Below, piece by piece: positions 1 through 64,000 of a DNA stretch of 64,000 nt. Under the pieces are notes generated by a model that saw nothing but the letters and a program-made list of their open reading frames with translations, had not been told where the DNA came from and did no database searches. Position numbers and translations under genes: made by a program. Source of the stretch: Sphingomonas sp. (GTDB lineage Bacteria; Pseudomonadota; Alphaproteobacteria; Sphingomonadales; Sphingomonadaceae); contig NZ_JAFKMA010000001.1 in assembly GCF_017304635.1 (NCBI RefSeq), forward strand, positions 1,178,001 to 1,242,000, in the 5' to 3' direction. How positions within the stretch are numbered: the stretch's first letter is position 1; every line of letters begins with the position of its first letter.

Positions 1-915
1 CGCGATGTCGCCGACCTGCGGCGCGACGATGGGCAGGCCCGCCGCCATCCCCTCGACCACCGAGATCGGGAACTGCTCGCTCAGCGACGACAGCGCCATG
101 ATGTCGAACAGCCCGACGAAGCGATGCGGATCGGGCAGGAAGCCGGGCATGACGAGTTGGTCGGTCAGCCCCATCTGGCGCGCCGCGAATTCGATCGCCG
201 CACGTTCCGGCCCCTCGCCGACGATGACCAGCCGGATGCGCGCCGAACAGCCGCCGACCGCGCGGACCAATGCGGGCAGGTTCTTGACCGCACGCAGCCC
301 GGCCAGCGCGCCGACCACGACTTCGCCCGGCTTGCGCTGGAAACCGGGGATCGCCTTCGGGTCGGGCTGTCGCGCGTAGAGCGCGGTCGCGATGCCGTTC
401 GAGATGCGGTGGAGCTTGGGCGGGGTCAGCTTCCACCGTTGCCGCGCGATCTGCTCCAGCGTCAGCGAGGGCACGACGACCGCATCGACCGCACCGAACG
501 CGATCCGGCGATAAAGCGTGCGCCGCGGCTTCAGGCGGGCCGCCTCGTCCACGTTGAAGCCGTCCTCGTGATGGACGATCGGCGGCGCGCCTTTGGCGAA
601 GGCGCGTTTCGCCATCACCGCGTCGATCGCCCCCCAATTGTAGCTGAGCACCAAGTCGAAGCGGCGCATGAACTTCGCGATCGTCTCGAACCGGCCGACC
701 GAGGGGCCACCGGTCAGCGGCGGCGGGTCCTGCGCGATCTCGTATTTGATACCCTTCGCGATCGCATCGCGGGCCGACAAGGCACCGGGCACGCCGGACA
801 CGATCGTGTGCCGCGCCCGGTCGCCGAACGCGTTCATCAACCGGACCGCGCGCGCTTCCTTGCCGCCGAGATCGAACGACGAATGCATGTGCAGAATGTT
901 GATCGGCTGGGGCAT
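1..915 (-). CDS. Family 4 glycosyltransferase, C-terminus cut by the window edge
   Basis: The frame runs without a stop from an ATG at 915 to the first base of the window, giving about 305 residues. It begins MPQPINILHMHSSFDLGGKE, the usual N-terminal Rossmann strand and donor-side glycine loop of GT4 (GT-B) sugar transferases. A late segment reads VIVGEGPERAAIE, and a SEQFPISVVEGMA segment near the edge gives the E-x7-E type nucleotide-sugar site. GT4 enzymes transfer sugars from NDP-sugars to glycans or lipids at the cytoplasmic face. It is the last visible gene of a minus-strand run with the GH130 and SDR genes, which suggests glycan metabolism. Substrate is not readable. Confidence 0.85.
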   Translation of the reverse strand, partial: MPQPINILHMHSSFDLGGKEARAVRLMNAFGDRARHTIVSGVPGALSARDAIAKGIKYEIAQDPPPLTGGPSVGRFETIAKFMRRFDLVLSYNWGAIDAVMAKRAFAKGAPPIVHHEDGFNVDEAARLKPRRTLYRRIAFGAVDAVVVPSLTLEQIARQRWKLTPPKLHRISNGIATALYARQPDPKAIPGFQRKPGEVVVGALAGLRAVKNLPALVRAVGGCSARIRLVIVGEGPERAAIEFAARQMGLTDQLVMPGFLPDPHRFVGLFDIMALSSLSEQFPISVVEGMAAGLPIVAPQVGDIA

Positions 916-947
916 GGATCGGCCCTACCCAGCTTGGCGCGCCGGGA

Positions 948-2069
948 TCAAGTCGCGGCGAAGACGCTCTTGGGCACATGCGTTATCCGGCACGCCAGAT
1001 CGGCCTCGCCGCTCGCCACGACATAATGGTCGCCGGCGTCCGCGATGCCGGTCGTGAACACGACGTTCTTCAGATACATCAGGTCGTCAATCGGCTGCGT
1101 CAAATCGGGTCGCGCTTCGAGCAGCGGGTCGTGGCTGGTGTCGATCACCGTCGACGGATCGTCGCGGTCGAGGATCGACCAATAGGTGCGATAGATGCCG
1201 ACCATCTCCGACGGCTCGACCCCGTGCCACAGCGTCAGCCAGCCGCGGTCGGTCGCGACCGGCGGCGCTCCCCCGCCCATCCGCGCGGTCGCCAGCGTCG
1301 CCGCATGCGGGCGGATGCCGGGCTTGTCATACGGTTTCCAGTGCAGCGCATCGGGCGAAGTCGACAGGTTGATCGACGGCCCCGCGCGCCACTCGCTGCC
1401 CGGCGGATAGGCGAAATAGAGATCGCCGAGCGGCCGCGTCTGCGCCCAGTATTTGTCGCCGATCTGTCCTTCGAAGATCAGCATGTCCTTGTTCTGGTGG
1501 TCGAGCACGATCCCCTTGAGCCGCCAGTCGAGCGCGTCGTCGGAGGTGTAGAGCGTGGTCGAATGCCGCTCCGGGCTGACCGAACAGGTGGTCATGAACC
1601 AGCGCTCGCCGACCTTGCTGATCCGCGCATCCTCGACGCCATAGCATTGGTATGGCGCGGCCGGCGCGATCGCGCGGTCGTAATGGATGTCCGCCACCTT
1701 GCGCCCATCGGCAGTCAGCTCGACCGGCAGCAGCCATGATAGGCTGGTCAGCGCCATCACCCGCCAGCCGCCGGTGCGCATCATGAACTTGCGCGGATCG
1801 GCGGTGTCGACCATCTCGATCGGCCAGGGATCGAGCACATAGCCGCCGTCATGCCAGCGGATCGCGTGGATATGCTGGTCGACGATCGGCTGACGCAGCG
1901 CCTCCGCCACCCGCACCATCAGCAGCAGATTGCCGTTGGGCAACCGCGTCATCCCGGGATTGAACGCGCCCAGGCAATAGGTCTCGGCATCGATCTGTCC
2001 GGCCAGCGGGCCGCGCGACAGATCGACGTCGCGCGGGTCGAACACCAGTTCGTCGAAGGGATAGGTCAT
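948..2069 (-). CDS. GH130-like beta-mannoside phosphorylase/glycosidase-related protein
   Basis: 373 residues with the five-bladed propeller layout of the GH130/PF04041 family. Blade-like repeats are visible: an N-terminal AFNPGMTRLPNGNLLLMVRV segment, then YGVEDARISKVGERWFMTTC, which fits the conserved E-D-x-R site of this family. A later GWLTLWHGVE segment fits the H/G-rich active-site region. Family members cleave beta-mannosides, often by phosphorolysis, in the cytoplasm. The ATG overlaps the stop of the upstream SDR gene by 4 nt, so the two are translationally coupled. Exact substrate and whether it is a phosphorylase or hydrolase cannot be told from sequence. Confidence 0.8.
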   Translation of the reverse strand: MTYPFDELVFDPRDVDLSRGPLAGQIDAETYCLGAFNPGMTRLPNGNLLLMVRVAEALRQPIVDQHIHAIRWHDGGYVLDPWPIEMVDTADPRKFMMRTGGWRVMALTSLSWLLPVELTADGRKVADIHYDRAIAPAAPYQCYGVEDARISKVGERWFMTTCSVSPERHSTTLYTSDDALDWRLKGIVLDHQNKDMLIFEGQIGDKYWAQTRPLGDLYFAYPPGSEWRAGPSINLSTSPDALHWKPYDKPGIRPHAATLATARMGGGAPPVATDRGWLTLWHGVEPSEMVGIYRTYWSILDRDDPSTVIDTSHDPLLEARPDLTQPIDDLMYLKNVVFTTGIADAGDHYVVASGEADLACRITHVPKSVFAAT

Positions 2070-2857
2070 TCCTGATCCTGCTCGCGCGGGGCGATCGTCA
2101 GTTGTTGCACGACCGCGCGACGCGGTTGCGTCAGCACGTAATGGACGCCGACCGCGATGTCCTCGGCGCGGAGCATCGTCTCCTCGCGGATCATCGCGCG
2201 CTGCTTGTCGGCCGGGATGTCGGGATACTGGAAGTCGGCGCCGGTCTTGCCGGGCTCGACCAGCGCGACCTTGATCCCCTGTGGCCCCAATTCCTTGCGC
2301 AACGCCTCCGCGAACCCGGCGATGCCGGCCTTCATCCCGGCATAGACGGTCGAGCCCGCTCCCAGCACGTGCGCGGACATCGATCCGATCAACACGATGT
2401 CGCCGCGATCGCCTATCGCATCGGCGGCGGCGTGGGCGCTCAGCAGATAGGCGGTGAAATCGGTGGCGATGGCATAGCGTAGCGACGCGTCGTCCATGTC
2501 GGTCAGCCCCTCCGCCGGGATCGCGGCGTTGACCACCGCGACGTCGAGACCGCCGAGAAACGCGGTCGCCTTGTCGACGAACACCTTGCTGTTCTTCGGG
2601 TCAGCGAGGTCGAGGTTGATGCCGTCACCCTCCCCCACCTCGCGGATCCGCGCCAGCGCATCCTCCAGATGATCGGCGTCGCGCCCGCAGACGAACACCT
2701 TCGCGCCCTCGCTCGCCAGCAGCACAGCGATCGCTCGCCCGATGCCGGTCGTGCCGCCGGTGATCGCGACTCGCCTGCCCGACAGGCTGGGCATCGCGGT
2801 ATGCGCGTCGGCACGATCGGCGGTGGGGCGGTCGAGGGTGTCGGCTGCGTCGGTCAT
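2066..2857 (-). CDS. Short-chain dehydrogenase/reductase (SDR)
   Basis: 263 residues. A classical SDR cofactor motif is seen in VAITGGTTGIGRAIAVLLAS, followed by VNAAI (the NNAG-type motif), a serine in LIGSMS and the catalytic Y-x3-K in YAGMK. SDRs oxidise or reduce alcohols and ketones, including sugars, with NAD(P). The first 25 residues before the fold are polar and poorly conserved-looking, so a later start (MPSLSGRR) is possible, but AGAGAGGT lies just upstream of the ATG at 2857. It overlaps the GH130 gene by 4 nt and lies 34 nt after the hydrolase gene, so it is likely part of the same operon. Confidence 0.85.
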   Translation of the reverse strand: MTDAADTLDRPTADRADAHTAMPSLSGRRVAITGGTTGIGRAIAVLLASEGAKVFVCGRDADHLEDALARIREVGEGDGINLDLADPKNSKVFVDKATAFLGGLDVAVVNAAIPAEGLTDMDDASLRYAIATDFTAYLLSAHAAADAIGDRGDIVLIGSMSAHVLGAGSTVYAGMKAGIAGFAEALRKELGPQGIKVALVEPGKTGADFQYPDIPADKQRAMIREETMLRAEDIAVGVHYVLTQPRRAVVQQLTIAPREQDQE

Positions 2858-2891
2858 GATACCTCTCTGTTGGATGAGCCAACGAGACGCG

Positions 2892-3776
2892 TCAGGCGAT
2901 GGCGGGTTCCTTCGCCACGCGCTTCAACAGGCGATCGACCGCAGCGATTGCAACGGGTTCGCTCAGGGTCGGGGCGTGGCCGACGCGCGGTACGGTCACC
3001 AGTTCGGCCTGGTCGAGCCGCTCCGCCATCCGCGCGGCGACGCTCGCGCCCAGCACGTCCGACCGCTCGCCGCGCACGATCAGCGTCGGCACGCCCTGCA
3101 ACGCGTCGAGCGCCGGCCACATGTCGGCGCCGGTCTCGTTACCCGGCACGCGGAACGGCTCGGCGATCTTCATGTCGTAATCGAGCACGACGCGCCCGGC
3201 ACTGTTGAGCCGGTACAGCCGCTTGGCCATCGCCAGCCAGTCCTCGATCCCGTAATCGGGATAGACGTCGGCGTTCCCCTCCTGCGCCGCCCGCGCGGCA
3301 TGCATCCAGGTCGGCCAGGTCTGCGGCTTGCCGACATAGGAGCGGATGCGCGACAGCCCCGCCGCCTCGATCTGCGGCCCGACATCGTTGAGCAGCGCCC
3401 CCGCCAGCCGCCCCGGCGCGACGTTGGCGAGCAGCATCGTGACCAGCCCGCCGAGCGAGGTGCCGACCGCGACGAACCGATCGATCCGCAACGTGTCGAG
3501 CAGCGCCAGCACGTCGGCGACGTACGTCATCGGCAAATACGACATCGGATCCTTCGCCGCCGCGCTGCCGCCGCGACCGCGGAAATTGACCGCCAGCACG
3601 TGCCACTCGTCCGACAGTCGCTCGGCCAGTTCGGCGAAATCGCGCGCGTTGCGGGTCAGGCCCGGAAAGCACAGGATCGGCGGCCGGCCATCGTCCGTGC
3701 CGCTGCGCTTCGCATAGTCGCGATAGTGCAGCTTGAGATCGTCGACCTCCCAGTAGCAATTTTCATAGGCTGGCAT
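2892..3776 (-). CDS. Alpha/beta hydrolase
   Basis: 294 residues from the ATG at 3776 (MPAYENCYWEV); longer in-frame starts exist but add only low-complexity residues. The alpha/beta hydrolase fold shows as ILCFPGLTRNARDF (oxyanion strand), a nucleophile elbow GTSLGGL, an acid-bearing LIVRGERSDVL strand and a final catalytic histidine in VPRVGHAP. These are esterases, lactonases or C-C hydrolases; substrate is unknown. It starts the minus-strand run towards SDR and GH130 and is divergent from selO, with about 47 nt between the two starts. Confidence 0.85.
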   Translation of the reverse strand: MPAYENCYWEVDDLKLHYRDYAKRSGTDDGRPPILCFPGLTRNARDFAELAERLSDEWHVLAVNFRGRGGSAAAKDPMSYLPMTYVADVLALLDTLRIDRFVAVGTSLGGLVTMLLANVAPGRLAGALLNDVGPQIEAAGLSRIRSYVGKPQTWPTWMHAARAAQEGNADVYPDYGIEDWLAMAKRLYRLNSAGRVVLDYDMKIAEPFRVPGNETGADMWPALDALQGVPTLIVRGERSDVLGASVAARMAERLDQAELVTVPRVGHAPTLSEPVAIAAVDRLLKRVAKEPAIA

Positions 3777-3823
3777 GGTCGTCTCTGGTTGCGTCCTCGG
3801 CCCGGGCGCACCCATATCGCCGC

Positions 3824-5188
3824 ATGTCCGCTCGCCCGCAAGCATATCGCCCCGAAACCGCGATCCTCGACCTGGGCGATGCGTTCTACGATCCGGTCGC
3901 GGCGGCCGATTTTCCGCAAACGATCCTGCGCTTCCGCAACGATCGCGCGGCGGCGGAGGTCGGGCTCGACGGCTTGAGCGATGCCGAATGGATCGCGCAT
4001 TTCGGGCGGTTCGCGCCGCTCGACGGGTCGCTGCCGCGGCCGCTGGCGCTGCGCTATCACGGGCATCAGTTCCGCGTGTACAATCCCGACATCGGCGACG
4101 GGCGCGGGTTCCTGTTCGCGCAGTTGCGCGATCGGGCCGGGCGACTGATGGACCTGGGGTCCAAGGGATCGGGAAAGACGCCGTACAGCCGCTTCGGCGA
4201 CGGTCGGCTGACGCTGAAGGGCGGCGTGCGCGAGATCCTGGCGACCGAGATGCTGGAGGCGCTGGGCGTGCCGACCTCGCGCACCTTCTCGCTGATCGAG
4301 ACCGGCGAGGCGCTTGAGCGCGGCGACGAACCCTCGCCGACGCGCTCGGCGGTGCTGGTGCGGCTGAGCCACGGCCATATCCGGATCGGCACGTTCCAGC
4401 GGCTCGCCTATCTGCGCGACAATGCCGGGCTGGCGGCGCTCACGGCCTATGTGCTGCGCCATTATTACGGCGAGGAAGCGGGCGACGACGCGGCCGTTCG
4501 CCTGCTCGACCATGTCGTCGATCGCACCGCGACGCTCGCCGCGCGCTACATGGCGGCGGGATTCGTCCATGGCGTGCTCAATTCCGACAACATCAACGTC
4601 ACCGGGGAAAGCTTCGATTACGGCCCGTGGCGATTCGTCCCGAATTGGGACCCGGGCTTCACCGCGGCCTATTTCGACCACGCCGGGCTCTACGCCTTCG
4701 GTCGCCAGCCGGAAGCGATCCATTGGGACGCGATGCAACTGGCGGTGTCGCTCCGCCCGATCGCCGAGGCCGAACCGATGATCGCAATGCTCGACACGTT
4801 CGGCGAGCGCTACCAGCGCGCGGTCGGCGAGGCGCCGGTGTGGCGGCTGGGACTGATCCCGCGCGACCCCGCCGAGAATCGCGCACTGGTGCAGGCGATC
4901 GAGGGCCCGCTCCGCGCGACGGCGACTCCGATCGACCGCTTCTTCTTCGACGCGTTCGGCGGCGATCTGCCCGCCGGCTATGGTGCCGAGTGGGATACGG
5001 CCCGCGCAGCCCTCGCGCCGTACCGACCGCGCAAGGATCGCTCGCATCCCTATTGGTCTGACGCACCCTGTTCGATGCTGATCGACGAGGTCGAGGCGAT
5101 CTGGGCGGCGATCGACCGTCACGACGATTGGGCGCCGCTCTACGCCAAGATCGCCGCGATCCGCGAAATGGGCGACGCCCTGCGCTAA
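3824..5188 (+). CDS. selO: Protein adenylyltransferase SelO (YdiU, UPF0061)
   Basis: 454 residues. SelO is a pseudokinase-fold enzyme that transfers AMP from ATP to protein hydroxyls during oxidative stress. Visible hallmarks are LRYHGHQFRVYNP near residue 77, the glycine-rich GSKGSGKTPYSR around 112-123 with the ATP-binding lysine, the long KGGVREILATE helix, and the catalytic segment VHGVLNSDNIN with DYGP around 249-268. The family is usually near 480 residues; this one is a little shorter and lacks the C-terminal cysteine pair seen in the E. coli protein. It is divergent from the hydrolase gene and 42 nt before astD. Confidence 0.93.
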   Translation: MSARPQAYRPETAILDLGDAFYDPVAAADFPQTILRFRNDRAAAEVGLDGLSDAEWIAHFGRFAPLDGSLPRPLALRYHGHQFRVYNPDIGDGRGFLFAQLRDRAGRLMDLGSKGSGKTPYSRFGDGRLTLKGGVREILATEMLEALGVPTSRTFSLIETGEALERGDEPSPTRSAVLVRLSHGHIRIGTFQRLAYLRDNAGLAALTAYVLRHYYGEEAGDDAAVRLLDHVVDRTATLAARYMAAGFVHGVLNSDNINVTGESFDYGPWRFVPNWDPGFTAAYFDHAGLYAFGRQPEAIHWDAMQLAVSLRPIAEAEPMIAMLDTFGERYQRAVGEAPVWRLGLIPRDPAENRALVQAIEGPLRATATPIDRFFFDAFGGDLPAGYGAEWDTARAALAPYRPRKDRSHPYWSDAPCSMLIDEVEAIWAAIDRHDDWAPLYAKIAAIREMGDALR

Positions 5189-5230
5189 GGCGTGGCGCTC
5201 GCGCGAAAAATCGGTCAGACAGGCGATCGC

Positions 5231-6643
5231 ATGCCCGACACGATCATTTCCCACGAACCCGCGACCGGTGCCGAACTGTGGCGGGGAGCGATCGGCGATG
5301 TCGAGACCGAGGTCGCCACCGCGCGCGCCAGCTGGGCCGACTGGGCCGCCAAGCCCGTCACCTTCCGCATCGAGACGCTGCGCCGCTACGCCAATGTCGT
5401 CCGTGCCAACGCCGACACGCTGGCCGACACGATCGCGCGCGAGACCGGCAAGCCGTTGTGGGAAGCGAAGACCGAGGTCGAATCGGTCGTCGCCAAAGTC
5501 GATATCTCGGTCAGCGCCTATTCGGAGCGGACCAGCCAGCGCCGGCTCGATTCGCCGATGGGCAGCCGCATGGCGCTGCGCCACAAGCCACACGGCGTGC
5601 TCGCGGTGCTCGGGCCGTACAATTTCCCGGCGCACCTGCCCAACGGCCACATCGTTCCCGCGCTGATCGCGGGTAACGCCGTGGTGTTCAAGCCGTCGGA
5701 GAAGACCCCGGCGTCGGGCGCGATGCTGGTCGGCTTCCTGCGCGAGGCCGGCGTGCCCGAGGGGTGCGTGCGGCTGCTGATCGGCGGCCCCGACGAGGGC
5801 AAGGCGCTGGCGGCGCATGACGGGATCGACGGGCTGCTCTTCACCGGCTCGGCCCCGACCGGCATCGCGCTCAACCGCCAGTTCGCGACGCGGCCCGAAA
5901 AGATTCTGGCGCTGGAGATGGGCGGCAACAACCCGATCGTGGTGTGGGACACGCCCGACCTGCAACAGGCCGCGGTGCTGGTGGTGCAATCGGCCTTCAC
6001 CTCGGCTGGTCAGCGCTGCACCGCCGGCCGCCGGCTGATCGTCGACGAGAAGCTGGCCGACGCGCTGATCGGCGAGATCGAGCGGATCGTCGATCGCATC
6101 ATCGTGGGCGCCCCGCACGACGAGCCGGCGCCGTTCATGGGGCCGGTGATCGACAACCACACCGCCGACATGTTGGGCGAGAGCTTCCTCGAACTGATGC
6201 TGCGCGGAGCCAAACCGATCCGGCACTTGCAGCGGCCCGATCCCGATCGCCCGTTCCTGCGCCCCGGCATCCTCGACGTGACGATGCTCGACGAGCGGCC
6301 CGACATCGAATTGTTCGGCCCGATCCTGCAAGTCGTCCGCTGCGACCATTTCGACGCCGCGATCGCGGAGGCGAACAACACCCGCTATGGCCTGTCGGCG
6401 AGCCTCGTCAGCCAGGAACCGGACCTCTATAACCGCTTCTGGGCGAACATCCGCGCCGGCATCGTCAACTGGAACAAGCCGACCAACGGCGCCAGTTCCT
6501 CCGCTCCGTTCGGTGGGGTCGGCTGGTCGGGCAACCACCGCCCGAGCGCCTATTACGCGGCGGATTATTGCGCGTACCCGGTCGTGTCGAACGAAGCCGA
6601 CGCCGCGCGTGCCGCGATCGGGGTGGGATTGCGGGATATCTAG
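5231..6643 (+). CDS. astD: Succinylglutamate-semialdehyde dehydrogenase AstD
   Basis: 470 residues from ATG 5231 (MPDTIISHEPATG); an upstream GTG-type start would add 13 unlikely residues. It belongs to the aldehyde dehydrogenase family, with the catalytic cysteine in SAGQRCTAGRRL and the glutamate in LEMGGNNPIVV. Those two strings, with PYNFPAHLPNGHIVPALIAGN, are typical of AstD rather than of general ALDHs. AstD oxidises N-succinylglutamate semialdehyde to succinylglutamate in the arginine succinyltransferase pathway. No other ast gene is visible nearby. Confidence 0.88.
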   Translation: MPDTIISHEPATGAELWRGAIGDVETEVATARASWADWAAKPVTFRIETLRRYANVVRANADTLADTIARETGKPLWEAKTEVESVVAKVDISVSAYSERTSQRRLDSPMGSRMALRHKPHGVLAVLGPYNFPAHLPNGHIVPALIAGNAVVFKPSEKTPASGAMLVGFLREAGVPEGCVRLLIGGPDEGKALAAHDGIDGLLFTGSAPTGIALNRQFATRPEKILALEMGGNNPIVVWDTPDLQQAAVLVVQSAFTSAGQRCTAGRRLIVDEKLADALIGEIERIVDRIIVGAPHDEPAPFMGPVIDNHTADMLGESFLELMLRGAKPIRHLQRPDPDRPFLRPGILDVTMLDERPDIELFGPILQVVRCDHFDAAIAEANNTRYGLSASLVSQEPDLYNRFWANIRAGIVNWNKPTNGASSSAPFGGVGWSGNHRPSAYYAADYCAYPVVSNEADAARAAIGVGLRDI

Positions 6644-6674
6644 CTTGAGGGGCGATTTAAACCTCGGCCCCGTC

Positions 6675-6793
6675 GACGCCGCCTGCGGCGTCACTCAGGA
6701 CAGGCTCGTGCCGGGATTCACGGGCCGCGCGTCCAGCGCAAGAACATCGACGCTCCGCTGGCGGCTTGGTGGATGCCGGGACAAGCCCGGCAT
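6675..6793. repeat. Intergenic palindromes between astD and dnaB (REP-like)
   Basis: Two perfect hairpins sit between convergent genes. One is GACGCCGC-CT-GCGGCGTC (6675-6692). The other is ATGCCGGG-ACAAG-CCCGGCAT (6773-6793). The second type, ending in GGCATGAC, is a common extragenic palindrome in sphingomonad-like genomes. They could also serve as a bidirectional terminator for astD and dnaB. Confidence 0.6.
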
Positions 6794-6801
6794 GACGACG
6801 A

Positions 6802-8313
6802 CTACTCGTAATTCGACGGCCCGAACCCATCGCCCGCGTAATCGCTGAACCGCGTGATCTCCGGCTCGAACTTCAGCGTCACCTTGCCAGTCGAGCCGTG
6901 GCGCTGCTTGGCGACGATCAGCTCCGCGAGGCCGTACACGCGCTCCATGTCCATCTGCCACTTGGCATGGTCCTCGAAGACCTTGCTGTCGTCACCCTCG
7001 ACCGGTCGCTTTGGCTCCTTGGCCGCGACGTAATAATCCTCGCGATAGACGAACAGCACGACGTCGGCGTCTTGCTCGATCGAGCCCGATTCGCGCAGGT
7101 CCGACAGCTGCGGGCGCTTGTCCTCGCGGCTTTCGACCTGGCGGCTGAGCTGCGACAGCGCCAGCACCGGGACGTTCAAGTCCTTCGCCAGCGTCTTCAG
7201 CCCACGGCTGATCTCGGAGATTTCCTGCACACGGTTGTCGCTCGCGCGGTTGCCGCTGCCCTGGAGCAGCTGGAGGTAATCGACCACCACCATGCCGATA
7301 CCGTGTTCGCCGTGCCGCCGCTGCAACCGCCGCATCCGGGTGTGCAGCTGGCCGATCGTCAGGCCGGCGGTGTCGTCGATCACGAACGGCAGGTTCTGGA
7401 GCTCGCCGGCAGTCACCACCAGCCGGTCCATCTCCGACTGGCTGATCTTGCCCATGCGCAGGTCCTGGCTCGAAATCCGCGCCTGTTCCGCCAGCACGCG
7501 AGTCGCGAGCTGGTCGGCCGACATTTCGAGACTGAAAAACGCGACCTTGGCGCCGATCCGCTGCTTCGGGTCGATCCCGTCCATCTCGTCCTGCATGAAC
7601 CGCTGTGCCGCGTTGAACGCGATGTTGGTCGCGAGGCTGGTCTTGCCCATGCCCGGACGCCCGGCGAGGATGATGAGGTCGGAGCGGTGGAACCCGCCCA
7701 TCTTGGCGTTGACCGACGACAGGCCGGTGGTGACGCCCGACACGCCGCCGCCCGAATTGAGCGCGCGGTCGGCCATCGCGATCGCGGCGGTGGTCGCCTG
7801 GGCGAAGGTCTTGACCGACGATTCGGCGCCGCCGTCGGCCGCGACCTTGAACAATTCCTCCTCGGCCGCCTCGATCTGCGCGCGCGGATTGACCTCCTTG
7901 GAGGTGTCCATCGCCTTGTCGACCAGGTCGCGCCCGACCTCGATCAGCGTGCGGAGCATCGCCAGGTCGTAGATCTGCTGCGCGAACTGGCGCGCGCCGA
8001 TCAGGCCGGCGCCCGACCCGGTCAGCCGCGCGAGATAGCCCGGCCCGCCGAGCTCCTTCATCGCCGGATCGGCCTCGAACATCGGGCGCAGCGTGACCGG
8101 AGTCGCGGTCATCTCGTGCTCGCGCAGCGACTTGATCGCCTTGAAGATGCGGCCGTGCAGCGGCTCGAAGAAATGGTCGGGAACCAGCTTGTCGATCTCG
8201 TCGGCGATGCGATTGTCGATCATCATCGCGCCGAGCAACGCCGCCTCCGCCTCCACGTTCTGCGGCAGGGTCGGCGTGTCTGTCGGGGGTACGGATTGAA
8301 TCGCGGTCGCCAT
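6802..8313 (-). CDS. dnaB: Replicative DNA helicase DnaB
   Basis: 503 residues, the normal length. The N-terminal primase-interacting domain starts LPQNVEAEAALLGAMM. The RecA-like domain has Walker A in LAGRPGMGKTSLATN, Walker B in GMVVVDYLQLL, and the typical ALSQLSRQVESREDKRP and DLRESGSIEQDADVVLF segments. It unwinds DNA 5' to 3' as a hexamer at the fork and recruits primase. It is divergent from the UPF0262 gene, with starts 50 nt apart, and convergent with astD. Confidence 0.97.
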   Translation of the reverse strand: MATAIQSVPPTDTPTLPQNVEAEAALLGAMMIDNRIADEIDKLVPDHFFEPLHGRIFKAIKSLREHEMTATPVTLRPMFEADPAMKELGGPGYLARLTGSGAGLIGARQFAQQIYDLAMLRTLIEVGRDLVDKAMDTSKEVNPRAQIEAAEEELFKVAADGGAESSVKTFAQATTAAIAMADRALNSGGGVSGVTTGLSSVNAKMGGFHRSDLIILAGRPGMGKTSLATNIAFNAAQRFMQDEMDGIDPKQRIGAKVAFFSLEMSADQLATRVLAEQARISSQDLRMGKISQSEMDRLVVTAGELQNLPFVIDDTAGLTIGQLHTRMRRLQRRHGEHGIGMVVVDYLQLLQGSGNRASDNRVQEISEISRGLKTLAKDLNVPVLALSQLSRQVESREDKRPQLSDLRESGSIEQDADVVLFVYREDYYVAAKEPKRPVEGDDSKVFEDHAKWQMDMERVYGLAELIVAKQRHGSTGKVTLKFEPEITRFSDYAGDGFGPSNYE

Positions 8314-8363
8314 GCTTGCGCTTCTACGCCCCTCCCCGATCCGCTCAACTGTGGATAATCCAA

Positions 8364-8870
8364 ATGGATGGGGATAAGCGCCGGATCGTGGCCGACCAGC
8401 GCATCAAGGGGATCACGCTCGACGAGCGGACGATCATGTGGCGCAACGCCGATGTCGAGCAGGAACGCCGCATCGCGATCTACGACCTGATCGAGGACAA
8501 TTCGTTCGCGCCGGCGCGCGACTATCCGGACGGCTATGCCGGGCCGTATTTGCTGAACCTGGCGGTCGAGGAAGGGCGGCTGGTGCTGGCGTTGTCGCGC
8601 GAGGACGGGACCGCGCTGGAGACGTTCATCCTGTCGCTCGGCACGCTGCGGCGCCCGATCCGCGACTATTTCGCGATCTGCGACAGTTATTACGACGCGA
8701 TCCGCACCGCGACGCCCGACCGGATCGAGACCGTCGACATGGCCCGGCGCGGTATCCACAACCAGGCGGCCGAACTGCTGATGACGCGGCTGGAGGGCAA
8801 GATCGCGGTCGATTTCGACACGGCGCGGCGGCTGTTCACGTTGATCTGCGTGCTGCACATTCGGGGATGA
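8364..8870 (+). CDS. UPF0262 family protein
   Basis: 168 residues from ATG 8364. It shows the alphaproteobacterial UPF0262 pattern: NADVEQERRIAIYDLIEDNS, then a central LSLGTLRRPIRDYFAICDSYY and a C-terminal MARRGIHNQAAELL and IAVDFDTARRLFTLICVL. Function of the family is unknown. Its TGA overlaps the cdd ATG (ATGA), so the two genes are translationally coupled. Confidence 0.9.
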   Translation: MDGDKRRIVADQRIKGITLDERTIMWRNADVEQERRIAIYDLIEDNSFAPARDYPDGYAGPYLLNLAVEEGRLVLALSREDGTALETFILSLGTLRRPIRDYFAICDSYYDAIRTATPDRIETVDMARRGIHNQAAELLMTRLEGKIAVDFDTARRLFTLICVLHIRG

Positions 8871-9319
8871 CGATGACGGATGACACGAGCCCGACCGGGC
8901 GACTGATCGTGGCGGCACGGGCGGCAGCGGCGAACGCCTGGGCACCCTATTCGCGCTTCTCGGTCGGGGCGGCGCTGCTGATGCGCGACGGCTCGCTGGT
9001 GACCGGCGCGAACGTCGAGAATGCCAGCTACGGCCTGTCGCTCTGCGCCGAGACGGTCGCGGTCGCCAGCGCCGCCGCCGCGGGGCGGATACGCGAGGTG
9101 GTCGCGGTCGGCATCGTCGGCGGAATGACGGGCAAGGATGCGATCGAGCCGGTACTGCCATGCGGGCGCTGCCGCCAGGTGCTCAACGAAGCCGCCCAGG
9201 CCGGCGGTCGCGACCTCACGGTCTATTGCTCGGGCCTGACCGGCGGTCCGATCGTCGAGCATCGGCTCAGCGACCTCCTCCCCCACGCCTTCGGCCCGGC
9301 CAGCCTGGGCATACTGTAG
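8867..9319 (+). CDS. cdd: Cytidine deaminase
   Basis: 150 residues. A zinc-dependent nucleoside deaminase that converts cytidine and deoxycytidine to uridine forms in pyrimidine salvage. The zinc site shows as CAETVAVASA (Cys plus catalytic Glu) and PCGRCRQVLNE (two Cys). The N-terminal YSRFSVGAAL and NVENASYGLSLCAE are also family signatures. It overlaps the UPF0262 stop by 4 nt and the next gene's GTG by 1 nt, so it is in a compact operon. Confidence 0.95.
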   Translation: MTMTDDTSPTGRLIVAARAAAANAWAPYSRFSVGAALLMRDGSLVTGANVENASYGLSLCAETVAVASAAAAGRIREVVAVGIVGGMTGKDAIEPVLPCGRCRQVLNEAAQAGGRDLTVYCSGLTGGPIVEHRLSDLLPHAFGPASLGIL

Positions 9320-10449
9320 TGCCGCGGCGAGCGGTCGTGCTGGGCGCCGGCATTGCCGGGCTGACCGCCGCGATCGCCTTGCGGCGCGCGGGCTATGCGG
9401 TGACGGTCCACGATCGCGCACCGACGCTCGACCCGGCCGGTGCCGCGCTGAGCCTGTGGCCCAATGCGATGCAGGCCCTGTCACTGATCGGTGCGGCGGA
9501 TCGCATCGGCACGGAGGCGGCCCCGATCGCAAGCATATCGTCGGCTCGCCGTGACGGCCGGCCGATCTTCGGTCCCCTGCGGATCGACGCCGTCATCGCT
9601 GGCGGCGAGGCATACCTCCCGACCCGCACCTTCCTGCAAAATTGCCTGCTCGATGCGCTCGGCGATGTGCCGATCCAGCTCGGGCAGGAACTCGATACGA
9701 TCGAGGACATCGACACTCGCCCGGTCGTCCGGCTGGCCGACGGCACCCGCATCGTCGCCGACTTGGTGATCGACGCGACCGGCATCTGGTCGGCGACCGC
9801 GACGCGTTTGATCGGCAATCCGCCGACCTATCGCGGATATGGCGGCGTCATCGCCCTGTCCGACGCGCTGCCGCCGCTGCCTCCCGGTTGCTCGTCCGAG
9901 TTCTGGGGCGAGGGCGAACGGTTCGGTCTGTTCGATGCCGGCGGCGGGCGGCGATACTGGTTCTACATGCGCAACCAGCCGGCCAATGCGACGATCGGTC
10001 TGTCCGACGTCAGGGCTCGCACGAGCGGCTGGCCCGCGGTCGTGACCGATTCGGTGGCGGGCACGGCGGCGGCGGCGCTGATCCCGTTCGCGATCCATGC
10101 GCGCGGTCTGCCCCGTCGTCTCGGCGCCGGCCGCGTGATCTGCGTCGGTGACGCGGTGCATGCGATGGAGCCCAATCTGGGCCAGGGCGCCTGTCAGGCG
10201 ATCGAGGACGCGGCGGCGCTCGCCATGCTGGCGCCCCGATGCGAGCCCGACGCGTTGCTGCCCGCGTTCGAGACGGCGCGGCTGGCCCGGATCCGGCGCT
10301 TCATGCGGCGTTCCCGCAGCGGCGGCTATGGCGCGCATGGCGGCGCGCTGACGCGAACGGCGACGCGCCTGGTTTTCGGGATGATCCCGCCGGCCGTCCA
10401 GCGCCGGATGATGGCCGGCATGTTGACGCTGCCCGATTATGCGCCATGA
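9319..10449 (+). CDS. FAD-dependent monooxygenase (aromatic-ring hydroxylase-like)
   Basis: 376 residues if it begins at the GTG overlapping the cdd stop. This start puts the dinucleotide motif [20 protein letters not shown] right at the N-terminus, as expected. A second FAD motif, [24 protein letters not shown], is intact and is typical of the salicylate hydroxylase/UbiH-like group (PF01494). These enzymes hydroxylate or epoxidise aromatic or isoprenoid substrates with NAD(P)H and oxygen. Substrate is unknown, and the association with cdd and dcd looks positional rather than metabolic. Confidence 0.85.
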
Positions 10450-10514
10450 CGCCCGATAGCCTCGTTCCGCCCGGTCGTGCCCGGCGGCGGGGAGATGACG
10501 CAGGGAGTGGTAGC

Positions 10515-11069
10515 ATGTCGATCTTGTCGGACCGCTGGATTCGCGAAGCGGCGCAGACCCGCGGCATGATCGAGCCGTTCGTCGAGGCGCAGCGGCGCGA
10601 GGGCTGCATCAGCTACGGCCTGTCGTCCTACGGCTACGACGCGCGCGTGGCGAACGAGTTCAAGATCTTCACCAACGTCGATTCGGCGACGGTCGATCCG
10701 AAGGATTTCGCCGCCAACAGCTTCGTCGACCGCAAGACCGACGTCTGCATCATCCCACCCAACAGCTTCGCGCTGGCGCGGACCGTGGAGTATTTCCGCG
10801 TGCCGCGCGACGTGCTGGTCATCTGCCTCGGCAAGTCGACCTATGCGCGATGCGGGATCATCGTGAACGTGACCCCGCTCGAACCCGAATGGGAGGGGCA
10901 CGTGACGCTCGAATTCTCGAACACGACGCCGCTGCCGGCCAAGATCTACGCCAACGAGGGAGCGTGCCAGTTCCTGTTCCTGCAAGGCAACGAACCGTGC
11001 GAGACCAGCTACGCCGACCGCGCGGGTAAATATATGGGCCAGCGCGGGGTGACCCTGCCGCGACTCTAG
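10515..11069 (+). CDS. dcd: dCTP deaminase
   Basis: 184 residues, standard length. Converts dCTP to dUTP, feeding dTMP synthesis. Signatures visible are [13 protein letters not shown], the C-terminal [36 protein letters not shown] region holding the catalytic Glu, and [16 protein letters not shown] Shine-Dalgarno (about 10503-10507) precedes the ATG at 10515. It lies 65 nt after the monooxygenase gene and may be read with it. Confidence 0.95.
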
Positions 11070-11387
11070 GTTCGGGTCGGCGGCCAAAGTTGACAAACTT
11101 GACGGGGGTACGGGCGTGATCGCCGCGCGGATCGGTCACGATCTCGTCTGGCGTGACGGTGGCTCTGTCGACGCAACCCGGCCCCCGTGCCATGCGGCAG
11201 ATGACGGAGAATCATCCCGCCGTTTGCCGTCGCAGGCGTACGCCGCCATGGTTTCGCGAAGTCTAGCCATCTCGGCCAGCCTGGCGAACGAAAACCTACA
11301 TTGAAAGCCGGCGTTCGGACGCTCTAACGAACAGGGGCGGCCGCTCGCGCGACCGCCCCCGATTTGGTGCCGTCCGTTACCGAAGCG
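11070..11387. terminator. Intergenic stretch with a GC-rich hairpin after dcd and the exbD gene
   Basis: About 320 bases between convergent dcd and exbD with no credible gene. A hairpin GGGGCGG...CCGCCCC at 11334-11359 lies 28 nt beyond the exbD stop and could end both operons, but there is no clear T run. The rest shows nothing recognisable. Confidence 0.45.
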
Positions 11388-11813
11388 TCAGAAGGCGCTG
11401 CCGTATTGCTCGTTGCCGATGAAGCCGAGCTTGCTGACGCCCGAGCGCTTGATGATCGCCAAGACCTTGTCGACCGTCTCGTAGCGCGCTTCCGGGTCGG
11501 GCTGGAAGTGCAGCTCGGGCTCCGGCGTCTTCTGCAGGCTGGCCTGAAGATAATCGGGCAGCTGCTGCTCGGTCACCGGCTGGCCGTTCCACGTCATCTG
11601 ATCGTTCGGATAGATGATGAGCTTGTTCTTGTCGGGCTCGACCGGGGGCGCCGGGTTGTTGGTGTTGACCGGCAGGTCCACCTTCACCGCGTGCGTCTGG
11701 ATCGGAATGGTCATGATGAACAGGATGAGGAGCACGAGCAGGACGTCGATCATCGGCGTCATGTTCATGTCCATCATCGGCGAGCCGTCATCCTTGCCGC
11801 CACTCATTGCCAT
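11388..11813 (-). CDS. exbD: ExbD/TolR biopolymer transport protein (second copy)
   Basis: 141 residues. Layout is a short cytoplasmic tail, one transmembrane helix (MIDVLLVLLILFIMTIPIQT) with the conserved aspartate (MTPMID), and a periplasmic domain. ExbD works with ExbB as a proton-driven motor for TonB at the inner membrane. It is the last gene of the tonB-exbB-exbD-exbD cluster and is 29 nt after the first exbD. Two ExbD paralogues per cluster are common in sphingomonads and Xanthomonas-like clusters. Confidence 0.93.
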   Translation of the reverse strand: MAMSGGKDDGSPMMDMNMTPMIDVLLVLLILFIMTIPIQTHAVKVDLPVNTNNPAPPVEPDKNKLIIYPNDQMTWNGQPVTEQQLPDYLQASLQKTPEPELHFQPDPEARYETVDKVLAIIKRSGVSKLGFIGNEQYGSAF

Positions 11814-11842
11814 GTCGAATTAACTCCTGATTCTGGGGCGAC

Positions 11843-12322
11843 TTAGGACTGGATCTGGTCCTTGGGCGGCGGCTCGGAAATGAAGCCGACCTTGATGAAC
11901 CCGGCCGACTGCATCGTGTAGATCGCCGCGCCGATGCACTTGTACGGCGTGTTGACGTCGCCGCGGATGTGCACTTCCGGGATCTTGTCCGGATCGATCG
12001 GGCCCGCCGCCTTCAACCGCTCGATGTCCGCCTTCATCTTCTTCGACGCGAAGTCGTAGAGTTCCTGGTGGGTCATCTTGGTCATGTTGCGATAGACGCC
12101 GCAGCTGCCGTCATCCTCGCGCCGGATCGACAGCGAGACGTTCTCCGGCTTGGTCGTGGTCGGTTCGTTGACGACCTTCGGCAGCTTGAGCTTGATGTTC
12201 TGCACCACCGCCGGGACGGTGATGATGAAGATGATGAGCATGACCAGCATGACGTCGACGAGCGGCGTCGTGTTGATATCGGACATCGGGGCATCGCTTG
12301 ATCCACCGGTGCTGATCGCCAT
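11843..12322 (-). CDS. exbD: ExbD/TolR biopolymer transport protein (first copy)
   Basis: 159 residues. It has the same plan as its neighbour: SDINTTPLVDVMLVMLIIFI carries the membrane helix with the proton-path aspartate, then a periplasmic domain. This copy has a longer periplasmic region with an insert around VSLSIRREDDGSCGVYRNM containing a cysteine, so it is probably not redundant with the second copy. It follows exbB with about 90 nt between them. Confidence 0.93.
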   Translation of the reverse strand: MAISTGGSSDAPMSDINTTPLVDVMLVMLIIFIITVPAVVQNIKLKLPKVVNEPTTTKPENVSLSIRREDDGSCGVYRNMTKMTHQELYDFASKKMKADIERLKAAGPIDPDKIPEVHIRGDVNTPYKCIGAAIYTMQSAGFIKVGFISEPPPKDQIQS

Positions 12323-12412
12323 TGAGCTATCCTATCCTTACTTCGATTTCGCCCCGGCCGCGTTGCCGGGGCGAAGCGGCGGACGAGCCGTTCCCGTCCG
12401 CCGTGACGGTGC

Positions 12413-13213
12413 TTACGCCTTGGTGGCGGGGTTGGCGGCCGTCGTGTTGGTGGTCGTCACCGGCTTCGCCGTGGTCGAGGCCGGCGCGGTCTGCGCCTTG
12501 CGCTGCGCCGGGGTCGGCTTCACCGCGCCGTTCGACGCCAGGTAGCCCAGCACGTCGGTCGAGAAGGCCGACAGATGCTCGGCGATGCCCTTGTTACGGC
12601 GCTGCAGCCAGTTGTAGGCAAGCACCGCGGGAACCGCGACGACCAGACCGAAGGCGGTCATGATTAGCGCTTCACCGACCGGACCGGCGACCTTGTCGAC
12701 CGACGCCTGACCCGAGGCGCCGATGTTCAGCAGCGCCTTGTAGATGCCGACGACGGTGCCGAACAGACCGATGAACGGCGCGGTCGCGCCGACCGTCGCC
12801 AGGAACGACAGGCCGTTGCCGAGCTGCGAGTTAATCATGTCCTCCGAGCGCGACAGCGAGCCATGGAGCCAGTCGTGCGCCTCAACCGGATCGGTCAGGC
12901 GGCTGTGCTGCTCCTGCGCGGCCAAGCCGTCGTCGACCAGCTGCTTGTAGGCCGAGTTCTTCTCGAGCTTGGCGGCGCCTTCGCGCAGCGAGTTCGAGTT
13001 CCAGAAGGTCGCGCGGACGCGGCGGCCCTGGTTGATGACCTTCTGCTGCTCGAACACCTTCGTGAAGAGGATGTAGAGCGTGAAGAACAGCATCACGGCC
13101 AGGATGACCGCGACCGCCCACGAGATGAAACCGCCCGTCTGGAGCGCGTTCAGGACGCCGAACTGTTCTGCGCCGCCGCCCGAGGCACCGGCATTAAGGA
13201 TGGAGATGCTCAT
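12413..13213 (-). CDS. exbB: ExbB/TolQ/MotA proton channel protein
   Basis: 266 residues. Three hydrophobic segments are visible: FISWAVAVILAVMLFFTLYI near 30-50, LSFLATVGATAPFIGLFGTVVGIYKAL near 133-160, and GEALIMTAFGLVVAVPAVLAYNWL near 185-205. GTVVGI and the later Thr/Pro-rich helix are ExbB hallmarks. The C-terminal 40 residues are Ala/Thr-rich and unlike standard ExbB. It forms the inner-membrane channel with ExbD that energises TonB. Confidence 0.93.
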   Translation of the reverse strand: MSISILNAGASGGGAEQFGVLNALQTGGFISWAVAVILAVMLFFTLYILFTKVFEQQKVINQGRRVRATFWNSNSLREGAAKLEKNSAYKQLVDDGLAAQEQHSRLTDPVEAHDWLHGSLSRSEDMINSQLGNGLSFLATVGATAPFIGLFGTVVGIYKALLNIGASGQASVDKVAGPVGEALIMTAFGLVVAVPAVLAYNWLQRRNKGIAEHLSAFSTDVLGYLASNGAVKPTPAQRKAQTAPASTTAKPVTTTNTTAANPATKA

Positions 13214-13301
13214 CGATGTCGTTCCTTACCAAAAGATCAAAAGCGTTTCGTAACCTCTCGACGGAGCGGGCCGCGACCGCGACCCGCCCGCCTGCATTCA
13301 A

Positions 13302-13973
13302 TCACTCGCTCGGCAGCACCCAGCGGACCGGCAGCGTGTAGCTGGACGCGATCGGGTTGCCCGCCTCGTCCTGCGCCGGAGTGAAGCGCACACGGCTCTT
13401 CGAGATGCGGCAGACCGCCGAATCCAGCGCGCTGTTGCCGCTCGACGACGTGATCGAGCAGTCCGTCACGCGGCCGTCGGTGCCGATCGACAAGCGAGCG
13501 ACCACGCGACCCTGCGCACCGGCACGGATCGCCTCCGGCGGATAATTGTCCGGACCGAAGAAGTTGGCCGGGTTACCGCGCAGACCGGCAGCCTTCGACT
13601 GGCGCGGCGCGGGCGGCGGAGCCGGCGGCATCGGCGGCACGGGCGGAGCCGGCGGCGCGACCGTCGGCGGCATCGGCGGAGCCGGCGGCAGTGCCATCGG
13701 CGCCGGCACCGGCACGGGCGGCGGGAATGCCGTCGGCACGGTCGGCGGCGGCGGTAGGTTCGGCTGGTCGGGCGGCGGGGGCGGCGGCTTGTCCGGCGGC
13801 GGCGGCGGCGGCGGCGGCGCCACGTCGAACGTATTAAGCTTCTTCTGGACCTGCTCGACGACGTTCATCGCCAGGCCGGTCACGAACGCGTAGCCGAACG
13901 CCGCAACGATGATCGACACGACGACGATCGCTACGATGCGGCTGCCACTGGTATCACGATCAGCGTATGCCAT
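13302..13973 (-). CDS. tonB: TonB energy transducer
   Basis: 223 residues. An N-terminal transmembrane anchor (IVAIVVVSIIVAAFGYAFVTGL) is followed by a proline-rich periplasmic spacer (runs of up to eight prolines, residues about 50-115). The C-terminal TonB domain runs from GRVVARLSIGTDGRVTDCSI to YTLPVRWVLPSE. TonB carries the energy of the ExbBD motor to outer-membrane receptors. It heads the cluster. The GC-rich proline codons make the opposite strand look glycine-coding, which is an artefact. Confidence 0.94.
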   Translation of the reverse strand: MAYADRDTSGSRIVAIVVVSIIVAAFGYAFVTGLAMNVVEQVQKKLNTFDVAPPPPPPPPDKPPPPPPDQPNLPPPPTVPTAFPPPVPVPAPMALPPAPPMPPTVAPPAPPVPPMPPAPPPAPRQSKAAGLRGNPANFFGPDNYPPEAIRAGAQGRVVARLSIGTDGRVTDCSITSSSGNSALDSAVCRISKSRVRFTPAQDEAGNPIASSYTLPVRWVLPSE

Positions 13974-14185
13974 TCAGAAAATCAACTCCTTCTTCCCCGC
14001 CCTGCTGCGTCACGTTAACCTTTGCCGGTGTAACCGGTTCGGTGGCGTCAGGCCGGGTAGAGCCCAAGTCTCTATCGCCAGCCACGGAACGACGCAAACG
14101 CTTTGTCGGACGCAACAAACGTACAATCGTGGCATGGCAGAATTATTTCTGTTGCCGTTCATGTTGGATCGTTAACGTCGCCGGG

Positions 14186-14995
14186 ATGACCCGCGTTCCG
14201 CTGCCCCCCCCCGCTGCCCTGATCCTCGCCCTCGCCGTTCCGGCCGTCGCGCAGACGCCGCCGCCCGCGCCGAGCTACGCCTATGCCGACCTGGCCGACC
14301 TGGCGATCAAGGCGCCGATGGTGATCGACGGCGCGGTGCGCAGCGTGGCGCGGATCAAGCCGGCCGAGGCGGCCGGGCTCGCGCCTGGAATGTCGCGATA
14401 TTACATTACCTTAGATGTGGCGGCGCTGATCCGTGGCGGCGACGCGATCCCGCCCCGCGTCGGCTATGTGCTGGACGCGCCGGCCAATGCCGTACCGCGC
14501 AAGAAACAGCGCGTGCTGGTCTTCGCCCGGCCCGTCGCGACGATGCCCGACCAGGTGCAGCTGGTCGAGAATAACGGCCAGCTCGCGTGGAGCCCGACGA
14601 CCGAGGCCACCGTTCGCAGTCTTGCGCAAGACGTCGCCTCGACCAAATCGCCGCCCGCGATCACCGGAATCGGCAATGCCTTCCATTCGCCCGGCACATT
14701 GCCTGGCGAGGGCGAGACCCAGATTTTCCTGACGACGCGCGGCGGACCCGTCTCGCTCAGCATCACGCGGCGGCAGAACGAATCGCCAACATGGACCGTG
14801 GCGCTGAGCGAGGTGGTCGGCGACGCGCTCCCGCCGCCCCGGCGCAACACCTTCCTGTGGTATCGCCTGGCGTGCGGCCTGCCCGCGGCCGTGCCGAACA
14901 GCCTGCTCGCCCAGCTCGAACCCGGCGACGCGGCGGCGGTGCGCGAGGATTACGCCTTCGTGCAGAGCCAGCTGGGCCCTTGCCACGCCTCTTGA
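14186..14995 (+). CDS. Secreted protein of unknown function
   Basis: 269 residues from ATG 14186. An N-terminal signal peptide is visible (MTRVPLPPPAALILALAVPAVAQ, cleavage after AVA-Q likely). The mature part is beta-rich with no catalytic motif I recognise; it has two late cysteines (LACGLPAA and LGPCHAS) that could form a disulfide. It starts about 210 nt from the divergent tonB gene and is followed by a long hairpin at 15008. Similar short secreted proteins occur in sphingomonads, but I cannot name a family. Confidence 0.75.
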   Translation: MTRVPLPPPAALILALAVPAVAQTPPPAPSYAYADLADLAIKAPMVIDGAVRSVARIKPAEAAGLAPGMSRYYITLDVAALIRGGDAIPPRVGYVLDAPANAVPRKKQRVLVFARPVATMPDQVQLVENNGQLAWSPTTEATVRSLAQDVASTKSPPAITGIGNAFHSPGTLPGEGETQIFLTTRGGPVSLSITRRQNESPTWTVALSEVVGDALPPPRRNTFLWYRLACGLPAAVPNSLLAQLEPGDAAAVREDYAFVQSQLGPCHAS

Positions 14996-15007
14996 TGAAA
15001 CGGCGGC

Positions 15008-15073
15008 GGCCCGCTTCCCCACCCGACCGCCCAGACATTCTACCTTATGGGCGGTCGGGTGGGGGAGCGGGCC
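15008..15073. terminator. Long hairpin between convergent genes
   Basis: A 25-nt arm at 15008-15032 pairs with 15049-15073 at 24 of 25 positions, with a G-T wobble as the only non-Watson-Crick pair. The loop is 16 nt. Lying between the plus-strand secreted-protein gene and minus-strand folB, it probably stops transcription from both sides, though there is no T tract. Confidence 0.7.
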
Positions 15074-15103
15074 GGCGCCGCATCGCGTTGTGAAACGCGA
15101 AAC

Positions 15104-15475
15104 CTACTTCCGGTGTCGGACCAGGCTGATCCCGATCGATTCGCCGGCTTCGGCGATCGCGAGCTTGACGATCTTCACCTCGACCCGCGCGACGCGCCTG
15201 TCGCCGAGGAACAGCGTCTCGCAGATATGCTCGGCGACCGCCTCGACCAGCTTGAAATGGACGCCGGCCGGCAACGCAGTCGTCGCGGCATGTTTCAGGT
15301 CGAGATAATTCTTCGATTCGCTCAACGGCGAATCAGGATCGAATCGCCCCGGCAGGTCGAGATCGACCGTCACCGAGATCCGCAGCGGCTGCGGCAGGTG
15401 CGTCTCCTCGGAATAGATGCCGGTCAGCACCATTACCTCGAGATCGTGGACATGCAGTTGCAGGCGGTCGGTCAT
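15104..15475 (-). CDS. folB: Dihydroneopterin aldolase
   Basis: 123 residues, the usual length. Converts dihydroneopterin to 6-hydroxymethyl-dihydropterin in folate synthesis. The family pattern is present: LEVMVLTGIYSEETHLPQPL near residue 12, DLDLPGRF, YLDLKHA, FKLVEAVAEHIC with the central Glu, and the C-terminal RVARVEVKIVKL. It stands alone between the hairpin and a divergent acetyltransferase gene. Confidence 0.9.
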   Translation of the reverse strand: MTDRLQLHVHDLEVMVLTGIYSEETHLPQPLRISVTVDLDLPGRFDPDSPLSESKNYLDLKHAATTALPAGVHFKLVEAVAEHICETLFLGDRRVARVEVKIVKLAIAEAGESIGISLVRHRK

Positions 15476-15604
15476 GGTGCGCGCCCCTGCCCGCCCGACG
15501 CCCGACGATCAACCCCGCCGGTGACGGAGTTCGCTTGTAAACGCCGCCGTTCGGCGTAAAGCGCCGCGCCTTTGGGTCGTCTTTGGCCGAATGTAGGAAG
15601 AACG

Positions 15605-16117
15605 TTGCCCGAATTCGTGCCGATCGTTGACGCCGACCCCGCCGCCGTCGAGGCGTTGCTGGACCGTGCGTTCGGCCGCGACCGGCACCAGCGGACCGCC
15701 TATCGCCTGCGCGCCGGCGTGTCGGCGATCCCCGAGCTGAGCTTCGCCGCGATCGAGGACGGCGTCCTGATCGGCACGATCCAGTGCTGGCCGGTGACGC
15801 TGACCGCCGATGACGGGATGCACCATCCGCTGGTGCTGGTCGGCCCGGTCGCGGTCGCGCCGGAGCGCCAGCGCGGCGGGCTGGGCAAGGAGCTGATGCA
15901 CCTGGCGCTCGATACCGCGCTCGAACTCGGGCTGGACGACGCGATGACGCTGGTCGGCGACCCCGAATATTACGGCCGGTTCTGGGGCTTTTCCGCCGAG
16001 GCGACCGGCAGCTGGCGCCTGCCCGGTCCGGTCGAGGCGCGCCGCCTGCTCGCGCGCGGGACGAACGTGCCGGCGGTGGCGGGCGCGCTGGGGCCGCGAG
16101 TGGTCGTGGCGGCCTAA
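15605..16117 (+). CDS. GNAT N-acetyltransferase
   Basis: 170 residues from TTG 15605, chosen because AGGAAG sits 4 nt before it; a TTG at 15572 is possible but has no such site. The acetyl-CoA fold shows as VLVGPVAVAPERQRGGLGKELM, the classic Q/R-x-x-G-x-G/A motif, and DAMTLVGDPEYYGRFWGFS. Small GNAT enzymes acetylate amines or protein N-termini; the substrate is unknown. Downstream is a REP-like palindrome pair. Confidence 0.85.
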   Translation: MPEFVPIVDADPAAVEALLDRAFGRDRHQRTAYRLRAGVSAIPELSFAAIEDGVLIGTIQCWPVTLTADDGMHHPLVLVGPVAVAPERQRGGLGKELMHLALDTALELGLDDAMTLVGDPEYYGRFWGFSAEATGSWRLPGPVEARRLLARGTNVPAVAGALGPRVVVAA

Positions 16118-16125
16118 CGAGCCGT

Positions 16126-16199
16126 GCTCCTGCGAAAGCAGGAGCCTAGGGCCAGGAACGGCACAGCGCGTGGCCCTGGATTCCTGCTTTCGCAGGAAT
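16126..16199. repeat. Inverted repeat of CCTGCGAAAGCAGGA type
   Basis: GCTCCTGCGAAAGCAGGAGC (16126-16145) is followed at about 16177-16199 by GATTCCTGCTTTCGCAGGAAT in opposite orientation. Each half is itself a hairpin. This short intergenic palindrome is typical of sphingomonad genomes and related to the elements near 6773 and 25674 in position type. It lies between the acetyltransferase and the next gene. Confidence 0.65.
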
Positions 16200-16246
16200 A
16201 TGGGTGGCGCCTTTACCTCCGCCCCCGCCTGCCCTAGCCGATTCCC

Positions 16247-16810
16247 ATGCCGATGGAGCCGCCGCCCGACCTCGCCAGCCTGTCGCTCGCCGACATCGCG
16301 CGGGCGGCGGCCGAGCATCGCCTGCCACCGGTCGAGCGCTGGCACCCGACCCATTGCGGCGACAGCGAGATGCGGATCGCGCGCGACGGCACGTGGTATC
16401 ACCAGGGCTCGCCGATCGGGCGGGTGGAGATGGTGCGGCTGTTCTCCACGATCCTGCGCCGCGAGCCCGACGGATCGTTCGTGCTGGTGACTCCGGTCGA
16501 GAAGCTGGACATCGCGGTCGAGGATGCGCCGTTCGTCGCGGTCGAGATGAAGGCCGAGGGCGACGGCCGCGACGGCCGCCTCGCCTTCCGGCTGAACACC
16601 GGCGAGCTGGTCGCGGCCGGCCCGGCGCATCCGTTGCGGTTCGATCAGGGCGAGGACGGCCCCCGCCCGTATCTCCATGTCCGCGGCGGGCTGGAGGCAT
16701 TGGTCGCGCGATCGGTCTATTACGAGATCGCCGAACGCGCGCTGATCGGTGACGACGAGCCGCCCGGCGTGTGGAGCGACGGCGCCTTCTTCGCGCTGGC
16801 GACGGCATGA
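16247..16810 (+). CDS. DUF1285 family protein
   Basis: 187 residues from ATG 16247 (a second ATG at 16253 is equally possible). The family pattern is clear: VERWHPTHCGDSEMRIARDGTWYHQGSPIGR, then LFSTILRREPDGSFVLVTPVEK and a late SVYYEIAERAL. DUF1285 proteins have a known beta-rich fold but no established function. The ATG of the NUDIX gene overlaps its TGA, so the two are coupled. Confidence 0.88.
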   Translation: MPMEPPPDLASLSLADIARAAAEHRLPPVERWHPTHCGDSEMRIARDGTWYHQGSPIGRVEMVRLFSTILRREPDGSFVLVTPVEKLDIAVEDAPFVAVEMKAEGDGRDGRLAFRLNTGELVAAGPAHPLRFDQGEDGPRPYLHVRGGLEALVARSVYYEIAERALIGDDEPPGVWSDGAFFALATA

Positions 16811-17409
16811 CGTGGGTCCTGTCGCTGGCCGAGCGGTTGCGCGCCGCGCTCGATCATCCGCATCTGCCCGAGCTGCTGCCCGGCGACATGGGCGACGTGC
16901 CGGCGGACATGCGGCACACGCCCGCGGCCGTGCTGGTCGCGGTGACCGATCGCGCCGAACCCGGGCTGATCCTGACCCAGCGGACCGATACGCTGCGCCG
17001 TCATGCCGGGCAGATCGCCTTTCCCGGCGGCCGGATCGACCCCGGCGATGCCGATGCCGCCGCCGCCGCCTTGCGCGAGGCCGAGGAGGAGATCGCCCTG
17101 CCCCGCCACGCCGTCGCCGTCGTCGGTGCAGCCGATCCCTACGTCACCGTTACCGGATTCGCGATCACGCCGATCGTCGGCGTGATCCCGCCCGATCTGC
17201 CCTACCGTCCCAACGAAGCCGAGGTCGCCGACGTGTTCGAAGTGCCGCTCGCGTTCGTGCTCGACACCGTCAACCAGGTCCGCGCGAGCGCCGAGTGGCA
17301 GGGGCGGACGCGGCATTATTACGAGATTCGCTGGGGCGAGCGGCGCATCTGGGGCGCGACGGCGGCGATGCTGGTCAACCTGTCGCGGCGGCTGCGATGG
17401 GCGGCGTGA
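16807..17409 (+). CDS. NUDIX hydrolase, CoA pyrophosphatase type
   Basis: 200 residues from ATG 16807. The Nudix box is seen as GGRIDPGDADAAAAALREAEEEIAL, matching G-x5-E-x7-REUxEEx with the catalytic glutamates. The LTQRTDTLRRHAGQIAFPGG segment before it is the CoA pyrophosphatase (NudL/YeaB) signature. It should cleave CoA or related pyrophosphates. It overlaps both the preceding DUF1285 gene (4 nt) and the following CCA gene (13 nt), so the three form one transcript. Confidence 0.88.
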   Translation: MTWVLSLAERLRAALDHPHLPELLPGDMGDVPADMRHTPAAVLVAVTDRAEPGLILTQRTDTLRRHAGQIAFPGGRIDPGDADAAAAALREAEEEIALPRHAVAVVGAADPYVTVTGFAITPIVGVIPPDLPYRPNEAEVADVFEVPLAFVLDTVNQVRASAEWQGRTRHYYEIRWGERRIWGATAAMLVNLSRRLRWAA

Positions 17410-18605
17410 TCCTGCCCCCCGCTGCGTGGCGCGAGCGGCCGGGGCTCGCCCGGCTGATCGCGGCGCTCGGCCCCGGCACCGCGCGGATCGTCGGCGGCGC
17501 GGTGCGCGACACGCTGCTGGGACAGGACACCGCCGACATCGATCTCGCGACGACGCACGATCCGCAGGCGGTGATCGCGTTGCTGGAGGCCGCGCGGATC
17601 AAGGCAGTGCCGACCGGCATCAAGCACGGCACGATCACGGCGGTCGCCAACGACGAAGTGTACGAGGTCACGACGCTCCGCCGCGACGTCGAGACCGACG
17701 GCCGCCACGCGACGGTCGCCTTCACCGACGATTGGCGCGAGGATGCGGCGCGGCGCGACTTCACGATCAACGCGCTCTACGCCGACCCCGCGACCGGCGC
17801 GGTGTTCGATTATTTCGGCGGGCTCGGCGATCTGGAGCGGCGCCACATCCGCTTCATCGGCGACCCGCTGGTGCGGATCGCCGAGGATCACCTGCGCATC
17901 CTGCGCTTCTTCCGGTTCCTGGCGCGATTCGGCGATTCGCCCGATCCGGTGGGGCTGGCCGCGTGCACCGCTCGCGCCAACGACCTGATGGCATTGTCGC
18001 GCGAGCGGATCGCCAACGAGTTGTTGCGCCTGTTGGTCGCGCCGCGCGCGGTCGAGGTCGTCGCGCTGATGCTCGCGCACGGCATCCTGACGCCGGTGCT
18101 GCCGGAGATCGTTGACACGAGTTTGTTGGCCCGCGTCGTGGAGCTTGAGGAAGCGGCCGAGTTGCCGCCTGATCCGATACGACGGCTTGCCGCACTCATG
18201 TCTCGGAATGCCAAGGCGGCCGAAGATGTAGGATCGCGCCTCAAGCTGTCGAACGCGCAACGTAAGCAATTGTCGTCGGCCATGATCCCGTCGTTCGGAT
18301 CACCGCATGAGTTGGCCTATCGTTTCGGCCGGCAGGCTGCGACCGATCGCTGGCTTCTAACGATCGAGGAAAACTTCGATGCCGTTATCGGAGCGCGGCA
18401 TCTTCAGAACATGAAAATACCCGTCTTTCCGCTAACGGGCGGCCAGCTCGTCGCGCGCGGGATCACCGCGGGGCCGGACGTCGCACGCACGCTGCGCGCG
18501 ATCGAGGATCGCTGGATCGCCGAAGGCTTCCCCGATGCGGTCCGCGTCGGCGTCATTGCCGACGACGCGGTCGCTCAGACGTTGGCGGCCATCAGGAAGG
18601 CATAG
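17397..18605 (+). CDS. CCA-adding tRNA nucleotidyltransferase / polyA polymerase family
   Basis: 402 residues from ATG 17397. Class II nucleotidyltransferase signatures are present: IVGGAVRDTLLGQDTADIDLAT holding the G-S/G-x9-D-x-D catalytic site, RRDFTINALYAD and EDHLRILRFFRFLARFG. It repairs or adds the CCA end of tRNAs. The 3' end overlaps the convergent GGDEF/EAL gene by 31 nt. A segment near 18180-18420 is less GC-rich than its surroundings but stays in frame. Confidence 0.92.
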   Translation: MGGVILPPAAWRERPGLARLIAALGPGTARIVGGAVRDTLLGQDTADIDLATTHDPQAVIALLEAARIKAVPTGIKHGTITAVANDEVYEVTTLRRDVETDGRHATVAFTDDWREDAARRDFTINALYADPATGAVFDYFGGLGDLERRHIRFIGDPLVRIAEDHLRILRFFRFLARFGDSPDPVGLAACTARANDLMALSRERIANELLRLLVAPRAVEVVALMLAHGILTPVLPEIVDTSLLARVVELEEAAELPPDPIRRLAALMSRNAKAAEDVGSRLKLSNAQRKQLSSAMIPSFGSPHELAYRFGRQAATDRWLLTIEENFDAVIGARHLQNMKIPVFPLTGGQLVARGITAGPDVARTLRAIEDRWIAEGFPDAVRVGVIADDAVAQTLAAIRKA

Positions 18606-20287
18606 GCCGCGTCGGCCTCGAGCGGCTTCGCATAGGCATAGCCTTGGCCGTAGGTGCACCCCAGCGCCGCCAGCGTCTGGCCGAGCTCGTTGGTCTCGAT
18701 CCCCTCCGCCGTCGTCTGCATGCCGAGCGCCTGGGCCAGGCTCAGGATGGCGCGGACGATCGCGATCTTGTCGCGATCAGCGAGCATGCCGGTCACGAAG
18801 CTGCGGTCGATCTTGAGCACGTCGATCGGCAGCTTCTGCAGGTAGGCGAGGTTCGAATAGCCGGTGCCGAAATCGTCCATCGCCAGCGTCGTGCCGAGCT
18901 GCTTCAGCGCCTGCATCGTGTCGGCGACGCGCGCCGGATCGGCGATCAGCGCGCTTTCGGTGAGTTCGAGCGTGAAGCGGCTGCCCGGCAGGCGGTGCGC
19001 CATCAGCGCGCGCTCTACCGCCGGCGCGATGTCGTCGCGGTGGAGCTGGATCGCCGACAGGTTGACCGCGAACTTGACCCCGCACCCGCCGCCCGCGCGC
19101 ACGTCCCACGCGCGCAGCGTCTTCGCCGCCTCGTCCAGCGCCCAGCGACCGAGCGGGACGATCAGCCCCGATTCCTCGGCGACCGGAATGAACTGGTTGG
19201 GCGAGATTTCCTCGCCGCTCTCATTGGCCCAGCGCGCCAGCGATTCGAACGCGACGACACGCCCCGACGACAGGTCGCAGATCGGCTGGTAGGTCAGCCG
19301 CAGCGCGCCGTTCTCGATCGCGCGGCGCAGCTCGGTCTCGATCCCGAATTGCGTGCGCGCCGCGTCGAACGCCTGGGTCTGGTACCATTCGGCATGGCCC
19401 GAACTCTTCGACCGCTTCACCGCGAACTGGGCGTGGCGAATCAGGTCCTCGGGATCGGCCAGGTCGTCGGTGCCGAACGCGATGCCGATCGCGCAATCGA
19501 CCCGGATCTCGAAGTCCGACATGCGGAACGGCGTCGCCAGCGCGCGTTCGATCCGGCGCGCGACCTGATCGGCCTCGGCCGGCCCGTCGTCGATCTTCAT
19601 CAGGATGCCGAATTCGTTGCCGCCGGTGCGCGCCAGCGTGTCGGTCGCCCGCAACGCCCCCTTCAGCCGCCGCGCGACGGTGATAAGCAGCTCGTCGCCC
19701 GCCAGACTGCCGAGGCAGGCATTGACGCGGCTGAACCGGCTGAGGTCGATGATGAGGACGGCGTGGCGGGTCGGATCGTCGGAGAGGTTTTCCTCGATCA
19801 GCTCGGCGAACCCCGTGCGGTTGGGCATGCCGGTCAGCGAATCGGTGACCATCTCGCGCCGAAGATTGCGTTCGGTCCGCAGTTCGCCGGTATAGTCGAC
19901 CAGGGTCACGAGCGCTTCGCCCGGCGCGGTGGTTCGTCGGGCCAGCGTGACCTGGAAGTATCGCCGGTCGACCGCTTCGCCGACTTCCCACGGGAATTGC
20001 TCGCGCTCGCTATCGCCGGTGACCAGCGCGACGATCCGCTTGCGCTGGTCGGCGACCAGCCGCGATGGCTCGCCCGGCGCGCCGAGCCCGGCGGCGCGGA
20101 ACGGCCGGTTGGCGGCGGTGATCGCGATATCGCCGTCGATCAGCTTGAGCAGCGCGACCGGCATCGGGAACATCTCGATCGCGCTGATCGCGTCCGACAC
20201 GTGGCGCGGGTGCGGGGCATCGTCCGCGGGCGCGATCTCGGCCAGCGGGGGCAGTTCGATGCGGGCAGGTCCAAGCGCCATCGCCAT
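18575..20287 (-). CDS. GGDEF-EAL protein, probable c-di-GMP phosphodiesterase
   Basis: 570 residues. Domains in order are an N-terminal PAS-like sensor (about 35-135), a GGDEF domain (about 140-300) and an EAL domain (about 315-565). The cyclase signature reads GGNEF (222-226), so diguanylate cyclase activity is doubtful. The phosphodiesterase side looks intact: FESLARW (ESL for EAL, Glu kept), DDFGTGYSNLAYL, KIDRSFV and AEGIETNEL. It has no membrane segment. It probably degrades c-di-GMP under control of the sensor domain. Its end overlaps the CCA gene by 31 nt. Confidence 0.92.
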   Translation of the reverse strand: MAMALGPARIELPPLAEIAPADDAPHPRHVSDAISAIEMFPMPVALLKLIDGDIAITAANRPFRAAGLGAPGEPSRLVADQRKRIVALVTGDSEREQFPWEVGEAVDRRYFQVTLARRTTAPGEALVTLVDYTGELRTERNLRREMVTDSLTGMPNRTGFAELIEENLSDDPTRHAVLIIDLSRFSRVNACLGSLAGDELLITVARRLKGALRATDTLARTGGNEFGILMKIDDGPAEADQVARRIERALATPFRMSDFEIRVDCAIGIAFGTDDLADPEDLIRHAQFAVKRSKSSGHAEWYQTQAFDAARTQFGIETELRRAIENGALRLTYQPICDLSSGRVVAFESLARWANESGEEISPNQFIPVAEESGLIVPLGRWALDEAAKTLRAWDVRAGGGCGVKFAVNLSAIQLHRDDIAPAVERALMAHRLPGSRFTLELTESALIADPARVADTMQALKQLGTTLAMDDFGTGYSNLAYLQKLPIDVLKIDRSFVTGMLADRDKIAIVRAILSLAQALGMQTTAEGIETNELGQTLAALGCTYGQGYAYAKPLEADAAYAFLMAANV

Positions 20288-20356
20288 TCTGGGTAGCGGA
20301 CACTGGTTAAGGCGAGATAAAGCGCGTTACCGGCGCAAACCGATTTTACCGTGATG

Positions 20357-22603
20357 TCAGAAGCGGTTGTCGCGCGGGAAACCATTCGGCGGCATGCGGC
20401 CGGCGGCACCGCGCGCGGTGCGCCACGGTTGCAGGTCCGCCTCCGTCCGCACCCGCCCGCTATCGCCGCCCATCGCCCAGCTCAGCCCGTCGGCGAAGCG
20501 GAACGTGATCGCATCGGACAGCCCGCCGTCGCGATAGCGTTGCAACTGCACCCCCTGCCCCTTCGCCAGTTCCGCGACCTCGGCCATCGGGAACACCAGC
20601 AGCTTGCGATTGTCGCCGATCGCCGCGACGTAGTCGTGTTCGGGACGGATCGGCTTGACCAGCTTGAGCCGGGCCCCGGCGCGCGGGTTGACCACGCTCT
20701 TGCCCTTGCGCGTCTCGGCAATGGCGTCGGCGGCCTTCAGGATGAACCCGCGCCCGTCCGATGCCGCGACCAGCAGCCGCTCCGCCTCGCTCGCGCGGAA
20801 CAGTGCGACGATCGGCACGTCGCCGTCCAGGTCGATCATCAGCCGCACCGGCTCGCCGAACCCGCGCCCGCCCGGCAGCTTGTCCGCCGCCAGCGTGTAG
20901 AACCGCCCGGTCTCCGCCGCGAGCAGCAGCTTGTCGGTGGTCTGTGCGTGGAACGCGAAGCGCGGGCCGTCGCCTTCCTTGAATTTCATCGCGTCGGCCG
21001 AGGCGAGTTCGACATGCCCCTTCATCGCGCGAATCCAGCCGCGCTGCGACAGGATGACGGTGATCGGCTCGCGCTCGATCATCGCTTCCAGCGGAATCTC
21101 GCGCGCCGGCGCCGCTTCCTCGATCGTCGTGCGCCGCTTGCCGAGCACGGTCTCGGGGCCGTAGCGGTCGCGGATCTTGCCCAGGTCGCGCTTCAGCCGC
21201 GTGCGCTGGCGGGCGTCGCTCGACAGCAGCAGCTCGAGCTCGCCTTTCTCCTTCTCCAGCCCGTCGCGCTCCCTGCGCAGCTCCATTTCCTCGAGCCGCC
21301 GCAACGACCGCAGCCGCATGTTCAGGATTGCCTCTGCCTGGCGATCGGTCAGGTCGAACTCGGCGATCATCACCGGCTTCGGCTCGTCCTCGGTACGGAT
21401 GATCTCGATCACGCGGTCGAGGTTGAGGTACGCGATGATGTAGCCCGCCAGCAGCTCCAGCCGGTCGGCGATCTTGTCGAGCCGGTGCTGCGACCGCCGC
21501 CGCAGCACGACGAACTGGTGATCGACCCACGCCTGCAACGCTTCGGTCAGGCTCATGACGCGCGGCGTGCGGTCCTTGTCGAGCACGTTGAGGTTGAGCG
21601 GCACCCGCGTTTCGAGGTCGGACAGCCGGAACAGGCTCTCCATCAGCGTGTCCGGATCGACCGTGCGGGTGCGCGGTTCGAGCACGATGCGGATGTCCTC
21701 CGCGCTTTCGTCGCGGACGTCGGCCAGGATCGGCAGTTTCTTGTCGTTGACCAAAGCGGCGATGTTCTCGATCAGTTTGCCCTTCGACACGCCGTACGGG
21801 ATTTCGCTGACCACCAGGTGCCAGCCGCCACCCTTTTCGGTCACGCGTTCGATCCGCGCGCGGGTGCGGAAACTCCCCCGGCCGGTGGCATAGGCTTCGG
21901 CGATCGCCGCCGGGCTGTCGACGATCACGCCGCCGGTCGGCAGATCGGGGCCCTTCACGTAATCGAGCACGTTGGCCTGGGCGTTGTCGATCAGCGCGAT
22001 CGCCGCGTCGAGCAGTTCGGCGGCGTTGTGCGGCGGAATGCTCGTCGCCATGCCGACCGCGATCCCCGCCGCGCCGTTCGCGAGCAGGTTGGGGAACGCG
22101 CCCGGCATCAGCTCGGGTTCCTGTTCCTCGCCGTTATAGGTCGGGCGGAAGCCGGTCGCGTCCTCGTCCAGCCCGTCCATCAGGTCGATCGCGACCTGCG
22201 TCAGCCGCGCCTCGGTGTAGCGATAGGCGGCGGCGTTATCGCCGTCGATATTGCCGAAATTGCCCTGCCCGTCGACGAGCGGATAGCGCAACGCGAAGTC
22301 CTGCGCGAGCCGCACCATCGCGTCATAGACCGACGCGTCGCCGTGCGGGTGGTACTTGCCGATCACGTCGCCGACCACGCGCGCCGACTTCTTGTACGCC
22401 CCCGCCGGGTCCATCCGCAGCAACCGCATCGCCCACAGCAGGCGACGGTGCACCGGCTTCAACCCATCGCGCACGTCGGGCAGCGACCGCGCGGTGATCG
22501 TCGACAGCGCATAGACGAGGTACCGCTCCGACAGCGCGCTGTCGAACGGCGCGTCGAGCACGCCCACCGGAGGATTGTCGGGAAGGTCGGTCGTGGAAGC
22601 CAT
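20357..22603 (-). CDS. parC: DNA topoisomerase IV subunit A
   Basis: 748 residues, standard for alphaproteobacterial ParC. The N-terminal [21 protein letters not shown], the quinolone region [20 protein letters not shown] and the active-site tyrosine in [10 protein letters not shown] are clear, followed by the tower and a C-terminal domain lacking a GyrA box. It decatenates chromosomes with ParE. The quinolone region reads GDAS...YD, with Ala where E. coli ParC has Ser80; this may simply be the normal alphaproteobacterial state. Confidence 0.96.
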
Positions 22604-22635
22604 CGCTCGCGATTAGAGGGTAACGCGGCGCATCG

Positions 22636-23532
22636 CTAGACCGGGCTCGGCACGTCGCGGGCGAGTTCGGCGATCAGCCAGTCGCGGAAGCGTTTGATCT
22701 TGGCCACCCCGCGCCGCGCCTCGGGATAGACCAGCCAATAGGCATAGCCGCGCGTCGATACCTGATCGAACGGCCGGATCAGCTTCCCCTGCGCCAGGTC
22801 GTTGCGCCAGAAGAACGGCGTCAGCATCGCCACCCCCTGCCCCGCCATCGCCGCATTGCCCTCATGCGCCTGGCTGTCGAGCCGCACGCCGACGCGCGGC
22901 GGTCCGTCGGGCACGCCGACCCCCGCCTCGCGCAGCCAGTGCGCCCACCACGGATCGTGCGGGCTGAGCTGCGGCACGCGCAGTAGGTCGTACGGCGCGC
23001 GCAGCCGATGGCGCTCGGCGAAATCGGCGCTGCACATCGGGGTGAAGTCGATCGCCAGGATCTTTTCCGCCGCCAGCCCCTCCCAATCGCCACGGCCGGA
23101 GCGGATGCCGACATCGGCCTCGTCGCTGGCGAAATCGGCCATCGCCTCGTTGGTCAGCAGCCGCACCGCCATTTCCGGGTGCGCCATCTGGAAGCTGCCC
23201 AGCCGCCACACCAGCCATGTGTTGGCAAAGGTGTTGGTGGTCGAGACATTGAGCACACTGGCATCGTCGGCGCGCACCGCGGCGAAGGCGGCGTCGATCG
23301 CGTCGAACGCGCGCGTGACGGGGGCGGCGGCGCGGCGCCCCGCCTCGGTCAGCACCACACGCCGCTTCTCGCGCCGGAACAGCGGGGCGCCGAGCCGCTC
23401 CTCCAGCACCTTGATCTGATAGCTGACCGCCGCCTGGGTCATGCCGAGCTCGGCAGCGGCGCTGGTGAAATTCTCGTACCGCGCGGCGGCCTCGAACACA
23501 CGGACGGCGGCAAGGGGCGGCAGGCGACGCAT
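22636..23532 (-). CDS. LysR-family transcriptional regulator (GcvA-like)
   Basis: 298 residues. The N-terminal winged HTH is plain: PLAAVRVFEAAARYENFTSAAAELGMTQAAVSYQIKVLEERLG (about 5-48). The effector-binding domain follows. The opening RLPPLAAVRVFEAAAR is the GcvA/AmpR subgroup style. Its promoter faces the small plus-strand gene at 23649, which or whose downstream esterase may be its target; the only support is divergence. Confidence 0.92.
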   Translation of the reverse strand: MRRLPPLAAVRVFEAAARYENFTSAAAELGMTQAAVSYQIKVLEERLGAPLFRREKRRVVLTEAGRRAAAPVTRAFDAIDAAFAAVRADDASVLNVSTTNTFANTWLVWRLGSFQMAHPEMAVRLLTNEAMADFASDEADVGIRSGRGDWEGLAAEKILAIDFTPMCSADFAERHRLRAPYDLLRVPQLSPHDPWWAHWLREAGVGVPDGPPRVGVRLDSQAHEGNAAMAGQGVAMLTPFFWRNDLAQGKLIRPFDQVSTRGYAYWLVYPEARRGVAKIKRFRDWLIAELARDVPSPV

Positions 23533-23648
23533 AAGGCATCGATAAGCTCGCCTTGTCGATCCTGTCCAACGATTTGTTGGCGCCGCGCAACGATCATCGG
23601 CATATCACGATGGCTAGCGACACCCCATGACCGAAGAAGGAACCGACC

Positions 23649-23834
23649 ATGCGCGACGATTTCCTGCGCGGCGACTGGGCCGCCGACCACCGTCACCTGA
23701 CTGTCACGATCGATAAGCTGGTGCGTGATATCGCTCGCTTCGTCGGCGACACGTTCGATGCGCTGACTCGCCAGCAATTCGACGCGCCGTGGCAGCGCCG
23801 CTGGCGGCAGGTGCGGATCAAGCCGGTCCGTTGA
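23649..23834 (+). CDS. Small protein of unknown function
   Basis: 61 residues, basic, beginning MRDDFLRGDWAADHRHLT and ending in a WQRRWRQVRIKPVR stretch. A good ribosome site (GAAGGAAC, about 7 nt upstream) supports the ATG. It has no signal or membrane segment and no motif that I know. It lies divergent from the LysR gene and about 70 nt before the esterase gene. Confidence 0.55.
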   Translation: MRDDFLRGDWAADHRHLTVTIDKLVRDIARFVGDTFDALTRQQFDAPWQRRWRQVRIKPVR

Positions 23835-23904
23835 TTCCCGGCGCGGTCGGGCCGCCGCGACGATCGAGCTTGCGCTCGGCCCCGTCCTGGCGTCTGACCC
23901 GACG

Positions 23905-24747
23905 ATGCCGAGCACGACCAGCTTCGTCCCCCTGACCTGGGCTGACCTGACGTCGCGCCCACGCCCTATGCCGCAGGCGACGATCGCTTATGGCCCCGAC
24001 GATTATCAGAAGGTCGACCTCTGGCTCCCGGACTCGCCGGGCCCGTTCCGCACCGTCGTGATGGTGCATGGCGGCTGCTGGACGACGAGCATAGCCGACC
24101 GCCACCTGATGGACTGGGCCGCCGACGACCTCCGCCGGGCCGGCTATGCCGTGTGGAACATCGACTATCGCGGGGTCGATCGCCCGGGCGGCGGCTATCC
24201 GGGGACGTTCCTGGATGCGGCGGCCGCGACCGACGCCTTGCGCGGTGAGGCGGCGCGCCATCATCTCGACCTCCGCCACGTCGTCGCGGTCGGGCACAGC
24301 GCCGGCGGGCACCTCGTCTTGTGGCTGGCGGCGCGCCATCGCCTTCCGGAGACCAGCCCGCTCCGCACACCCGCCCCGCTGCCGATCGCCCATGTCGTCA
24401 GCCTCGGCGGTCTGCCCGATCTCGAAGCGACCGCGGCGAGCCCTGACAATGGCTGCGGCACCGACGTCATCGCCCGCCTGGTCGGCGACCCCGGCCCCGC
24501 AAGGCCCGACGTCTACGCCGACACCTCCGTCCCGCGCCTCCTCCCGATCGGCATCCCGCAAGACCTGGTCAACGGCCGCGAGGACGCCATCATCCCCTAC
24601 CGACTCGCCACCGACTACATCGCGAAAGCGGGCGCAGAAGCAACGCTCCACACCGTCTCCGACACCGGCCACGTCGAACTCATCACACCCGGCACCGCCG
24701 CCTGGAGTACGGCAAAGCGTCTGATCGCCACCGCCTTCGCATGCTGA
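23905..24747 (+). CDS. Alpha/beta hydrolase, esterase-like
   Basis: 280 residues from ATG 23905. Visible features are VVMVHGGCW (oxyanion HGG), the nucleophile GHSAGGH near residue 132, an aspartate in VNGREDAIIPYRLA and the histidine in TGHVELI. The HGG motif with GHSAGG is typical of the hormone-sensitive-lipase/kynurenine formamidase-like group. No signal peptide is seen. It may act on small esters or formylkynurenine; substrate unknown. Confidence 0.85.
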   Translation: MPSTTSFVPLTWADLTSRPRPMPQATIAYGPDDYQKVDLWLPDSPGPFRTVVMVHGGCWTTSIADRHLMDWAADDLRRAGYAVWNIDYRGVDRPGGGYPGTFLDAAAATDALRGEAARHHLDLRHVVAVGHSAGGHLVLWLAARHRLPETSPLRTPAPLPIAHVVSLGGLPDLEATAASPDNGCGTDVIARLVGDPGPARPDVYADTSVPRLLPIGIPQDLVNGREDAIIPYRLATDYIAKAGAEATLHTVSDTGHVELITPGTAAWSTAKRLIATAFAC

Positions 24748-24860
24748 ATCCCTCTTTCGTTGCGCAGCCGCGCGCTTTCCTGTAACCGCGCGGCTTCCCG
24801 CCCCGGCGCGCTCCCTTGCGTGGCCGGGGCCGCTCATTTTTGATGAAGGGTAGCGCCACG

Positions 24861-25640
24861 ATGGCACGCCGCCGCCAGATCTACGAGGGCAAGGCCAAGA
24901 TCCTGTACGAGGGTCCCGAACCCGGCACGCTGATCCAGTATTTCAAGGACGACGCCACCGCGTTCAACGCCCAGAAGAAGGGCACGATCAACGGCAAGGG
25001 CGTGCTCAACAACCGCATTTCCGAGCACATTTACACCCTGCTCGGCATGATCGGCGTGCCGACCCACTTCATCCGCCGCCTCAACATGCGCGAGCAGTTG
25101 ATCCGCCAGGTCGAGATCGTGCCGGTCGAGGTGATGGTGCGCAACGTCGCGGCGGGATCGCTGTCGAAGCGCTTGGGGATCGAGGAAGGCACGCAGCTTC
25201 CCCGCACGATCATCGAATATGCCTACAAGTCGGACGAGTTGGGCGATCCGATGATTACCGACGAGCATATCGCCGCGTTCGGCTGGGCGAGCCAGGAGGA
25301 GATGCACGACATCGCCGACCTGGCGATTCGGGTGAACGATTTCCTGTGCGGCCTGTTCGCCGGGATCGGCATCCGCCTCGTGGACTTCAAGCTCGAATTC
25401 GGGCGGATCTGGGACAATGATTACGGTCGCATCATCCTGGCCGACGAGATCAGCCCCGATTGCTGCCGGCTATGGGACATGAAGACCAACGAGAAGCTCG
25501 ACAAGGACCGCTTCCGCCGCGACCTGGGCGGCGAGGTCGAAGCGTATCAGGAGGTCGCGCGACGGCTCGGCCTGTTGCCAGATGGCGGCGAGAATGCCGT
25601 GCTCGACATGGAAACGCACCGGCTGAACCGGGGAAAGTGA
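24861..25640 (+). CDS. purC: SAICAR synthetase (PurC)
   Basis: 259 residues from ATG 24861 ([18 protein letters not shown]), with GAAGGG 10 nt upstream. Longer starts are not convincing. Hallmarks are [11 protein letters not shown], the DDATAFN string, [23 protein letters not shown] and [15 protein letters not shown]. It condenses CAIR with aspartate in purine synthesis. purS and purQ follow about 470 nt downstream, separated by a palindrome and a small opposite-strand gene. Confidence 0.96.
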
Positions 25641-25673
25641 CGACGCCGCTTAAAGCCGACCGACATTTAGCTC

Positions 25674-25767
25674 GTCATCCGCGCAGGCGGGGATCCATAT
25701 TTGGCCATACTCACGGCTTTGAGCCGCACATCCGCCAACTCTGGGTCCCCGCCTGCGCGGGGATGAC
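25674..25767. repeat. Intergenic inverted repeat, CGTCATCC...CCTGCGCGGGGATGACG type
   Basis: The left arm GTCATCCgCGCAGGCGGGGAtCCA (25674-25697) pairs with the right arm TGGGTCCCCGCCTGCGCGGGGATGAC (25742-25767) with few mismatches. The motif ending GGGGATGACG is a widespread extragenic palindrome of sphingomonads and could end purC transcription. Confidence 0.6.
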
Positions 25768-25789
25768 GCTTCAGGGATTGGGTCGCCCC

Positions 25790-25939
25790 TTAGTCCTTCA
25801 CGCGATACCCGCAGATGATGCCGAAGATGAAAGCGCTGGCCAGCGACAGCTTCACCCAGCCTTGCGGATCGCTCCACCCGAAATAGTCGCCGCCATAGGC
25901 AAACAAGGCGACGAACATGACCATCGCCAGACCGGCCAT
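25790..25939 (-). CDS. Small membrane protein
   Basis: 49 residues from ATG 25939. Two hydrophobic segments are visible: MAGLAMVMFVALFAYGGDYFG and the C-terminal KLSLASAFIFGIICGYRV. That gives a plausible two-pass or hairpin small membrane protein. It lies between purC and purS on the opposite strand. No function can be assigned. Confidence 0.55.
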   Translation of the reverse strand: MAGLAMVMFVALFAYGGDYFGWSDPQGWVKLSLASAFIFGIICGYRVKD

Positions 25940-26105
25940 GTCCCCACTCCCCACCGTCGGCGCACGACCAGCCGCCCGCCCGCACCCGAAAGGCTGCGCC
26001 CGGCGCGTTAACGAAGCGTGAAGCTTGCGACGAACCGCGCCTGCCGCCATAGGGGCGGCGTTCCCGCCAGCCCTCCAGCGAAAGCGATTCCATGAAGGTC
26101 CGCCC

Positions 26106-26348
26106 ATGAAGGTCCGCATCGTCGTCACCCTCAAGCCCGGCGTGCTCGACCCGCAGGGCAAGGCGATCCACAAGTCGCTCGACGGGCTCGGCTTCACCGG
26201 CATCAACGACGTCCGCGCCGGCAAGGTGATCGAGCTCGACGTGGCCGACGGCACCAGCGACGCCGACCTGGACGGCATGTGCCGCAAGCTGATCGCCAAC
26301 ACCGTGATCGAGAATTACCGGATCGAGCGGCCGGAAACCGCGGCATGA
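26106..26348 (+). CDS. purS: Phosphoribosylformylglycinamidine synthase subunit PurS
   Basis: 80 residues, standard for PurS, with [21 protein letters not shown] and a [14 protein letters not shown] core. PurS bridges PurL and PurQ in the three-part FGAM synthase. An ATG 15 nt earlier (MKVRP) repeats the same codons; the downstream start gives the normal length and has an AAGG site upstream. It overlaps purQ by 4 nt. Confidence 0.94.
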
Positions 26349-27013
26349 AGCCCGCGGTCGTCGTCTTTCCCGGCTCCAATTGCGACCGCGACCTGGCGGT
26401 GGCGATCGCGGCGGTCGGCGGGCGCAAGCCCGCGATGGTGTGGCATGCCGATAGCGAGTTACCCGACGGCACCGACCTGATCGCCCTGCCCGGCGGCTTT
26501 TCCTATGGCGACTATCTGCGCTCGGGCGCGATGGCGGCGCGGTCGCCGGTGATGCGCGCGGTCGTCGAGGCGGCGGGACGCGGCGTCCCCGTGCTCGGCG
26601 TGTGCAACGGCTTCCAGGTGCTGACCGAGGCGGGATTGCTGCCGGGAGCGCTGATGCGCAATGCCGGGCTCGACTTCGTCTGCCGCGACGTCGCGCTGAC
26701 GGTCGAGAACGCCCAGAGCGCCTTCACCAGCCGCTATGCCGCCGGCGAGACGATCCGCATTCCGGTCGCGCACCATGACGGCAATTACAATGCCGACGCC
26801 GACACGCTCGACCGGCTCGAGGGCCAGGGCCGCGTCGCGTTCCGTTATGTGGGACAGGTCAACGGCTCGGCACGCGACATCGCCGGCGTGCTCAACGACG
26901 CCGGCAACGTGCTCGGCATGATGCCTCACCCCGAACGCAAGATCGAGTCGGCACATGGCGGCGACGACGGCCGCCGGCTGTTCGAGGGGCTGCTCGAACT
27001 GGTCGGGGCCTAG
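26345..27013 (+). CDS. purQ: FGAM synthase glutaminase subunit PurQ
   Basis: 222 residues. Class I amidotransferase signatures are PGSNCDRDL, the nucleophile cysteine in [10 protein letters not shown] and the HPE triad tail in [10 protein letters not shown]. It supplies ammonia to PurL for the fourth step of purine synthesis. Its start overlaps the purS stop (ATGA). It is convergent with the yhhQ gene, with 7 nt between stops. Confidence 0.96.
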
Positions 27014-27020
27014 CCTCGGC

Positions 27021-27800
27021 CTACACCCGCGCGCGAAACGGCGAGAAGTCGGTGCCGCGATCGTACACGTCGATCCCCTCGCGCCGCTTCAGGAAATTGA
27101 CGACGAGATAGGTGAACGGGGTCAGCAGGACTTCCCAGCCCACCTTGAGCAGAAACTGGCTGAGCATCACCGCCAGCATCGCAGCCACCGGCCAGTCGGG
27201 CGCGCCGTAAAAGGCCAGCGGGTAGAAGATCAGGCTGTCGAACGCCTGCGCGACCACGGTACTGCCGATCGTCCGCGTCCACAGCATCCGCCCCCGCGTC
27301 AGGATCTTGAGCTTCGCCAGCACGAAGCTGTTGGCGAACTCGCCGACCCAGAATGCGGTCAGCGAGGCCAGGATGATACGCAGCCCCGTCGCGCCCGCCG
27401 CGCTGACGAACACCGACTGGCCGAACACATGTTCGTACGCCGCCTGCCCCTTCCAGTCGCTTGCGGGGGGCAGTGCCACCACCACCTGCTCCATCACCGC
27501 CATGAAGATCAGCGCGCCGAACCCCGCCCACACGCACCGCCGCGCCCGGGCATAGCCGTACACTTCGGTCAGAATGTCGCCGATCACATAGCTGACCGGA
27601 AAGAACAGGATCCCCGCCCCGAACGGCCATGGGCCGATCACCGGCAGGTCGATCACCGCCCGCTTGCCCGCGCCGATCACGTTCGACAGCAGCAGGATGA
27701 CGACGAACGCGACCATCACGAAATCGAAATAGCGGAAGTGATTGCCCGCCAGCGCGCCGGCATCGACGGCACGCGGCCGATCCTGATCCCCCTCGGTCAT
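27021..27800 (-). CDS. Queuosine precursor transporter, YhhQ/VUT family
   Basis: 259 residues from ATG 27800. Six or so hydrophobic helices are visible, with the family strings ILFFPVSYVIGDILTEVYGY and GSTVVAQAFDSLIFYPLAF, which include conserved acidic and Gln residues of the VUT superfamily. It should import queuine or preQ precursors across the inner membrane. The promoter region adjoins the tRNA-Arg gene on the other strand. Confidence 0.9.
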   Translation of the reverse strand: MTEGDQDRPRAVDAGALAGNHFRYFDFVMVAFVVILLLSNVIGAGKRAVIDLPVIGPWPFGAGILFFPVSYVIGDILTEVYGYARARRCVWAGFGALIFMAVMEQVVVALPPASDWKGQAAYEHVFGQSVFVSAAGATGLRIILASLTAFWVGEFANSFVLAKLKILTRGRMLWTRTIGSTVVAQAFDSLIFYPLAFYGAPDWPVAAMLAVMLSQFLLKVGWEVLLTPFTYLVVNFLKRREGIDVYDRGTDFSPFRARV

Positions 27801-27859
27801 GGCCGCGGTTATGATCGCTGTTCCGCCCGCCCGCAATCCGCGCTAGGCGCATCCGCGAC

Positions 27860-27936
27860 GCGCCCGTAGTTCAACTGGATAGAGCACGAGCCTTCTAAGC
27901 TTGGAGTTGCAGGTTCGAGTCCTGCCGGGCGCGCCA
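27860..27936 (+). tRNA. tRNA-Arg (anticodon TCT)
   Basis: 77 bases with encoded CCA. The acceptor stem GCGCCCG/CGGGCGC pairs fully. The anticodon loop CTTCTAA gives TCT at 27894-27896. The T arm is GCAGG-TTCGAGT-CCTGC. The last 48 bases are repeated at 37211-37258, so this gene is the attachment site of the element that follows. Confidence 0.97.
27889..27936 (+). repeat. attL: 48-bp direct repeat in the tRNA-Arg 3' end
   Basis: The string from AGCCTTCTAAGC to GGGCGCGCCA is found again at 37211-37258. The two differ at one base (G here, A there, in the T loop). A duplicated tRNA 3' end is the normal scar of tyrosine integrase insertion. The copy here completes a functional tRNA. Confidence 0.93.
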
Positions 27937-28185
27937 CTTTTCAATTACTTAGCTGGGATGCCGTCGATTTCTGGCTCAGAGCTGGCACATTTTTCCTTCT
28001 GGCCGAACGTGCGCTCTCAATGGCAGTTGGAACCTACCACGTCACACTTGGCGATTTCCAGCTCTAGTTTCCGGAAGCTGTCCACTCGCGAGAGCTCAGC
28101 GATCGCGAGTGAGACGAGCCCGTTTGGCGTAACTCTAAATCTTGCTAAATGAGCGACAGGGCTATGTTGAACTCGGGGGAGCATC

Positions 28186-28566
28186 TTGCGGCTGAATATG
28201 TGGGCGCGGTTGGGGATCGTCGCAACGGGCCTCTGGCTCATTGGCGGGACAGCGTATTTTCATGTGACGACGATGGACCAGCGGTACGATTTCTCGATGA
28301 AGCTGGAGAAGCTGTGCCTGGACGGCTACGATCGGCTGGAGAGGCAATACCCTTCAATGGACTACTCCAAGGAACAGGGAAACTGCGTTACCGATGCCGA
28401 GCAATACCTGCGCTCAGAGACCCCCGCGTCAGAAGTTCTGAAGCAATCTTTTTTCGGAACGGCCATAATCGGTGCAATAGCGTGGGTGCTGATCGGGATA
28501 GCAATCGCGTTGACGCGCTGGGTATTGCGCGGGCGGCAGACGCAAGGAGGATCGCGTGGGACCTAA
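28186..28566 (+). CDS. Membrane protein of unknown function (element 1)
   Basis: 126 residues from TTG 28186, favoured because GGGGGAG sits 4 nt upstream; an ATG at 28198 (MWARLG) is the alternative. It has an N-terminal transmembrane helix (ARLGIVATGLWLIGGTAYF), a polar loop with two cysteines (LCLDGYD and NCVTDAE) and a second helix (FFGTAIIGAIAWVLIGIAIAL). This is a common plan of small phage/ICE membrane proteins. It overlaps the next gene by 11 nt. Confidence 0.6.
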   Translation: MRLNMWARLGIVATGLWLIGGTAYFHVTTMDQRYDFSMKLEKLCLDGYDRLERQYPSMDYSKEQGNCVTDAEQYLRSETPASEVLKQSFFGTAIIGAIAWVLIGIAIALTRWVLRGRQTQGGSRGT

Positions 28567-28876
28567 GAAGGGGACGAAAGCGTACCGCGAAGAGTATATC
28601 CAGGTCGTTTATGGCATCAGTCGGGAAACGAAGACCGTTCGATCCGTGTACGTGCAGCGCAATGGCGTTCTTTCCAGCATGAACCGGGACGGCACCTCGA
28701 TACGGCACCCCATCAAGCCCGGTTGGACAGCCGAGCGAGAGGCCGGATTGATCTTTGGTCTCACTGACACTTTCATGACCCCGGTCGGTCTGAGCTCAGA
28801 CGAATTTACGAAGAGGCGGCTCGCCGAACTAGAAGCCAAGGCACACGCGATGCGAGACGAAGAGCTGTCAGGATAG
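28556..28876 (+). CDS. Hypothetical protein (element 1)
   Basis: 106 residues from GTG 28556, preceded by a perfect AAGGAGG at proper spacing. It overlaps the end of the preceding membrane protein gene. The protein is charged and soluble, with a C-terminal helix (KRRLAELEAKAHAMRDEE). No motif recognised. Its end overlaps the convergent RusA gene by 9 nt. Confidence 0.65.
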   Translation: MGPKKGTKAYREEYIQVVYGISRETKTVRSVYVQRNGVLSSMNRDGTSIRHPIKPGWTAEREAGLIFGLTDTFMTPVGLSSDEFTKRRLAELEAKAHAMRDEELSG

Positions 28877-29212
28877 AGGCCACACCTTCATTTCGACGCG
28901 AGGGTGATTGCGATCGACGCCCTTCATCAAATGCAGGTCCGTGATCTGCCCGTCATCAAGCCACAGGATGCCCGTGAGAGCGTCTAGAAGCGCTTTAACG
29001 TTGTCGATGTCGCGGTTGCGCCTGTCGGGCCACCAGAGCTCAATTTCGACGGCTAGCGCGCCTTCTAGGGGTCTTCCCCTATGCTGCTGGCGGGCTTCCC
29101 ACCCGATCGCTTCTTTCGCCCGCTTGGCGCGCGGGTCCATGAAGCGGCGACCCTGCCCCTGAATGTAGAGGTGGTTCGTCGTTGGCGGCAGCGTTTGGAG
29201 GGTGAGCTTCAA
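28868..29212 (-). CDS. RusA-family crossover junction endodeoxyribonuclease
   Basis: 114 residues. The RusA fold shows as LPPTTNHLYIQGQGRRFMD at the start, then IELWWPDRRNRDIDNVKALLDALTG, with the D-x-D-N catalytic acid cluster, and a later LWLDDGQITDL. RusA resolves Holliday junctions; such genes are usual in phages and integrative elements. It is the last gene of a minus-strand set of unknown genes. Confidence 0.85.
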   Translation of the reverse strand: MKLTLQTLPPTTNHLYIQGQGRRFMDPRAKRAKEAIGWEARQQHRGRPLEGALAVEIELWWPDRRNRDIDNVKALLDALTGILWLDDGQITDLHLMKGVDRNHPRVEMKVWPLS

Positions 29213-29369
29213 GCTCCCCTAAGCGTACCATGCCGGTCGGGCGGCTCCGACGTTCTCAAACCGCCAGAGCCGCCCTCACCGCGGCGCGTTTCTCAAGCCA
29301 CGCCGCGGCTGCCATTACATATGCGCGTCATCGCTGGCTGGGGTATTCCCCTTTTCGGGTATAGCCAGA

Positions 29370-29945
29370 TCAGCCTTTTTCGCCGATCCTCGGAGACGGG
29401 GACGCCTCTACCGGCTCCGGTCGCAAGAGTTCGGTCTGCTGGCGTAGAATATTGGCGATGTCCGCCATGGCAATCTGCGATGCCACGAGGATGTTGTCCC
29501 TCATGATATAGGCGTCGGCCGCGTAGCCGCTGGTCTGGATGTCAGTTTCCGCGAGCTTGAAGCCGGCCTCCTTCATCGCTTCGAAGATGAGCTTCGTCTG
29601 CTTGGCGCCGTGCAGCTTTTCGTGCGCCTCCTTGTTTTCCTCGCTGGGCTTGAAGCGAACATGCTCGATGTAGTCGTGCCACGCTGCCATGACGGCCTTG
29701 CTGCTATTGAACTCAGCGGGGATTAAATTGATCGCAGTGGAGTAGGTGGCATCGCCCACCAGATGCCGAGAAGCAAGCAGCATACGGATGATCTGGTGTC
29801 GCGCGTCGTGGCGCTTTCGCTTGCCGTCAACGATCAGCGTGATGACGACAGCGACGATCGGTCCAATGAGGATACCGGCTAAGCTGATCCATTCACTAAA
29901 CTTCAGGCCCCAGTAGAGCGTTTCCGGCACAGTGGCTGGCGGCAT
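29370..29945 (-). CDS. Membrane-anchored protein, DUF6680-like
   Basis: 191 residues. An N-terminal helix (ISLAGILIGPIVAVVITLIVDGK) anchors it in the inner membrane, followed by a helical cytoplasmic region (RHDARHQIIRMLLASRH and a FNSSKAVMAAWHDYIEHV stretch). The layout and these strings are like DUF6680 proteins, which are found in mobile and defence-rich DNA without known function. It begins 1 nt before the stop of the next gene upstream, so the two are coupled. Confidence 0.6.
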   Translation of the reverse strand: MPPATVPETLYWGLKFSEWISLAGILIGPIVAVVITLIVDGKRKRHDARHQIIRMLLASRHLVGDATYSTAINLIPAEFNSSKAVMAAWHDYIEHVRFKPSEENKEAHEKLHGAKQTKLIFEAMKEAGFKLAETDIQTSGYAADAYIMRDNILVASQIAMADIANILRQQTELLRPEPVEASPSPRIGEKG

Positions 29946-30227
29946 TTACCCCTGATCCTTCCGCAATTTGTAAGTGAGCATCGCCCCGAAGCTCTTCACG
30001 TTCGGATCGTCGCACTCATTGAAGAGCTGGTAAAGGCGCGGGTTGGTCAAGCCGTCGAAGCGCTTGGCGAGACGTGCGTATGAAAATGTCGGTCGCCCGT
30101 CGCGCTTCTGCTCATCGTTGAGGCGTGAACGGAACCGCTCGACAAGCTCTTCTCGTTCATTACGCGGCAGGCCGATTTTTCGATCGCGCGGCCGGAATTT
30201 CTCACTGTAGCTAGGCGGTAAATCCAT
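29946..30227 (-). CDS. Hypothetical protein (element 1)
   Basis: 93 residues, charged and probably helical. A YARLAKRFDGLTNPRLYQLFNECDD stretch could be a small DNA-binding helical region, but this is weak. It lies between the DUF6680-like gene and the nuclease candidate with gaps of 0 and 3 nt, so it is part of the same transcript. Confidence 0.6.
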   Translation of the reverse strand: MDLPPSYSEKFRPRDRKIGLPRNEREELVERFRSRLNDEQKRDGRPTFSYARLAKRFDGLTNPRLYQLFNECDDPNVKSFGAMLTYKLRKDQG

Positions 30228-30230
30228 AGG

Positions 30231-30545
30231 TCAGGAGAGGTTTGCTACGAATTGCAGTAAGGCTTCCGATCCTTCGTCCGGGCTCCACTTCAGAAAGGGT
30301 ATGCCGAACCGGCCGCACATATCGCGAAAGAGCTTCTGCCCGTCTCGAAGTGCCCTCGTGGTCGTAGGCTTCACCTCGACGAAACCCGCGATCTCTCCAT
30401 CGCGAAGGATCGCATAGTCCGGATAACCTCGACGTGAAAATTCGATGCCGGCGGATTTTAATAAATGAGCAGCTTCAAACTCTGCGATATTGAGAGCGTA
30501 TCCTGCTCTCCTGAGCTCTTTTCGATTAGCTCGATCTAATTGCAT
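30231..30545 (-). CDS. Small PD-(D/E)XK (VRR-NUC-like) nuclease candidate
   Basis: 104 residues. The core pattern is GYPDYAILRDGEIAGFVEVKP, matching the PD...(D/E)-x-K catalytic arrangement of small restriction-like nucleases (VRR-NUC or related). A C-terminal FGIPFLKWSPDEG gives the following strand. It is upstream of the coupled genes in the minus-strand set with RusA. The nuclease family assignment is by motif only; the substrate could be junctions or flaps. Confidence 0.6.
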   Translation of the reverse strand: MQLDRANRKELRRAGYALNIAEFEAAHLLKSAGIEFSRRGYPDYAILRDGEIAGFVEVKPTTTRALRDGQKLFRDMCGRFGIPFLKWSPDEGSEALLQFVANLS

Positions 30546-30704
30546 GTTTTCTTTGTTAGATTTTGGGTTGCGTCCCCTACCCCACGTCGGCGCAAGGTAG
30601 GAAACGCAGTCTTCTCCGTTGAGTTTTGGTCCTGATGACGCCTCGGACAGGCTGCGCGAGAACGACCGTTTTAATGTCCTGTCGTTACATCCCCGGACAA
30701 AAGC

Positions 30705-30742
30705 AAAAGCCCCGCAACTGTCGTAGCAGCGGCGGGACTTTT
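30705..30742 (-). terminator. Rho-independent terminator candidate
   Basis: AAAAGcCCCGC (30705-30715) pairs with GCGGGaCTTTT (30732-30742) with one mismatch. Read on the minus strand the hairpin is followed by TTTTGCTTTTGT, so it would end the gene at 30818-31204. Confidence 0.65.
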
Positions 30743-30817
30743 GCCCGCGATGCGCTACGACGCATCACGAAACTTATTGCTCTTCCATGATGATACCAGA
30801 GCGCCGCGAAGCGCGTG

Positions 30818-31204
30818 CTACTCGTCGGTGTGGACAACCTGGTCAGGCATCGGGCCTTCACCTGCAAGATACAGGTTCGGGAACTCTTCCCGGAATTTGA
30901 AGAATGGATTCACCTCGCCGGCAAGCGTGTAATTCATCATCGACGAGTACGGCAGCCCGTGGAGGATGCCCGGAACGAGGCGCTTCATGCCGAGCTGCTC
31001 GCGATAGGTGTCTTCTTCCCAAGTCATCTGCGCTTCGACGAGAGGGATGTACCAATCCTTCTTCGGGTCGGTGTCGCCGATCGCGATGCGCGCCATGTTG
31101 AAGCCGTTGCAGTAGTACAGCATCACGGCGCTGCGGCTGTTAGCGAATTGCTTCAAATCTGCCGCGGTCAGTTCGCTTTCCTCGTTCCAGACGAACCGTT
31201 TCAT
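30818..31204 (-). CDS. Hypothetical protein (element 1)
   Basis: 128 residues, soluble, with aromatic-rich segments (SRSAVMLYYCNGFNMARIAIGD and HGLPYSSMMNY). An adjacent GAGGAG lies immediately before the ATG. A terminator follows it. No family recognised. Confidence 0.6.
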   Translation of the reverse strand: MKRFVWNEESELTAADLKQFANSRSAVMLYYCNGFNMARIAIGDTDPKKDWYIPLVEAQMTWEEDTYREQLGMKRLVPGILHGLPYSSMMNYTLAGEVNPFFKFREEFPNLYLAGEGPMPDQVVHTDE

Positions 31205-31244
31205 CTCCTCGTTGTGGTCGGCTGCCCGCGCTGCGGATTGTTGG

Positions 31245-31394
31245 CTAGACGCCCAGGATCACTTCGAGCTGCTTGATGATCGTGCGGCCATCGCTGATCG
31301 CGCGTCGCAGTAATTCCTTATGCGCCTTCTTGCTGAGCTTCAGCGGCGAAAAAGCGACCGGCATTAGTGTGAAGCTGCGGCCGAATATCGCCAT
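31245..31394 (-). CDS. Possible small protein (element 1)
   Basis: 49 residues from ATG 31394, basic, with a C-terminal helix (KKAHKELLRRAISDGRTII). Longer starts would read through two hairpins (31449-31534), so the short start is preferred. Support is weak: no clear ribosome site. Confidence 0.35.
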   Translation of the reverse strand: MAIFGRSFTLMPVAFSPLKLSKKAHKELLRRAISDGRTIIKQLEVILGV

Positions 31395-31448
31395 CTCCGG
31401 CGAGCTCGTGCTGTTCGAAGCGCGGGAAGAAAATCGCCAGTGACATTC

Positions 31449-31475
31449 AAGGCCCTCGGGACAACCGAGGGCCTT
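31449..31475. terminator. Perfect hairpin with short T run
   Basis: AAGGCCCTCGG (31449-31459) pairs exactly with CCGAGGGCCTT (31465-31475), with a GGACAA-type loop. The T run (TTTCT) follows on the plus strand; the minus side has none. It isolates the small gene at 31245. Confidence 0.6.
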
Positions 31476-31500
31476 TCTGCTACGATGATCTCGGAAGCTC

Positions 31501-31534
31501 GCAAAGCGCCGCCACCCCATTGGCGGCGCTTTGC
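31501..31534 (-). terminator. Perfect 13-bp hairpin after the replication-relaxation gene
   Basis: GCAAAGCGCCGCC (31501-31513) pairs with GGCGGCGCTTTGC (31522-31534) around an 8-nt loop. It abuts the stop codon at 31534-31536 and probably ends that operon, though no T run follows on the minus strand. Confidence 0.6.
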
Positions 31535-32361
31535 TATATCTCCTTCGCCGATGCGAGAAGCGCCTTGGGCATACGCCAGTTGAGCCCGAACGTCGGCTCG
31601 ACGAGGAAGCGCCAGCGATCGGCGTAGCGGCTGTTCGCCTTCACATACGCGGCGATATTCTCGGCGTGCGTAGCGTTCGTCGTGACGACTAGGATCGTCG
31701 CCGTGGGGATGCCGTAGGCGCGCTTCAATCCGCCCGATAGCGCGGCGTCATAGTCAGCGACCTTCTTCTTCCAGGTGTTGTACGTTCCGGTGTTACGCTC
31801 GATACTTTCCGTATTGCGGTCGATCTCCACCACGAAAAACTGCTTTTTGCCGCTCGGTAGCCGGAGCGCGAACACATCGTCAGGGATTAGTTTCGAGCCG
31901 TCGAGCTCTATGGTCAGGTTGTTCCGATCGAGGAGCTCTTCGCGGTGGATGAAGTCATCGCCCTTCGCGAGCTCCAGAGATGCGGTGAAGCAGGCTTGCA
32001 TGAGCTGGTGGACGAATGACGCAGTACGCGCTGGCGGCATCGGACAAGCCTTGTCGCCGAGCATCGCCCTCGCCTTCGGGGTCAGGTCGTACACGATCGA
32101 CGAATAGCGGGAGTGAAAACTCTCGAACTGACGCGGCGGACGGGACAGGAAGCCGTTGTGATAGAAGCGCGTGAACCGACGCTGGAGCTTCGCGAAATTC
32201 TTGCGTGACGTGAAATGCGCCAGATACGTCAGCGGGAGCGGACCGTGACGCGAGATTGCCGCCCACTGTCGCAGGTCTTCCTCCTGCGGGATGATGGCGT
32301 CCCGGTCGATCGGATCAGGGTCGTCGAACCGGAGCCGCCTAGAAAGAGCATCGGTAGCCAT
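31534..32361 (-). CDS. Replication-relaxation family protein
   Basis: 275 residues from ATG 32361. N-terminal winged-helix-like half (QEEDLRQWAAISRHGPLPLTYLAHF ... LTPKARAMLG) and a C-terminal half with a nuclease-like core (DDVFALRLPSGKKQFFVVEIDRNTESI) match the Replic_Relax family (PF13814). Members are found in integrative elements and plasmids and are thought to act at DNA processing for transfer or replication. It follows the ATPase gene by 100 nt and ends the minus-strand transfer operon. Confidence 0.75.
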   Translation of the reverse strand: MATDALSRRLRFDDPDPIDRDAIIPQEEDLRQWAAISRHGPLPLTYLAHFTSRKNFAKLQRRFTRFYHNGFLSRPPRQFESFHSRYSSIVYDLTPKARAMLGDKACPMPPARTASFVHQLMQACFTASLELAKGDDFIHREELLDRNNLTIELDGSKLIPDDVFALRLPSGKKQFFVVEIDRNTESIERNTGTYNTWKKKVADYDAALSGGLKRAYGIPTATILVVTTNATHAENIAAYVKANSRYADRWRFLVEPTFGLNWRMPKALLASAKEI

Positions 32362-32461
32362 GCACACAGCATAACCTGCCGAAAATGGCTGAAAACGGCC
32401 GGTATGCGTGGGTGTGAGTAGCGGTGCCGCGCCATGGTGCGCGATGCTAAATCTAACTTTC

Positions 32462-34474
32462 TTATACCCATTCGCTATCGTTGCTGTCGGCGGCGGGCGT
32501 GCTCACGATCGGCTGTCCCGGGGCGTTCGATCGTCCAAGCGAGACGCGCTCCCGGTTCTTCCATTTGAATACCTCGCGCGTAGCAGCCGATAGCTGAGGA
32601 TGTCTCGGGACTGCGAGCTTGACCGACATGGCGTGCGGGGTCGTGCCGTGAATGAAAAGGCCGAAATGATGCTTTGGAAGCGTCGAGAAAAACTCGGGTG
32701 TCGTCTTCATTTCCCTTGCGATGCGTGTTGCGTCGGCGCTCGAAGGATGAGCGAACCGGATAGCCGGCTGGGAAAGGATCGCAGCCTCTAGCGCTGCGCT
32801 GCGCTTCGTCGCCTGGGCTAGATCGTGATGCGCCAGCACGAGCCCGCAGTTGAACTTCCGCAGCTCGGTCAGCATCTCGGCGATGTCGTCGGACATGTAA
32901 TTCGCGCACTCGTCCACGTACACGAACGTCGGTCGCCATAGCCGGCGATCGTGATCGTCGCGGCCGAGCATCGCTTGAAAGATAAGGGCCAGGACCATGC
33001 CGCCGAACACGGTTGAGGCTGAACCTATGCTGCTTTTGGCGGTATCGACGAGAATGACGGAGCCTCGATTGAGCTCGTCGAAAAAATCGATCTTCGTTTC
33101 CTGCGCGGACAGCACGTCATACGCGGCCTCGTTGAAAAGCACGTTGCGCAGCCGGTAGCCGATCTCCTCGCGAGTAGCGTCGAATGTGGTCTTGGCTACC
33201 TTGCCGCTGTCGCCTCCGGACGGCACGATCGCCTCGTAGAAGTATTCCCGGTCATGCGAAGGAAGCTGGTCGATAACGTCGGTGTACGATGCCGGCTTCT
33301 GCAGAAACTGCATGATGTCGATGATCGTCGCGTTGCGACCGCGCGCTTTGGGCATCGCGAGCAACATGCGTACCGTGTAGTTCCAGAGCGTCGATTGCTT
33401 TGCCGTCAGCTCAAGGTCGAGCGAGGCGAGCACGTAGTTGAATGTCTCGATGACATGGTTCGCGCGAACCGGCCGTTTCGAATGGAATGGGTTGATCGCG
33501 GGCGGGAATTTCTCGTCGGACGGATCGACGACCACGAGGCGCTGCCCGATAGTGCCGGCGTACGCTTTGAGGTTCTGCACGAGCTCGCGGTGCGGCGTGA
33601 TGATGACAAGCGACGGCTGGTTTGCTGATCGAATGTCCTGGGCGACCATGGCTTCGATGAGGGTCGTTTTGCCTGATCCGGTTCGCCCGATGATGTGCGT
33701 GTGCGCGAAGCGGTCGCTATCCCTCCATGCGATCGGCACGCTGGCACGGAAGAATTCGAGGATAGGCGTGTCCTTGAACATTCGCTCGATAAGCTCGTGG
33801 TCGCCAAGCGCGACCTGCGACGGTCGCGTCCGTTCCCAATTCAGGTGATATTCGTCGCACAAGAAGAAGAAATTGCTGCGTATTTTGCAGCTCGTATCGT
33901 ACGTCGGCAGGAAGGACAGCGCGGAGAATTCGTACTCGTCCTTCTCGCGGAAATGGAACAGCCAACCGGACGTAAAGAGACGGTATAGGGCGTCCACAGT
34001 CGCCCGTGCGTCTTTGAGCAAGGTCCAAGCTGGGACCGACACGAGCGAGTGCCCGCTTTCTGCTTCGATCTTCCGGGCCTCAGCGAAGTGATCCATAACG
34101 TAGCGCGCGATCTCGTTGAAGGACCGCTCGATATTGCTGCCATGCTCCATCAGGTGCGCGGCTGCTTTCAGGTCCCGCTCGTACCGCTGGAACAGCTCGC
34201 GATTGTCGTGGTACGCGTTCTCCGGCCACTGGAGCGCCACAGCCTCCGCAACGGCCCTCCGATCAGGCATGTCCTTTTCGCCGGCTTCGGCCATTGCCGC
34301 AAGCGCGCGTCCGAACAGCTCGTCCGATACGTCGAGCGCGATGCGCGGAAATTTTTGCTTCTCACGGATTACCCCTAGGTACTCCATGACGTTGCGATAC
34401 AGGTCCTCATAGTAATTCTCGCCATGCTCGGTCGTGCTGACCCACATGCGCGGTATGTTTCTCGGCTCCTGCAT
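32462..34474 (-). CDS. TraG/HerA-like conjugative DNA-transfer ATPase
   Basis: 670 residues from ATG 34474, with GGAGG 5 nt upstream; an earlier frame start near 34891 would only add translated antisense of the upstream gene. Walker A is IIGRTGSGKTT (about 262-269) and Walker B PTFVYVDECANYM (about 516-525). The C-terminus reads LRKFNCGLVLAHHDL and ends with a polar tail. This is the coupling-protein type that drives DNA into a secretion channel. No N-terminal transmembrane helix is visible, unlike TraG/VirD4, which suggests a soluble version as in ICE and Replic_Relax-associated ATPases. Confidence 0.85.
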   Translation of the reverse strand: MQEPRNIPRMWVSTTEHGENYYEDLYRNVMEYLGVIREKQKFPRIALDVSDELFGRALAAMAEAGEKDMPDRRAVAEAVALQWPENAYHDNRELFQRYERDLKAAAHLMEHGSNIERSFNEIARYVMDHFAEARKIEAESGHSLVSVPAWTLLKDARATVDALYRLFTSGWLFHFREKDEYEFSALSFLPTYDTSCKIRSNFFFLCDEYHLNWERTRPSQVALGDHELIERMFKDTPILEFFRASVPIAWRDSDRFAHTHIIGRTGSGKTTLIEAMVAQDIRSANQPSLVIITPHRELVQNLKAYAGTIGQRLVVVDPSDEKFPPAINPFHSKRPVRANHVIETFNYVLASLDLELTAKQSTLWNYTVRMLLAMPKARGRNATIIDIMQFLQKPASYTDVIDQLPSHDREYFYEAIVPSGGDSGKVAKTTFDATREEIGYRLRNVLFNEAAYDVLSAQETKIDFFDELNRGSVILVDTAKSSIGSASTVFGGMVLALIFQAMLGRDDHDRRLWRPTFVYVDECANYMSDDIAEMLTELRKFNCGLVLAHHDLAQATKRSAALEAAILSQPAIRFAHPSSADATRIAREMKTTPEFFSTLPKHHFGLFIHGTTPHAMSVKLAVPRHPQLSAATREVFKWKNRERVSLGRSNAPGQPIVSTPAADSNDSEWV

Positions 34475-34508
34475 CGTGCCTCCGGACCGGAAGCTATCAC
34501 AGCCTGAG

Positions 34509-35276
34509 CTAATGGCGAGGGCGTATCGCGTTCTGAACGAACGTCGTGTGTCCATCCGTTCCCGGTATGAGACCCGCGTATATGCCGAGAATTTCTGCAT
34601 CCTCTGGCGTTGCTTGGCTCGCGATTTTTTTCGGAATGGTGAGGAACTGATCGCGCAACACCGACACGCCTTCGAACGATGTGATGCCGGCGATGAGGCG
34701 ATTTTGACGGATAAGCGCTGCGTGCTCCTTGTGCGCATAGAAGGAAAAGTCCGGCACGATAATGGCTCCGCGGAACTGGCTGATGAGCATATTGCCGAGC
34801 ACGAACGCATCGAAATCGCCGATCTCTGCTCGCGGTAGCTGTGCGGTGATGGTGCCCTTGGTTGAGAAATTCGACGGCCGATTAAGGACACGCTTTAGGA
34901 CAGGAGATAGTAAAAGACGCTCGATGCGCTCCGATGCGTCCCGTTCGTAGGGGTCTTTCGACCGGACAATCATATCGGACAGACGGTCTGGCTTTTCGAG
35001 AAGCTGCTTAAACAGGATGTGATTGGAATAGCGACGCGTGAGAGTTGCGCTTCCCTCGGGGAAAATGGCGTCAAGGACAGCGATGAATTCCGCTGCCCGA
35101 ATATGGTTCATGTCCTTGAGCGGATTGAAGCTGTCGGTTTTGAAATCGAACGCGGTCGCACGGCGCGCAACCGGGATCGGATCGTCGTCGATAAAAAGGA
35201 AACCCTGCCGCGGAATATGTTCGACGATGGCGGTGCTGTCGAAGCCGACGACTAGGGTATTTGTTGGTTCTCTCAT
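34509..35276 (-). CDS. Hypothetical partner of the transfer ATPase (possible ATPase-half homologue)
   Basis: 255 residues, no signal or membrane segment, and no Walker A. The C-terminal two-thirds has the order of strands seen in the second half of TraG-like ATPases: a STKGTITAQLPRAEIGDFDAF segment, then SQFRGAIIVPDFSFYAHKEH in the place of Walker B (D kept, E lost), then IRQNRLIAGITSF and SQATPEDAEILG. That likeness is my inference from layout. It is the first gene of the operon with the ATPase (34 nt apart) and the replication-relaxation gene. Confidence 0.55.
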   Translation of the reverse strand: MREPTNTLVVGFDSTAIVEHIPRQGFLFIDDDPIPVARRATAFDFKTDSFNPLKDMNHIRAAEFIAVLDAIFPEGSATLTRRYSNHILFKQLLEKPDRLSDMIVRSKDPYERDASERIERLLLSPVLKRVLNRPSNFSTKGTITAQLPRAEIGDFDAFVLGNMLISQFRGAIIVPDFSFYAHKEHAALIRQNRLIAGITSFEGVSVLRDQFLTIPKKIASQATPEDAEILGIYAGLIPGTDGHTTFVQNAIRPRH

Positions 35277-35467
35277 GGCCGGGGAAGGTAGAGCCTTGCG
35301 CCTGGCAGGATGCCTTCGCCGGCACGAAAAGGTGCAGGTCCATGGTCATTGTACCTTCCCGCCGCGGGGTTGGACGGGCTGGCCGCGGCGGGAAGTGTAT
35401 AGGACACGGTATCGGACACGCGACGCGTTGGGACGGTGCCGCTCACTGTCCGTCGTTGTGCCGAAGG

Positions 35468-35561
35468 CCACGACCCCACACTAAAGCTAGGGGCCGTGAT
35501 GTCCGATAGGACTAGGCCCCGACCGTCCGATTAGGAGGGGAGTTTTAGTGTGGGGTCGTGG
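35468..35561. repeat. Perfect 18-bp inverted repeat, candidate oriT/oriV/operator
   Basis: CCACGACCCCACACTAAA (35468-35485) matches the reverse complement of 35544-35561 exactly. Inside lie GGGGCC...GGCCCC (35490-35520) with GTCC/GGAC nested, and two GTCCGAT-AGGA/GTCCGATTAGGAG near-repeats. It is in the main non-coding region of the element, upstream of the transfer operon. Such dyads occur at transfer or replication origins; no nic consensus is recognised. Confidence 0.6.
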
Positions 35562-35676
35562 CGTGAGCCCGACGGACATGTGATGCGGGAATGTAGGAAA
35601 TCCGCCGTTTCTCGGCGGGATAGTACCGTATCGTAGGGGCATACAGGATAGCCCAGTCTATAGCCCTAAAAGAAAG

Positions 35677-35702
35677 AGCCCGGACCTTTCGATCCGGGCT
35701 CC
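35677..35702 (-). terminator. Rho-independent terminator after alpA
   Basis: GAGCCCGGA (35677-35685) pairs with TCCGGGCTC (35694-35702). On the minus strand it is followed by TTTCTTTTAGGG. It would end the int-alpA transcript. Confidence 0.85.
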
Positions 35703-35712
35703 CTGGCGTCCG

Positions 35713-35907
35713 TTAGGAGGCCGTGCCTGCGTCGCGTTGGGCGATGCGTTGGTAAATCCAATCGTCTACTTCCTCGTCCACCCAGCCGACCCGTCCGGCG
35801 CCTAGCTGTACCCGTTTGGGAAAGAGCCCTGACGCTTCAAGGCGAGCTAAGTGGGCGGGGCTGTATAGGACCTTCTCGCGCACGTCCTTCTTCGATAGCA
35901 GCTTCAT
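35713..35907 (-). CDS. AlpA-like excisionase/regulator
   Basis: 64 residues. MerR-like winged helix: LLSKKDVREKVLYSPAHLARLEASGLFPKRVQLGAGRVGWVDEEVDDWI. AlpA proteins bind att-region DNA and act as recombination directionality factors or activators of int. It lies 41 nt downstream of the integrase gene, on the same transcript, and is followed by a strong terminator. Confidence 0.85.
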   Translation of the reverse strand: MKLLSKKDVREKVLYSPAHLARLEASGLFPKRVQLGAGRVGWVDEEVDDWIYQRIAQRDAGTAS

Positions 35908-35948
35908 CGCGGATCACTCCCATAAGGGAGCCATCCGGATGGCTCAGG

Positions 35949-37061
35949 TTATTCGCCCGAGCCCGACAGCTTTACCATGAACGCCTCGTACTTCGATAGT
36001 GCCTGTCGTTTCTCTTTGAGACGGTCGTACCGATCATAGATTTCGTCGAGCACTGCCGGCGCATGGTTGATGAGTACCTCGCATAGTTCGCGAGGAACCT
36101 TCAGCCGTGCCATGTTCGATCGGAACGTGCGACGGATGTCTCGTGTCGTGAAGCCAGATAGACCGGCTTCCTCCTGTACGGTGCGGATGAGCTTAACGAG
36201 CGAATGGCCGGTGATCGCCTTGTCCCCTTTGACGTTCGGGAAAAAGTAGGTGTCATTGCCTTTGCACTCAGCGAGCACAGCCTTAGCGAGCGGCAAGAGC
36301 GGTATCGCATGATCGCGGCCGTTCTTCGTGATCCGCTTGCCGTCTTCAAAGCCGGGTATAGTGAGCACGTTCCCTTCGGCCCATGATCGCTTGATAGCGG
36401 TCGTTTCGGAGCTCCGGGTGCCCCACAGTACCAGTAGACGGAATACGCGAGACTGAGGGCCATCTGCTGCCTTCCAGAGAGCTTTGAGTTCTGCATCTGA
36501 CAGCGTCCGGGTGCCCTTCGTGTCGGCGCCGGGTGCTTCGTAGCCTTCCATGGGGCTATGCACGACGTACCGGCGCGGTGGCCGGGTCGTCCAACGGAAG
36601 AACGCGCGAGCTGCTCGGAAGGCGTGAAGCCGAGCGGATGGCCCTTCGATGGCGTCGAGCGCTTCCTCGATCTCTTCAAACGTGATCGAGGCGAGCTGTT
36701 TGCTGCCTAAACCCGGAAAATGCTTATTGAACAGCAGGGTCAGGTGGTACTTGTGGGCCGTGTCCGGAAAGGTGGCAAGGTATTCCTCCTTCGCTTCCTT
36801 GAACGTCTTCCGCGGTGCGCGCTTGGTGTCCGGCTCGGCTAGAAGCCGCTTCGCTTCCTTTCGCGCGTCGGCGAGGGAAATGTCCGGGTATCTGCCGATC
36901 GACACGCGCTCCCGCTTCGTACCGCGAAGAACGATGAAGGTCTTGGATCGTAGCCCGCAACGGATGCCAAAGTTGGGCGTCTTGGTATCAAAGAACGTTT
37001 CGTATTTTTCCGAGCCGGTCAGGGCGCGGATGGCGATGTCGGTGAAAAGCATCTGCGCCAT
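35949..37061 (-). CDS. Tyrosine integrase (P4-like, arm-binding domain)
   Basis: 370 residues. N-terminal arm-binding domain (DUF4102-like: FTDIAIRALTGSEKYETFFD and RVSIGRYPDISLADARKEAKRL), then a core-binding domain and catalytic domain. Catalytic residues: R216 in LWGTRSSE, a lysine near 243, R310 in TTRDIRRTF, H333 and the tyrosine 342 or 345 in EIYDRYD. The usual box II histidine (HDLRR) is Arg307 here. It lies 150 nt inside the right repeat, as expected for a tRNA-targeting element. Confidence 0.92.
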   Translation of the reverse strand: MAQMLFTDIAIRALTGSEKYETFFDTKTPNFGIRCGLRSKTFIVLRGTKRERVSIGRYPDISLADARKEAKRLLAEPDTKRAPRKTFKEAKEEYLATFPDTAHKYHLTLLFNKHFPGLGSKQLASITFEEIEEALDAIEGPSARLHAFRAARAFFRWTTRPPRRYVVHSPMEGYEAPGADTKGTRTLSDAELKALWKAADGPQSRVFRLLVLWGTRSSETTAIKRSWAEGNVLTIPGFEDGKRITKNGRDHAIPLLPLAKAVLAECKGNDTYFFPNVKGDKAITGHSLVKLIRTVQEEAGLSGFTTRDIRRTFRSNMARLKVPRELCEVLINHAPAVLDEIYDRYDRLKEKRQALSKYEAFMVKLSGSGE

Positions 37062-37210
37062 AGCGGTCTCCTTTCTGGCTCAAATCTGGCTCAAGTATCG
37101 CACGGTTACGGGTGCGACGGTATGGTCAGTATGAGTAGCCGAAACGGCGGAAAACCTGGGCGCGTGCGGCTTCGTGTTTCGCATGCGCAGCTATGAGAAA
37201 CGTTCGTATC

Positions 37211-37258
37211 AGCCTTCTAAGCTTGGAGTTGCAGGTTCGAATCCTGCCGGGCGCGCCA
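37211..37258 (+). repeat. attR: second copy of the tRNA-Arg 3' end
   Basis: 48-bp near-perfect copy of 27889-27936. The difference is one base, A for G in the T loop. The serine recombinase gene on the minus strand ends within it, so it is coding as well as a recombination scar. Confidence 0.93.
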
Positions 37259-38869
37259 TTCCCGTTCGATGTTGGGCACCGGCATACCGGGTGCCGCATC
37301 AAACCGTCCGACCGCATGTTCGAGCGCCTTGGTCGCACCGCGAATACGGATCTGCGTATCGCCGACCTCGATACGGTCGACGATCGCTCGCACGTAGTAT
37401 TGGCGCAGCGCAACGTTCTCGCCGCGCAGCCGCTCGCGCATCAGCCCGGCGAACGCTTCAAGCCTTGCCGGCGTGATCCGCCGCTCCGAGGTCGCGAGCT
37501 GCCGCTCCAGCATGACGATGTCAGTCTTCACCTCGTTGAGCTGCGCGGTCTGCTCGGCATATTTGCGCGAGAATCGATCGTCGTGCGCGGTCAGGTGCCC
37601 TTCCGCGACCAGGTCGAGCAGCCGATCGAGGCCGGCCTCGATCGCGGTCTGGCGTGCGCGAAGCTGCCGGAGCGCCTCACGCCGAGCGGCGGTCGCGTCA
37701 GCAGACAGGTCGAGCCAGCCTGACAGCAGTTCCTTGAGCCGATTGGGCTGCAGCACGCGCTCCTCAATCGCCGAAGTGACGATGTCGTCGAGTTTCGGCA
37801 TCGAGATGCGCCGACCCTTGCAGACGCTGAGGCCCGCACGCGCCCGGTTCGAGCAGGCATAATATTTGTAGCGGCCCGACTTGCCGGTCGAGGTCGTCAT
37901 GCCGCCGCCGCAGCCATCGTCGCCACACCCACAGCGGACGAGCCCGATCAGCAGGTTATCGGTCGTAGTTACTCGCGCTGGCCTGTTGAGCGCGCGACGA
38001 TCAACCAACCGCGCCTGGACGATCTCGAAGGTCTCGGCGTCGATGATCGGGGGCACGGGGATCGGCACCCATTCGCTCTCGGGCCGCACCTCGCCGGTCC
38101 TGGAGTCACGCTTGTTGTATAAGGCGACGCCGACATAGGCGATGTTGCGCAACAGCGCCTGCACGTTCGAGACGTGGAACTTCGCCCCCCGGTATTTGTA
38201 GCCGTGGGCGTTGAGCCACGCCGCCAGCCGGGTGATGCCGAGCGGCAGCGCGCCGGGCGGACCGTTGAGATAGAGGTCGAACACCTTGCGGACGATGAAC
38301 GCCTCGTCCTCGTCTATCTCGAGCTTGCGCTTGGATTTTCCCTCCCGGCGCTCGGCTTCGTAGGTGCGATAGCCTAAGGGCGGGGTTTGGCCATTCCAGA
38401 ATCCGAGCCGGGCATTGGCAAGCATCGCACGCTGGGTGTGCTTGGCATTTTCGACCGAATGATATTCGTCGAACAGCGCCAGCATGCCGATCGCCAATTC
38501 GGCAGCCGGGTCGTCGCCGAACCCTTGCGTGATCGAGACGATCGCCACCTTCGATCGCTTGAGCAGGTGGCGATACTGCATGAAGTGCAGCGCGTTGCGG
38601 AAAAGGCGCGACAGCGAGTGGATCAGGATTACGTCATACGGATGGTCCTCACTGGTCGCCCGCGCGATCATCTCCTGGAAGCGCGGCCGGTCGTCGTCGG
38701 TGGCGCTGGCGCCGGGCTCGACGACGGTATCGACCAGCACCGCGCCGCTCTGCTCGCACCATTGCTTGCCACGATCAATCTGGTCGGGAATCGATAGGTC
38801 GTTCTTCGCCTGGCGCGTGGTGGACACGCGGCCATAGATACATACCCGCGCGCCCACGTAGCTCGGCAT
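37217..38869 (-). CDS. Large serine recombinase
   Basis: 550 residues. Resolvase catalytic domain with Ser16 in YGRVSTTRQ and the Arg-bearing HSLSRLFRN; recombinase domain (LGYRTYEAERREG and VSNVQALLRNIAYVGVALYNKRD); zinc ribbon (GLVRCGCGDDGC, YYACSNRARAGLSVCKG); and a C-terminal coiled coil (ATAARREALRQLRARQTAIEAGLDR). It can integrate or excise DNA. The last 14 codons are read from the antisense of the tRNA repeat, ending ARQDSNLQLQA. ATGAAAGATG with a nearby GGGGAA marks the start. Confidence 0.92.
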   Translation of the reverse strand: MPSYVGARVCIYGRVSTTRQAKNDLSIPDQIDRGKQWCEQSGAVLVDTVVEPGASATDDDRPRFQEMIARATSEDHPYDVILIHSLSRLFRNALHFMQYRHLLKRSKVAIVSITQGFGDDPAAELAIGMLALFDEYHSVENAKHTQRAMLANARLGFWNGQTPPLGYRTYEAERREGKSKRKLEIDEDEAFIVRKVFDLYLNGPPGALPLGITRLAAWLNAHGYKYRGAKFHVSNVQALLRNIAYVGVALYNKRDSRTGEVRPESEWVPIPVPPIIDAETFEIVQARLVDRRALNRPARVTTTDNLLIGLVRCGCGDDGCGGGMTTSTGKSGRYKYYACSNRARAGLSVCKGRRISMPKLDDIVTSAIEERVLQPNRLKELLSGWLDLSADATAARREALRQLRARQTAIEAGLDRLLDLVAEGHLTAHDDRFSRKYAEQTAQLNEVKTDIVMLERQLATSERRITPARLEAFAGLMRERLRGENVALRQYYVRAIVDRIEVGDTQIRIRGATKALEHAVGRFDAAPGMPVPNIEREWRARQDSNLQLQA

Positions 38870-38901
38870 CTTTCATTCCCCTGGAGGATGTTCACGAACG
38901 A

Positions 38902-39246
38902 TCACGTCACCGATACGATCGCGACGTTTGCCTCCCCGAGGGTCTGTCCGTATTGCCCGAACAACGCGGCGTTCCGAAACAGACGCGAGGGTGAGGAGAC
39001 GAGGATTACGTCGTAGGGGTGGCCGTTGCCCGTCGCCCGCGCGATCATCTCGTGCAACTGCCGACGATCGGCGATGCTGGCGCCGGCGTCCATTACGGTA
39101 TCGACCAGAATCGCGCCGTTCTGCGCGCACCATTGCTTGCCGCGTTCGATCTGGTCGGCGACCGACACCCCGTTGTTCACCTGATCGGTCGCCGATACGC
39201 GGGCATATATGCACGCTCTCGTGTTGTGATAATTCTGCATTTTCAT
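38902..39246 (-). pseudogene. Truncated serine recombinase (catalytic domain only)
   Basis: 114 residues. It aligns along its length with the first 110 residues of the neighbouring full recombinase (ACIYARVSATDQ, IERGKQWCAQNGAILVDTV, PYDVILVSSPSRLFRN), then stops after VAIVSVT where the full protein continues. Ser and Arg of the active site are kept. It could be a decayed copy or a functional small resolvase-type regulator. It is 32 nt upstream of the full gene on the same strand. Confidence 0.75.
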
Positions 39247-39431
39247 TCCTCGATGAACAGTTTTGCGATCTCATCGCCCAGCACCTGATCCAGAATCCGG
39301 ATCTCGTCCGGCAGGATCGACAGCGATCGGGGTAAGCGATCCAGGACCGACCTGTCCTGAGCGGACACGTCATGTCTCGCGCTGGCGGAACCAGCGGCTT
39401 TCCGCTTGGGACAAGGCAGATCGCGAGACAC
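39243..39431 (-). CDS. Possible small protein upstream of recombinases
   Basis: 62 residues from GTG 39431. The C-terminal half is helical (SVLDRLPRSLSILPDEIRILDQVLGDEIAKLFIEE). Its TGA overlaps the ATG of the truncated recombinase (ATGA), which favours translation coupling. The start is uncertain and no family is recognised. Confidence 0.4.
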   Translation of the reverse strand: MSRDLPCPKRKAAGSASARHDVSAQDRSVLDRLPRSLSILPDEIRILDQVLGDEIAKLFIEE

Positions 39432-39513
39432 GCGTAGGATATGTTTCGCGCGCCCGCGTCAGGCGTCCAACCTACCCTAACAGCAGTGACATCTTCCGCG
39501 CGGCAAGCCGCGA

Positions 39514-40104
39514 TCAGCTTTCGTCCAGCCGTGCCAATCCACTCTCGACCATATCAAGCAGTGTGGTTTCGTGATCGTGCGCGCGTTTCAGCACGCTGAT
39601 TAGCCACCCGAGCATCTCAGGCTGTGCCATGAGGCGGAGGAAACCGCGTTCATCACCACTCATGGCGCGGAAGCGTTCGATCAAAGCGATCTCATCGTCA
39701 TCGAGTTGATAGAGACCGGCGTGATCCTCGACATCTTCCCGTTCGCGACGCACGTCCGCGTGTGCCGGGACGTGTTCCCGCTCCCAGGTCCAGCGATCCT
39801 CCAGTGGGATTTGCGCATGCTGGATCACCAGGGGCATCCAATACATCCAGTCTGGGATGGCCGCTCCTTCCTGCTCGAAGCGGGCGATGCGTTTTTCCGT
39901 GGGACGATCGAACAGGGCACCGCCGCCCGTCCCGATATAGAGATCACTCTTGTAGGCGCAGTCCAAGAACGCGTTCGCGATTTGCTTGTGCGTCCAGCCG
40001 AGCAGGCGGCGTTGCTCGATCAGCCATGTTCGGGCCTGAAGCGGGTTCTCCCAACGCGCGCCAGGCAGCATGGCCCAACGATCATCGCGTGCGTCGCTGG
40101 TCAC
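39514..40104 (-). CDS. Hypothetical protein with HTH-like segment
   Basis: 196 residues from GTG 40104, picked because GGGAG lies 9 nt upstream; other starts (TTG 40161, ATG 40071) are possible. A helix-turn-helix-like stretch is seen in RTWLIEQRRLLGWTHKQIANAFLD, suggesting DNA binding. The C-terminal part (ERFRAMSGDERGFLRLMAQPEMLGWLISVLKR) is helical. It may be a regulator of the element. Confidence 0.5.
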   Translation of the reverse strand: MTSDARDDRWAMLPGARWENPLQARTWLIEQRRLLGWTHKQIANAFLDCAYKSDLYIGTGGGALFDRPTEKRIARFEQEGAAIPDWMYWMPLVIQHAQIPLEDRWTWEREHVPAHADVRREREDVEDHAGLYQLDDDEIALIERFRAMSGDERGFLRLMAQPEMLGWLISVLKRAHDHETTLLDMVESGLARLDES

Positions 40105-40174
40105 CGCAACATCTCCCGATCGAAACTCGCCCCCTCTACAGGGTGCGACGATGTCGCCCAAGCGGTCGTCGCGC

Positions 40175-40522
40175 CTATCGCCCGAGAAATTGGGGATTAC
40201 GGATGCCGCCCTTGAAAAACGGCTTGTAGCTGCGCGGTCGTTTTTCGAGTGCTACTGCGACCACACTCGACCAGATCAGGTCACAGCCTGTTGGCGGTGC
40301 CGTGCCGCGTCCCACGTTGCAGGCACGGTGTTTGAGCAGGCCGTTCGATAAATGCCGTAGCCCACCAAGGCTGCGAAGCTCTAGATGGTCGAACGTCGGA
40401 TAGGCTGGATCGTTGTAATGAACCTTGCGGAAGCTCGGGACCGGCTTGCCGCAACCCGCACAGATCGAGCGCTGCGCCGCCCGTAGCGCCCGCAACTGTC
40501 GCCTGGAATGCTTTTCCGCCAC
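40175..40522 (-). CDS. HNH-like nuclease candidate
   Basis: 115 residues. Cys-rich start (ICAGCGKPVP), then PTFDHLELRSLGGLRHLSNGLLKHRACNVGRG, which fits a D-H-x..N..H/K-x-x-C-N HNH pattern. A zinc-type CxxC site and the final basic tail (RPRSYKPFFKGG) complete it. HNH proteins cut DNA; role here unknown. Confidence 0.65.
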   Translation of the reverse strand: MAEKHSRRQLRALRAAQRSICAGCGKPVPSFRKVHYNDPAYPTFDHLELRSLGGLRHLSNGLLKHRACNVGRGTAPPTGCDLIWSSVVAVALEKRPRSYKPFFKGGIRNPQFLGR

Positions 40523-40835
40523 GAACGCCAGATTGCGCGGGCCGGAGCAAATAATCCATTAACGGCCTAGGCGGGGATTTTCGGCATCGATTCCTTGACG
40601 CTCGGACTAGCCGTCGCCCTTCGCCGGCGTATTGGCGATCATGGTTGCGAGCACTTCTTCAGCGACGCGCTACTTATCCTTGCTCTCGGACATCAGGTTA
40701 CGCCGCAGCCATTCCGCCGCGTGTGCCACGATCGCGGCAGTCTTTGCATTGTCGGTCATCATTGCGTCATCGGCACGACCTGTGTTGTCATGCAATCGGT
40801 CCGGCGCGGCATATCGCGCCGGACCGATATATGGA
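40523..40835. other. Gene-poor stretch
   Basis: About 310 bases. A 29-30 codon minus-strand frame (40670 to about 40762, MTDNAKTAAIVAHAAEWLRR) reads like a short helix but has no good ribosome site. Otherwise nothing recognised. Confidence 0.4.
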
Positions 40836-41321
40836 TCACGCCACACGTGGGACGGTGTAGAGATCGATTTGCCCAGCGGTATCGACCTCTTGCTCGACCA
40901 GATCGCGCAACCGGCGCTCGGCGCGATCGATGCCCTCCTCCCAGCCATCGGGCTTGTGGGGCCGGTGGATAAGTTCGCGCGGTGTCAATTCGAAATGCCC
41001 CCGGCCACCCTTGGGCGGTATGATGATGGCGTGCTTGCCGACGAGTGACAGCCGGCACTCGGGGTAGGTGTAGACCGCGATATCCCTTGGTGCACAGATA
41101 TGGATGCCGGTCATGCGGTAATCGCCATCGACATGGTCGAGCGTCAGGTGGATCAGGTCGCAGTCGCTTTGCTTCGCCACTTGGGCGAGGTGGATCCTCT
41201 TGGCCATGTCGATCGGACCACCCGCGAGCAGCGCCAGGCCGGATTTGAGCATCTTGTGGCCCAGGGTCATCCGGGTCACCGCATGGACGTAACGCCCGGC
41301 GATCTCGACTTCGTTCAGCAT
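40836..41321 (-). CDS. Hypothetical protein
   Basis: 161 residues from ATG 41321, with GGAGG at a spacing of 5. The protein contains a conserved-looking patch (KRIHLAQVAKQSDCDLIHLTLDHVDGDYRMTGIHIC) and a mixed C-terminal part. No family recognised. It is in a run of minus-strand genes that ends with the relaxase-like gene. Confidence 0.6.
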   Translation of the reverse strand: MLNEVEIAGRYVHAVTRMTLGHKMLKSGLALLAGGPIDMAKRIHLAQVAKQSDCDLIHLTLDHVDGDYRMTGIHICAPRDIAVYTYPECRLSLVGKHAIIIPPKGGRGHFELTPRELIHRPHKPDGWEEGIDRAERRLRDLVEQEVDTAGQIDLYTVPRVA

Positions 41322-41373
41322 ACACACCTCCTTTTTCTCCCCACCAGGGGATCGTCACCTCCATTCCTCATTG

Positions 41374-41895
41374 TCATTGGCCGGATCTCCGCCGCGCAAG
41401 GCGGGCGATCTCGGCGGCGGCCCGGCACAAGCCGGCCGAACGCTCGTCGGCGTCGAGCCAGGGCGACAGCATCTCGAGCCTGAGCCCTGCACGGGTCAGT
41501 TCGATGAACGGGCCGCGCGCGCCCGGCACCAGCCACAGTCCTCGGTCGGTATGCCGGAAGAACAGCAGATCCGTGACGACCAGTGCGTCCCCCCCGAAGC
41601 GGAGCGCGATATCGACCATCACCTCATCAATCACCTCGGGGTGTCGTCCGCTGCGGATCAACAGCACATCATGGTCATGATCGCGCGACACCTGTTCGAG
41701 CGTGGCGGCGAACGCCGGCGCCGATTGCGGCGTCATCGCCACCAGAAGCTTGGCCGCCGGGACATGCAGAGTGCAGGCCGGCATATGGGCGATCGGATGG
41801 GGCGGGATCGCCGCCACCGTGTTCATCGCGGCGAGCGGCAAGGAGAGAAGGCGCGCGGCGAGGTCCGCGCCGGCGGGGAAATTGATATCGGTCAT
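41374..41895 (-). CDS. Hypothetical protein
   Basis: 173 residues from ATG 41895 (MTDINFPAGADLAARL). Alternating strands and helices (HDHDVLLIRSGRHPEVIDEVMVDIALRFGG) resemble a small alpha/beta domain. It lies 52 nt before the gene at 40836 and about 110 nt after the MobA/MobL-like gene. Function not known. Confidence 0.6.
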   Translation of the reverse strand: MTDINFPAGADLAARLLSLPLAAMNTVAAIPPHPIAHMPACTLHVPAAKLLVAMTPQSAPAFAATLEQVSRDHDHDVLLIRSGRHPEVIDEVMVDIALRFGGDALVVTDLLFFRHTDRGLWLVPGARGPFIELTRAGLRLEMLSPWLDADERSAGLCRAAAEIARLARRRSGQ

Positions 41896-42005
41896 GGGAA
41901 TCTTTCGCAGGCGAGCGACACCGCCCGGCGCAGCCGGGTCGGTGTCGTCGAGTTGAGACAGGTAGATTTGCCAGCGACAGGCCAGGCAATCAAACGATCT
42001 TCGGG

Positions 42006-42776
42006 TTACGTCCGGCGATGCTCGTCCCACAGGCGCGCCAGTTCTTTCTGGCCCCGCGCGAAGCAGAACAGGTGCTGGTATTTGCCGAGGCCCAACGCAT
42101 TGAGCACGCGAGGCACGATCAGCAGATGGGCGTGCACCGGATTGGACGAGCCCGCGCGATGCGGCGCGTGCAGCGCGACGATGGTCGCGACCTCATGATC
42201 ATCGGCAAGCCGTTCGGCGAACGAGCGCGCATCGTGCCACGCGTGGTGCAGCCGGGTGGCTTGAGGATAGTACAGTGTCACGTAGCATAGCAGCGCCGGC
42301 TTGCCCGCGACAGCCATACGATCGACCTCGGCGGCCAGCACGAACGGATCGCCGAACCGGTCGTCGGCATCCGCCGGCAACAGCACCTCGGCACGCTCGG
42401 CGGTGATCAGCGGCCCGCCGATCACTGGCGGCACCGGCTGTAGTTTGACGGTCGCGAACTCGGTCGCGCTGTTGAGGCGGCCATTATAATTCCTCTCCAG
42501 CACGCCGAACATAAAGTGATCGGCAGCATGCTTGTCATCGGGATTGAGATCGAGCCACGTGTGCGGGTTGGCGGTGATGCTCGATGCGGTCTTGGTCTTG
42601 GGCAAGGTAACTTCCTTGAGGCTGGGTGGATCGGCCGGTTGACCGATCAAGCCTCGCGCAGGCGTTTTCACACCCTTGGAGGCTCGTGCCTCCGCTCTCT
42701 CTATACCGCGCCGATCGGCGCCCATTCTCTTCAATGCTTCTCGAATTCCGGTTTCACCAATTGTGTCGTGCCGCAT
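42006..42776 (-). CDS. MobA/MobL relaxase-like HUH protein
   Basis: 256 residues. The C-terminal half is like the end of a MobA/MobL relaxase domain: ARSFAERLADDHEVATIVALHAPHRAGSSNPVHAHLLIVPR carries the H-x-H site and the helix after it, then GLGKYQHLFCFARGQKELARLWDEHR. The N-terminal half lacks the tyrosine-rich relaxase start. It may be a cut or remodelled relaxase, or a partner protein. The nearby 43639 gene is the likely full relaxase. Confidence 0.55.
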   Translation of the reverse strand: MRHDTIGETGIREALKRMGADRRGIERAEARASKGVKTPARGLIGQPADPPSLKEVTLPKTKTASSITANPHTWLDLNPDDKHAADHFMFGVLERNYNGRLNSATEFATVKLQPVPPVIGGPLITAERAEVLLPADADDRFGDPFVLAAEVDRMAVAGKPALLCYVTLYYPQATRLHHAWHDARSFAERLADDHEVATIVALHAPHRAGSSNPVHAHLLIVPRVLNALGLGKYQHLFCFARGQKELARLWDEHRRT

Positions 42777-42850
42777 CAGGTCATGGCTCTACGGCTTGGT
42801 TTCGCCGGCGGAGCGCTTATCTCCGGCGCTTGATATTTCGAGGAAATTCC

Positions 42851-43615
42851 ATGGCCATGCCGACACGCGTCGTTGTTCCGATCGACGATTCCGACCCGCA
42901 GTCGCTTAAGATCGCGCTCGGCTATGCGCAGATTCTAGCCGACAACGCATCGCCCAAAGCCGGCAAGGTCATCCTACTGACCCACACCAAGGCGCAGATG
43001 CAATCTTCATCGCTTGCCAGTCATCTCGGTGCGCAAGCGACAAAAGCGCTGTCGGGCGGCAAGCCGGTGCGGTTGAATGGCGACCTCATGTTGCAGCACG
43101 AGACGATGCAAACCTTGCGCTATGGGGCCAACAATGCGGTCATCGTCGTGTTTTACGCCGAGGACAAGATCCTGGATTTCGTCGATGGACTTGCAGGCGT
43201 CGCCGGCGTTGTGGCGGTGCCGTGGCCGCTCGATGGCGCGAAAGGCTGGACCGACCGCTGGACACCAAGGGTCCACGGGCAGCCAGTTCAGGCGCCCGCG
43301 CCCTTGCTCACCGATCCGGTCATCGAGCAGGCACTGCGCTCGCTCTCGCGGATGGTGAACCTCTCGCATGGCGTGATGAACCCCCGCGACAAGCAGCATG
43401 CCGAAGAGACCCTGCGCATCTTGCGCGCCAAGGGCCATTCTGCGCCTGGGGATCGCATCAAGTCATGGGCCGTGCGGGAGGGGTGGAAGCCCGGTGCCGC
43501 TGAGGAACTTGCCAAACTGGCCGGCCGGATTTTTGCCTTGAAGACCAAGCCAAGCCTCGCCGCATTTCATGAGCCGGACGCGCGCTACGCACGCTGGAAA
43601 GGCGGCGGCGACTGA
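42851..43615 (+). CDS. Hypothetical protein beside the relaxases
   Basis: 254 residues from ATG 42851, preceded by GAGGA. The fold looks like a Rossmann-type alpha/beta protein (TRVVVPIDDSDPQSLKIALGYAQI; NAVIVVFYAEDKILDFVDGLAG). C-terminal helices follow (AEETLRILRAKGHSAPGDRIKSWAVREGW). It is divergent from 42006-42776 and convergent with the relaxase gene. Function unknown, possibly transfer-linked. Confidence 0.6.
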   Translation: MAMPTRVVVPIDDSDPQSLKIALGYAQILADNASPKAGKVILLTHTKAQMQSSSLASHLGAQATKALSGGKPVRLNGDLMLQHETMQTLRYGANNAVIVVFYAEDKILDFVDGLAGVAGVVAVPWPLDGAKGWTDRWTPRVHGQPVQAPAPLLTDPVIEQALRSLSRMVNLSHGVMNPRDKQHAEETLRILRAKGHSAPGDRIKSWAVREGWKPGAAEELAKLAGRIFALKTKPSLAAFHEPDARYARWKGGGD

Positions 43616-43638
43616 CCGGCGTCGCGATTACCCCCATC

Positions 43639-45978
43639 TTACTGTCGCGTGATGCCGCCATCCCGGAACGCGTGCTGGATAGCCATATCGATGTCGTCTT
43701 GGCCGATCGCAGGCGTTTCCGCCTCGGCGGACACAGGTTCGGTTTGCTCGGCAAACAGATCCCGCAACCTGCGCTGCAGGTCGTCCGCGAACCCGGGCCT
43801 GAGTAACAGCGCCCGCTCGGTATCGGTGAGCATAGCCATGTCGATGTCATAGCTGGTGCCATCATAGGTCACGATGGCGCGGCTTTTCACGAGCCGTTTC
43901 CAGGCGGCTTCGCGATCAATCCGTTCACGCTCCACCGCAGCCGCTCGCGCCAGTTCACGATCGCTGGTCGCCCCGATGGTCTCGGCAGCCTGGGTAATCG
44001 CCGGCACCGCGTCGGGCTGCGACGGCGAGGCGACCTCGGGCCGGCGTTCGACGCTCTCCTCCCTGGCAGGAACAGGCGGTGCCGTATGGTCGCGGATCAT
44101 CCGCATGGCAGCCGATTCCGATCTCGCTTCGGCCCTGCCCATTTTCGCCGCGTAGAGACGCGTCACGATGCGCCGGCCGTCCGCCGATCGGGGATCGATT
44201 GCCGCCACGATCGTGCGAAGGCGATCCCGCACATCGGATCGCACCGCCGGTATCCGGTTGTCGGCATGCCGTAGTTGCCCAACGATCACCTCCAACCGGC
44301 GGCCAAGTGCGGTTCCTGCCGCAGCCAGACGTGTTTGACCATAGGTCGTCACGCCCAGAAGCGACACGCGGATATCGTCGCGCGCCCTTGCGCGCTCGAT
44401 CCGCCGCGAAGCGTCGGCGAGCCGGGATGCGCCATCGGCCCTAACATGATCGATGTCGTCAACGACCGAACGCAGTCGTGTATCGGCTTGGTGTCCCTGG
44501 CTCTGGATCGCCGAGCCACCGCCCGCGACAACCGTGGCGACGGATATCCGGCCGAAGCGATCGCCGATGTCGCGACGTAGACCGAGCCGGGCCTGGTGGC
44601 CGTGTTGTCGCACCTGATCGATGCCTTCGCGCATGGTATTGAGGCGCCGCGCGATCAGCACGCCGATGTCGCCGACACCACCATCCTCCGCCCACACCCC
44701 GACCCGGTGCGCCATCACCTCAACCTTCCGCCGCACCGCCGTCCGCACGCGATCGATGTCGCCCGGCAATTCGACGATACGCTCCGCCATACCGGTCAGT
44801 GCGACAGCAAGCCGCGGCCGCATATCGTCGATGCCGCTCCCCTCCGACCATATGGCGGTAGCGCGCCCCATCGTCTCGACCTTGCGGATGGTCTTGATCC
44901 GTGCCGCCTCCACGCGCGCTGCTCCATCGACCGCCGCATCGCGCAGATTCGCCACGATACCGGCGAGTGCTTCGAGTCTGCCCTGCCGCCGGGTCATCGC
45001 TTCGAGCCGGCGCCGCGTCCAGGTCGCCTGCTGCCCGACTTTGCCTTGCTCGGGCGGCAGCATATTGCGGGCCTTGTTACTCAAGTGGGTGTAGCGCTTG
45101 TTGATACCGGCCGCGTGCAACGTGGCGTTGATCGCACGCACCACCGCCAACCGCCGAGCGCGGATGCCGTCGGGCGTGTTGATGTCGTTCTGCTTTCCCG
45201 TCGCAAACTCCCATTCATACGGGGCCACACGTCGGGATTGTCGCAGCGAATAGACGATGTGGCAGTGGAAGTTGCGCTGGTCGCCCGACGCGTCGGGCAG
45301 GTGAATGCCGACCGAATACGCCATTCCGCGTGCCTCGAACCAGCGGCAGATCCGTCGCACCGCGCGGCGGCGCTGCCGCGCGGTCAATTCGGCGGGCAGC
45401 GCGATCACCTCAACGCAATAGACGTTGGCATTGGCGCGGTCGTGCTTTTCGAGCGCTTCCGACGCGCGGTAATGCGCGGCAAGCTCGTTCCTGTCCTCTG
45501 CAATGTTCGACCACCAGCCGCGCTCGCCGCCCTCCAGCGCATCCTCGCGAACGCCATACAACGCGGCGCGTTCGGCCTCGCCGGAGCGCCAGCGTCGGCC
45601 CTTGCGCGACGCAAACCCGCGGGCTGTGAACGCATAGTGGATGGAATACAGCCGGTCAGGGCCTCGGCTGTCGCTGAGCCCGATCGTGCCAGCGAGCATC
45701 GCTTGCACCTGACGATGGTAGAGCCGACGCGGAGTAGACCCGCGATAGCGCGGCCTGTCGGGCTGCGCGACCCGCACCCGGATCCGCCGCCGCCGTGCGA
45801 CGTCGGCCGCGCGATCGTCACGGCGCTTTTTGTCGAGTTGGTCGCGGGTCTTGGCGCGCTCATCGGCCCGCTCGACCGCTTTGCGCCGGCTGGCGAAGTT
45901 GCGCGCGCTGCGCTCGGCGGCGATGGCCTGCGCCACCCCCTCCGATCGTTGTTTCAGCGCGGCGTAGCCGACCTCCAT
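43639..45978 (-). CDS. MobA/MobL-type relaxase
   Basis: 779 residues. Basic N-terminal region, relaxase core at about 105-260 with ANVYCVEVIALPAELTARQRRRAVRRI and the metal-binding HLPDASGDQRNFHCHIVYSLRQS (HUH-type). A long helical C-terminal region of about 500 residues rich in R, E and A follows, with coiled-coil-like repeats. Relaxases nick oriT and lead the strand into the recipient. It starts next to a palindromic region (45998-46168), the likely oriT. Confidence 0.8.
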   Translation of the reverse strand: MEVGYAALKQRSEGVAQAIAAERSARNFASRRKAVERADERAKTRDQLDKKRRDDRAADVARRRRIRVRVAQPDRPRYRGSTPRRLYHRQVQAMLAGTIGLSDSRGPDRLYSIHYAFTARGFASRKGRRWRSGEAERAALYGVREDALEGGERGWWSNIAEDRNELAAHYRASEALEKHDRANANVYCVEVIALPAELTARQRRRAVRRICRWFEARGMAYSVGIHLPDASGDQRNFHCHIVYSLRQSRRVAPYEWEFATGKQNDINTPDGIRARRLAVVRAINATLHAAGINKRYTHLSNKARNMLPPEQGKVGQQATWTRRRLEAMTRRQGRLEALAGIVANLRDAAVDGAARVEAARIKTIRKVETMGRATAIWSEGSGIDDMRPRLAVALTGMAERIVELPGDIDRVRTAVRRKVEVMAHRVGVWAEDGGVGDIGVLIARRLNTMREGIDQVRQHGHQARLGLRRDIGDRFGRISVATVVAGGGSAIQSQGHQADTRLRSVVDDIDHVRADGASRLADASRRIERARARDDIRVSLLGVTTYGQTRLAAAGTALGRRLEVIVGQLRHADNRIPAVRSDVRDRLRTIVAAIDPRSADGRRIVTRLYAAKMGRAEARSESAAMRMIRDHTAPPVPAREESVERRPEVASPSQPDAVPAITQAAETIGATSDRELARAAAVERERIDREAAWKRLVKSRAIVTYDGTSYDIDMAMLTDTERALLLRPGFADDLQRRLRDLFAEQTEPVSAEAETPAIGQDDIDMAIQHAFRDGGITRQ

Positions 45979-45997
45979 CCTACCCTTCCAACATCAT

Positions 45998-46168
45998 GAG
46001 AGGGGGTGGCCAAAGCGGTGTGTTGTGGGCTTTGCCCCAAACAACACTTTATCGCGCACCACCCCCTCTCACCCTTATCTGGGATTTCTACGGCCGATGG
46101 TGGGCCAACCTACCCCGGCGCTAGTGCTGGCACCTATTCGGTGAAAGGCGCTCTTTGGGGTAGGTTGG
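45998..46168. repeat. Palindrome-rich region, candidate oriT
   Basis: Between the relaxase start and the plus-strand gene at 46204 are two nested pairs. GAGAGGGGGTGG (45998-46009) pairs exactly with 46059-46070 and encloses the hairpin GTGTTGT-GGGC-TTT-GCCC...ACAACAC (46020-46047). CCAACCTACCCC (46105-46116) pairs exactly with GGGGTAGGTTGG (46157-46168). Inverted repeats just upstream of a relaxase gene are usual for oriT. Confidence 0.6.
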
Positions 46169-46203
46169 ACATGCCATGCCGCAGGCGTGGCCACATCCTA
46201 ACC

Positions 46204-46830
46204 ATGACCTACGATACCGATTTTGCGGCCATCATGGCCGCCATCGACTGCACAGCTGACATGATCCGCGCCGACCTGGGCGTCATCACGGAGAAGCTCC
46301 CTGAATTGCGTCGCCAGGCGCTGGCGGATCCACGGCGGCGCAACCGCGATGCTAAGCGCTATGCGTTGGGCGGAGCGCTCACGGTGCTCGGGTTCGAGCG
46401 AATCGATCCGATCGCGATTACCGGCCTGCTCGGCAATCCTCGACGGATGCTGACATGGCTGGTCGACGCGCGCGCCGTCATCGGCGATGCGCCGCTGGCT
46501 GATCTCGTCGACGCGGTATTCGAGCACGCCGATCGCTACGATTGGTGCAGGCAGTGGGGTGTCCATATCGACTGGCTGCACGGCAAGGCGTTATACGACG
46601 CTGCTGTGACCTCCTTTGTCACCTCGGGTCGCACTGGCGCGAACGAGCGCTGGCGCCGAGACACCATCACGGCTGACCAGGAGCAACTGATCTCACGAAT
46701 CTGTACATGGCGTCAGATCACCGAGCCTAAGGTCACGACCCGGGGCGAAGCGTTCGACTGGATCTATGCAGCCGGTGGCAATCCGACTTGGTGGGGGCCG
46801 CCGGCCACGCCGGCTGATTGGATCGACTGA
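46204..46830 (+). CDS. Hypothetical protein, first of an unknown three-gene operon
   Basis: 208 residues from ATG 46204; an earlier start would read through the palindromes. Helical and charged (FAAIMAAIDCTADMIRADLGVITEKLPELRRQ), with a C-terminal ITEPKVTTRGEAFDWIYAAGG segment. The ATG of the next gene overlaps its stop (ATGA), so the genes are coupled. No family recognised. Confidence 0.55.
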   Translation: MTYDTDFAAIMAAIDCTADMIRADLGVITEKLPELRRQALADPRRRNRDAKRYALGGALTVLGFERIDPIAITGLLGNPRRMLTWLVDARAVIGDAPLADLVDAVFEHADRYDWCRQWGVHIDWLHGKALYDAAVTSFVTSGRTGANERWRRDTITADQEQLISRICTWRQITEPKVTTRGEAFDWIYAAGGNPTWWGPPATPADWID

Positions 46831-47042
46831 TGGACGATTTCACCGACATCGACGCGGCTTATACCGCCTTCCTGCAACTCGCAAAGCAGCGCGATGACGC
46901 GCTTGACGATTGCGCCGCCGAGCAGGTGGCTGGCAGGACGGGACTTCTTGCCTATCGCCGCGCCGCTGCGTTGCAAGGCGAAGTTAATGTTTTTGCCGCC
47001 AAGTTGGCCGCCGCAATCGAGCGGGAGCGGCAGACGCTATGA
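46830..47042 (+). CDS. Small helical protein, second gene of the operon
   Basis: 70 residues from ATG 46830. Almost entirely helical and acidic (MDDFTDIDAAYTAFLQLAKQRDDALDD), possibly a small partner or coiled-coil protein. It overlaps both neighbours by 4 nt. Function unknown. Confidence 0.55.
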   Translation: MDDFTDIDAAYTAFLQLAKQRDDALDDCAAEQVAGRTGLLAYRRAAALQGEVNVFAAKLAAAIERERQTL

Positions 47043-48577
47043 ACATGGACGTCAAGCTCGGCCGCAAGGAAGCTAAGCGCCAGCGCACTGCACGAGAACA
47101 ACAGACCTATTTCCAACAGAAGTCAGCGTCGCGCCAGCGCAACGCTGTCGTCAGCGACTTCACCGAGTTTACGCGACTGTTCGAAGAAGAAGGGTTACCG
47201 GTCGCGGACGACCTGACGTCGTTTATTGACCGCCTAATTATAGAATACCGCGAAGGCTCAGGCGAACGCAGCGATCACGATCTGCTGATCTTCGATCCCG
47301 GCCTTACCGACCTGTCGACCTTGCCCATCGGGGTGCTCGATCACAAGGAACTGGCGCTACCCGATGCGCTGATCCCCCGGTCGCGCGACGATCTGCTCTC
47401 CTTGTGCGAATGCATGATCGTGCGCAGTCGCGACCGCGAACTTATCGCCTATGTGGTCGCGGGCTGGCCCGACTGCACGGTGTCCCGCCGCGACATTCGT
47501 AACGGCAGTTCTGATGCGATCGATGCGGCGATTGCGTATCTACATCGCCATGTCGATCGGCTGTGGCACCTTTATGGCTCTGCGCCAGCAATGTATGAAG
47601 CGATCGTCGCTGGGCGGCATGGCCATGCGCTCAAGCGCCTGCGCAACAAGGGTGCACCTGGGAACTTCTCCCGCGAGATCATCTTCGATCTGATCGCACG
47701 CCAAGGCCTGATCTGGTGCTGCAACGATCTTCAGTTGACCTTCGCGCGAAGTCGGATCGCCGCCGCCAATCCATTCGGCGCGCTGGTCAGCGCCGGTCAG
47801 ATCGAGCTCAAGCCCGAGCGGATCACCAACGACTTCAAGCCGTATCTGCTTCTCCTGCGCGTGGCACTGCAACTCTATGCCACCCTGCGCGAGGAGCATG
47901 ACCCGGTTCGGCCCAAGGCCGTGCCGGAGGGCTTGCCCGACAACCCTCAGGCGCGCCTGCTCGGCGCGGCGGTAAAGCACGACCTCGATCTCCTCGTGCT
48001 TGGACTCGGCCTCGATCGCACCCCGCTCGATAGCCTGGTCGAGCGAATCCGGTCGCTCCAGACGTACGGCAACAAGCGGCTATGGCGCATCCTCGATAGG
48101 CCGCTGACCCAGAATGAACTGACGGCGCACTTCTCGGGCATATGGTTCGCGGGGCTATCGCACGTGCAGATCGCCGGAGTCGGCGTCCTTCGCTACCTGC
48201 AAGCCGAAGCATACATCGAACACATGGTCCAAGAATGGTATCCGCAGAAAGGGACATCTCGCGCGATACCACGGGATGGCATCGCCATGCCGCCGTTCGA
48301 TGCGAACTACTTGGGCGCGGCGTGGAACGGCCATGCCAAGGATCTGCTACATCTCTATCGACGAGAGACACTACGCGACAAAATGGCACCAGAACCCGGG
48401 GTGTCGCTGACACATCGCTCGAAGAACGCCGGGGATGCCTCGCTGGACATTGCGTGTGCGTTTCTTAGTGGGCGATCGCAGCGACGGATTGGTGACCATG
48501 CTGGTCATATCAACTCGGTAGAACGAACTTTCTATCTGATCGACATCATTCCCGAGGCGCGGCTCGCGCGAGGCTAA
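47039..48577 (+). CDS. Hypothetical protein, third gene of the operon
   Basis: 512 residues. Long soluble protein, no signal peptide. A basic N-terminal segment (LGRKEAKRQRTAREQQTYFQQKSASRQR) is followed by mixed helices and several H/D-rich stretches (GLSHVQIAGVGVLRYL, AYIEHMVQEWYPQKGTS). I do not recognise it. The tight coupling of all three genes suggests a single system, perhaps for defence or transfer. It converges with the J-like gene at 48630, 52 nt apart. Confidence 0.55.
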   Translation: MNMDVKLGRKEAKRQRTAREQQTYFQQKSASRQRNAVVSDFTEFTRLFEEEGLPVADDLTSFIDRLIIEYREGSGERSDHDLLIFDPGLTDLSTLPIGVLDHKELALPDALIPRSRDDLLSLCECMIVRSRDRELIAYVVAGWPDCTVSRRDIRNGSSDAIDAAIAYLHRHVDRLWHLYGSAPAMYEAIVAGRHGHALKRLRNKGAPGNFSREIIFDLIARQGLIWCCNDLQLTFARSRIAAANPFGALVSAGQIELKPERITNDFKPYLLLLRVALQLYATLREEHDPVRPKAVPEGLPDNPQARLLGAAVKHDLDLLVLGLGLDRTPLDSLVERIRSLQTYGNKRLWRILDRPLTQNELTAHFSGIWFAGLSHVQIAGVGVLRYLQAEAYIEHMVQEWYPQKGTSRAIPRDGIAMPPFDANYLGAAWNGHAKDLLHLYRRETLRDKMAPEPGVSLTHRSKNAGDASLDIACAFLSGRSQRRIGDHAGHINSVERTFYLIDIIPEARLARG

Positions 48578-48629
48578 CGCGGTTGGGTGAGTGACGCACC
48601 TTTGGGATAGCTAGCCAGAGAGTCGGATA

Positions 48630-50228
48630 TCAGGCGAAGGCCTCACTCAATCGAACGCGACCATTTTTGAATGCCTGGCGCACCAGCGCCTCGAAGAAAT
48701 GGATGTTGTCTATTTCGCGATAGCCCATCGTCTCCGACGCTTTGGAGCCCTTCGGGCCTTCCACAATGAACGAACCGTCGGCCGTCCTGACCGTCACGTC
48801 ACCCCAGCCGAACTCCACTCGTTCGCTGCTGAACATCTTGCGCTGCGTGAGGACCACGGTTTCGTTCCTGACGACCATCTTGCCGAATGTGAGCTCGCCG
48901 CCAGCGCCGAGCGCGGCCATCATCTCGTTCATGAGGCGGAAGCCGACGCCCTGCCATAACCTTGGCACGAAGGCCTCGAAGATCGCGCCGTTCCTGAATT
49001 CGGCTGTCGTTGTGGCAACCCCGTCGTTCCAAGCGATCAAATAATCTGTCCCGGTCGGAACGCCGTTGACGGACTTTCTGATAGCGCCCCAGCGCACGCC
49101 TCGGATCGCAGATAGCCTGGTGCGCCTACCTCGCCACTCTACGCCATCCCGATCGATCGAGAGGCGGGTCTTGCTGAACGTTCCAACATCGGCAGCATAG
49201 GCCAGCTCCGCATCCTCCTGCGCGGCTTGCGCTGACAGATTGTCGAGGGCCTGCGCGTCTTCGGCGATCTTGGACGCAACGCGTGGCAATGCCGAGAAAC
49301 TACTACCTACCAGGACGGACACCTGCTGAGATTCTTCCAGCAGGCTATGGTCGTTGTACAGGTCAATCGAGAGGCTACGGACGGTGAACGCTAGCTTCTC
49401 GCTTTCCTCGTCACGCTGACCACGCAGTGTCGCGCTTATCTGGACCGGGTGCGTCAGTTCGTCCCAGGTCACGAGCAGCTTTTTAAGCGCGTCGATGATT
49501 GGCGGCAGCGCATCAGGTCGCGTCGCCGCCAGCTCGCGCGCCTTCTCAACTAAGCGTTCCGCGCCTGCGATCTCGCGCGCCAAGAACGACTGCGACCTCA
49601 CCGCGTAATCATCGATCACTTCATGAAGGAAACGAGGAAAGCGCTGTTCATCGGCGACCTTATCAACCAACGTGAACATCGCCTCGGCCATTTCCACCGT
49701 CGGCACGCGCTCGAATGTCGCCATGACCGCTCGTCGCCAAGCCTGCCGGCGATCACGCAGCGATTCCGCTGCCACGTCCATGGACGTGACCATTGGGAAA
49801 CCGGCAATCTCGCGGTCCTCATTCACCTCGCGGATTACCCGCTCGACATCGACTTGATCGGCGGCACTGGTCAGCGCGTCCAGGAAGTCGCGGAGCTCAA
49901 CGACCGTCTGTGCGGTCCAACCCGACGAGGCGGCAACCAAGGCGTTGGCCATGGCTAGCCCGCCCAGCGGCAATTCCGACAGTTGAGATACCGTTGATGA
50001 AGCAGCCTGCTCAGCAACCTTTGGCGATGTCCCGGGGAACCAACTAAGCTCTGCTTCCAGCCGGCGTCGCGGGTTTGTGAGGATGGCCTGTGCCTGCTGA
50101 CATAGGTCTGAATCTGCGATCAGCGACCTTTCCTCGGCCGCCTCCATGATACGCCCACGATCGTCTCGGGTCGTCACGCCAAGGATGGCGAATGGATTCG
50201 TGGGCTGCTTTTCAGGATCACTGGACAC
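48630..50228 (-). CDS. J-like protein without HPD motif (last gene of chaperone operon)
   Basis: 532 residues from GTG 50228, overlapping the preceding gene by 11 nt. The N-terminal 66 residues resemble a J-domain: NPFAILGV opens helix I, then RGRIMEAAEERSL and CQQAQAILTNPRRRLEAELSWFPG give helices II and III. The HPD loop needed to stimulate Hsp70 is not there; the loop reads IADSD. The centre is helical. The C-terminal third is beta-rich (KTRLSIDRDGVEWRGRRTRL and RVEFGWGDVTVRTADGSFIV), perhaps PH-like. The J-like reading is by inference. Confidence 0.6.
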   Translation of the reverse strand: MSSDPEKQPTNPFAILGVTTRDDRGRIMEAAEERSLIADSDLCQQAQAILTNPRRRLEAELSWFPGTSPKVAEQAASSTVSQLSELPLGGLAMANALVAASSGWTAQTVVELRDFLDALTSAADQVDVERVIREVNEDREIAGFPMVTSMDVAAESLRDRRQAWRRAVMATFERVPTVEMAEAMFTLVDKVADEQRFPRFLHEVIDDYAVRSQSFLAREIAGAERLVEKARELAATRPDALPPIIDALKKLLVTWDELTHPVQISATLRGQRDEESEKLAFTVRSLSIDLYNDHSLLEESQQVSVLVGSSFSALPRVASKIAEDAQALDNLSAQAAQEDAELAYAADVGTFSKTRLSIDRDGVEWRGRRTRLSAIRGVRWGAIRKSVNGVPTGTDYLIAWNDGVATTTAEFRNGAIFEAFVPRLWQGVGFRLMNEMMAALGAGGELTFGKMVVRNETVVLTQRKMFSSERVEFGWGDVTVRTADGSFIVEGPKGSKASETMGYREIDNIHFFEALVRQAFKNGRVRLSEAFA

Positions 50229-50952
50229 GGGCGCGGCCCTCGGTTTCCAATTGATACCGCTTCGCCTCCACCTGCGAGGTCGCCGTTGGACGATCACTCG
50301 CCAGAATGGATCGATTGGAGCAGCGGCTGTTATAGTCGCTCACGGCGTCGTTGAACCCATCGACGTTCCGATTGAATTTGTCGGTGTCGCTGTATTGCAG
50401 TCCGTCGATCTCGGTCTTCTGCGCGGCAATACGGATGTCTTCGGCCAGGCAGTAGCGGATCTCTGCCAAGCCAAGGGAGGCATAGCCCGGCGTAGGCTTT
50501 GATTCCGCCCCATCGTCCTCAGAGGCGGCGGCCTCGCCCGTCGCTGTCCCGTCGCTGCCAGTCGATGTGTCTACGGCGTCACCAATCGTCATGTTGTCGG
50601 TCGACGTGCCGCTGGAGCCGGCAGTCGTATCATAGGCGGTCGATTGATCGCTTGGTGCGACATACGTGCTGCTGCTGTCACTGACGGCATGGACACCGCC
50701 CCAGATGCAAGCCTTTATCGCTAGTAGGATTCCGATTCCTAGCACCCAGCCGCCAATCTTTTTGACGCCGGCAGGGATTGCGCCGCCATCTTTATGAACG
50801 GGCGCTGTCGGTGCTGTCGCTGTCGTTCCTGCTCGTGGAGGCGCCGGTTGCGGTGCGGCCGATGCTATCCGATTAGCAGCGGCGATCGCTTCATCGACGT
50901 CCGTGGCAAGCCCAGCCAGACCCTCAAAACCTATATCTTTCGGCGTGACCAT
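50218..50952 (-). CDS. Single-pass membrane protein of the chaperone operon
   Basis: 244 residues. An N-terminal cytoplasmic part precedes one transmembrane helix (GWVLGIGILLAIKACIWGGV, about 67-87), then a Ser/Thr-rich spacer and a C-terminal domain with paired cysteines (EIRYCLAEDIRIAAQKTEIDG and DYNSRCSNRS). The C-terminal pattern is shared by a family of bacterial membrane proteins I have seen beside AAA+/Hsp70 genes, but I cannot name it. It starts 2 nt after the AAA+ stop. Confidence 0.65.
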   Translation of the reverse strand: MVTPKDIGFEGLAGLATDVDEAIAAANRIASAAPQPAPPRAGTTATAPTAPVHKDGGAIPAGVKKIGGWVLGIGILLAIKACIWGGVHAVSDSSSTYVAPSDQSTAYDTTAGSSGTSTDNMTIGDAVDTSTGSDGTATGEAAASEDDGAESKPTPGYASLGLAEIRYCLAEDIRIAAQKTEIDGLQYSDTDKFNRNVDGFNDAVSDYNSRCSNRSILASDRPTATSQVEAKRYQLETEGRARVQ

Positions 50953-50954
50953 GG

Positions 50955-52325
50955 TCAGAAACCGATCCGCCGCTGCTCGTCGCTATTGCGGGAGGGACTC
51001 TTGGCGAGGGCGCTCGCTATCTCGTCCGGACCGATCCGTTCCTTCTTGCCGCGAGCCGTAAGCCGCGCGGCCTCGCGAACAACGAACGACACATCGGATA
51101 GCGGCCGGCCGGCAAGCGCCGCCGCCAAGCCAGCCAAGTCGGGCACGTCGTTGGGAATCTCCGACAGGAGCGAGCTTAACAGCGCGGCGACCTCATCTCG
51201 GCCGGCGTGATCGACGTGGATTACATGGTCAAAGCGGCCACGTCGCAGGATGGCCGGATCGATGGCATCGACCTGATTGGTCATGCCGATGACCAGCACC
51301 CGATTTTTCGCAGCCTCCGGAATGCGCCGGAGAAATTCGGCGACCTCCTCTACGTGATGCTGTTGCGATCCGGTGTCGCGGCTCGCAAGAAAAGCATCCA
51401 TCTCGTCAATGACGATAACCGCCGGTGCTGCTTTCGTTGCCTCGGCGAAGACCTGCGCGACCTTGCGCGAAGTTTCGTGGATATATGGGCTGGCGACGCT
51501 CGATGCCTCGATGTGGAACGACGGCCAGCCAAGATGCTCTATCAGTCGCTCAACGGCGAACGTCTTGCCACAACCAGTCGGACCCTCGAGGACGATCCCA
51601 CCGGGAAAGCCGATGCCCAGCGATGCGTAGCGCTCCTCATCCGCGACAATGTCGATAACATGCTCGTTGAAGAAGTCGGCGAGAGCTGGGCGGCCGGGCA
51701 ATTCGAACGGCCCGATAGCCGCCGAACCGACGTTGGCACGGATATCCGCGGCCTTCTTTTTCTGCTTGCCACCCCGGACCGTCGATTTGAGCTCCAGACC
51801 CGCGGCGATGACGATCGCCTCTAAATCGTCGACATCGAACTTGGGCAAGATCTGCTCAAGAGCAACCACATCGTCTGCGCGCACTTCAATGCCCCCGGTC
51901 AGGAACAGGCCCAGCACTTCGGCCTTGTCGCGTGATTGAAGCGATGGGTCGGAATATGGCAGCAGCAGCTTCCCCGCCTCGTCGTATATCGCGCCCTGGA
52001 CGGTCTTGTCCGTGCGGCGCAATGCGGTCGCGAACGCTAGGGCCTGATCAACCGTCGTCGGGCGAGGCAGATGCCCCACGATATCGAGCGTGCCGTCGGT
52101 GACCATGACTCGGTATTCGCCGCCAGCGAAGGACAGAACGTCGAGATCTGGCAACGCCGCAGTGCCGACTGCAGGAACCTTTGCGAACTCGGCGGCCATG
52201 AGAAGCGCTCGCCTGCGACTCTTGGTCGCATGGATCCAGAACATTGGATCTACGGCGCGCACGAGCCGTCCAAGCTCTTCACCGTTGGGCAGCACCGTGC
52301 CTTGAGGAAATGGCGATGCCGGCAT
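50955..52325 (-). CDS. AAA+ ATPase, CDC48/FtsH-like
   Basis: 456 residues from ATG 52325, which overlaps the Hsp70 stop as TGATG. The AAA+ module shows Walker A EGPTGCGKTF (248-255), Walker B VIVIDEMDAF (303-310) and a second region of homology (GMTNQVDAIDPAILRRGRFD, 347-366) with arginine fingers. The N-terminal 200 residues are an unknown domain (LRRTDKTVQGAIYDEAGK). It should form a hexamer that unfolds or remodels substrates. Partner of the Hsp70-like gene. Confidence 0.88.
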   Translation of the reverse strand: MPASPFPQGTVLPNGEELGRLVRAVDPMFWIHATKSRRRALLMAAEFAKVPAVGTAALPDLDVLSFAGGEYRVMVTDGTLDIVGHLPRPTTVDQALAFATALRRTDKTVQGAIYDEAGKLLLPYSDPSLQSRDKAEVLGLFLTGGIEVRADDVVALEQILPKFDVDDLEAIVIAAGLELKSTVRGGKQKKKAADIRANVGSAAIGPFELPGRPALADFFNEHVIDIVADEERYASLGIGFPGGIVLEGPTGCGKTFAVERLIEHLGWPSFHIEASSVASPYIHETSRKVAQVFAEATKAAPAVIVIDEMDAFLASRDTGSQQHHVEEVAEFLRRIPEAAKNRVLVIGMTNQVDAIDPAILRRGRFDHVIHVDHAGRDEVAALLSSLLSEIPNDVPDLAGLAAALAGRPLSDVSFVVREAARLTARGKKERIGPDEIASALAKSPSRNSDEQRRIGF

Positions 52326-54802
52326 CAACCCCTCATGATGTTGGTCATGGCGAGCATCTCCTCCTCGCCACCTCGCGTAAAGCGAAGGTCGTCAAGGTGG
52401 ATCAGGATATCACGGAGCGAGCCCAGGTCTGTCTGGGCCAATGCGGCGCGCCCTTGCTGTATCAGCGCGGCGTAGCGATTTTGATCCATGAATTGCTCCG
52501 GGCTTCGCGAGAGCCAATGGAAGCGTTCGACGACGAATTCATCCGATCGCCATAGCGCCGCGATGTTCTTCGACCGAAGTTCTGCAAGGTGGGTTTCGAA
52601 ATCGCTGGCGCCGGCGTCGATCGAATGTTGCGCCGTTCGCACAAGGGCATCGAACGCCGCTGCCTCTTCGGGCAACGCGAATTCCCGCCCCCAGCCATCG
52701 AAGCTCGAAACTATCCCGTCGAGATCGAGTTGCCGGATGACTTTCAAATGGTCTTTGCGAACATTTGAGATGTCGCGGCGGGCGGCTCGTATCTCATCAA
52801 GGGCATGCTTCGTCTCTTCGGGCTCCGCCCGATCGACGTCCAGCGATGACGCCTTCTCGATCCGATCCATGATCGCCTCCACACGCGGATCATCGATATG
52901 CTTGGAGAACTCGTCCAGCCGGGACATGGTCGATTGGGCCTCGACAGCCACAAGGCCAGCGGCTTGGGCGTAATCGAGCTGGGCGTCCTGGCGGGCGTAA
53001 TAATTATGGCCGCTGGTAAACGAACCGCCGATCTCGGGAACTGAAACGTCAAGTCGGATCGTGCCGCCGTCTGTGATTTCATACTCGCAGCGGATCTCCG
53101 ATCCGATCGAGATCATGCCCTCATCGAAATCCGATCCGGACACCCGGAAGGTGCCGATGGGCATATTGTCCTCGACGGGTTCGCGGATGTCACCTTCCCA
53201 CAGCTTGAAGTTGAGTGCGCCCGGACTCCCGGCTCGAAGGGCCTCGCCTGATCTGAACGTGACGACGCCCTTTTTCGGAAGTGGGTCGCCCGCGCGAACG
53301 AGTGGCTCCAGGCCTTTGGCGCCGCCGCGCCCTTCGAGCACCTCGATGCTAATGGTGTGCGATGCAGGGATCGCGTCGATCGAGGCTGCCGTCCTGCTGA
53401 TGATGATGCGATCGTTTGCGATCCCGATCGGCCCGCCGCCCGCATCGAACACGAAAACCCGGAAGGCATTCTCGCCAGGTTTCGCAAGCGGCAGGTCGAT
53501 CGTGGCGCCGTCCTTGAGTTCTTTGCGGCCTGAAGACCAACCGGTGTCGAGGCTATCGACTTGAAACTCGCCGTTTGCGGTGCCGACCTTCTTGGCGACG
53601 ATCCGCGCCGATGCGTCGGGCGTTCGCGCGACATACGCAAATTCAAGGCCCGTGGAGGACAAAGAGCTCCGCGCCGCCTTGCGGCCACGGCTCTGGGTCG
53701 ACCAGTCGATCGACTCCGCGAAGATAGCGGCGCCTTCGGCGACCGCCGTCATCGGATTCACGTCGGTGGAAGCGGCGATCCCGAGCTCGAACGCCACCCT
53801 ATCGCGCAGCGGTTTGTATTGGGTAGGGCCGCCGACGAACACGACGCGATCGACGTCGTGGGCGCTGATCCCGGCCTGATCGAGGGACGCCCTTGCTGCC
53901 TTAATCGCTTGCTCGAGGATGGGGTCGATCAGTCGATCGAGTTGTGAGCGGTCGATTGGGATATCCAAATAGATTTCTTCATCTGCATTATCGCGCACAC
54001 CGATTTCGGTTTCGGACAATGCGATTACCGCTTCGTCGCTACGAGAGAGCTCGATCTTGGCCCGCTCGGCGGCCCAGGTCGCGAGTCGAGTCAGCGATCT
54101 GAAGCGCTTGTCGGCAACGAAATCGTCGCTGAGATCAAAGGTATCGACCAGCCAAGGCTTGACCACCTCATTCATGAGCGCCCGATCGATTTCGCGGCCG
54201 CCACACATCTCGACGCCACCGTGCGCTAGCAGGCTCACGCGACCCTTCATGCTCTGGGCGATCGCGATGTCCAGCGTGCCGCCCCCTAGGTCGAACACCA
54301 AGAACGTGCCGTCGCGGTTGCGCTGACGCATGACGCTCATGACCGCAGCGACCGGCTCCTGCATCAGCGCCACGCGACCGATACCAGCCGACTCCGCTGC
54401 CGCGAGCGTCGCGTCCTTCTGCATCTGGTTGAAGGCCGCCGGCACGGTGATGACGGTTCCGGTATCGCCATCACGCCGCATGGTCTCGGGGAGATAGCCA
54501 AACACCGTCCGCAGCACCTCGGCCGAGCATTCCTCGGGCGTCATGACCTTGTCGACTGCCGGCAGCTGGATGGGGGTATTCGTCCCCATCATGCGCTTGA
54601 AGAGGGTTGCGGCGTTATCAGGATTTCGCGCCGCATTTGTATAAGCCCGCGAGCCGACGAATTTGTTGCCTCGGCGGTCGATGAAGATCGCTGACGGCGT
54701 CACGTCGTGCTGTTCCGGACTCTTGTAGAGCGCGACATTCTCTCCATCGTAACTCGCGATGGCGCTGTTCGTCGTGCCGAGGTCGATACCGACATATTCC
54801 AC
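52325..54802 (-). CDS. Divergent Hsp70 family protein with inserted domain
   Basis: 825 residues from GTG 54802. Nucleotide-binding domain with GIDLGTTNSAIA (5-16), VFDLGGGTLDIA (169-180) and VFVGGPTQYKPLRDRV (321-335). A beta-rich insert of about 100 residues (roughly 385-480) separates it from an SBD-beta like part (VLEGRGGAKGLEPLVRAGDP, EDNMPIGTFRVSG, about 488-590). A helical C-terminus of about 230 residues ends it, far from the usual lid. The linker and peptide-groove region differ from DnaK, so a special client is likely. Confidence 0.85.
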   Translation of the reverse strand: MEYVGIDLGTTNSAIASYDGENVALYKSPEQHDVTPSAIFIDRRGNKFVGSRAYTNAARNPDNAATLFKRMMGTNTPIQLPAVDKVMTPEECSAEVLRTVFGYLPETMRRDGDTGTVITVPAAFNQMQKDATLAAAESAGIGRVALMQEPVAAVMSVMRQRNRDGTFLVFDLGGGTLDIAIAQSMKGRVSLLAHGGVEMCGGREIDRALMNEVVKPWLVDTFDLSDDFVADKRFRSLTRLATWAAERAKIELSRSDEAVIALSETEIGVRDNADEEIYLDIPIDRSQLDRLIDPILEQAIKAARASLDQAGISAHDVDRVVFVGGPTQYKPLRDRVAFELGIAASTDVNPMTAVAEGAAIFAESIDWSTQSRGRKAARSSLSSTGLEFAYVARTPDASARIVAKKVGTANGEFQVDSLDTGWSSGRKELKDGATIDLPLAKPGENAFRVFVFDAGGGPIGIANDRIIISRTAASIDAIPASHTISIEVLEGRGGAKGLEPLVRAGDPLPKKGVVTFRSGEALRAGSPGALNFKLWEGDIREPVEDNMPIGTFRVSGSDFDEGMISIGSEIRCEYEITDGGTIRLDVSVPEIGGSFTSGHNYYARQDAQLDYAQAAGLVAVEAQSTMSRLDEFSKHIDDPRVEAIMDRIEKASSLDVDRAEPEETKHALDEIRAARRDISNVRKDHLKVIRQLDLDGIVSSFDGWGREFALPEEAAAFDALVRTAQHSIDAGASDFETHLAELRSKNIAALWRSDEFVVERFHWLSRSPEQFMDQNRYAALIQQGRAALAQTDLGSLRDILIHLDDLRFTRGGEEEMLAMTNIMRG

Positions 54803-54806
54803 TGGC

Positions 54807-55157
54807 TTAATTCCTGAGCATCATGGTGCCGGTGCGACGGACGCCATTGGGTCCCATCACAATCGGCTCCATCATCTGATCGACGTAGAGCGTGTCTTCG
54901 GGACCGAAGTCCGCTGCGTTTAGTGCGGTAGCCGCCATGCCGGTATCGTAAGCCTGACCGTCCAACACGACGAGCTTCAGGCCCAACGGTGCCAAGCTAT
55001 CATCCAGCTTGCGCTGAAAATAGCGGACCTGATTGGATTGTCGCCCAGCAGCCCTGATATCGCGCGCGTCTATCGATCGCTGGAACATCCGGCACAGCCG
55101 CCAGCTCTCGACCGCGAGATCGATAAGCAGATCCTCAGCGCTAGCCGAATCGTCCAT
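54807..55157 (-). CDS. Small protein with GrpE-like layout (first gene of chaperone operon)
   Basis: 116 residues from ATG 55157 (GGGGG 6 nt upstream). N-terminal half is helical (SAEDLLIDLAVESWRLCRMF). C-terminal half, about 56 residues from GLKLVVLDGQAYDTG to TGTMMLRN, has the length and strand order of the GrpE beta domain, with an aromatic-D-x motif at the GrpE LDP position. Sequence identity looks low, so this is a layout likeness only. It begins the operon, and Hsp70 starts 4 nt after its stop. GrpE proteins eject ADP from Hsp70. Confidence 0.5.
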   Translation of the reverse strand: MDDSASAEDLLIDLAVESWRLCRMFQRSIDARDIRAAGRQSNQVRYFQRKLDDSLAPLGLKLVVLDGQAYDTGMAATALNAADFGPEDTLYVDQMMEPIVMGPNGVRRTGTMMLRN

Positions 55158-55317
55158 TTCCATCCCCCGAACAGCCCCCAAGGGGCCAACGACTGTGTAG
55201 AATCGCCGCTAATTTTTTCCAAACATTTCCAATGACGGCGAGCGACCAAGCGTGGAGGCGGTGAGCGAGGCCTCAACCATAGTCTCTGAGCGATTGTCGA
55301 TTCGGAGTGAATTGCTT

Positions 55318-55345
55318 TTGCACAGCGAAGACAGCGCCCTATGTT
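55318..55345 (+). promoter_or_regulatory. Candidate sigma70 promoter for the OLD-like gene
   Basis: TTGCAC (55318-55323) and TATGTT (55340-55345) are spaced 16 bp apart, about 20 nt before the start codon. The intergenic region is AT-richer than the surroundings. An AGGGGAG ribosome site lies just upstream of the ATG at 55366. Confidence 0.45.
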
Positions 55346-55365
55346 CGTAGGCTAGGGGAGAGCCG

Positions 55366-57867
55366 ATGCAACTGAGCAAGGTCTACGCGCGCTTCTATAA
55401 GTCGTTTAATTATGATCATCACCGCAAGGCTCACCGCGATGCGGAAACCCGTACGTGGGAGATGATCGGCGACCTGTGGTATCCGTATATCGAGGTGCCA
55501 ATCGACTCACGCATCACCACGATCGTCGGTGCGAACGAGTCTGGTAAGAGCCATTTGCTCGGGGCAATCGAAAAGGCGATCAGCGGCGAAGGGTTCAAGC
55601 ATCAGGATCTGTGTCGATATTGCGATTTCTTCAATGTCGAGCGCGGTAACGAATTCTGGCCGCACTTGGGCGTTGCATGGAGTAACGTCGATCAAGTTGA
55701 GGTAGATAAGATACGGGTCGATGCGCCTGCCGCGCCCGAAACTTTCGATAGCTTCCTGATGTTTCGCCAAGGCCCCGATCGCCTCGATCTTTACTTTCCT
55801 GATGGCGCTGGCGGGTATCAGCATTTGCCGCTCGTTGATAGCGACGCGCACAACTTCGGGAAGCTGGTGCTCCCGCGCGTGTTTACGATCCAGTCGAACG
55901 TCGCGTTACCTGGCGCGCTACCCACATCTGAACTGGTTGAGGCTCGATCGGGGCCGGTTCGTGACCGACGGACGCGCCGTCGCTCTCTTGATGTCTTGGA
56001 CATTTTGCGGCGCATTTTTACGACCGATCAAGGCCTCTTCTCTCAGAATCTGACGGCAACGGTAGGTGAATTATCTCCAATTATATCCGAGCTGGAAGAA
56101 ACTCCGGCGACGCGAGAAGAGATTGCCAAGTCCTATGCGCTTGCGCGACGGCTACTGCTCCAGTTGGCGAATGTAGAACCTGAACGGCTCGTAGAACTCG
56201 CTCATTTCATCGACGCGGGCGAAAACGGTCATGCCACCGCGCTTGTAGAAAGCATAAACCAACAACTCGAGAAGCGATTAAATTTTCCCAAATACTGGGT
56301 TCAGGATCGTGATTTTCAGCTCCGCGTCACCGCCCTGGAATCCGACCTTGTCTTCACCATACGCGACCGCACCGGCACGCAATATACCTTCGACGAACGA
56401 AGTGCGGGCCTCAAATACTTCCTGTCATATTTCATTCAGTCGCAAACGCACGAGCCGGATCCGGACCGCCCCGAGATTTTGCTAATGGATGAACCCGACG
56501 CTTATCTTTCCGCAGAGGCGCAACAGGATTTACTAAAGATTTTCCGTGGCTTCGCCGAACCTGACGATGGTGCTGCACCCGTTCAGGTGGTCTACGTAAC
56601 TCATTCACCATTCCTGCTCGACAAGAACCGCGCCGAGCGCATTCGCGTCCTACAGAAAGGAAAGGGCGCCGACGGCACCCGCGTGATCAAGAACGCTTCG
56701 CAAAACCACTACGAGCCTCTGCGTTCAGCGTTTGGCGCCTATGTTGGCGAGACCGCCTTTATCGGTGCGTGCAACCTCTTAGTCGAAGGGGTTGCCGACC
56801 AAGTGCTTCTCGCAGGCATCTCGCGTGCAATCCTGCGTCGTGGAGTTTCGAGCGAAACCGAATTGCTCGATTTGAACCGGATCGTCTTGGTGCCGTGCGG
56901 CTCAGCCAGCCACGTGCCGTATATGCTCTACCTGATCCGCGGTCGCGACAGCGATGCGCCAGCGGTCATCGTTCTATTGGATTCGGACAAGAGCGGAAAC
57001 GAAGCAGCAGCTGTGTTACGCAAGGATGACAAAGCCTCCCGGCGCCTCATCAATCCGGACTACGTTATGCAGTTCGCCGAATTCGATATCGCGTCCGGCA
57101 TCACACATCTAGTTGCTGAGCCTGAGGACCTGTTACCCCTCCCGCTCGCCCTGGTTGCTGCCAATTTGTATTTCAAAGAAGTCGCGGAGTTCCGCGAGGG
57201 CGAAGCGATTGTCCTGACCGAAGCCGATGTTGCTTCCAAGCTCAGCGCCACCGTAGGGATTTTTGACGCACTTAAGGCTGCCGCTAACGCCCAAGGCGGT
57301 CACATCGACAAGATTGGATTGGCCCGTTCGATCGTTACTCTATGCGAGGTTTCGTCTGCGGATAGCGCAATCGAGGAAAGCATTGCGCAGTTCCTCGGAA
57401 GAATGAAAGCACTGTTCAAAGGCCTCAATCGAAAGCGCCGTGCGGCGGACGAGGAGCGGCAGCGCCATAGGGTCAAGGCCTTGGTCGAACAACAGCGCAA
57501 AATCTTCCTTCAAGACTTCCCAGAATCTGCGACCCGCGAACAAGGACTATTTCTCTTCGAACGGATAGCCGATGGCCTCGACCATTCCCTCGAGGCCAAA
57601 GCCATTCGCGATCAGATGCTGACACTGACCGTCGAATTCGGGCTTGATGGAGAAGCGAATGAGCGAATTGCCGACTACGACGGGTTTAAGGCACGGCTCA
57701 AGGTTCTGAAGGACACGCTCTCAATGGGTCAAGAAGGGAGAACCGTCGCTAAGTTGAGCGAAGTAGTCCAGGGTGCAAAATCGTCAGCCAACAACGTCAT
57801 CGCCAGATCAACTTCCCGCAGGTCACGCGCAGCGAAGAATGCGTCATCAGCGGTGAATAAGTCATAA
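55366..57867 (+). CDS. OLD-like ATPase with TOPRIM domain
   Basis: 833 residues. ABC/SMC-type ATPase: Walker A TTIVGANESGKSHLL (51-64), signature-like FDERSAGLKYF near 344, Walker B EILLMDEPDAYL near 370, and a switch histidine in VYVTHSPFLL near 410. A TOPRIM domain follows, with glutamate in NLLVEGVADQVLL (about 472) and D-x-D in IVLLDSDKSG (about 538). This is the OLD nuclease plan, known in phage-P2 Old and GajA. The C-terminus is helical and basic. It may cleave or sense DNA. Confidence 0.85.
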   Translation: MQLSKVYARFYKSFNYDHHRKAHRDAETRTWEMIGDLWYPYIEVPIDSRITTIVGANESGKSHLLGAIEKAISGEGFKHQDLCRYCDFFNVERGNEFWPHLGVAWSNVDQVEVDKIRVDAPAAPETFDSFLMFRQGPDRLDLYFPDGAGGYQHLPLVDSDAHNFGKLVLPRVFTIQSNVALPGALPTSELVEARSGPVRDRRTRRRSLDVLDILRRIFTTDQGLFSQNLTATVGELSPIISELEETPATREEIAKSYALARRLLLQLANVEPERLVELAHFIDAGENGHATALVESINQQLEKRLNFPKYWVQDRDFQLRVTALESDLVFTIRDRTGTQYTFDERSAGLKYFLSYFIQSQTHEPDPDRPEILLMDEPDAYLSAEAQQDLLKIFRGFAEPDDGAAPVQVVYVTHSPFLLDKNRAERIRVLQKGKGADGTRVIKNASQNHYEPLRSAFGAYVGETAFIGACNLLVEGVADQVLLAGISRAILRRGVSSETELLDLNRIVLVPCGSASHVPYMLYLIRGRDSDAPAVIVLLDSDKSGNEAAAVLRKDDKASRRLINPDYVMQFAEFDIASGITHLVAEPEDLLPLPLALVAANLYFKEVAEFREGEAIVLTEADVASKLSATVGIFDALKAAANAQGGHIDKIGLARSIVTLCEVSSADSAIEESIAQFLGRMKALFKGLNRKRRAADEERQRHRVKALVEQQRKIFLQDFPESATREQGLFLFERIADGLDHSLEAKAIRDQMLTLTVEFGLDGEANERIADYDGFKARLKVLKDTLSMGQEGRTVAKLSEVVQGAKSSANNVIARSTSRRSRAAKNASSAVNKS

Positions 57868-57992
57868 GTCCACAGCATCGACATTAGTCATCATAGCCGC
57901 CTCTGTGAAAGACGACCGAGTGATATAGAACCGTCCCGTGATCTTATTTGCATCGCCGCCAGTAGAGGCAGCCGATAGGCCGTAGAATCGCG

Positions 57993-59177
57993 CTAGGGAA
58001 GATCCTGCGAATACCTTATCTCGAAGACTGACTGACCCGATTTCATCTCGCGACAAATTGCATGCATCAAGGCACTGGCGGGCTGAGACTCAATGAAGTT
58101 TTGCACGAAATTCTGCGTCATCTCTGTCGTCATCTTCCGCGTTATCTTCGTGCCGGGCATGTTGATATTTGTCCGCCCCTTCTTCGGCTCACCGTCGCCA
58201 TCGTCGTCAACGTAAATGTAGTCGATCCTGAGCACGATTATCGCTCCCGATTTCGTGGCTTCCGCAAAATGCCGTGAACCAAGGTTCTCGGCAAACATCG
58301 GCGCCGAATATTCTTCCGATAGATAAAAGCATATCATTGAGCACAGCCATGACAGGTCGCGAGCCTCGTCCTGCTTGTCTGGGCTCCACGCCCCAGGCTT
58401 GCGCCGGTTGTTGTGAAAGTAGTGGCCCCGCCGCTCAACTAGGTGTTCGGCGATCTCATCCGGGGTAGGCGAACCGCGCAAAAACGTCCCGGTCGGCGTA
58501 GCGGGCCGAGTCCGATCCTCTCGAAAATCGGCCTGCGCCGACTTGATGGCGTCCATGAGCACGGCGTTGCCCTTAAACGCCTTTTCGAGACCGGCCTTCT
58601 TGAATTGCCCGTCGCTGAAGAAGGCGTCGAGGATCAGGAAATAGTAGCGAAAGGCGTCGATATATCGCGCTTCCTTTGACGCCTCGCGGGCGTAGCCGGT
58701 CAGCGTGGCAAATAGCCGGTATCGTTCGTCATACGGCTTTTCGGCAGCCATCATGGCCCTGGTGAAGTAGTCATATGTCAGGGCGAGCGGACGGTCATCG
58801 GCCTCGCCATATGTGAAGCGGCTAATAGCTATCGCATCGTTCTCCGCCGGCGTTTCCCCTTCATATTCCGCGTCTGTCCGATCGAAAGCGACTTGAACGG
58901 GAAAGAGTGCCTGGATGAAGCTAAAGCCATTCCGAACCTGCTGACGCAACAAGGATTGCAGCGGATCGTTGACGGTGATCGTCGGTGGCTGCCCCGGCTT
59001 TTTAGGGTCCGTCATTGTCGGCGCAAGAGATGTGGGCTGGCCGGTGAAAGTGAACAGCAATGCACTGACCATATCGCCGTCAGCCACCAGCGTCATGCGC
59101 GCGCCCAACACGTCAATGGGCCAATGATCCAGCATACGGATGGGCTGCTTCAAATGAACCGTATAGCGAGCTATCAT
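57993..59177 (-). CDS. Hypothetical protein with a HEPN-like R-x4-H motif
   Basis: 394 residues. The N-terminal 130 residues are beta-rich. Then a helical section (RYIDAFRYYFLILDAFF, 171-187) precedes RRGHYFHNN (249-257), giving R250-x4-H255 as in HEPN nucleases, and a helix SWLCSMICFYLSEEYSAP. The C-terminal 80 residues are unknown. HEPN proteins are often RNases in toxin/abortive infection systems. This is by motif and helical context only. It converges with the OLD-like gene. Confidence 0.55.
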   Translation of the reverse strand: MIARYTVHLKQPIRMLDHWPIDVLGARMTLVADGDMVSALLFTFTGQPTSLAPTMTDPKKPGQPPTITVNDPLQSLLRQQVRNGFSFIQALFPVQVAFDRTDAEYEGETPAENDAIAISRFTYGEADDRPLALTYDYFTRAMMAAEKPYDERYRLFATLTGYAREASKEARYIDAFRYYFLILDAFFSDGQFKKAGLEKAFKGNAVLMDAIKSAQADFREDRTRPATPTGTFLRGSPTPDEIAEHLVERRGHYFHNNRRKPGAWSPDKQDEARDLSWLCSMICFYLSEEYSAPMFAENLGSRHFAEATKSGAIIVLRIDYIYVDDDGDGEPKKGRTNINMPGTKITRKMTTEMTQNFVQNFIESQPASALMHAICREMKSGQSVFEIRYSQDLP

Positions 59178-59418
59178 CCTCGAAAAGCTACGGTGCGACC
59201 GTTGAAACGCAACCTTTCATACTAAAAGATATGATAGCAATTAGCAGATAGCCAACTACCGGTTTCAGAAGTTAGCCGGCGGCACAGGATGACCAGCTGG
59301 GCATCAATCTGCCTTTAAGCCACCCTCTGAACGAAAATTTCCCAATGATCTGAGTGCCCATCTCTTTCATGTCGGGTGCGCCACACATCATCCTCCCAGC
59401 CGCCGGGCCGCTTCCGTC

Positions 59419-61020
59419 CTAATCCACCGCCACCACGGCGATCGACTTGGGCGGCAGGTCGAACTGGAGCGTGCTGCCCGACACGCGGCCGGCGAAGGGT
59501 TGCGGCGTCACGGCGTTGGGCGTGTCGAAGCTGTTGTGGCTGTCCACGGCGGGCGCGGTCAGGACGTGGCCGGTCGCGGCGCGCGGCGTCACGCCGGCGA
59601 TGGCCGTCGCGATGTGCACCGAACGGTCCGGATCGACGTTGACCAGCGACAGCCACAGCTTGCCGCTCGTATCGCGCGCCGCGACCGCATCCACGCGCGG
59701 CAGGCGAATGTCGCCATGGGTGTAGCTGCCCGCGTCGAACCGCACCGGCACCAGCGTCGCATCGTGGAACGGCACGTACAGGCGATAGACGTGGTAGGTC
59801 GGCGTCAGCACCATCTTCGGTCCGCTCGTCAGGATCACCGACTGGAGCACGTTGACCATCTGCGCGATGTTGGTGCCGCGCACACGATCCGCGTGGCGCA
59901 TGAAGATGTTGAGGTTGAGCGCCGCGATCACCGCGTCGCGGATCGTGTTCTGCTGTTGCAGGAAGCCCGGATTGGTGCCCGGCATCGGGTCGGCCCACAG
60001 CCCCCATTCGTCGACGAACAGCGCGATCTTCTTGCCCGGATCGTAGCGGTCCATGATCGCGCTCTGGGTGTCGATCCAGCGGTTCATCTGGAGCGTCGCC
60101 TTCAGCGCCTTGGCATATTCGTCGACGCCGAACCCGACGCTCGGCCCCTTCTTCTCCCACGTATTGGGGATGGTGTAGGCGTGGAGCGACAGGCCCTCGA
60201 TATCCCAGCTCCAGGTCTTGTTCTTCCACGCCTTCATGACGGCGTCGGTATAATCGCTGCTGCCGCTGTCCCAGCCGACCGCGATGCGGCGCATGGCGGT
60301 GGCGCCGGTCTGCGCCGCGTTGAAGTTGTGCGCGTAGTGCGCGAACTGCTTCATGCTCTCGACATAATGGTCGGGCGACATCGCGCCGCCGCACCCCCAA
60401 TTCTCGTTGCCGAGGCCCAGGAACGTGATCTTGTACGGCGCCGGGTGACCGTTGGCGGCGCGTTCCTTCGCCAGCGTGGTCGGGACGTCGGCAGTCATGT
60501 ATTCGAGCCAGTCCGCCGCTTCCTGCACCGTGCCCGAGCCCAGGTTGACCGACACGAACACGTCGGCGCCGACCTGGTCGGCGAAGTCCATGAACTCGTC
60601 GGTACCGAAGCTGTTGGGCTCGATCGCGTTGCCCCAGTTCGAGTTGATCCGGCTGTGGCGCTGCGCCGCCGGCCCGACGCCGTCGCGCCAGTGATATTCG
60701 TCGCCGAAACAGCCGCCGGGCCAGCGGACATTGGGCACGCGGATCGCGCGCAGGGCCTGCACGACGTCGGTGCGGATGCCGCGCACGTTGGGGATGGCCG
60801 AGCCTCGCCCGACCCAGACGCCACCATAGATGCCGGTGCCGAGATGTTCGGCGAACTGGCCGAAGATGTTGCGATCGATCTTCGGGCCGGCGCTGCCAGC
60901 GTCGACGCTGACCGACACGCTGCCCGCGTCAGCGTGCTGCGCGCGAACGCTCGCCGCGGGAGCCAGCGCGATCGCCGCCGCCGCGACACCCAGACGTGCC
61001 CCTGCCATCCCCAGTTTCAT
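59419..61020 (-). CDS. Alpha-L-arabinofuranosidase, GH51
   Basis: 533 residues from ATG 61020, with AGGGGG 5 nt upstream; an earlier GTG-type start is less likely. Signal peptide (GVAAAAIALAPAASVRAQ). GH51 pattern: IFGQFAEHLGTGIYGGVW, VRWPGGCFGDEYHWRDGVG, acid/base glutamate in LGLGNENWG, nucleophile in LFVDEWGLW. It should release arabinose from arabinan or arabinoxylan in the periplasm. It is followed upstream by the GH1 gene on the same strand. Confidence 0.92.
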   Translation of the reverse strand: MKLGMAGARLGVAAAAIALAPAASVRAQHADAGSVSVSVDAGSAGPKIDRNIFGQFAEHLGTGIYGGVWVGRGSAIPNVRGIRTDVVQALRAIRVPNVRWPGGCFGDEYHWRDGVGPAAQRHSRINSNWGNAIEPNSFGTDEFMDFADQVGADVFVSVNLGSGTVQEAADWLEYMTADVPTTLAKERAANGHPAPYKITFLGLGNENWGCGGAMSPDHYVESMKQFAHYAHNFNAAQTGATAMRRIAVGWDSGSSDYTDAVMKAWKNKTWSWDIEGLSLHAYTIPNTWEKKGPSVGFGVDEYAKALKATLQMNRWIDTQSAIMDRYDPGKKIALFVDEWGLWADPMPGTNPGFLQQQNTIRDAVIAALNLNIFMRHADRVRGTNIAQMVNVLQSVILTSGPKMVLTPTYHVYRLYVPFHDATLVPVRFDAGSYTHGDIRLPRVDAVAARDTSGKLWLSLVNVDPDRSVHIATAIAGVTPRAATGHVLTAPAVDSHNSFDTPNAVTPQPFAGRVSGSTLQFDLPPKSIAVVAVD

Positions 61021-61094
61021 GGTGCCCCCTCGCAATCCCGATGCTGCAGCTCACTCACCCGCAACCGGCCGCTCCGACCGATTGCCTGTCCCCG

Positions 61095-62531
61095 TCAGAC
61101 GATCCGGTTCTGGCGGATGACTTCCTTGTACCACGCCGCGCTCAGCTTGGGCGTGCGCGTCTGCGTCTTGAAGTCGACGTAATGGATGCCGAACCGCTTG
61201 GTATAGCCGTCCGCCCATTCGAAATTGTCCATCAGGCTCCACAGGAAATAGCCCTTGAGCGGATAGCCCTCGGCGACCGCGCGGCGGAACTGGCCGACAT
61301 AGTTGCGCAGGTACATGACGCGATCGACGTCATCGATACGGCCGTTGGTCACCGGATCGTCGGCCGATGCGCCGTTTTCGGAGATGTAGAGCTCCTTGGG
61401 CCTCCACAATTCGCTGACGTGGCGCACGCCCCAATAGGCGACCTCCGGCCCGACCACGAGCCACGGCGAGGCCATGCGCGGCGACGATCCGATGTGCGGG
61501 ACGACGGCATAGCCCTTGGCACTGTCGTCGGCACGGACCCATTCCGGTGCGTAGATGTTGAGCGCGACGAAATCGAGCGGACTGCCGATCGCGGCCATGT
61601 CACCCGGCTGCACCTTAGGCGCGTTCGCCCCCTCCTGTTGCAGATATTCGTCGATGTAGCGGCCTTCCATGATCGCGGTCAGGAACATCGCGTTCATCTC
61701 GCGCGTCGCCTTGCGCGCGGCGGCGATGTGCTCGGCCGTCTCGATCGCCGGGGTGTAGATCGTCGTATTGTCGGCCAGCCCGACCTTGGCCCCCGCCTTC
61801 GCGTGCGCGCGGATCGCCTGGACGCCGAGGCCGTGCGCCAGCACGCCGTGGTGCCGCACCTGGTTGACCTGGGCCGGCGGCAAGCGAAGACCCGGCGCGT
61901 GCAGACCCTGCATGTAGCTGAGGTCGGTGAAGCAGCGCAGTTCGTTCACGGTCATGAAATGGCGGACGCGATCCGACAGCTTGCCTGCCATGAACCCGGC
62001 ATAATCGGCGAAGGCGAGCGCGGTGTCGCGGTTCTGCCATCCGCCCGCCAGCGCGACCGGGTAATCCCAGTGGAACATCGTGACGTACGGGTCGATGCCC
62101 GCCGCCAGCAACGCGTCGATCACGCGGTTGTAATAGTCGATCCCCTTCTGGTTGGGCTTGCCGCGTCCTTCCGGGAAGATCCGCGACCAGGCGATCGACA
62201 TGCGATAGGTGCCGACGCCCAAGTCCTTCAGCAGCTGGATGTCGCGCGGATAGAGGTGATAGCTGTCGCACGCGACGTCGCCGGTATCGCCGTTGGCGAC
62301 CTTGCCGGGCGTCTTGCAGAACACGTCCCAATTGGTCGGGCCGCGACCGTCCTCGTTCACGGCGCCCTCGATCTGGTAGGCGGCGGTGGCGCACCCCCAG
62401 CGGAATCCGTTGGGGAAACTCTGGTCGATCGGTGCGGCGACGGCGTTGCCGGCGCTCAGCACGTCGCCGGCCAGTACGGTCGCGGCCACGCCGAGGCCCT
62501 TGGCCAGGTCACGCCGATTGATCTCACGCAT
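61095..62531 (-). CDS. GH1 beta-glucosidase, Tat-exported
   Basis: 478 residues from ATG 62531 (MREINRRDLAKGLG). The twin-arginine signal RRDLAKG with a hydrophobic stretch points to folded export to the periplasm. GH1 signatures: FRWGCATAAYQIEGAVNEDG, SIAWSRIFPEG, acid/base Glu in FMTVNELRCF (ELR in place of the usual NEP), nucleophile in YISENGAS, LKGYFLWSLMDNFEW. It should cut beta-glucosides or similar sugars. It probably shares regulation with the GH51 gene. Confidence 0.93.
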   Translation of the reverse strand: MREINRRDLAKGLGVAATVLAGDVLSAGNAVAAPIDQSFPNGFRWGCATAAYQIEGAVNEDGRGPTNWDVFCKTPGKVANGDTGDVACDSYHLYPRDIQLLKDLGVGTYRMSIAWSRIFPEGRGKPNQKGIDYYNRVIDALLAAGIDPYVTMFHWDYPVALAGGWQNRDTALAFADYAGFMAGKLSDRVRHFMTVNELRCFTDLSYMQGLHAPGLRLPPAQVNQVRHHGVLAHGLGVQAIRAHAKAGAKVGLADNTTIYTPAIETAEHIAAARKATREMNAMFLTAIMEGRYIDEYLQQEGANAPKVQPGDMAAIGSPLDFVALNIYAPEWVRADDSAKGYAVVPHIGSSPRMASPWLVVGPEVAYWGVRHVSELWRPKELYISENGASADDPVTNGRIDDVDRVMYLRNYVGQFRRAVAEGYPLKGYFLWSLMDNFEWADGYTKRFGIHYVDFKTQTRTPKLSAAWYKEVIRQNRIV

Positions 62532-62713
62532 ATCCGTCTCCCATGGCTGCGGTGTCCGCAGTCGCCCGCCGCGCTCGTTGGTCGCGTCCCGGAGAGAACG
62601 GTACATCGACATGATAACGCTAACAAGACGGTTTCTGGCGACCGTCGATCGGCGTGGCGGCAGCGTGAAATCTCGCTTATGATCGAGTGTCGCGAACGTT
62701 GGCGGAGGCGAAG

Positions 62714-63238
62714 ATGGATCGGTTGGCGATCACATTATTGATGCTCGCTGTGAGCAATCCGGCGCTGGCCGGGCCCAAGTCCAAGCCGACCCCGCAAAGC
62801 TGGGGCCGCGCCGGCGTGTCGCTGGAGCAATACCGGCGGGACGCGATCGAATGCGGCCGCCAGGGCTATTATCTCGACATCGCCCAGACCGACGACGCCA
62901 AGGCGTTCGTGCGGGCGTCGCGCCAGCTCGACGATGCCAGCCAGAGCGTTTCGACCGCGCTGCCGGGCGACAATCCGGTGGATTCGGCGGTGAACCAGGC
63001 CAACCGGCTCGAACGCATCCGCGCCAGCATCCAGCCCGATCGCCGCATCGCGCATCTGCAAACCGTCATGCAGTCGGCGGTCGATCAGTGCCTCGTCAGC
63101 CGCGGCTATGCGCGGTTCCAGCTGACCGAAGATCAGTCCCGTCGGCTCGCCAAGCTGCCGCAAGGGTCGCCGGAACGGCGGTCATTCCTGTACGCGCTCG
63201 CCAGCGACCCGGCGGTCCTGAAGGCCCAGGCCCTCTAG
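62714..63238 (+). CDS. Secreted protein of unknown function
   Basis: 174 residues from ATG 62714, with GGAGG 6 nt upstream. N-terminal signal peptide (MDRLAITLLMLAVSNPALAGP). The mature part is helical, with cysteines in DAIECGRQGYY and VDQCLVSRGYARFQLT that may pair. Such small periplasmic proteins occur in sphingomonads. No function known. It is convergent with the aldehyde dehydrogenase gene. Confidence 0.75.
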   Translation: MDRLAITLLMLAVSNPALAGPKSKPTPQSWGRAGVSLEQYRRDAIECGRQGYYLDIAQTDDAKAFVRASRQLDDASQSVSTALPGDNPVDSAVNQANRLERIRASIQPDRRIAHLQTVMQSAVDQCLVSRGYARFQLTEDQSRRLAKLPQGSPERRSFLYALASDPAVLKAQAL

Positions 63239-63260
63239 ACCGCCGGCGCGCCTCGCACCG

Positions 63261-64000
63261 TCAACTCACGTAGCGTGGCAGGTCGAGCGGGTTCGCGTCG
63301 CGCAGCATGTCGGGCAACAGCGCGTCCGGGATATCCTGATAGCAGACCGGCCGCAGGAAACGGTCGATTGCCGTGGCGCCGACCGACGTCGTCCGCGCGT
63401 CCGACGTCGCCGGGAACGGCCCGCCATGGACCATGGCATGACTGACCTCGACCCCGGTCGGCCAGCCATTGGCGAGGATCCGCCCCGCCTTGCGCTCGGC
63501 GATCGGCAGCAGGCGTCGCGCGGCGTCGTGGTCGGCCGCGTCGATCTGCAACGTGATGGTCAACTGCCCTTCGATGACTTCGAGCAAATTCGCGATCTCG
63601 TCGAGCGAGGCGCATCGCACGATGATCGACGCCGCGCCGAACAGTTCCTCGGCCAGCGTCGGGTCCGCCGCGAACGCAGCGCCGGTGGTCGAGAACAGCG
63701 CCGCGCGGCCGCAATTGGCCCCGCCCGCGGCCACGCCTTCGGCCAGTAGTTCGACCGCCGCATGGTTGCTCCGCCCGTTGACGCCCTCGCTATAGGCACG
63801 ATGGATGCCGGGGGTCAGCATCACCTGCGGCTGCGCTCCCCCCAGGGCCTGCGCCGCTGCCGCCGCAAACCGATCGAGATCGGGGCCGTCGACCGCCAGC
63901 ACTACGCCCGGATTGGTGCAGAACTGCCCTGCCCCCATCGTCAGCGACGCGATATACCCGGTGCCCAGCGCTTCGGCGCGATCGGCCAGCGCCGCCGGGA
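63261..64000 (-). CDS. Aldehyde dehydrogenase, 2,5-dioxovalerate type, N-terminus beyond window
   Basis: Only the C-terminal 246 residues are seen, running off the right edge. The catalytic cysteine is in SLTMGAGQFCTNPGVVL. GEN-type residues such as GWPTGVEVSHAMVHGGPFPATSDARTTSVG are the strong sign of the alpha-ketoglutaric semialdehyde dehydrogenase group, which ends pentose and uronate oxidation (arabinose, xylose, galactarate). This agrees with the arabinofuranosidase and glucosidase next to it. Confidence 0.88.
   Translation of the reverse strand, partial: PAALADRAEALGTGYIASLTMGAGQFCTNPGVVLAVDGPDLDRFAAAAAQALGGAQPQVMLTPGIHRAYSEGVNGRSNHAAVELLAEGVAAGGANCGRAALFSTTGAAFAADPTLAEELFGAASIIVRCASLDEIANLLEVIEGQLTITLQIDAADHDAARRLLPIAERKAGRILANGWPTGVEVSHAMVHGGPFPATSDARTTSVGATAIDRFLRPVCYQDIPDALLPDMLRDANPLDLPRYVS

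Follow-up and report, generated by a model that had tools for sequence, protein, structure and literature searches.

A mobile proteobacterial operon joining an Hsp70, a GrpE-fold protein, a Cdc48-class ATPase, a membrane protein and a J-like protein, with a possible role in defence

Hsp70 cycles are normally housekeeping resources used in common. In the DnaK–DnaJ–GrpE–ClpB machinery, the reaction logic combines an Hsp70 with an exchange factor, a J partner and an AAA+ disaggregase. Elsewhere, the ZorA and ZorB proteins of Zorya supply an envelope-anchored, peptidoglycan-binding membrane component that feeds cytoplasmic partners, and in IetAS the protease IetS adjoins IetA. Private chaperone sets are found in the GAP1-N2 GTPase conflict systems, where HSP70, GrpE and a J-domain protein occur in the neighbourhoods and a conflict role has been proposed (Kaur et al. 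2020, PMC7159879). These systems are mostly actinobacterial or firmicute and GTPase-centred, and their DnaJ domain is typically fused to an FNIII-repeat protein (PMC7159879). The mitochondrial import motor PAM comprises mtHsp70, Tim44, Pam18, Pam16 and Mge1, with Pam16 a J-like protein that lacks HPD (PMC12953747). The CnuD and CnuCD proteins of CoCoNuT systems are Hsp70-like, belong to a predicted defence operon with McrBC-type partners and have degenerate Walker-A-like motifs in CnuD (PMC11090510; all three papers are cited from part of their text).

The operon described here lies in the window, the whole 64,000-nucleotide stretch of Sphingomonas sp. DNA that was analysed. We read its products as one dedicated, membrane-tethered remodelling machine carried on mobile elements and serving most likely in anti-phage or anti-element defence, a reading to which we give a probability of roughly 0.47. 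The earlier note on this DNA had found no named system to fit, and none of the five proteins has a system match in Pfam, NCBIfam or PADLOC 2023. No description of the five-gene operon was found in the literature searched, subscription papers and preprints being mostly outside its scope.

The five genes and their products

Five minus-strand genes had been reported in the order given in Table 1, and all five open reading frames lie where the earlier note placed them. The reading frame of S, the small GrpE-fold protein, stays open upstream of its ATG as far as a TTG at 55181. The ATG of the AAA+ gene is the second codon of a listed TTG open reading frame, and residues of this protein are numbered from that TTG, at 52328. 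A promoter and terminator scan gave no signal exceeding shuffled sequences.

Table 1. Positions of the operon, its genes and their features in the window
Feature	Position	Strand	Remarks
Five-gene operon	48630-55157	-	S, Hsp70, AAA+, TM, J
S, small GrpE-fold protein	54807..55157	-	116 aa; ATG at 55157
Hsp70	52325..54802	-	825 aa; GTG start
Hsp70 nucleotide-binding domain	residues 1-363		catalytic residues intact
AAA+ ATPase	50955..52325	-	456 aa counted from ATG; ATG overlaps Hsp70 stop
AAA+ pore-loop-1 position Y-I-H (aromatic-hydrophobic-His)	51477..51485	-	aligned with a VCP-like ATPase
TM, one-pass membrane protein	50218..50952	-	244 aa
TM N-terminal GFAGL-type motif, here GFEGL	50917..50931 (residues 8-12)	-	
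J, J-like protein	48630..50228	-	GTG start; 11-nt overlap with TM stop; read from the DNA
J regions	residues 10-59, 67-340, 342-520		J-like helices, long helical domain and PH-like beta-helix-beta-helix region, in that order; AlphaFold, pLDDT 91.3
D-x-D where true J domains have HPD	50106..50114	-	global profile alignment, low score, probability 0.2%
MobQ-type relaxase near the operon	43639-45978		

The Hsp70 matches Pfam PF00012 at 4e-55 over residues 4-363. D7, T10, T11, K69, E149, D171 and T176, which we take to be catalytic, are invariant in all 14 rows compared (13 operon Hsp70s and the genome's DnaK), and the 13 operon proteins have the intact ATPase site of a DnaK–DnaJ–GrpE machine (alignment A3). 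An insert of ~100 aa separates the nucleotide-binding domain from the region that aligns with the substrate-binding beta domain of DnaK (alignment A3), and the C terminus is also longer. Identity is 44-86% to the 12 other operon Hsp70s as against 28% to the genome's own DnaK.

The claim that S is GrpE-like holds at the level of fold and fails by sequence. Its AlphaFold model (pLDDT 92.3) has two helices and a beta head, and every one of its ten best Foldseek matches in the PDB is GrpE or GrpEL1, at E values of 0.0075-0.33 with none below 0.001. There is no Pfam match, and a sequence-profile search of the PDB did not recover GrpE, so the relation must be remote. S, which shares 33-89% identity across 13 other loci, thus corresponds by fold only to the GrpE-type exchange factor of a DnaK–DnaJ–GrpE machine, and is a putative nucleotide-exchange factor for the neighbouring Hsp70.

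The AAA+ protein (Pfam PF00004, 1.7e-30) consists of a single Cdc48/VCP-class ring and an N-terminal region of its own, with GF conserved close to the C terminus. Its closest solved relatives in a profile search of the PDB are VCP-like, NVL, AFG2 and Cdc48 proteins, with E values as low as 1e-65. Walker A K255, Walker B D308/E309, N351 and R362/R365 are identical in 13 of 13 sequences. At the position that we presume to be pore loop 1, the first residue is always aromatic (Y in 12 of 13, F in one) and the histidine is present in all 13. The protein thereby has the classic core, Walker A and B motifs, arginine fingers and aromatic pore loop of the Cdc48/VCP class, in one ring only, and may thread clients through it.

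TM has an N-terminal motif, one hydrophobic segment (residues 66-82; mean Kyte–Doolittle (KD) value 1.96 over 17 residues) and a C-terminal domain with two invariant cysteines (alignment A2). Its N terminus is predicted to be cytoplasmic and its C terminus periplasmic. A PG_binding_1 domain follows the C-terminal domain in L016 (1.5e-15), and annotation places a peptidoglycan-binding domain on TM in L017 and L019 as well.

J, which is 25-69% identical across 11 other loci, has no Pfam match, J domain included. The first four helices of its AlphaFold model have a J-domain layout, as judged by eye. When the profile of J was aligned with that of the J domains encoded in the same genome, the score was 16.2, and 50 column shuffles reached at most 12.0; the alignment spans only the first 16-24 columns, and its absolute probability is 2.7%. 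Foldseek with the whole protein found nothing significant, the top match being a DH-PH protein (E 0.003), and the 50 matches listed contain no J-domain structure save a P58(IPK) chain, which probably matched through the P58(IPK) repeat region. The label PH-like for the C-terminal region is our own. At the place aligned with HPD, D37 is invariant in 12 of 12 sequences and the third position is D or E in 11 and N in one; together with the missing Pfam match, this bears out the description of J as a J-like protein without HPD. The HPD-bearing J domain of a DnaK–DnaJ–GrpE machine is accordingly absent.

In a compact variant, found at 4 loci, J is fused to TM. The PH-like region of J and the N-terminal motif of TM are both absent from all four fusions, and all 19 distinct TM proteins that are not fused have the motif. 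Because the two parts go missing together, the fusions suggest that they may normally dock. This idea is weakened by L029, where the PH-like region is swapped for a C terminus with a hydrophobic segment (KD 2.16, 17 residues) and TM nevertheless retains the motif. Fusion of J to TM also points to a possible membrane tether for the Hsp70, GrpE-fold and J parts.

Of the five proteins, TM shows the lowest conservation (mean column identity 24%, against 49-62% for the others), and membrane-protein paralogues in L016, L017 and L018 share its N-terminal motif and have different C-terminal parts. Such variability would suit a guard-type abortive system, in which the Hsp70 and AAA+ proteins keep TM or another membrane partner inactive until infection diverts the chaperones, releasing the partner to damage the membrane. 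SecB-like chaperones of toxin-antitoxin-chaperone systems restrain toxins much as the Hsp70 and AAA+ proteins would here. Chaperone-gated defence has been reported for CmdTAC (PMC9519451), and host DnaJ takes part in sensing by bNACHT25 (PMC12169576), both papers again being cited from part of their text. With its peptidoglycan-binding domain, however, TM resembles a sensor or anchor and not a pore former, and its release is hard to envisage because it is fused to J in the compact variant. We regard a guard system as decidedly unlikely.

Distribution and carriers

All five genes are present at 17 distinct loci, which include alpha-, beta- and gammaproteobacteria, and order and strand are kept in 13. 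Searching with J as sole bait recovered 13 genomes, 8 of which have all five genes. The Hsp70 is present in 25 of 27 distinct J-bearing loci, the exceptions being L036, an E. coli copy truncated by an IS, and L212, a 3.4-kb contig; nine of the 27 (L005-L013) were found with the AAA+ protein as bait, which makes its presence there a matter of construction. With this frequency of Hsp70, a distribution of homologues scattered singly is rejected. Because the five genes occur together in more than one class, the evidence supports a self-contained unit, as had been proposed from the window.

The J profile matches 7 of 295 genomes in the genus, 4 of 199 in the family, 2 of 385 in the class and 3 of 398 in the phylum, each sample including the window's own genome. 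With J homologues in only 7 of 295 genomes of its genus, the operon is accessory, and the low frequencies at all four ranks agree with the accessory location first suggested for it. It does not have the universal distribution of a housekeeping system; this sporadic occurrence, together with the genome's own dnaK, dnaJ and grpE located elsewhere, rejects a housekeeping complex. Of 5426 E. coli, 2 have DNA like the Hsp70–AAA+ segment of Buttiauxella, and one of these two is complete.

The searches give no support to a phage-borne system. None of 50,697 phage records contains a match to S, and among viral-contig Hsp70 loci (80 kept of 557) there is one full operon, whose layout and sizes of flanking ORFs resemble those of the Serratia copy, and one relative with S, Hsp70, AAA+ and other partners; the remaining 78 match in the nucleotide-binding domain only.

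We read the operon as spread by mobile elements; its carriers include a block that contains a large serine recombinase, Tn7-like cargo, plasmids of different types and a chromosomal island in E. coli. Several copies on plasmids or Tn7-like cargo, and the relaxase near the operon in the window, are what would be expected if the operon helped its carrying element in transfer, maintenance or surface exclusion, with DNA or protein transfer served by the membrane location. The very diversity of carriers argues against such a helper, as does the lack of conservation of the three proteins flanking the window copy, and we consider it very unlikely. The relaxase and OLD-like genes, given as context when the operon was first noted, count for little. 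In the other operon loci searched, none of three neighbours (the OLD-like protein and those of 394 aa and 512 aa) has a homologue, and these three are rejected as members of the system.

Defence neighbours and the stress alternative

A defence role had been thought likely. In its favour, strong defence-gene matches occur near 7 of 20 loci with flanks. The Polaromonas copy (L018) is flanked by Zorya and, at its opposite end, by a Gabija pair and BREX, and other copies lie near RADAR (RdrB) with a DptF remnant, Azaca (ZacC), Bil (BilB/BilD) and Type IIG genes. Against it, the other 13 loci have no strong match, and the excess over random stretches falls short of significance both by locus (7/20 versus 2/10, P=0.34) and by protein (5/82 versus 2/131, P=0.08). 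Some strong neighbour matches, e.g., SngC, are assigned to no locus in this count. Among the seven loci counted, L007 has candidate models only, with its PDC-M41B and PDC-M30B matches falling on one protein; among the 13, matches at L006 (UvrD helicase) and L011 (candidate PDC-S26) are weak or generic. No defence gene was recognised at eleven loci (L008, L009, L010, L013, L016, L019, L031, L032, L034, L220 and L222), L016 and L019 being judged by plasmid annotation alone.

Another explanation is a mobile stress-tolerance module, an extra Hsp70/GrpE/AAA+ set with which cells exposed to heat or envelope stress would recover proteins that have aggregated or are associated with the membrane. Transmissible stress-tolerance islands follow a comparable logic. 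The enzymatic parts that can be recognised in the operon are chaperones, L010 and L012 have a gene for an FtsH-like AAA-M41 protease nearby, and the Shewanella and Aeromonas copies run on into hypothetical and membrane-protein genes with no defence gene annotated. However, the Pfam-scanned neighbours include no Hsp20, ClpB/ClpK or thioredoxin, DNA-defence systems adjoin some loci, and the operon does not encode an HPD-bearing J protein. Such a module seems unlikely, and defence is plausibly the likeliest role of the operon.

A possible mechanism and its relation to known systems

In a remodelling machine serving defence, TM would cross the inner membrane. The part of TM with the cysteines, to which a peptidoglycan-binding domain is sometimes added, would lie in the periplasm, and the N-terminal motif, on the cytoplasmic side, would recruit J, probably via the PH-like region. 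J would act as a scaffold holding the Hsp70; since it lacks HPD, normal J-type triggering of the ATPase is not expected, mitochondrial Pam16 being a case to compare. Client segments would bind to the Hsp70, whose nucleotide is reset by S, and threading through the Cdc48-like ring would unfold the client. What is captured, and then unfolded or taken apart, would be an event at the envelope or a foreign membrane-located protein. Since the conserved five-gene unit contains no recognised nuclease, protease or killing enzyme of another kind, the effector would be the unfolding machine. We infer both the formation of a complex by the five proteins and its client and defence role.

A more specific and rather doubtful form of this proposal is immunity by unfolding. 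A membrane- and peptidoglycan-anchored sensor would pass foreign inner-membrane proteins to the private Hsp70/GrpE cycle and the Cdc48-like ring, which would dismantle them without nuclease, protease or suicide enzyme; the fused compact variant would be the minimal form. If the operon is defensive, phage infection could be stopped through unfolding instead of cutting or suicide.

Among known systems, DnaK–DnaJ–GrpE–ClpB has the same reaction logic as the operon, whose AAA+ protein, however, is of the Cdc48 class and not ClpB, and which adds a membrane partner and a sporadic distribution. IetA gives the top PADLOC score for the AAA+ protein (2e-22), but the match is restricted to the core and reaches 73 bits against an NCBIfam cut-off of 510, which falls short of an assignment to IetAS; the five proteins include no protease by Pfam and match no IetS model in PADLOC. 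Zorya offers an analogy in its envelope-linked, peptidoglycan-binding membrane component with cytoplasmic partners, whereas the five proteins have no ZorA or ZorB match in PADLOC and Zorya is a neighbour only, in Polaromonas.

The remaining comparisons extend as far as the cited parts of the source papers. CoCoNuT likewise places an Hsp70 homologue in a predicted defence operon; unlike CnuD, the operon Hsp70 has intact ATPase residues, and neither an McrB-type GTPase nor McrC is matched among the five proteins in Pfam or PADLOC. GAP1-N2 systems share the private HSP70, GrpE and J protein side by side. The operon differs in having a Cdc48-like AAA+ protein, a membrane protein and a J protein without HPD but no GTPase, and no GAP1-N2-linked GTPase was found among the five proteins, 20 neighbours, 10 neighbours in the window and the L020 methylase. 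The E. coli HeN100 copy (L033), intact at L033:14630-21413, has the remnant of a YfjP-family GTPase directly upstream and a second GTPase farther away.

A complete private Hsp70 cycle joined to an unfoldase of the Cdc48 class, a J-like scaffold lacking HPD and a membrane protein linked to the envelope, mobile across proteobacteria, would be a new design for an accessory system. A parallel in possible working, not in descent, may be PAM, which brings together a membrane-tethered Hsp70, a GrpE-type exchange factor and an HPD-less J-like protein, as the operon may do. The operon encodes the Hsp70, the GrpE-fold S and the HPD-less J-like protein; it has no translocase and no HPD-bearing partner of the Pam18 type, and carries a Cdc48-like ring in addition. 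How an HPD-less J-like protein controls a membrane-bound Hsp70 is a question familiar from mitochondrial Pam16, and the operon would offer a compact bacterial model for it.

The operon in its genomic block

The operon is best read as a membrane-tethered Hsp70/GrpE and Cdc48-like unfolding machine, with defence its likeliest role. All five tightly packed genes that the earlier note had described exist as ORFs on the minus strand of the window.

Features of the operon and its surroundings in the window
Feature	Position	Strand	Detail
S, small GrpE-fold protein	54807-55157	-	ORF
Hsp70	52325-54802	-	ORF
AAA+	50955-52325	-	ORF
TM, one-pass membrane protein	50218-50952	-	ORF
J, J-like protein	48630-50228	-	ORF
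Second element	27.9-37.26 kb		9.3 kb
tRNA-Arg / copy of its 3' end	27889-27936 / 37211-37258		47/48 bases
Tyrosine integrase	35949-37061
Large serine recombinase	37217-38869		PF00239/PF07508
Direct repeat	38697-38842 / 39068-39213		146 nt, 76% identity, spacing 371 nt
AAA/OLD-type ATPase	55366-57867		833 aa

The G+C content is ~60% in the operon block versus 65–70% across most of its surroundings in the window. We take the operon to lie within an accessory stretch from ~37.2 to 59.2 kb, the right end being set by G+C only. A large serine recombinase gene opens this stretch, which also holds a MobQ-type relaxase gene. A second, separate element lies upstream, carrying a tyrosine integrase and bounded by tRNA-Arg and a copy of the tRNA-Arg 3' end. 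The serine recombinase gene terminates within that copy, and a direct repeat is located at and just upstream of the start of the gene. Divergent from the operon is the gene for an AAA/OLD-type ATPase, which matches TOPRIM weakly and AriA/Old/GajA models at E 2e-15 to 6e-12; it is not conserved with the operon at other loci.

Components and proposed membrane docking

S has no match in Pfam, NCBIfam or PADLOC, and the ten best PDB structure matches of its predicted model (pLDDT 92) are all GrpE. Its kinship to GrpE is remote, because its sequence profile does not reach GrpE in the PDB. Catalytic residues of DnaK are retained in 13/13 aligned operon Hsp70s; the alignment also places an insert of ~100 residues at the position of DnaK's short interdomain linker, and the tail is longer than that of DnaK. 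The AAA+ protein has one ring, with VCP/NVL/AFG2 as the nearest solved structures. Its set of catalytic residues is complete, and Y-I-H occupies the place of pore loop 1; the roles given to the pore loop and catalytic residues draw partly on general background.

The description of J as J-like without HPD holds: helices 1–4 are J-like, and D-x-[D/E] stands at the HPD place (N in one sequence). A helical domain follows, then a C-terminal region that we call PH-like from its strand-helix pattern, a non-significant DH-PH Foldseek match and, partly, general background. TM carries an N-terminal G[FV]xG[LI] motif and one hydrophobic segment, whose best 17-residue KD mean ranges from 1.35 to 2.81 among 19 proteins, the E. 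coli and Serratia segments being the weakest; two cysteines are invariant in the C-terminal domain of TM. In one plasmid copy (L016) a peptidoglycan-binding domain follows (Pfam); L017 and L019 have one by annotation, and the L032 tail resembles it by eye.

Four loci encode J–TM fusions. In 4/4 the J profile ends at 339–345 of 547 and the TM profile begins at 54–68 of 288, so both the PH-like region and the TM N-terminal motif are absent. L029 is a partial exception to this joint loss: its J lacks the PH-like region and finishes in a hydrophobic segment, and its TM retains the motif. The simplest reading of these sequences is that the J C-terminus would be a membrane-docking device, normally binding the TM motif. 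Extra membrane proteins at L016, L017 and L018 share this motif with different C-terminal parts, as if the cytoplasmic machine could be connected to different sensors. The same further genes continue past the operon in L016 (13631-17453) and L031 (genome G279; 13965-17121), which encode a second membrane protein of the GFSGL/GFSDL type and small proteins, one of them 217 aa long; the L016-type copies are Tn7-like cargo on Shewanella/Aeromonas plasmids.

Distribution and variants

Searches with AAA+ as bait, of plasmids, of E. coli DNA (query, a Buttiauxella Hsp70–AAA+ stretch) and of genomes with the J profile mapped 27 distinct J-bearing loci, a count that leaves out L017 and L044, which nearly duplicate L016 and L008 respectively, and other Sinorhizobium and Aminobacter records. 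The five genes do co-occur elsewhere, with all of them in 17/27 loci. The order S-Hsp70-AAA-TM-J on one strand is found in 13 of the 17; J and TM are swapped in two (L019, L032) and J is inverted in two (L010, L012). Upstream of these last two operons, in Methylobacterium (1232-3214) and Microvirga (1903-4737), lies an FtsH-like AAA-M41 protease gene on the opposite strand. The Polaromonas plasmid locus (L018) keeps S, Hsp70, AAA+ and J together, with a TM-type protein (SH3 domain by annotation) divergent just upstream. Hsp70 identity to the window copy is 61% for a Shewanella plasmid and 56% for Methylobacterium, out of step with taxonomy.

Two loci are truncated, at contig ends (L005) and at an IS (L036). 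A three-gene variant (J–TM fusion, S, Hsp70) occurs in four (L020, L030, L034, L222), and no AAA+ relative was found in their fetched flanks, the L030 contig being only 5.6 kb. This variant is found on plasmids of Sinorhizobium and Aminobacter and in two genomes from the same family as the window; the L020 Hsp70 gene is broken by an ISNCY transposase. J accompanies Hsp70 in L223, a partial J match does so in L035, and L212 is a 3.4-kb contig bearing J. A Synergistaceae contig (L014) has S, Hsp70 and AAA+ and ends too soon to include a following J. When J was the sole bait, 8/13 positive genomes hold all five genes; the others comprise one cut at a contig end, two three-gene variants, one J with Hsp70 and the 3.4-kb contig. 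On a viral-labelled contig (L043, 5352-14569), relatives of S, Hsp70 and AAA+ are present, and a 747-aa protein (coiled-coil-type Pfam matches) and 403- and 424-aa proteins replace J and TM.

Defence neighbours and known systems

Of 20 loci with flanks, the window locus being excluded, seven have a strong defence neighbour, defined as a PADLOC match with E no higher than 1e-40 or a gene annotated as one of this kind. On the Polaromonas plasmid pPNAP01 (L018), Zorya, Gabija and BREX genes form a run (436-25638) around the operon: ZorA/ZorB to one side, BREX genes and GajA/GajB (E 4e-277, 3e-237) to the other. The remaining six have RdrB and a DptF remnant (E. coli HeN100, L033), ZacC (L029), BilB/BilD (Microvirga, L012), Type IIG (L224 and the three-gene L020) and candidate PDC-M30/M41 (L007). 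Weaker neighbours are a PDC-S26 match (L011) and a generic UvrD helicase (L006), and none was recognised at eleven of the 20. In ten chromosomal stretches of 17 kb drawn at random, two matches reached the 1e-40 threshold (PDC-S08, ShosA); they are counted on the assumption that they lie in separate stretches. Enrichment is not established, because P=0.34 when loci are compared and 0.08 when proteins are (5/82 vs 2/131). We still judge defence, the role proposed in the earlier note, to be first among roles, by where single copies lie: within a Zorya-Gabija-BREX cluster, next to RADAR and next to Bil. On a Haliscomenobacter plasmid (L021, 5617-11427), a distant Hsp70 and AAA+ pair, then a TerB-family protein, directly adjoins BREX genes, and perhaps represents a further branch of this theme.

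The absence of a match to a named system is upheld: for each system compared, testing showed the operon to lack one or more defining features. Unlike the DnaK-DnaJ-GrpE machine, its J lacks HPD; the GTPase of GAP1-N2 GTPase/HSP70 systems, the McrBC of CoCoNuT/Type IV restriction, the protease partner of IetAS and the Zor proteins of Zorya are all absent from the unit. The Zorya, stress-island and PAM mechanism comparisons draw partly on general background. In the literature searched, no published description of the five-gene operon was found; among published ideas, GAP1-N2 GTPase systems with their HSP70/GrpE/DnaJ theme come closest (PMC7159879). The DefensePredictor paper (PMC13092281) uses none of the terms Hsp70, DnaK, DnaJ, GrpE and chaperone in its main text. 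The mitochondrial PAM motor works at a membrane with Hsp70, a GrpE-type factor and Pam16, which lacks HPD (PMC12953747). The operon may resemble PAM in how it works, combining Hsp70, a GrpE-type factor and an HPD-less J-like protein, and adds a Cdc48-like ring. Its parts are members of known superfamilies; we rate the system as categorically new in composition, with a putative function.
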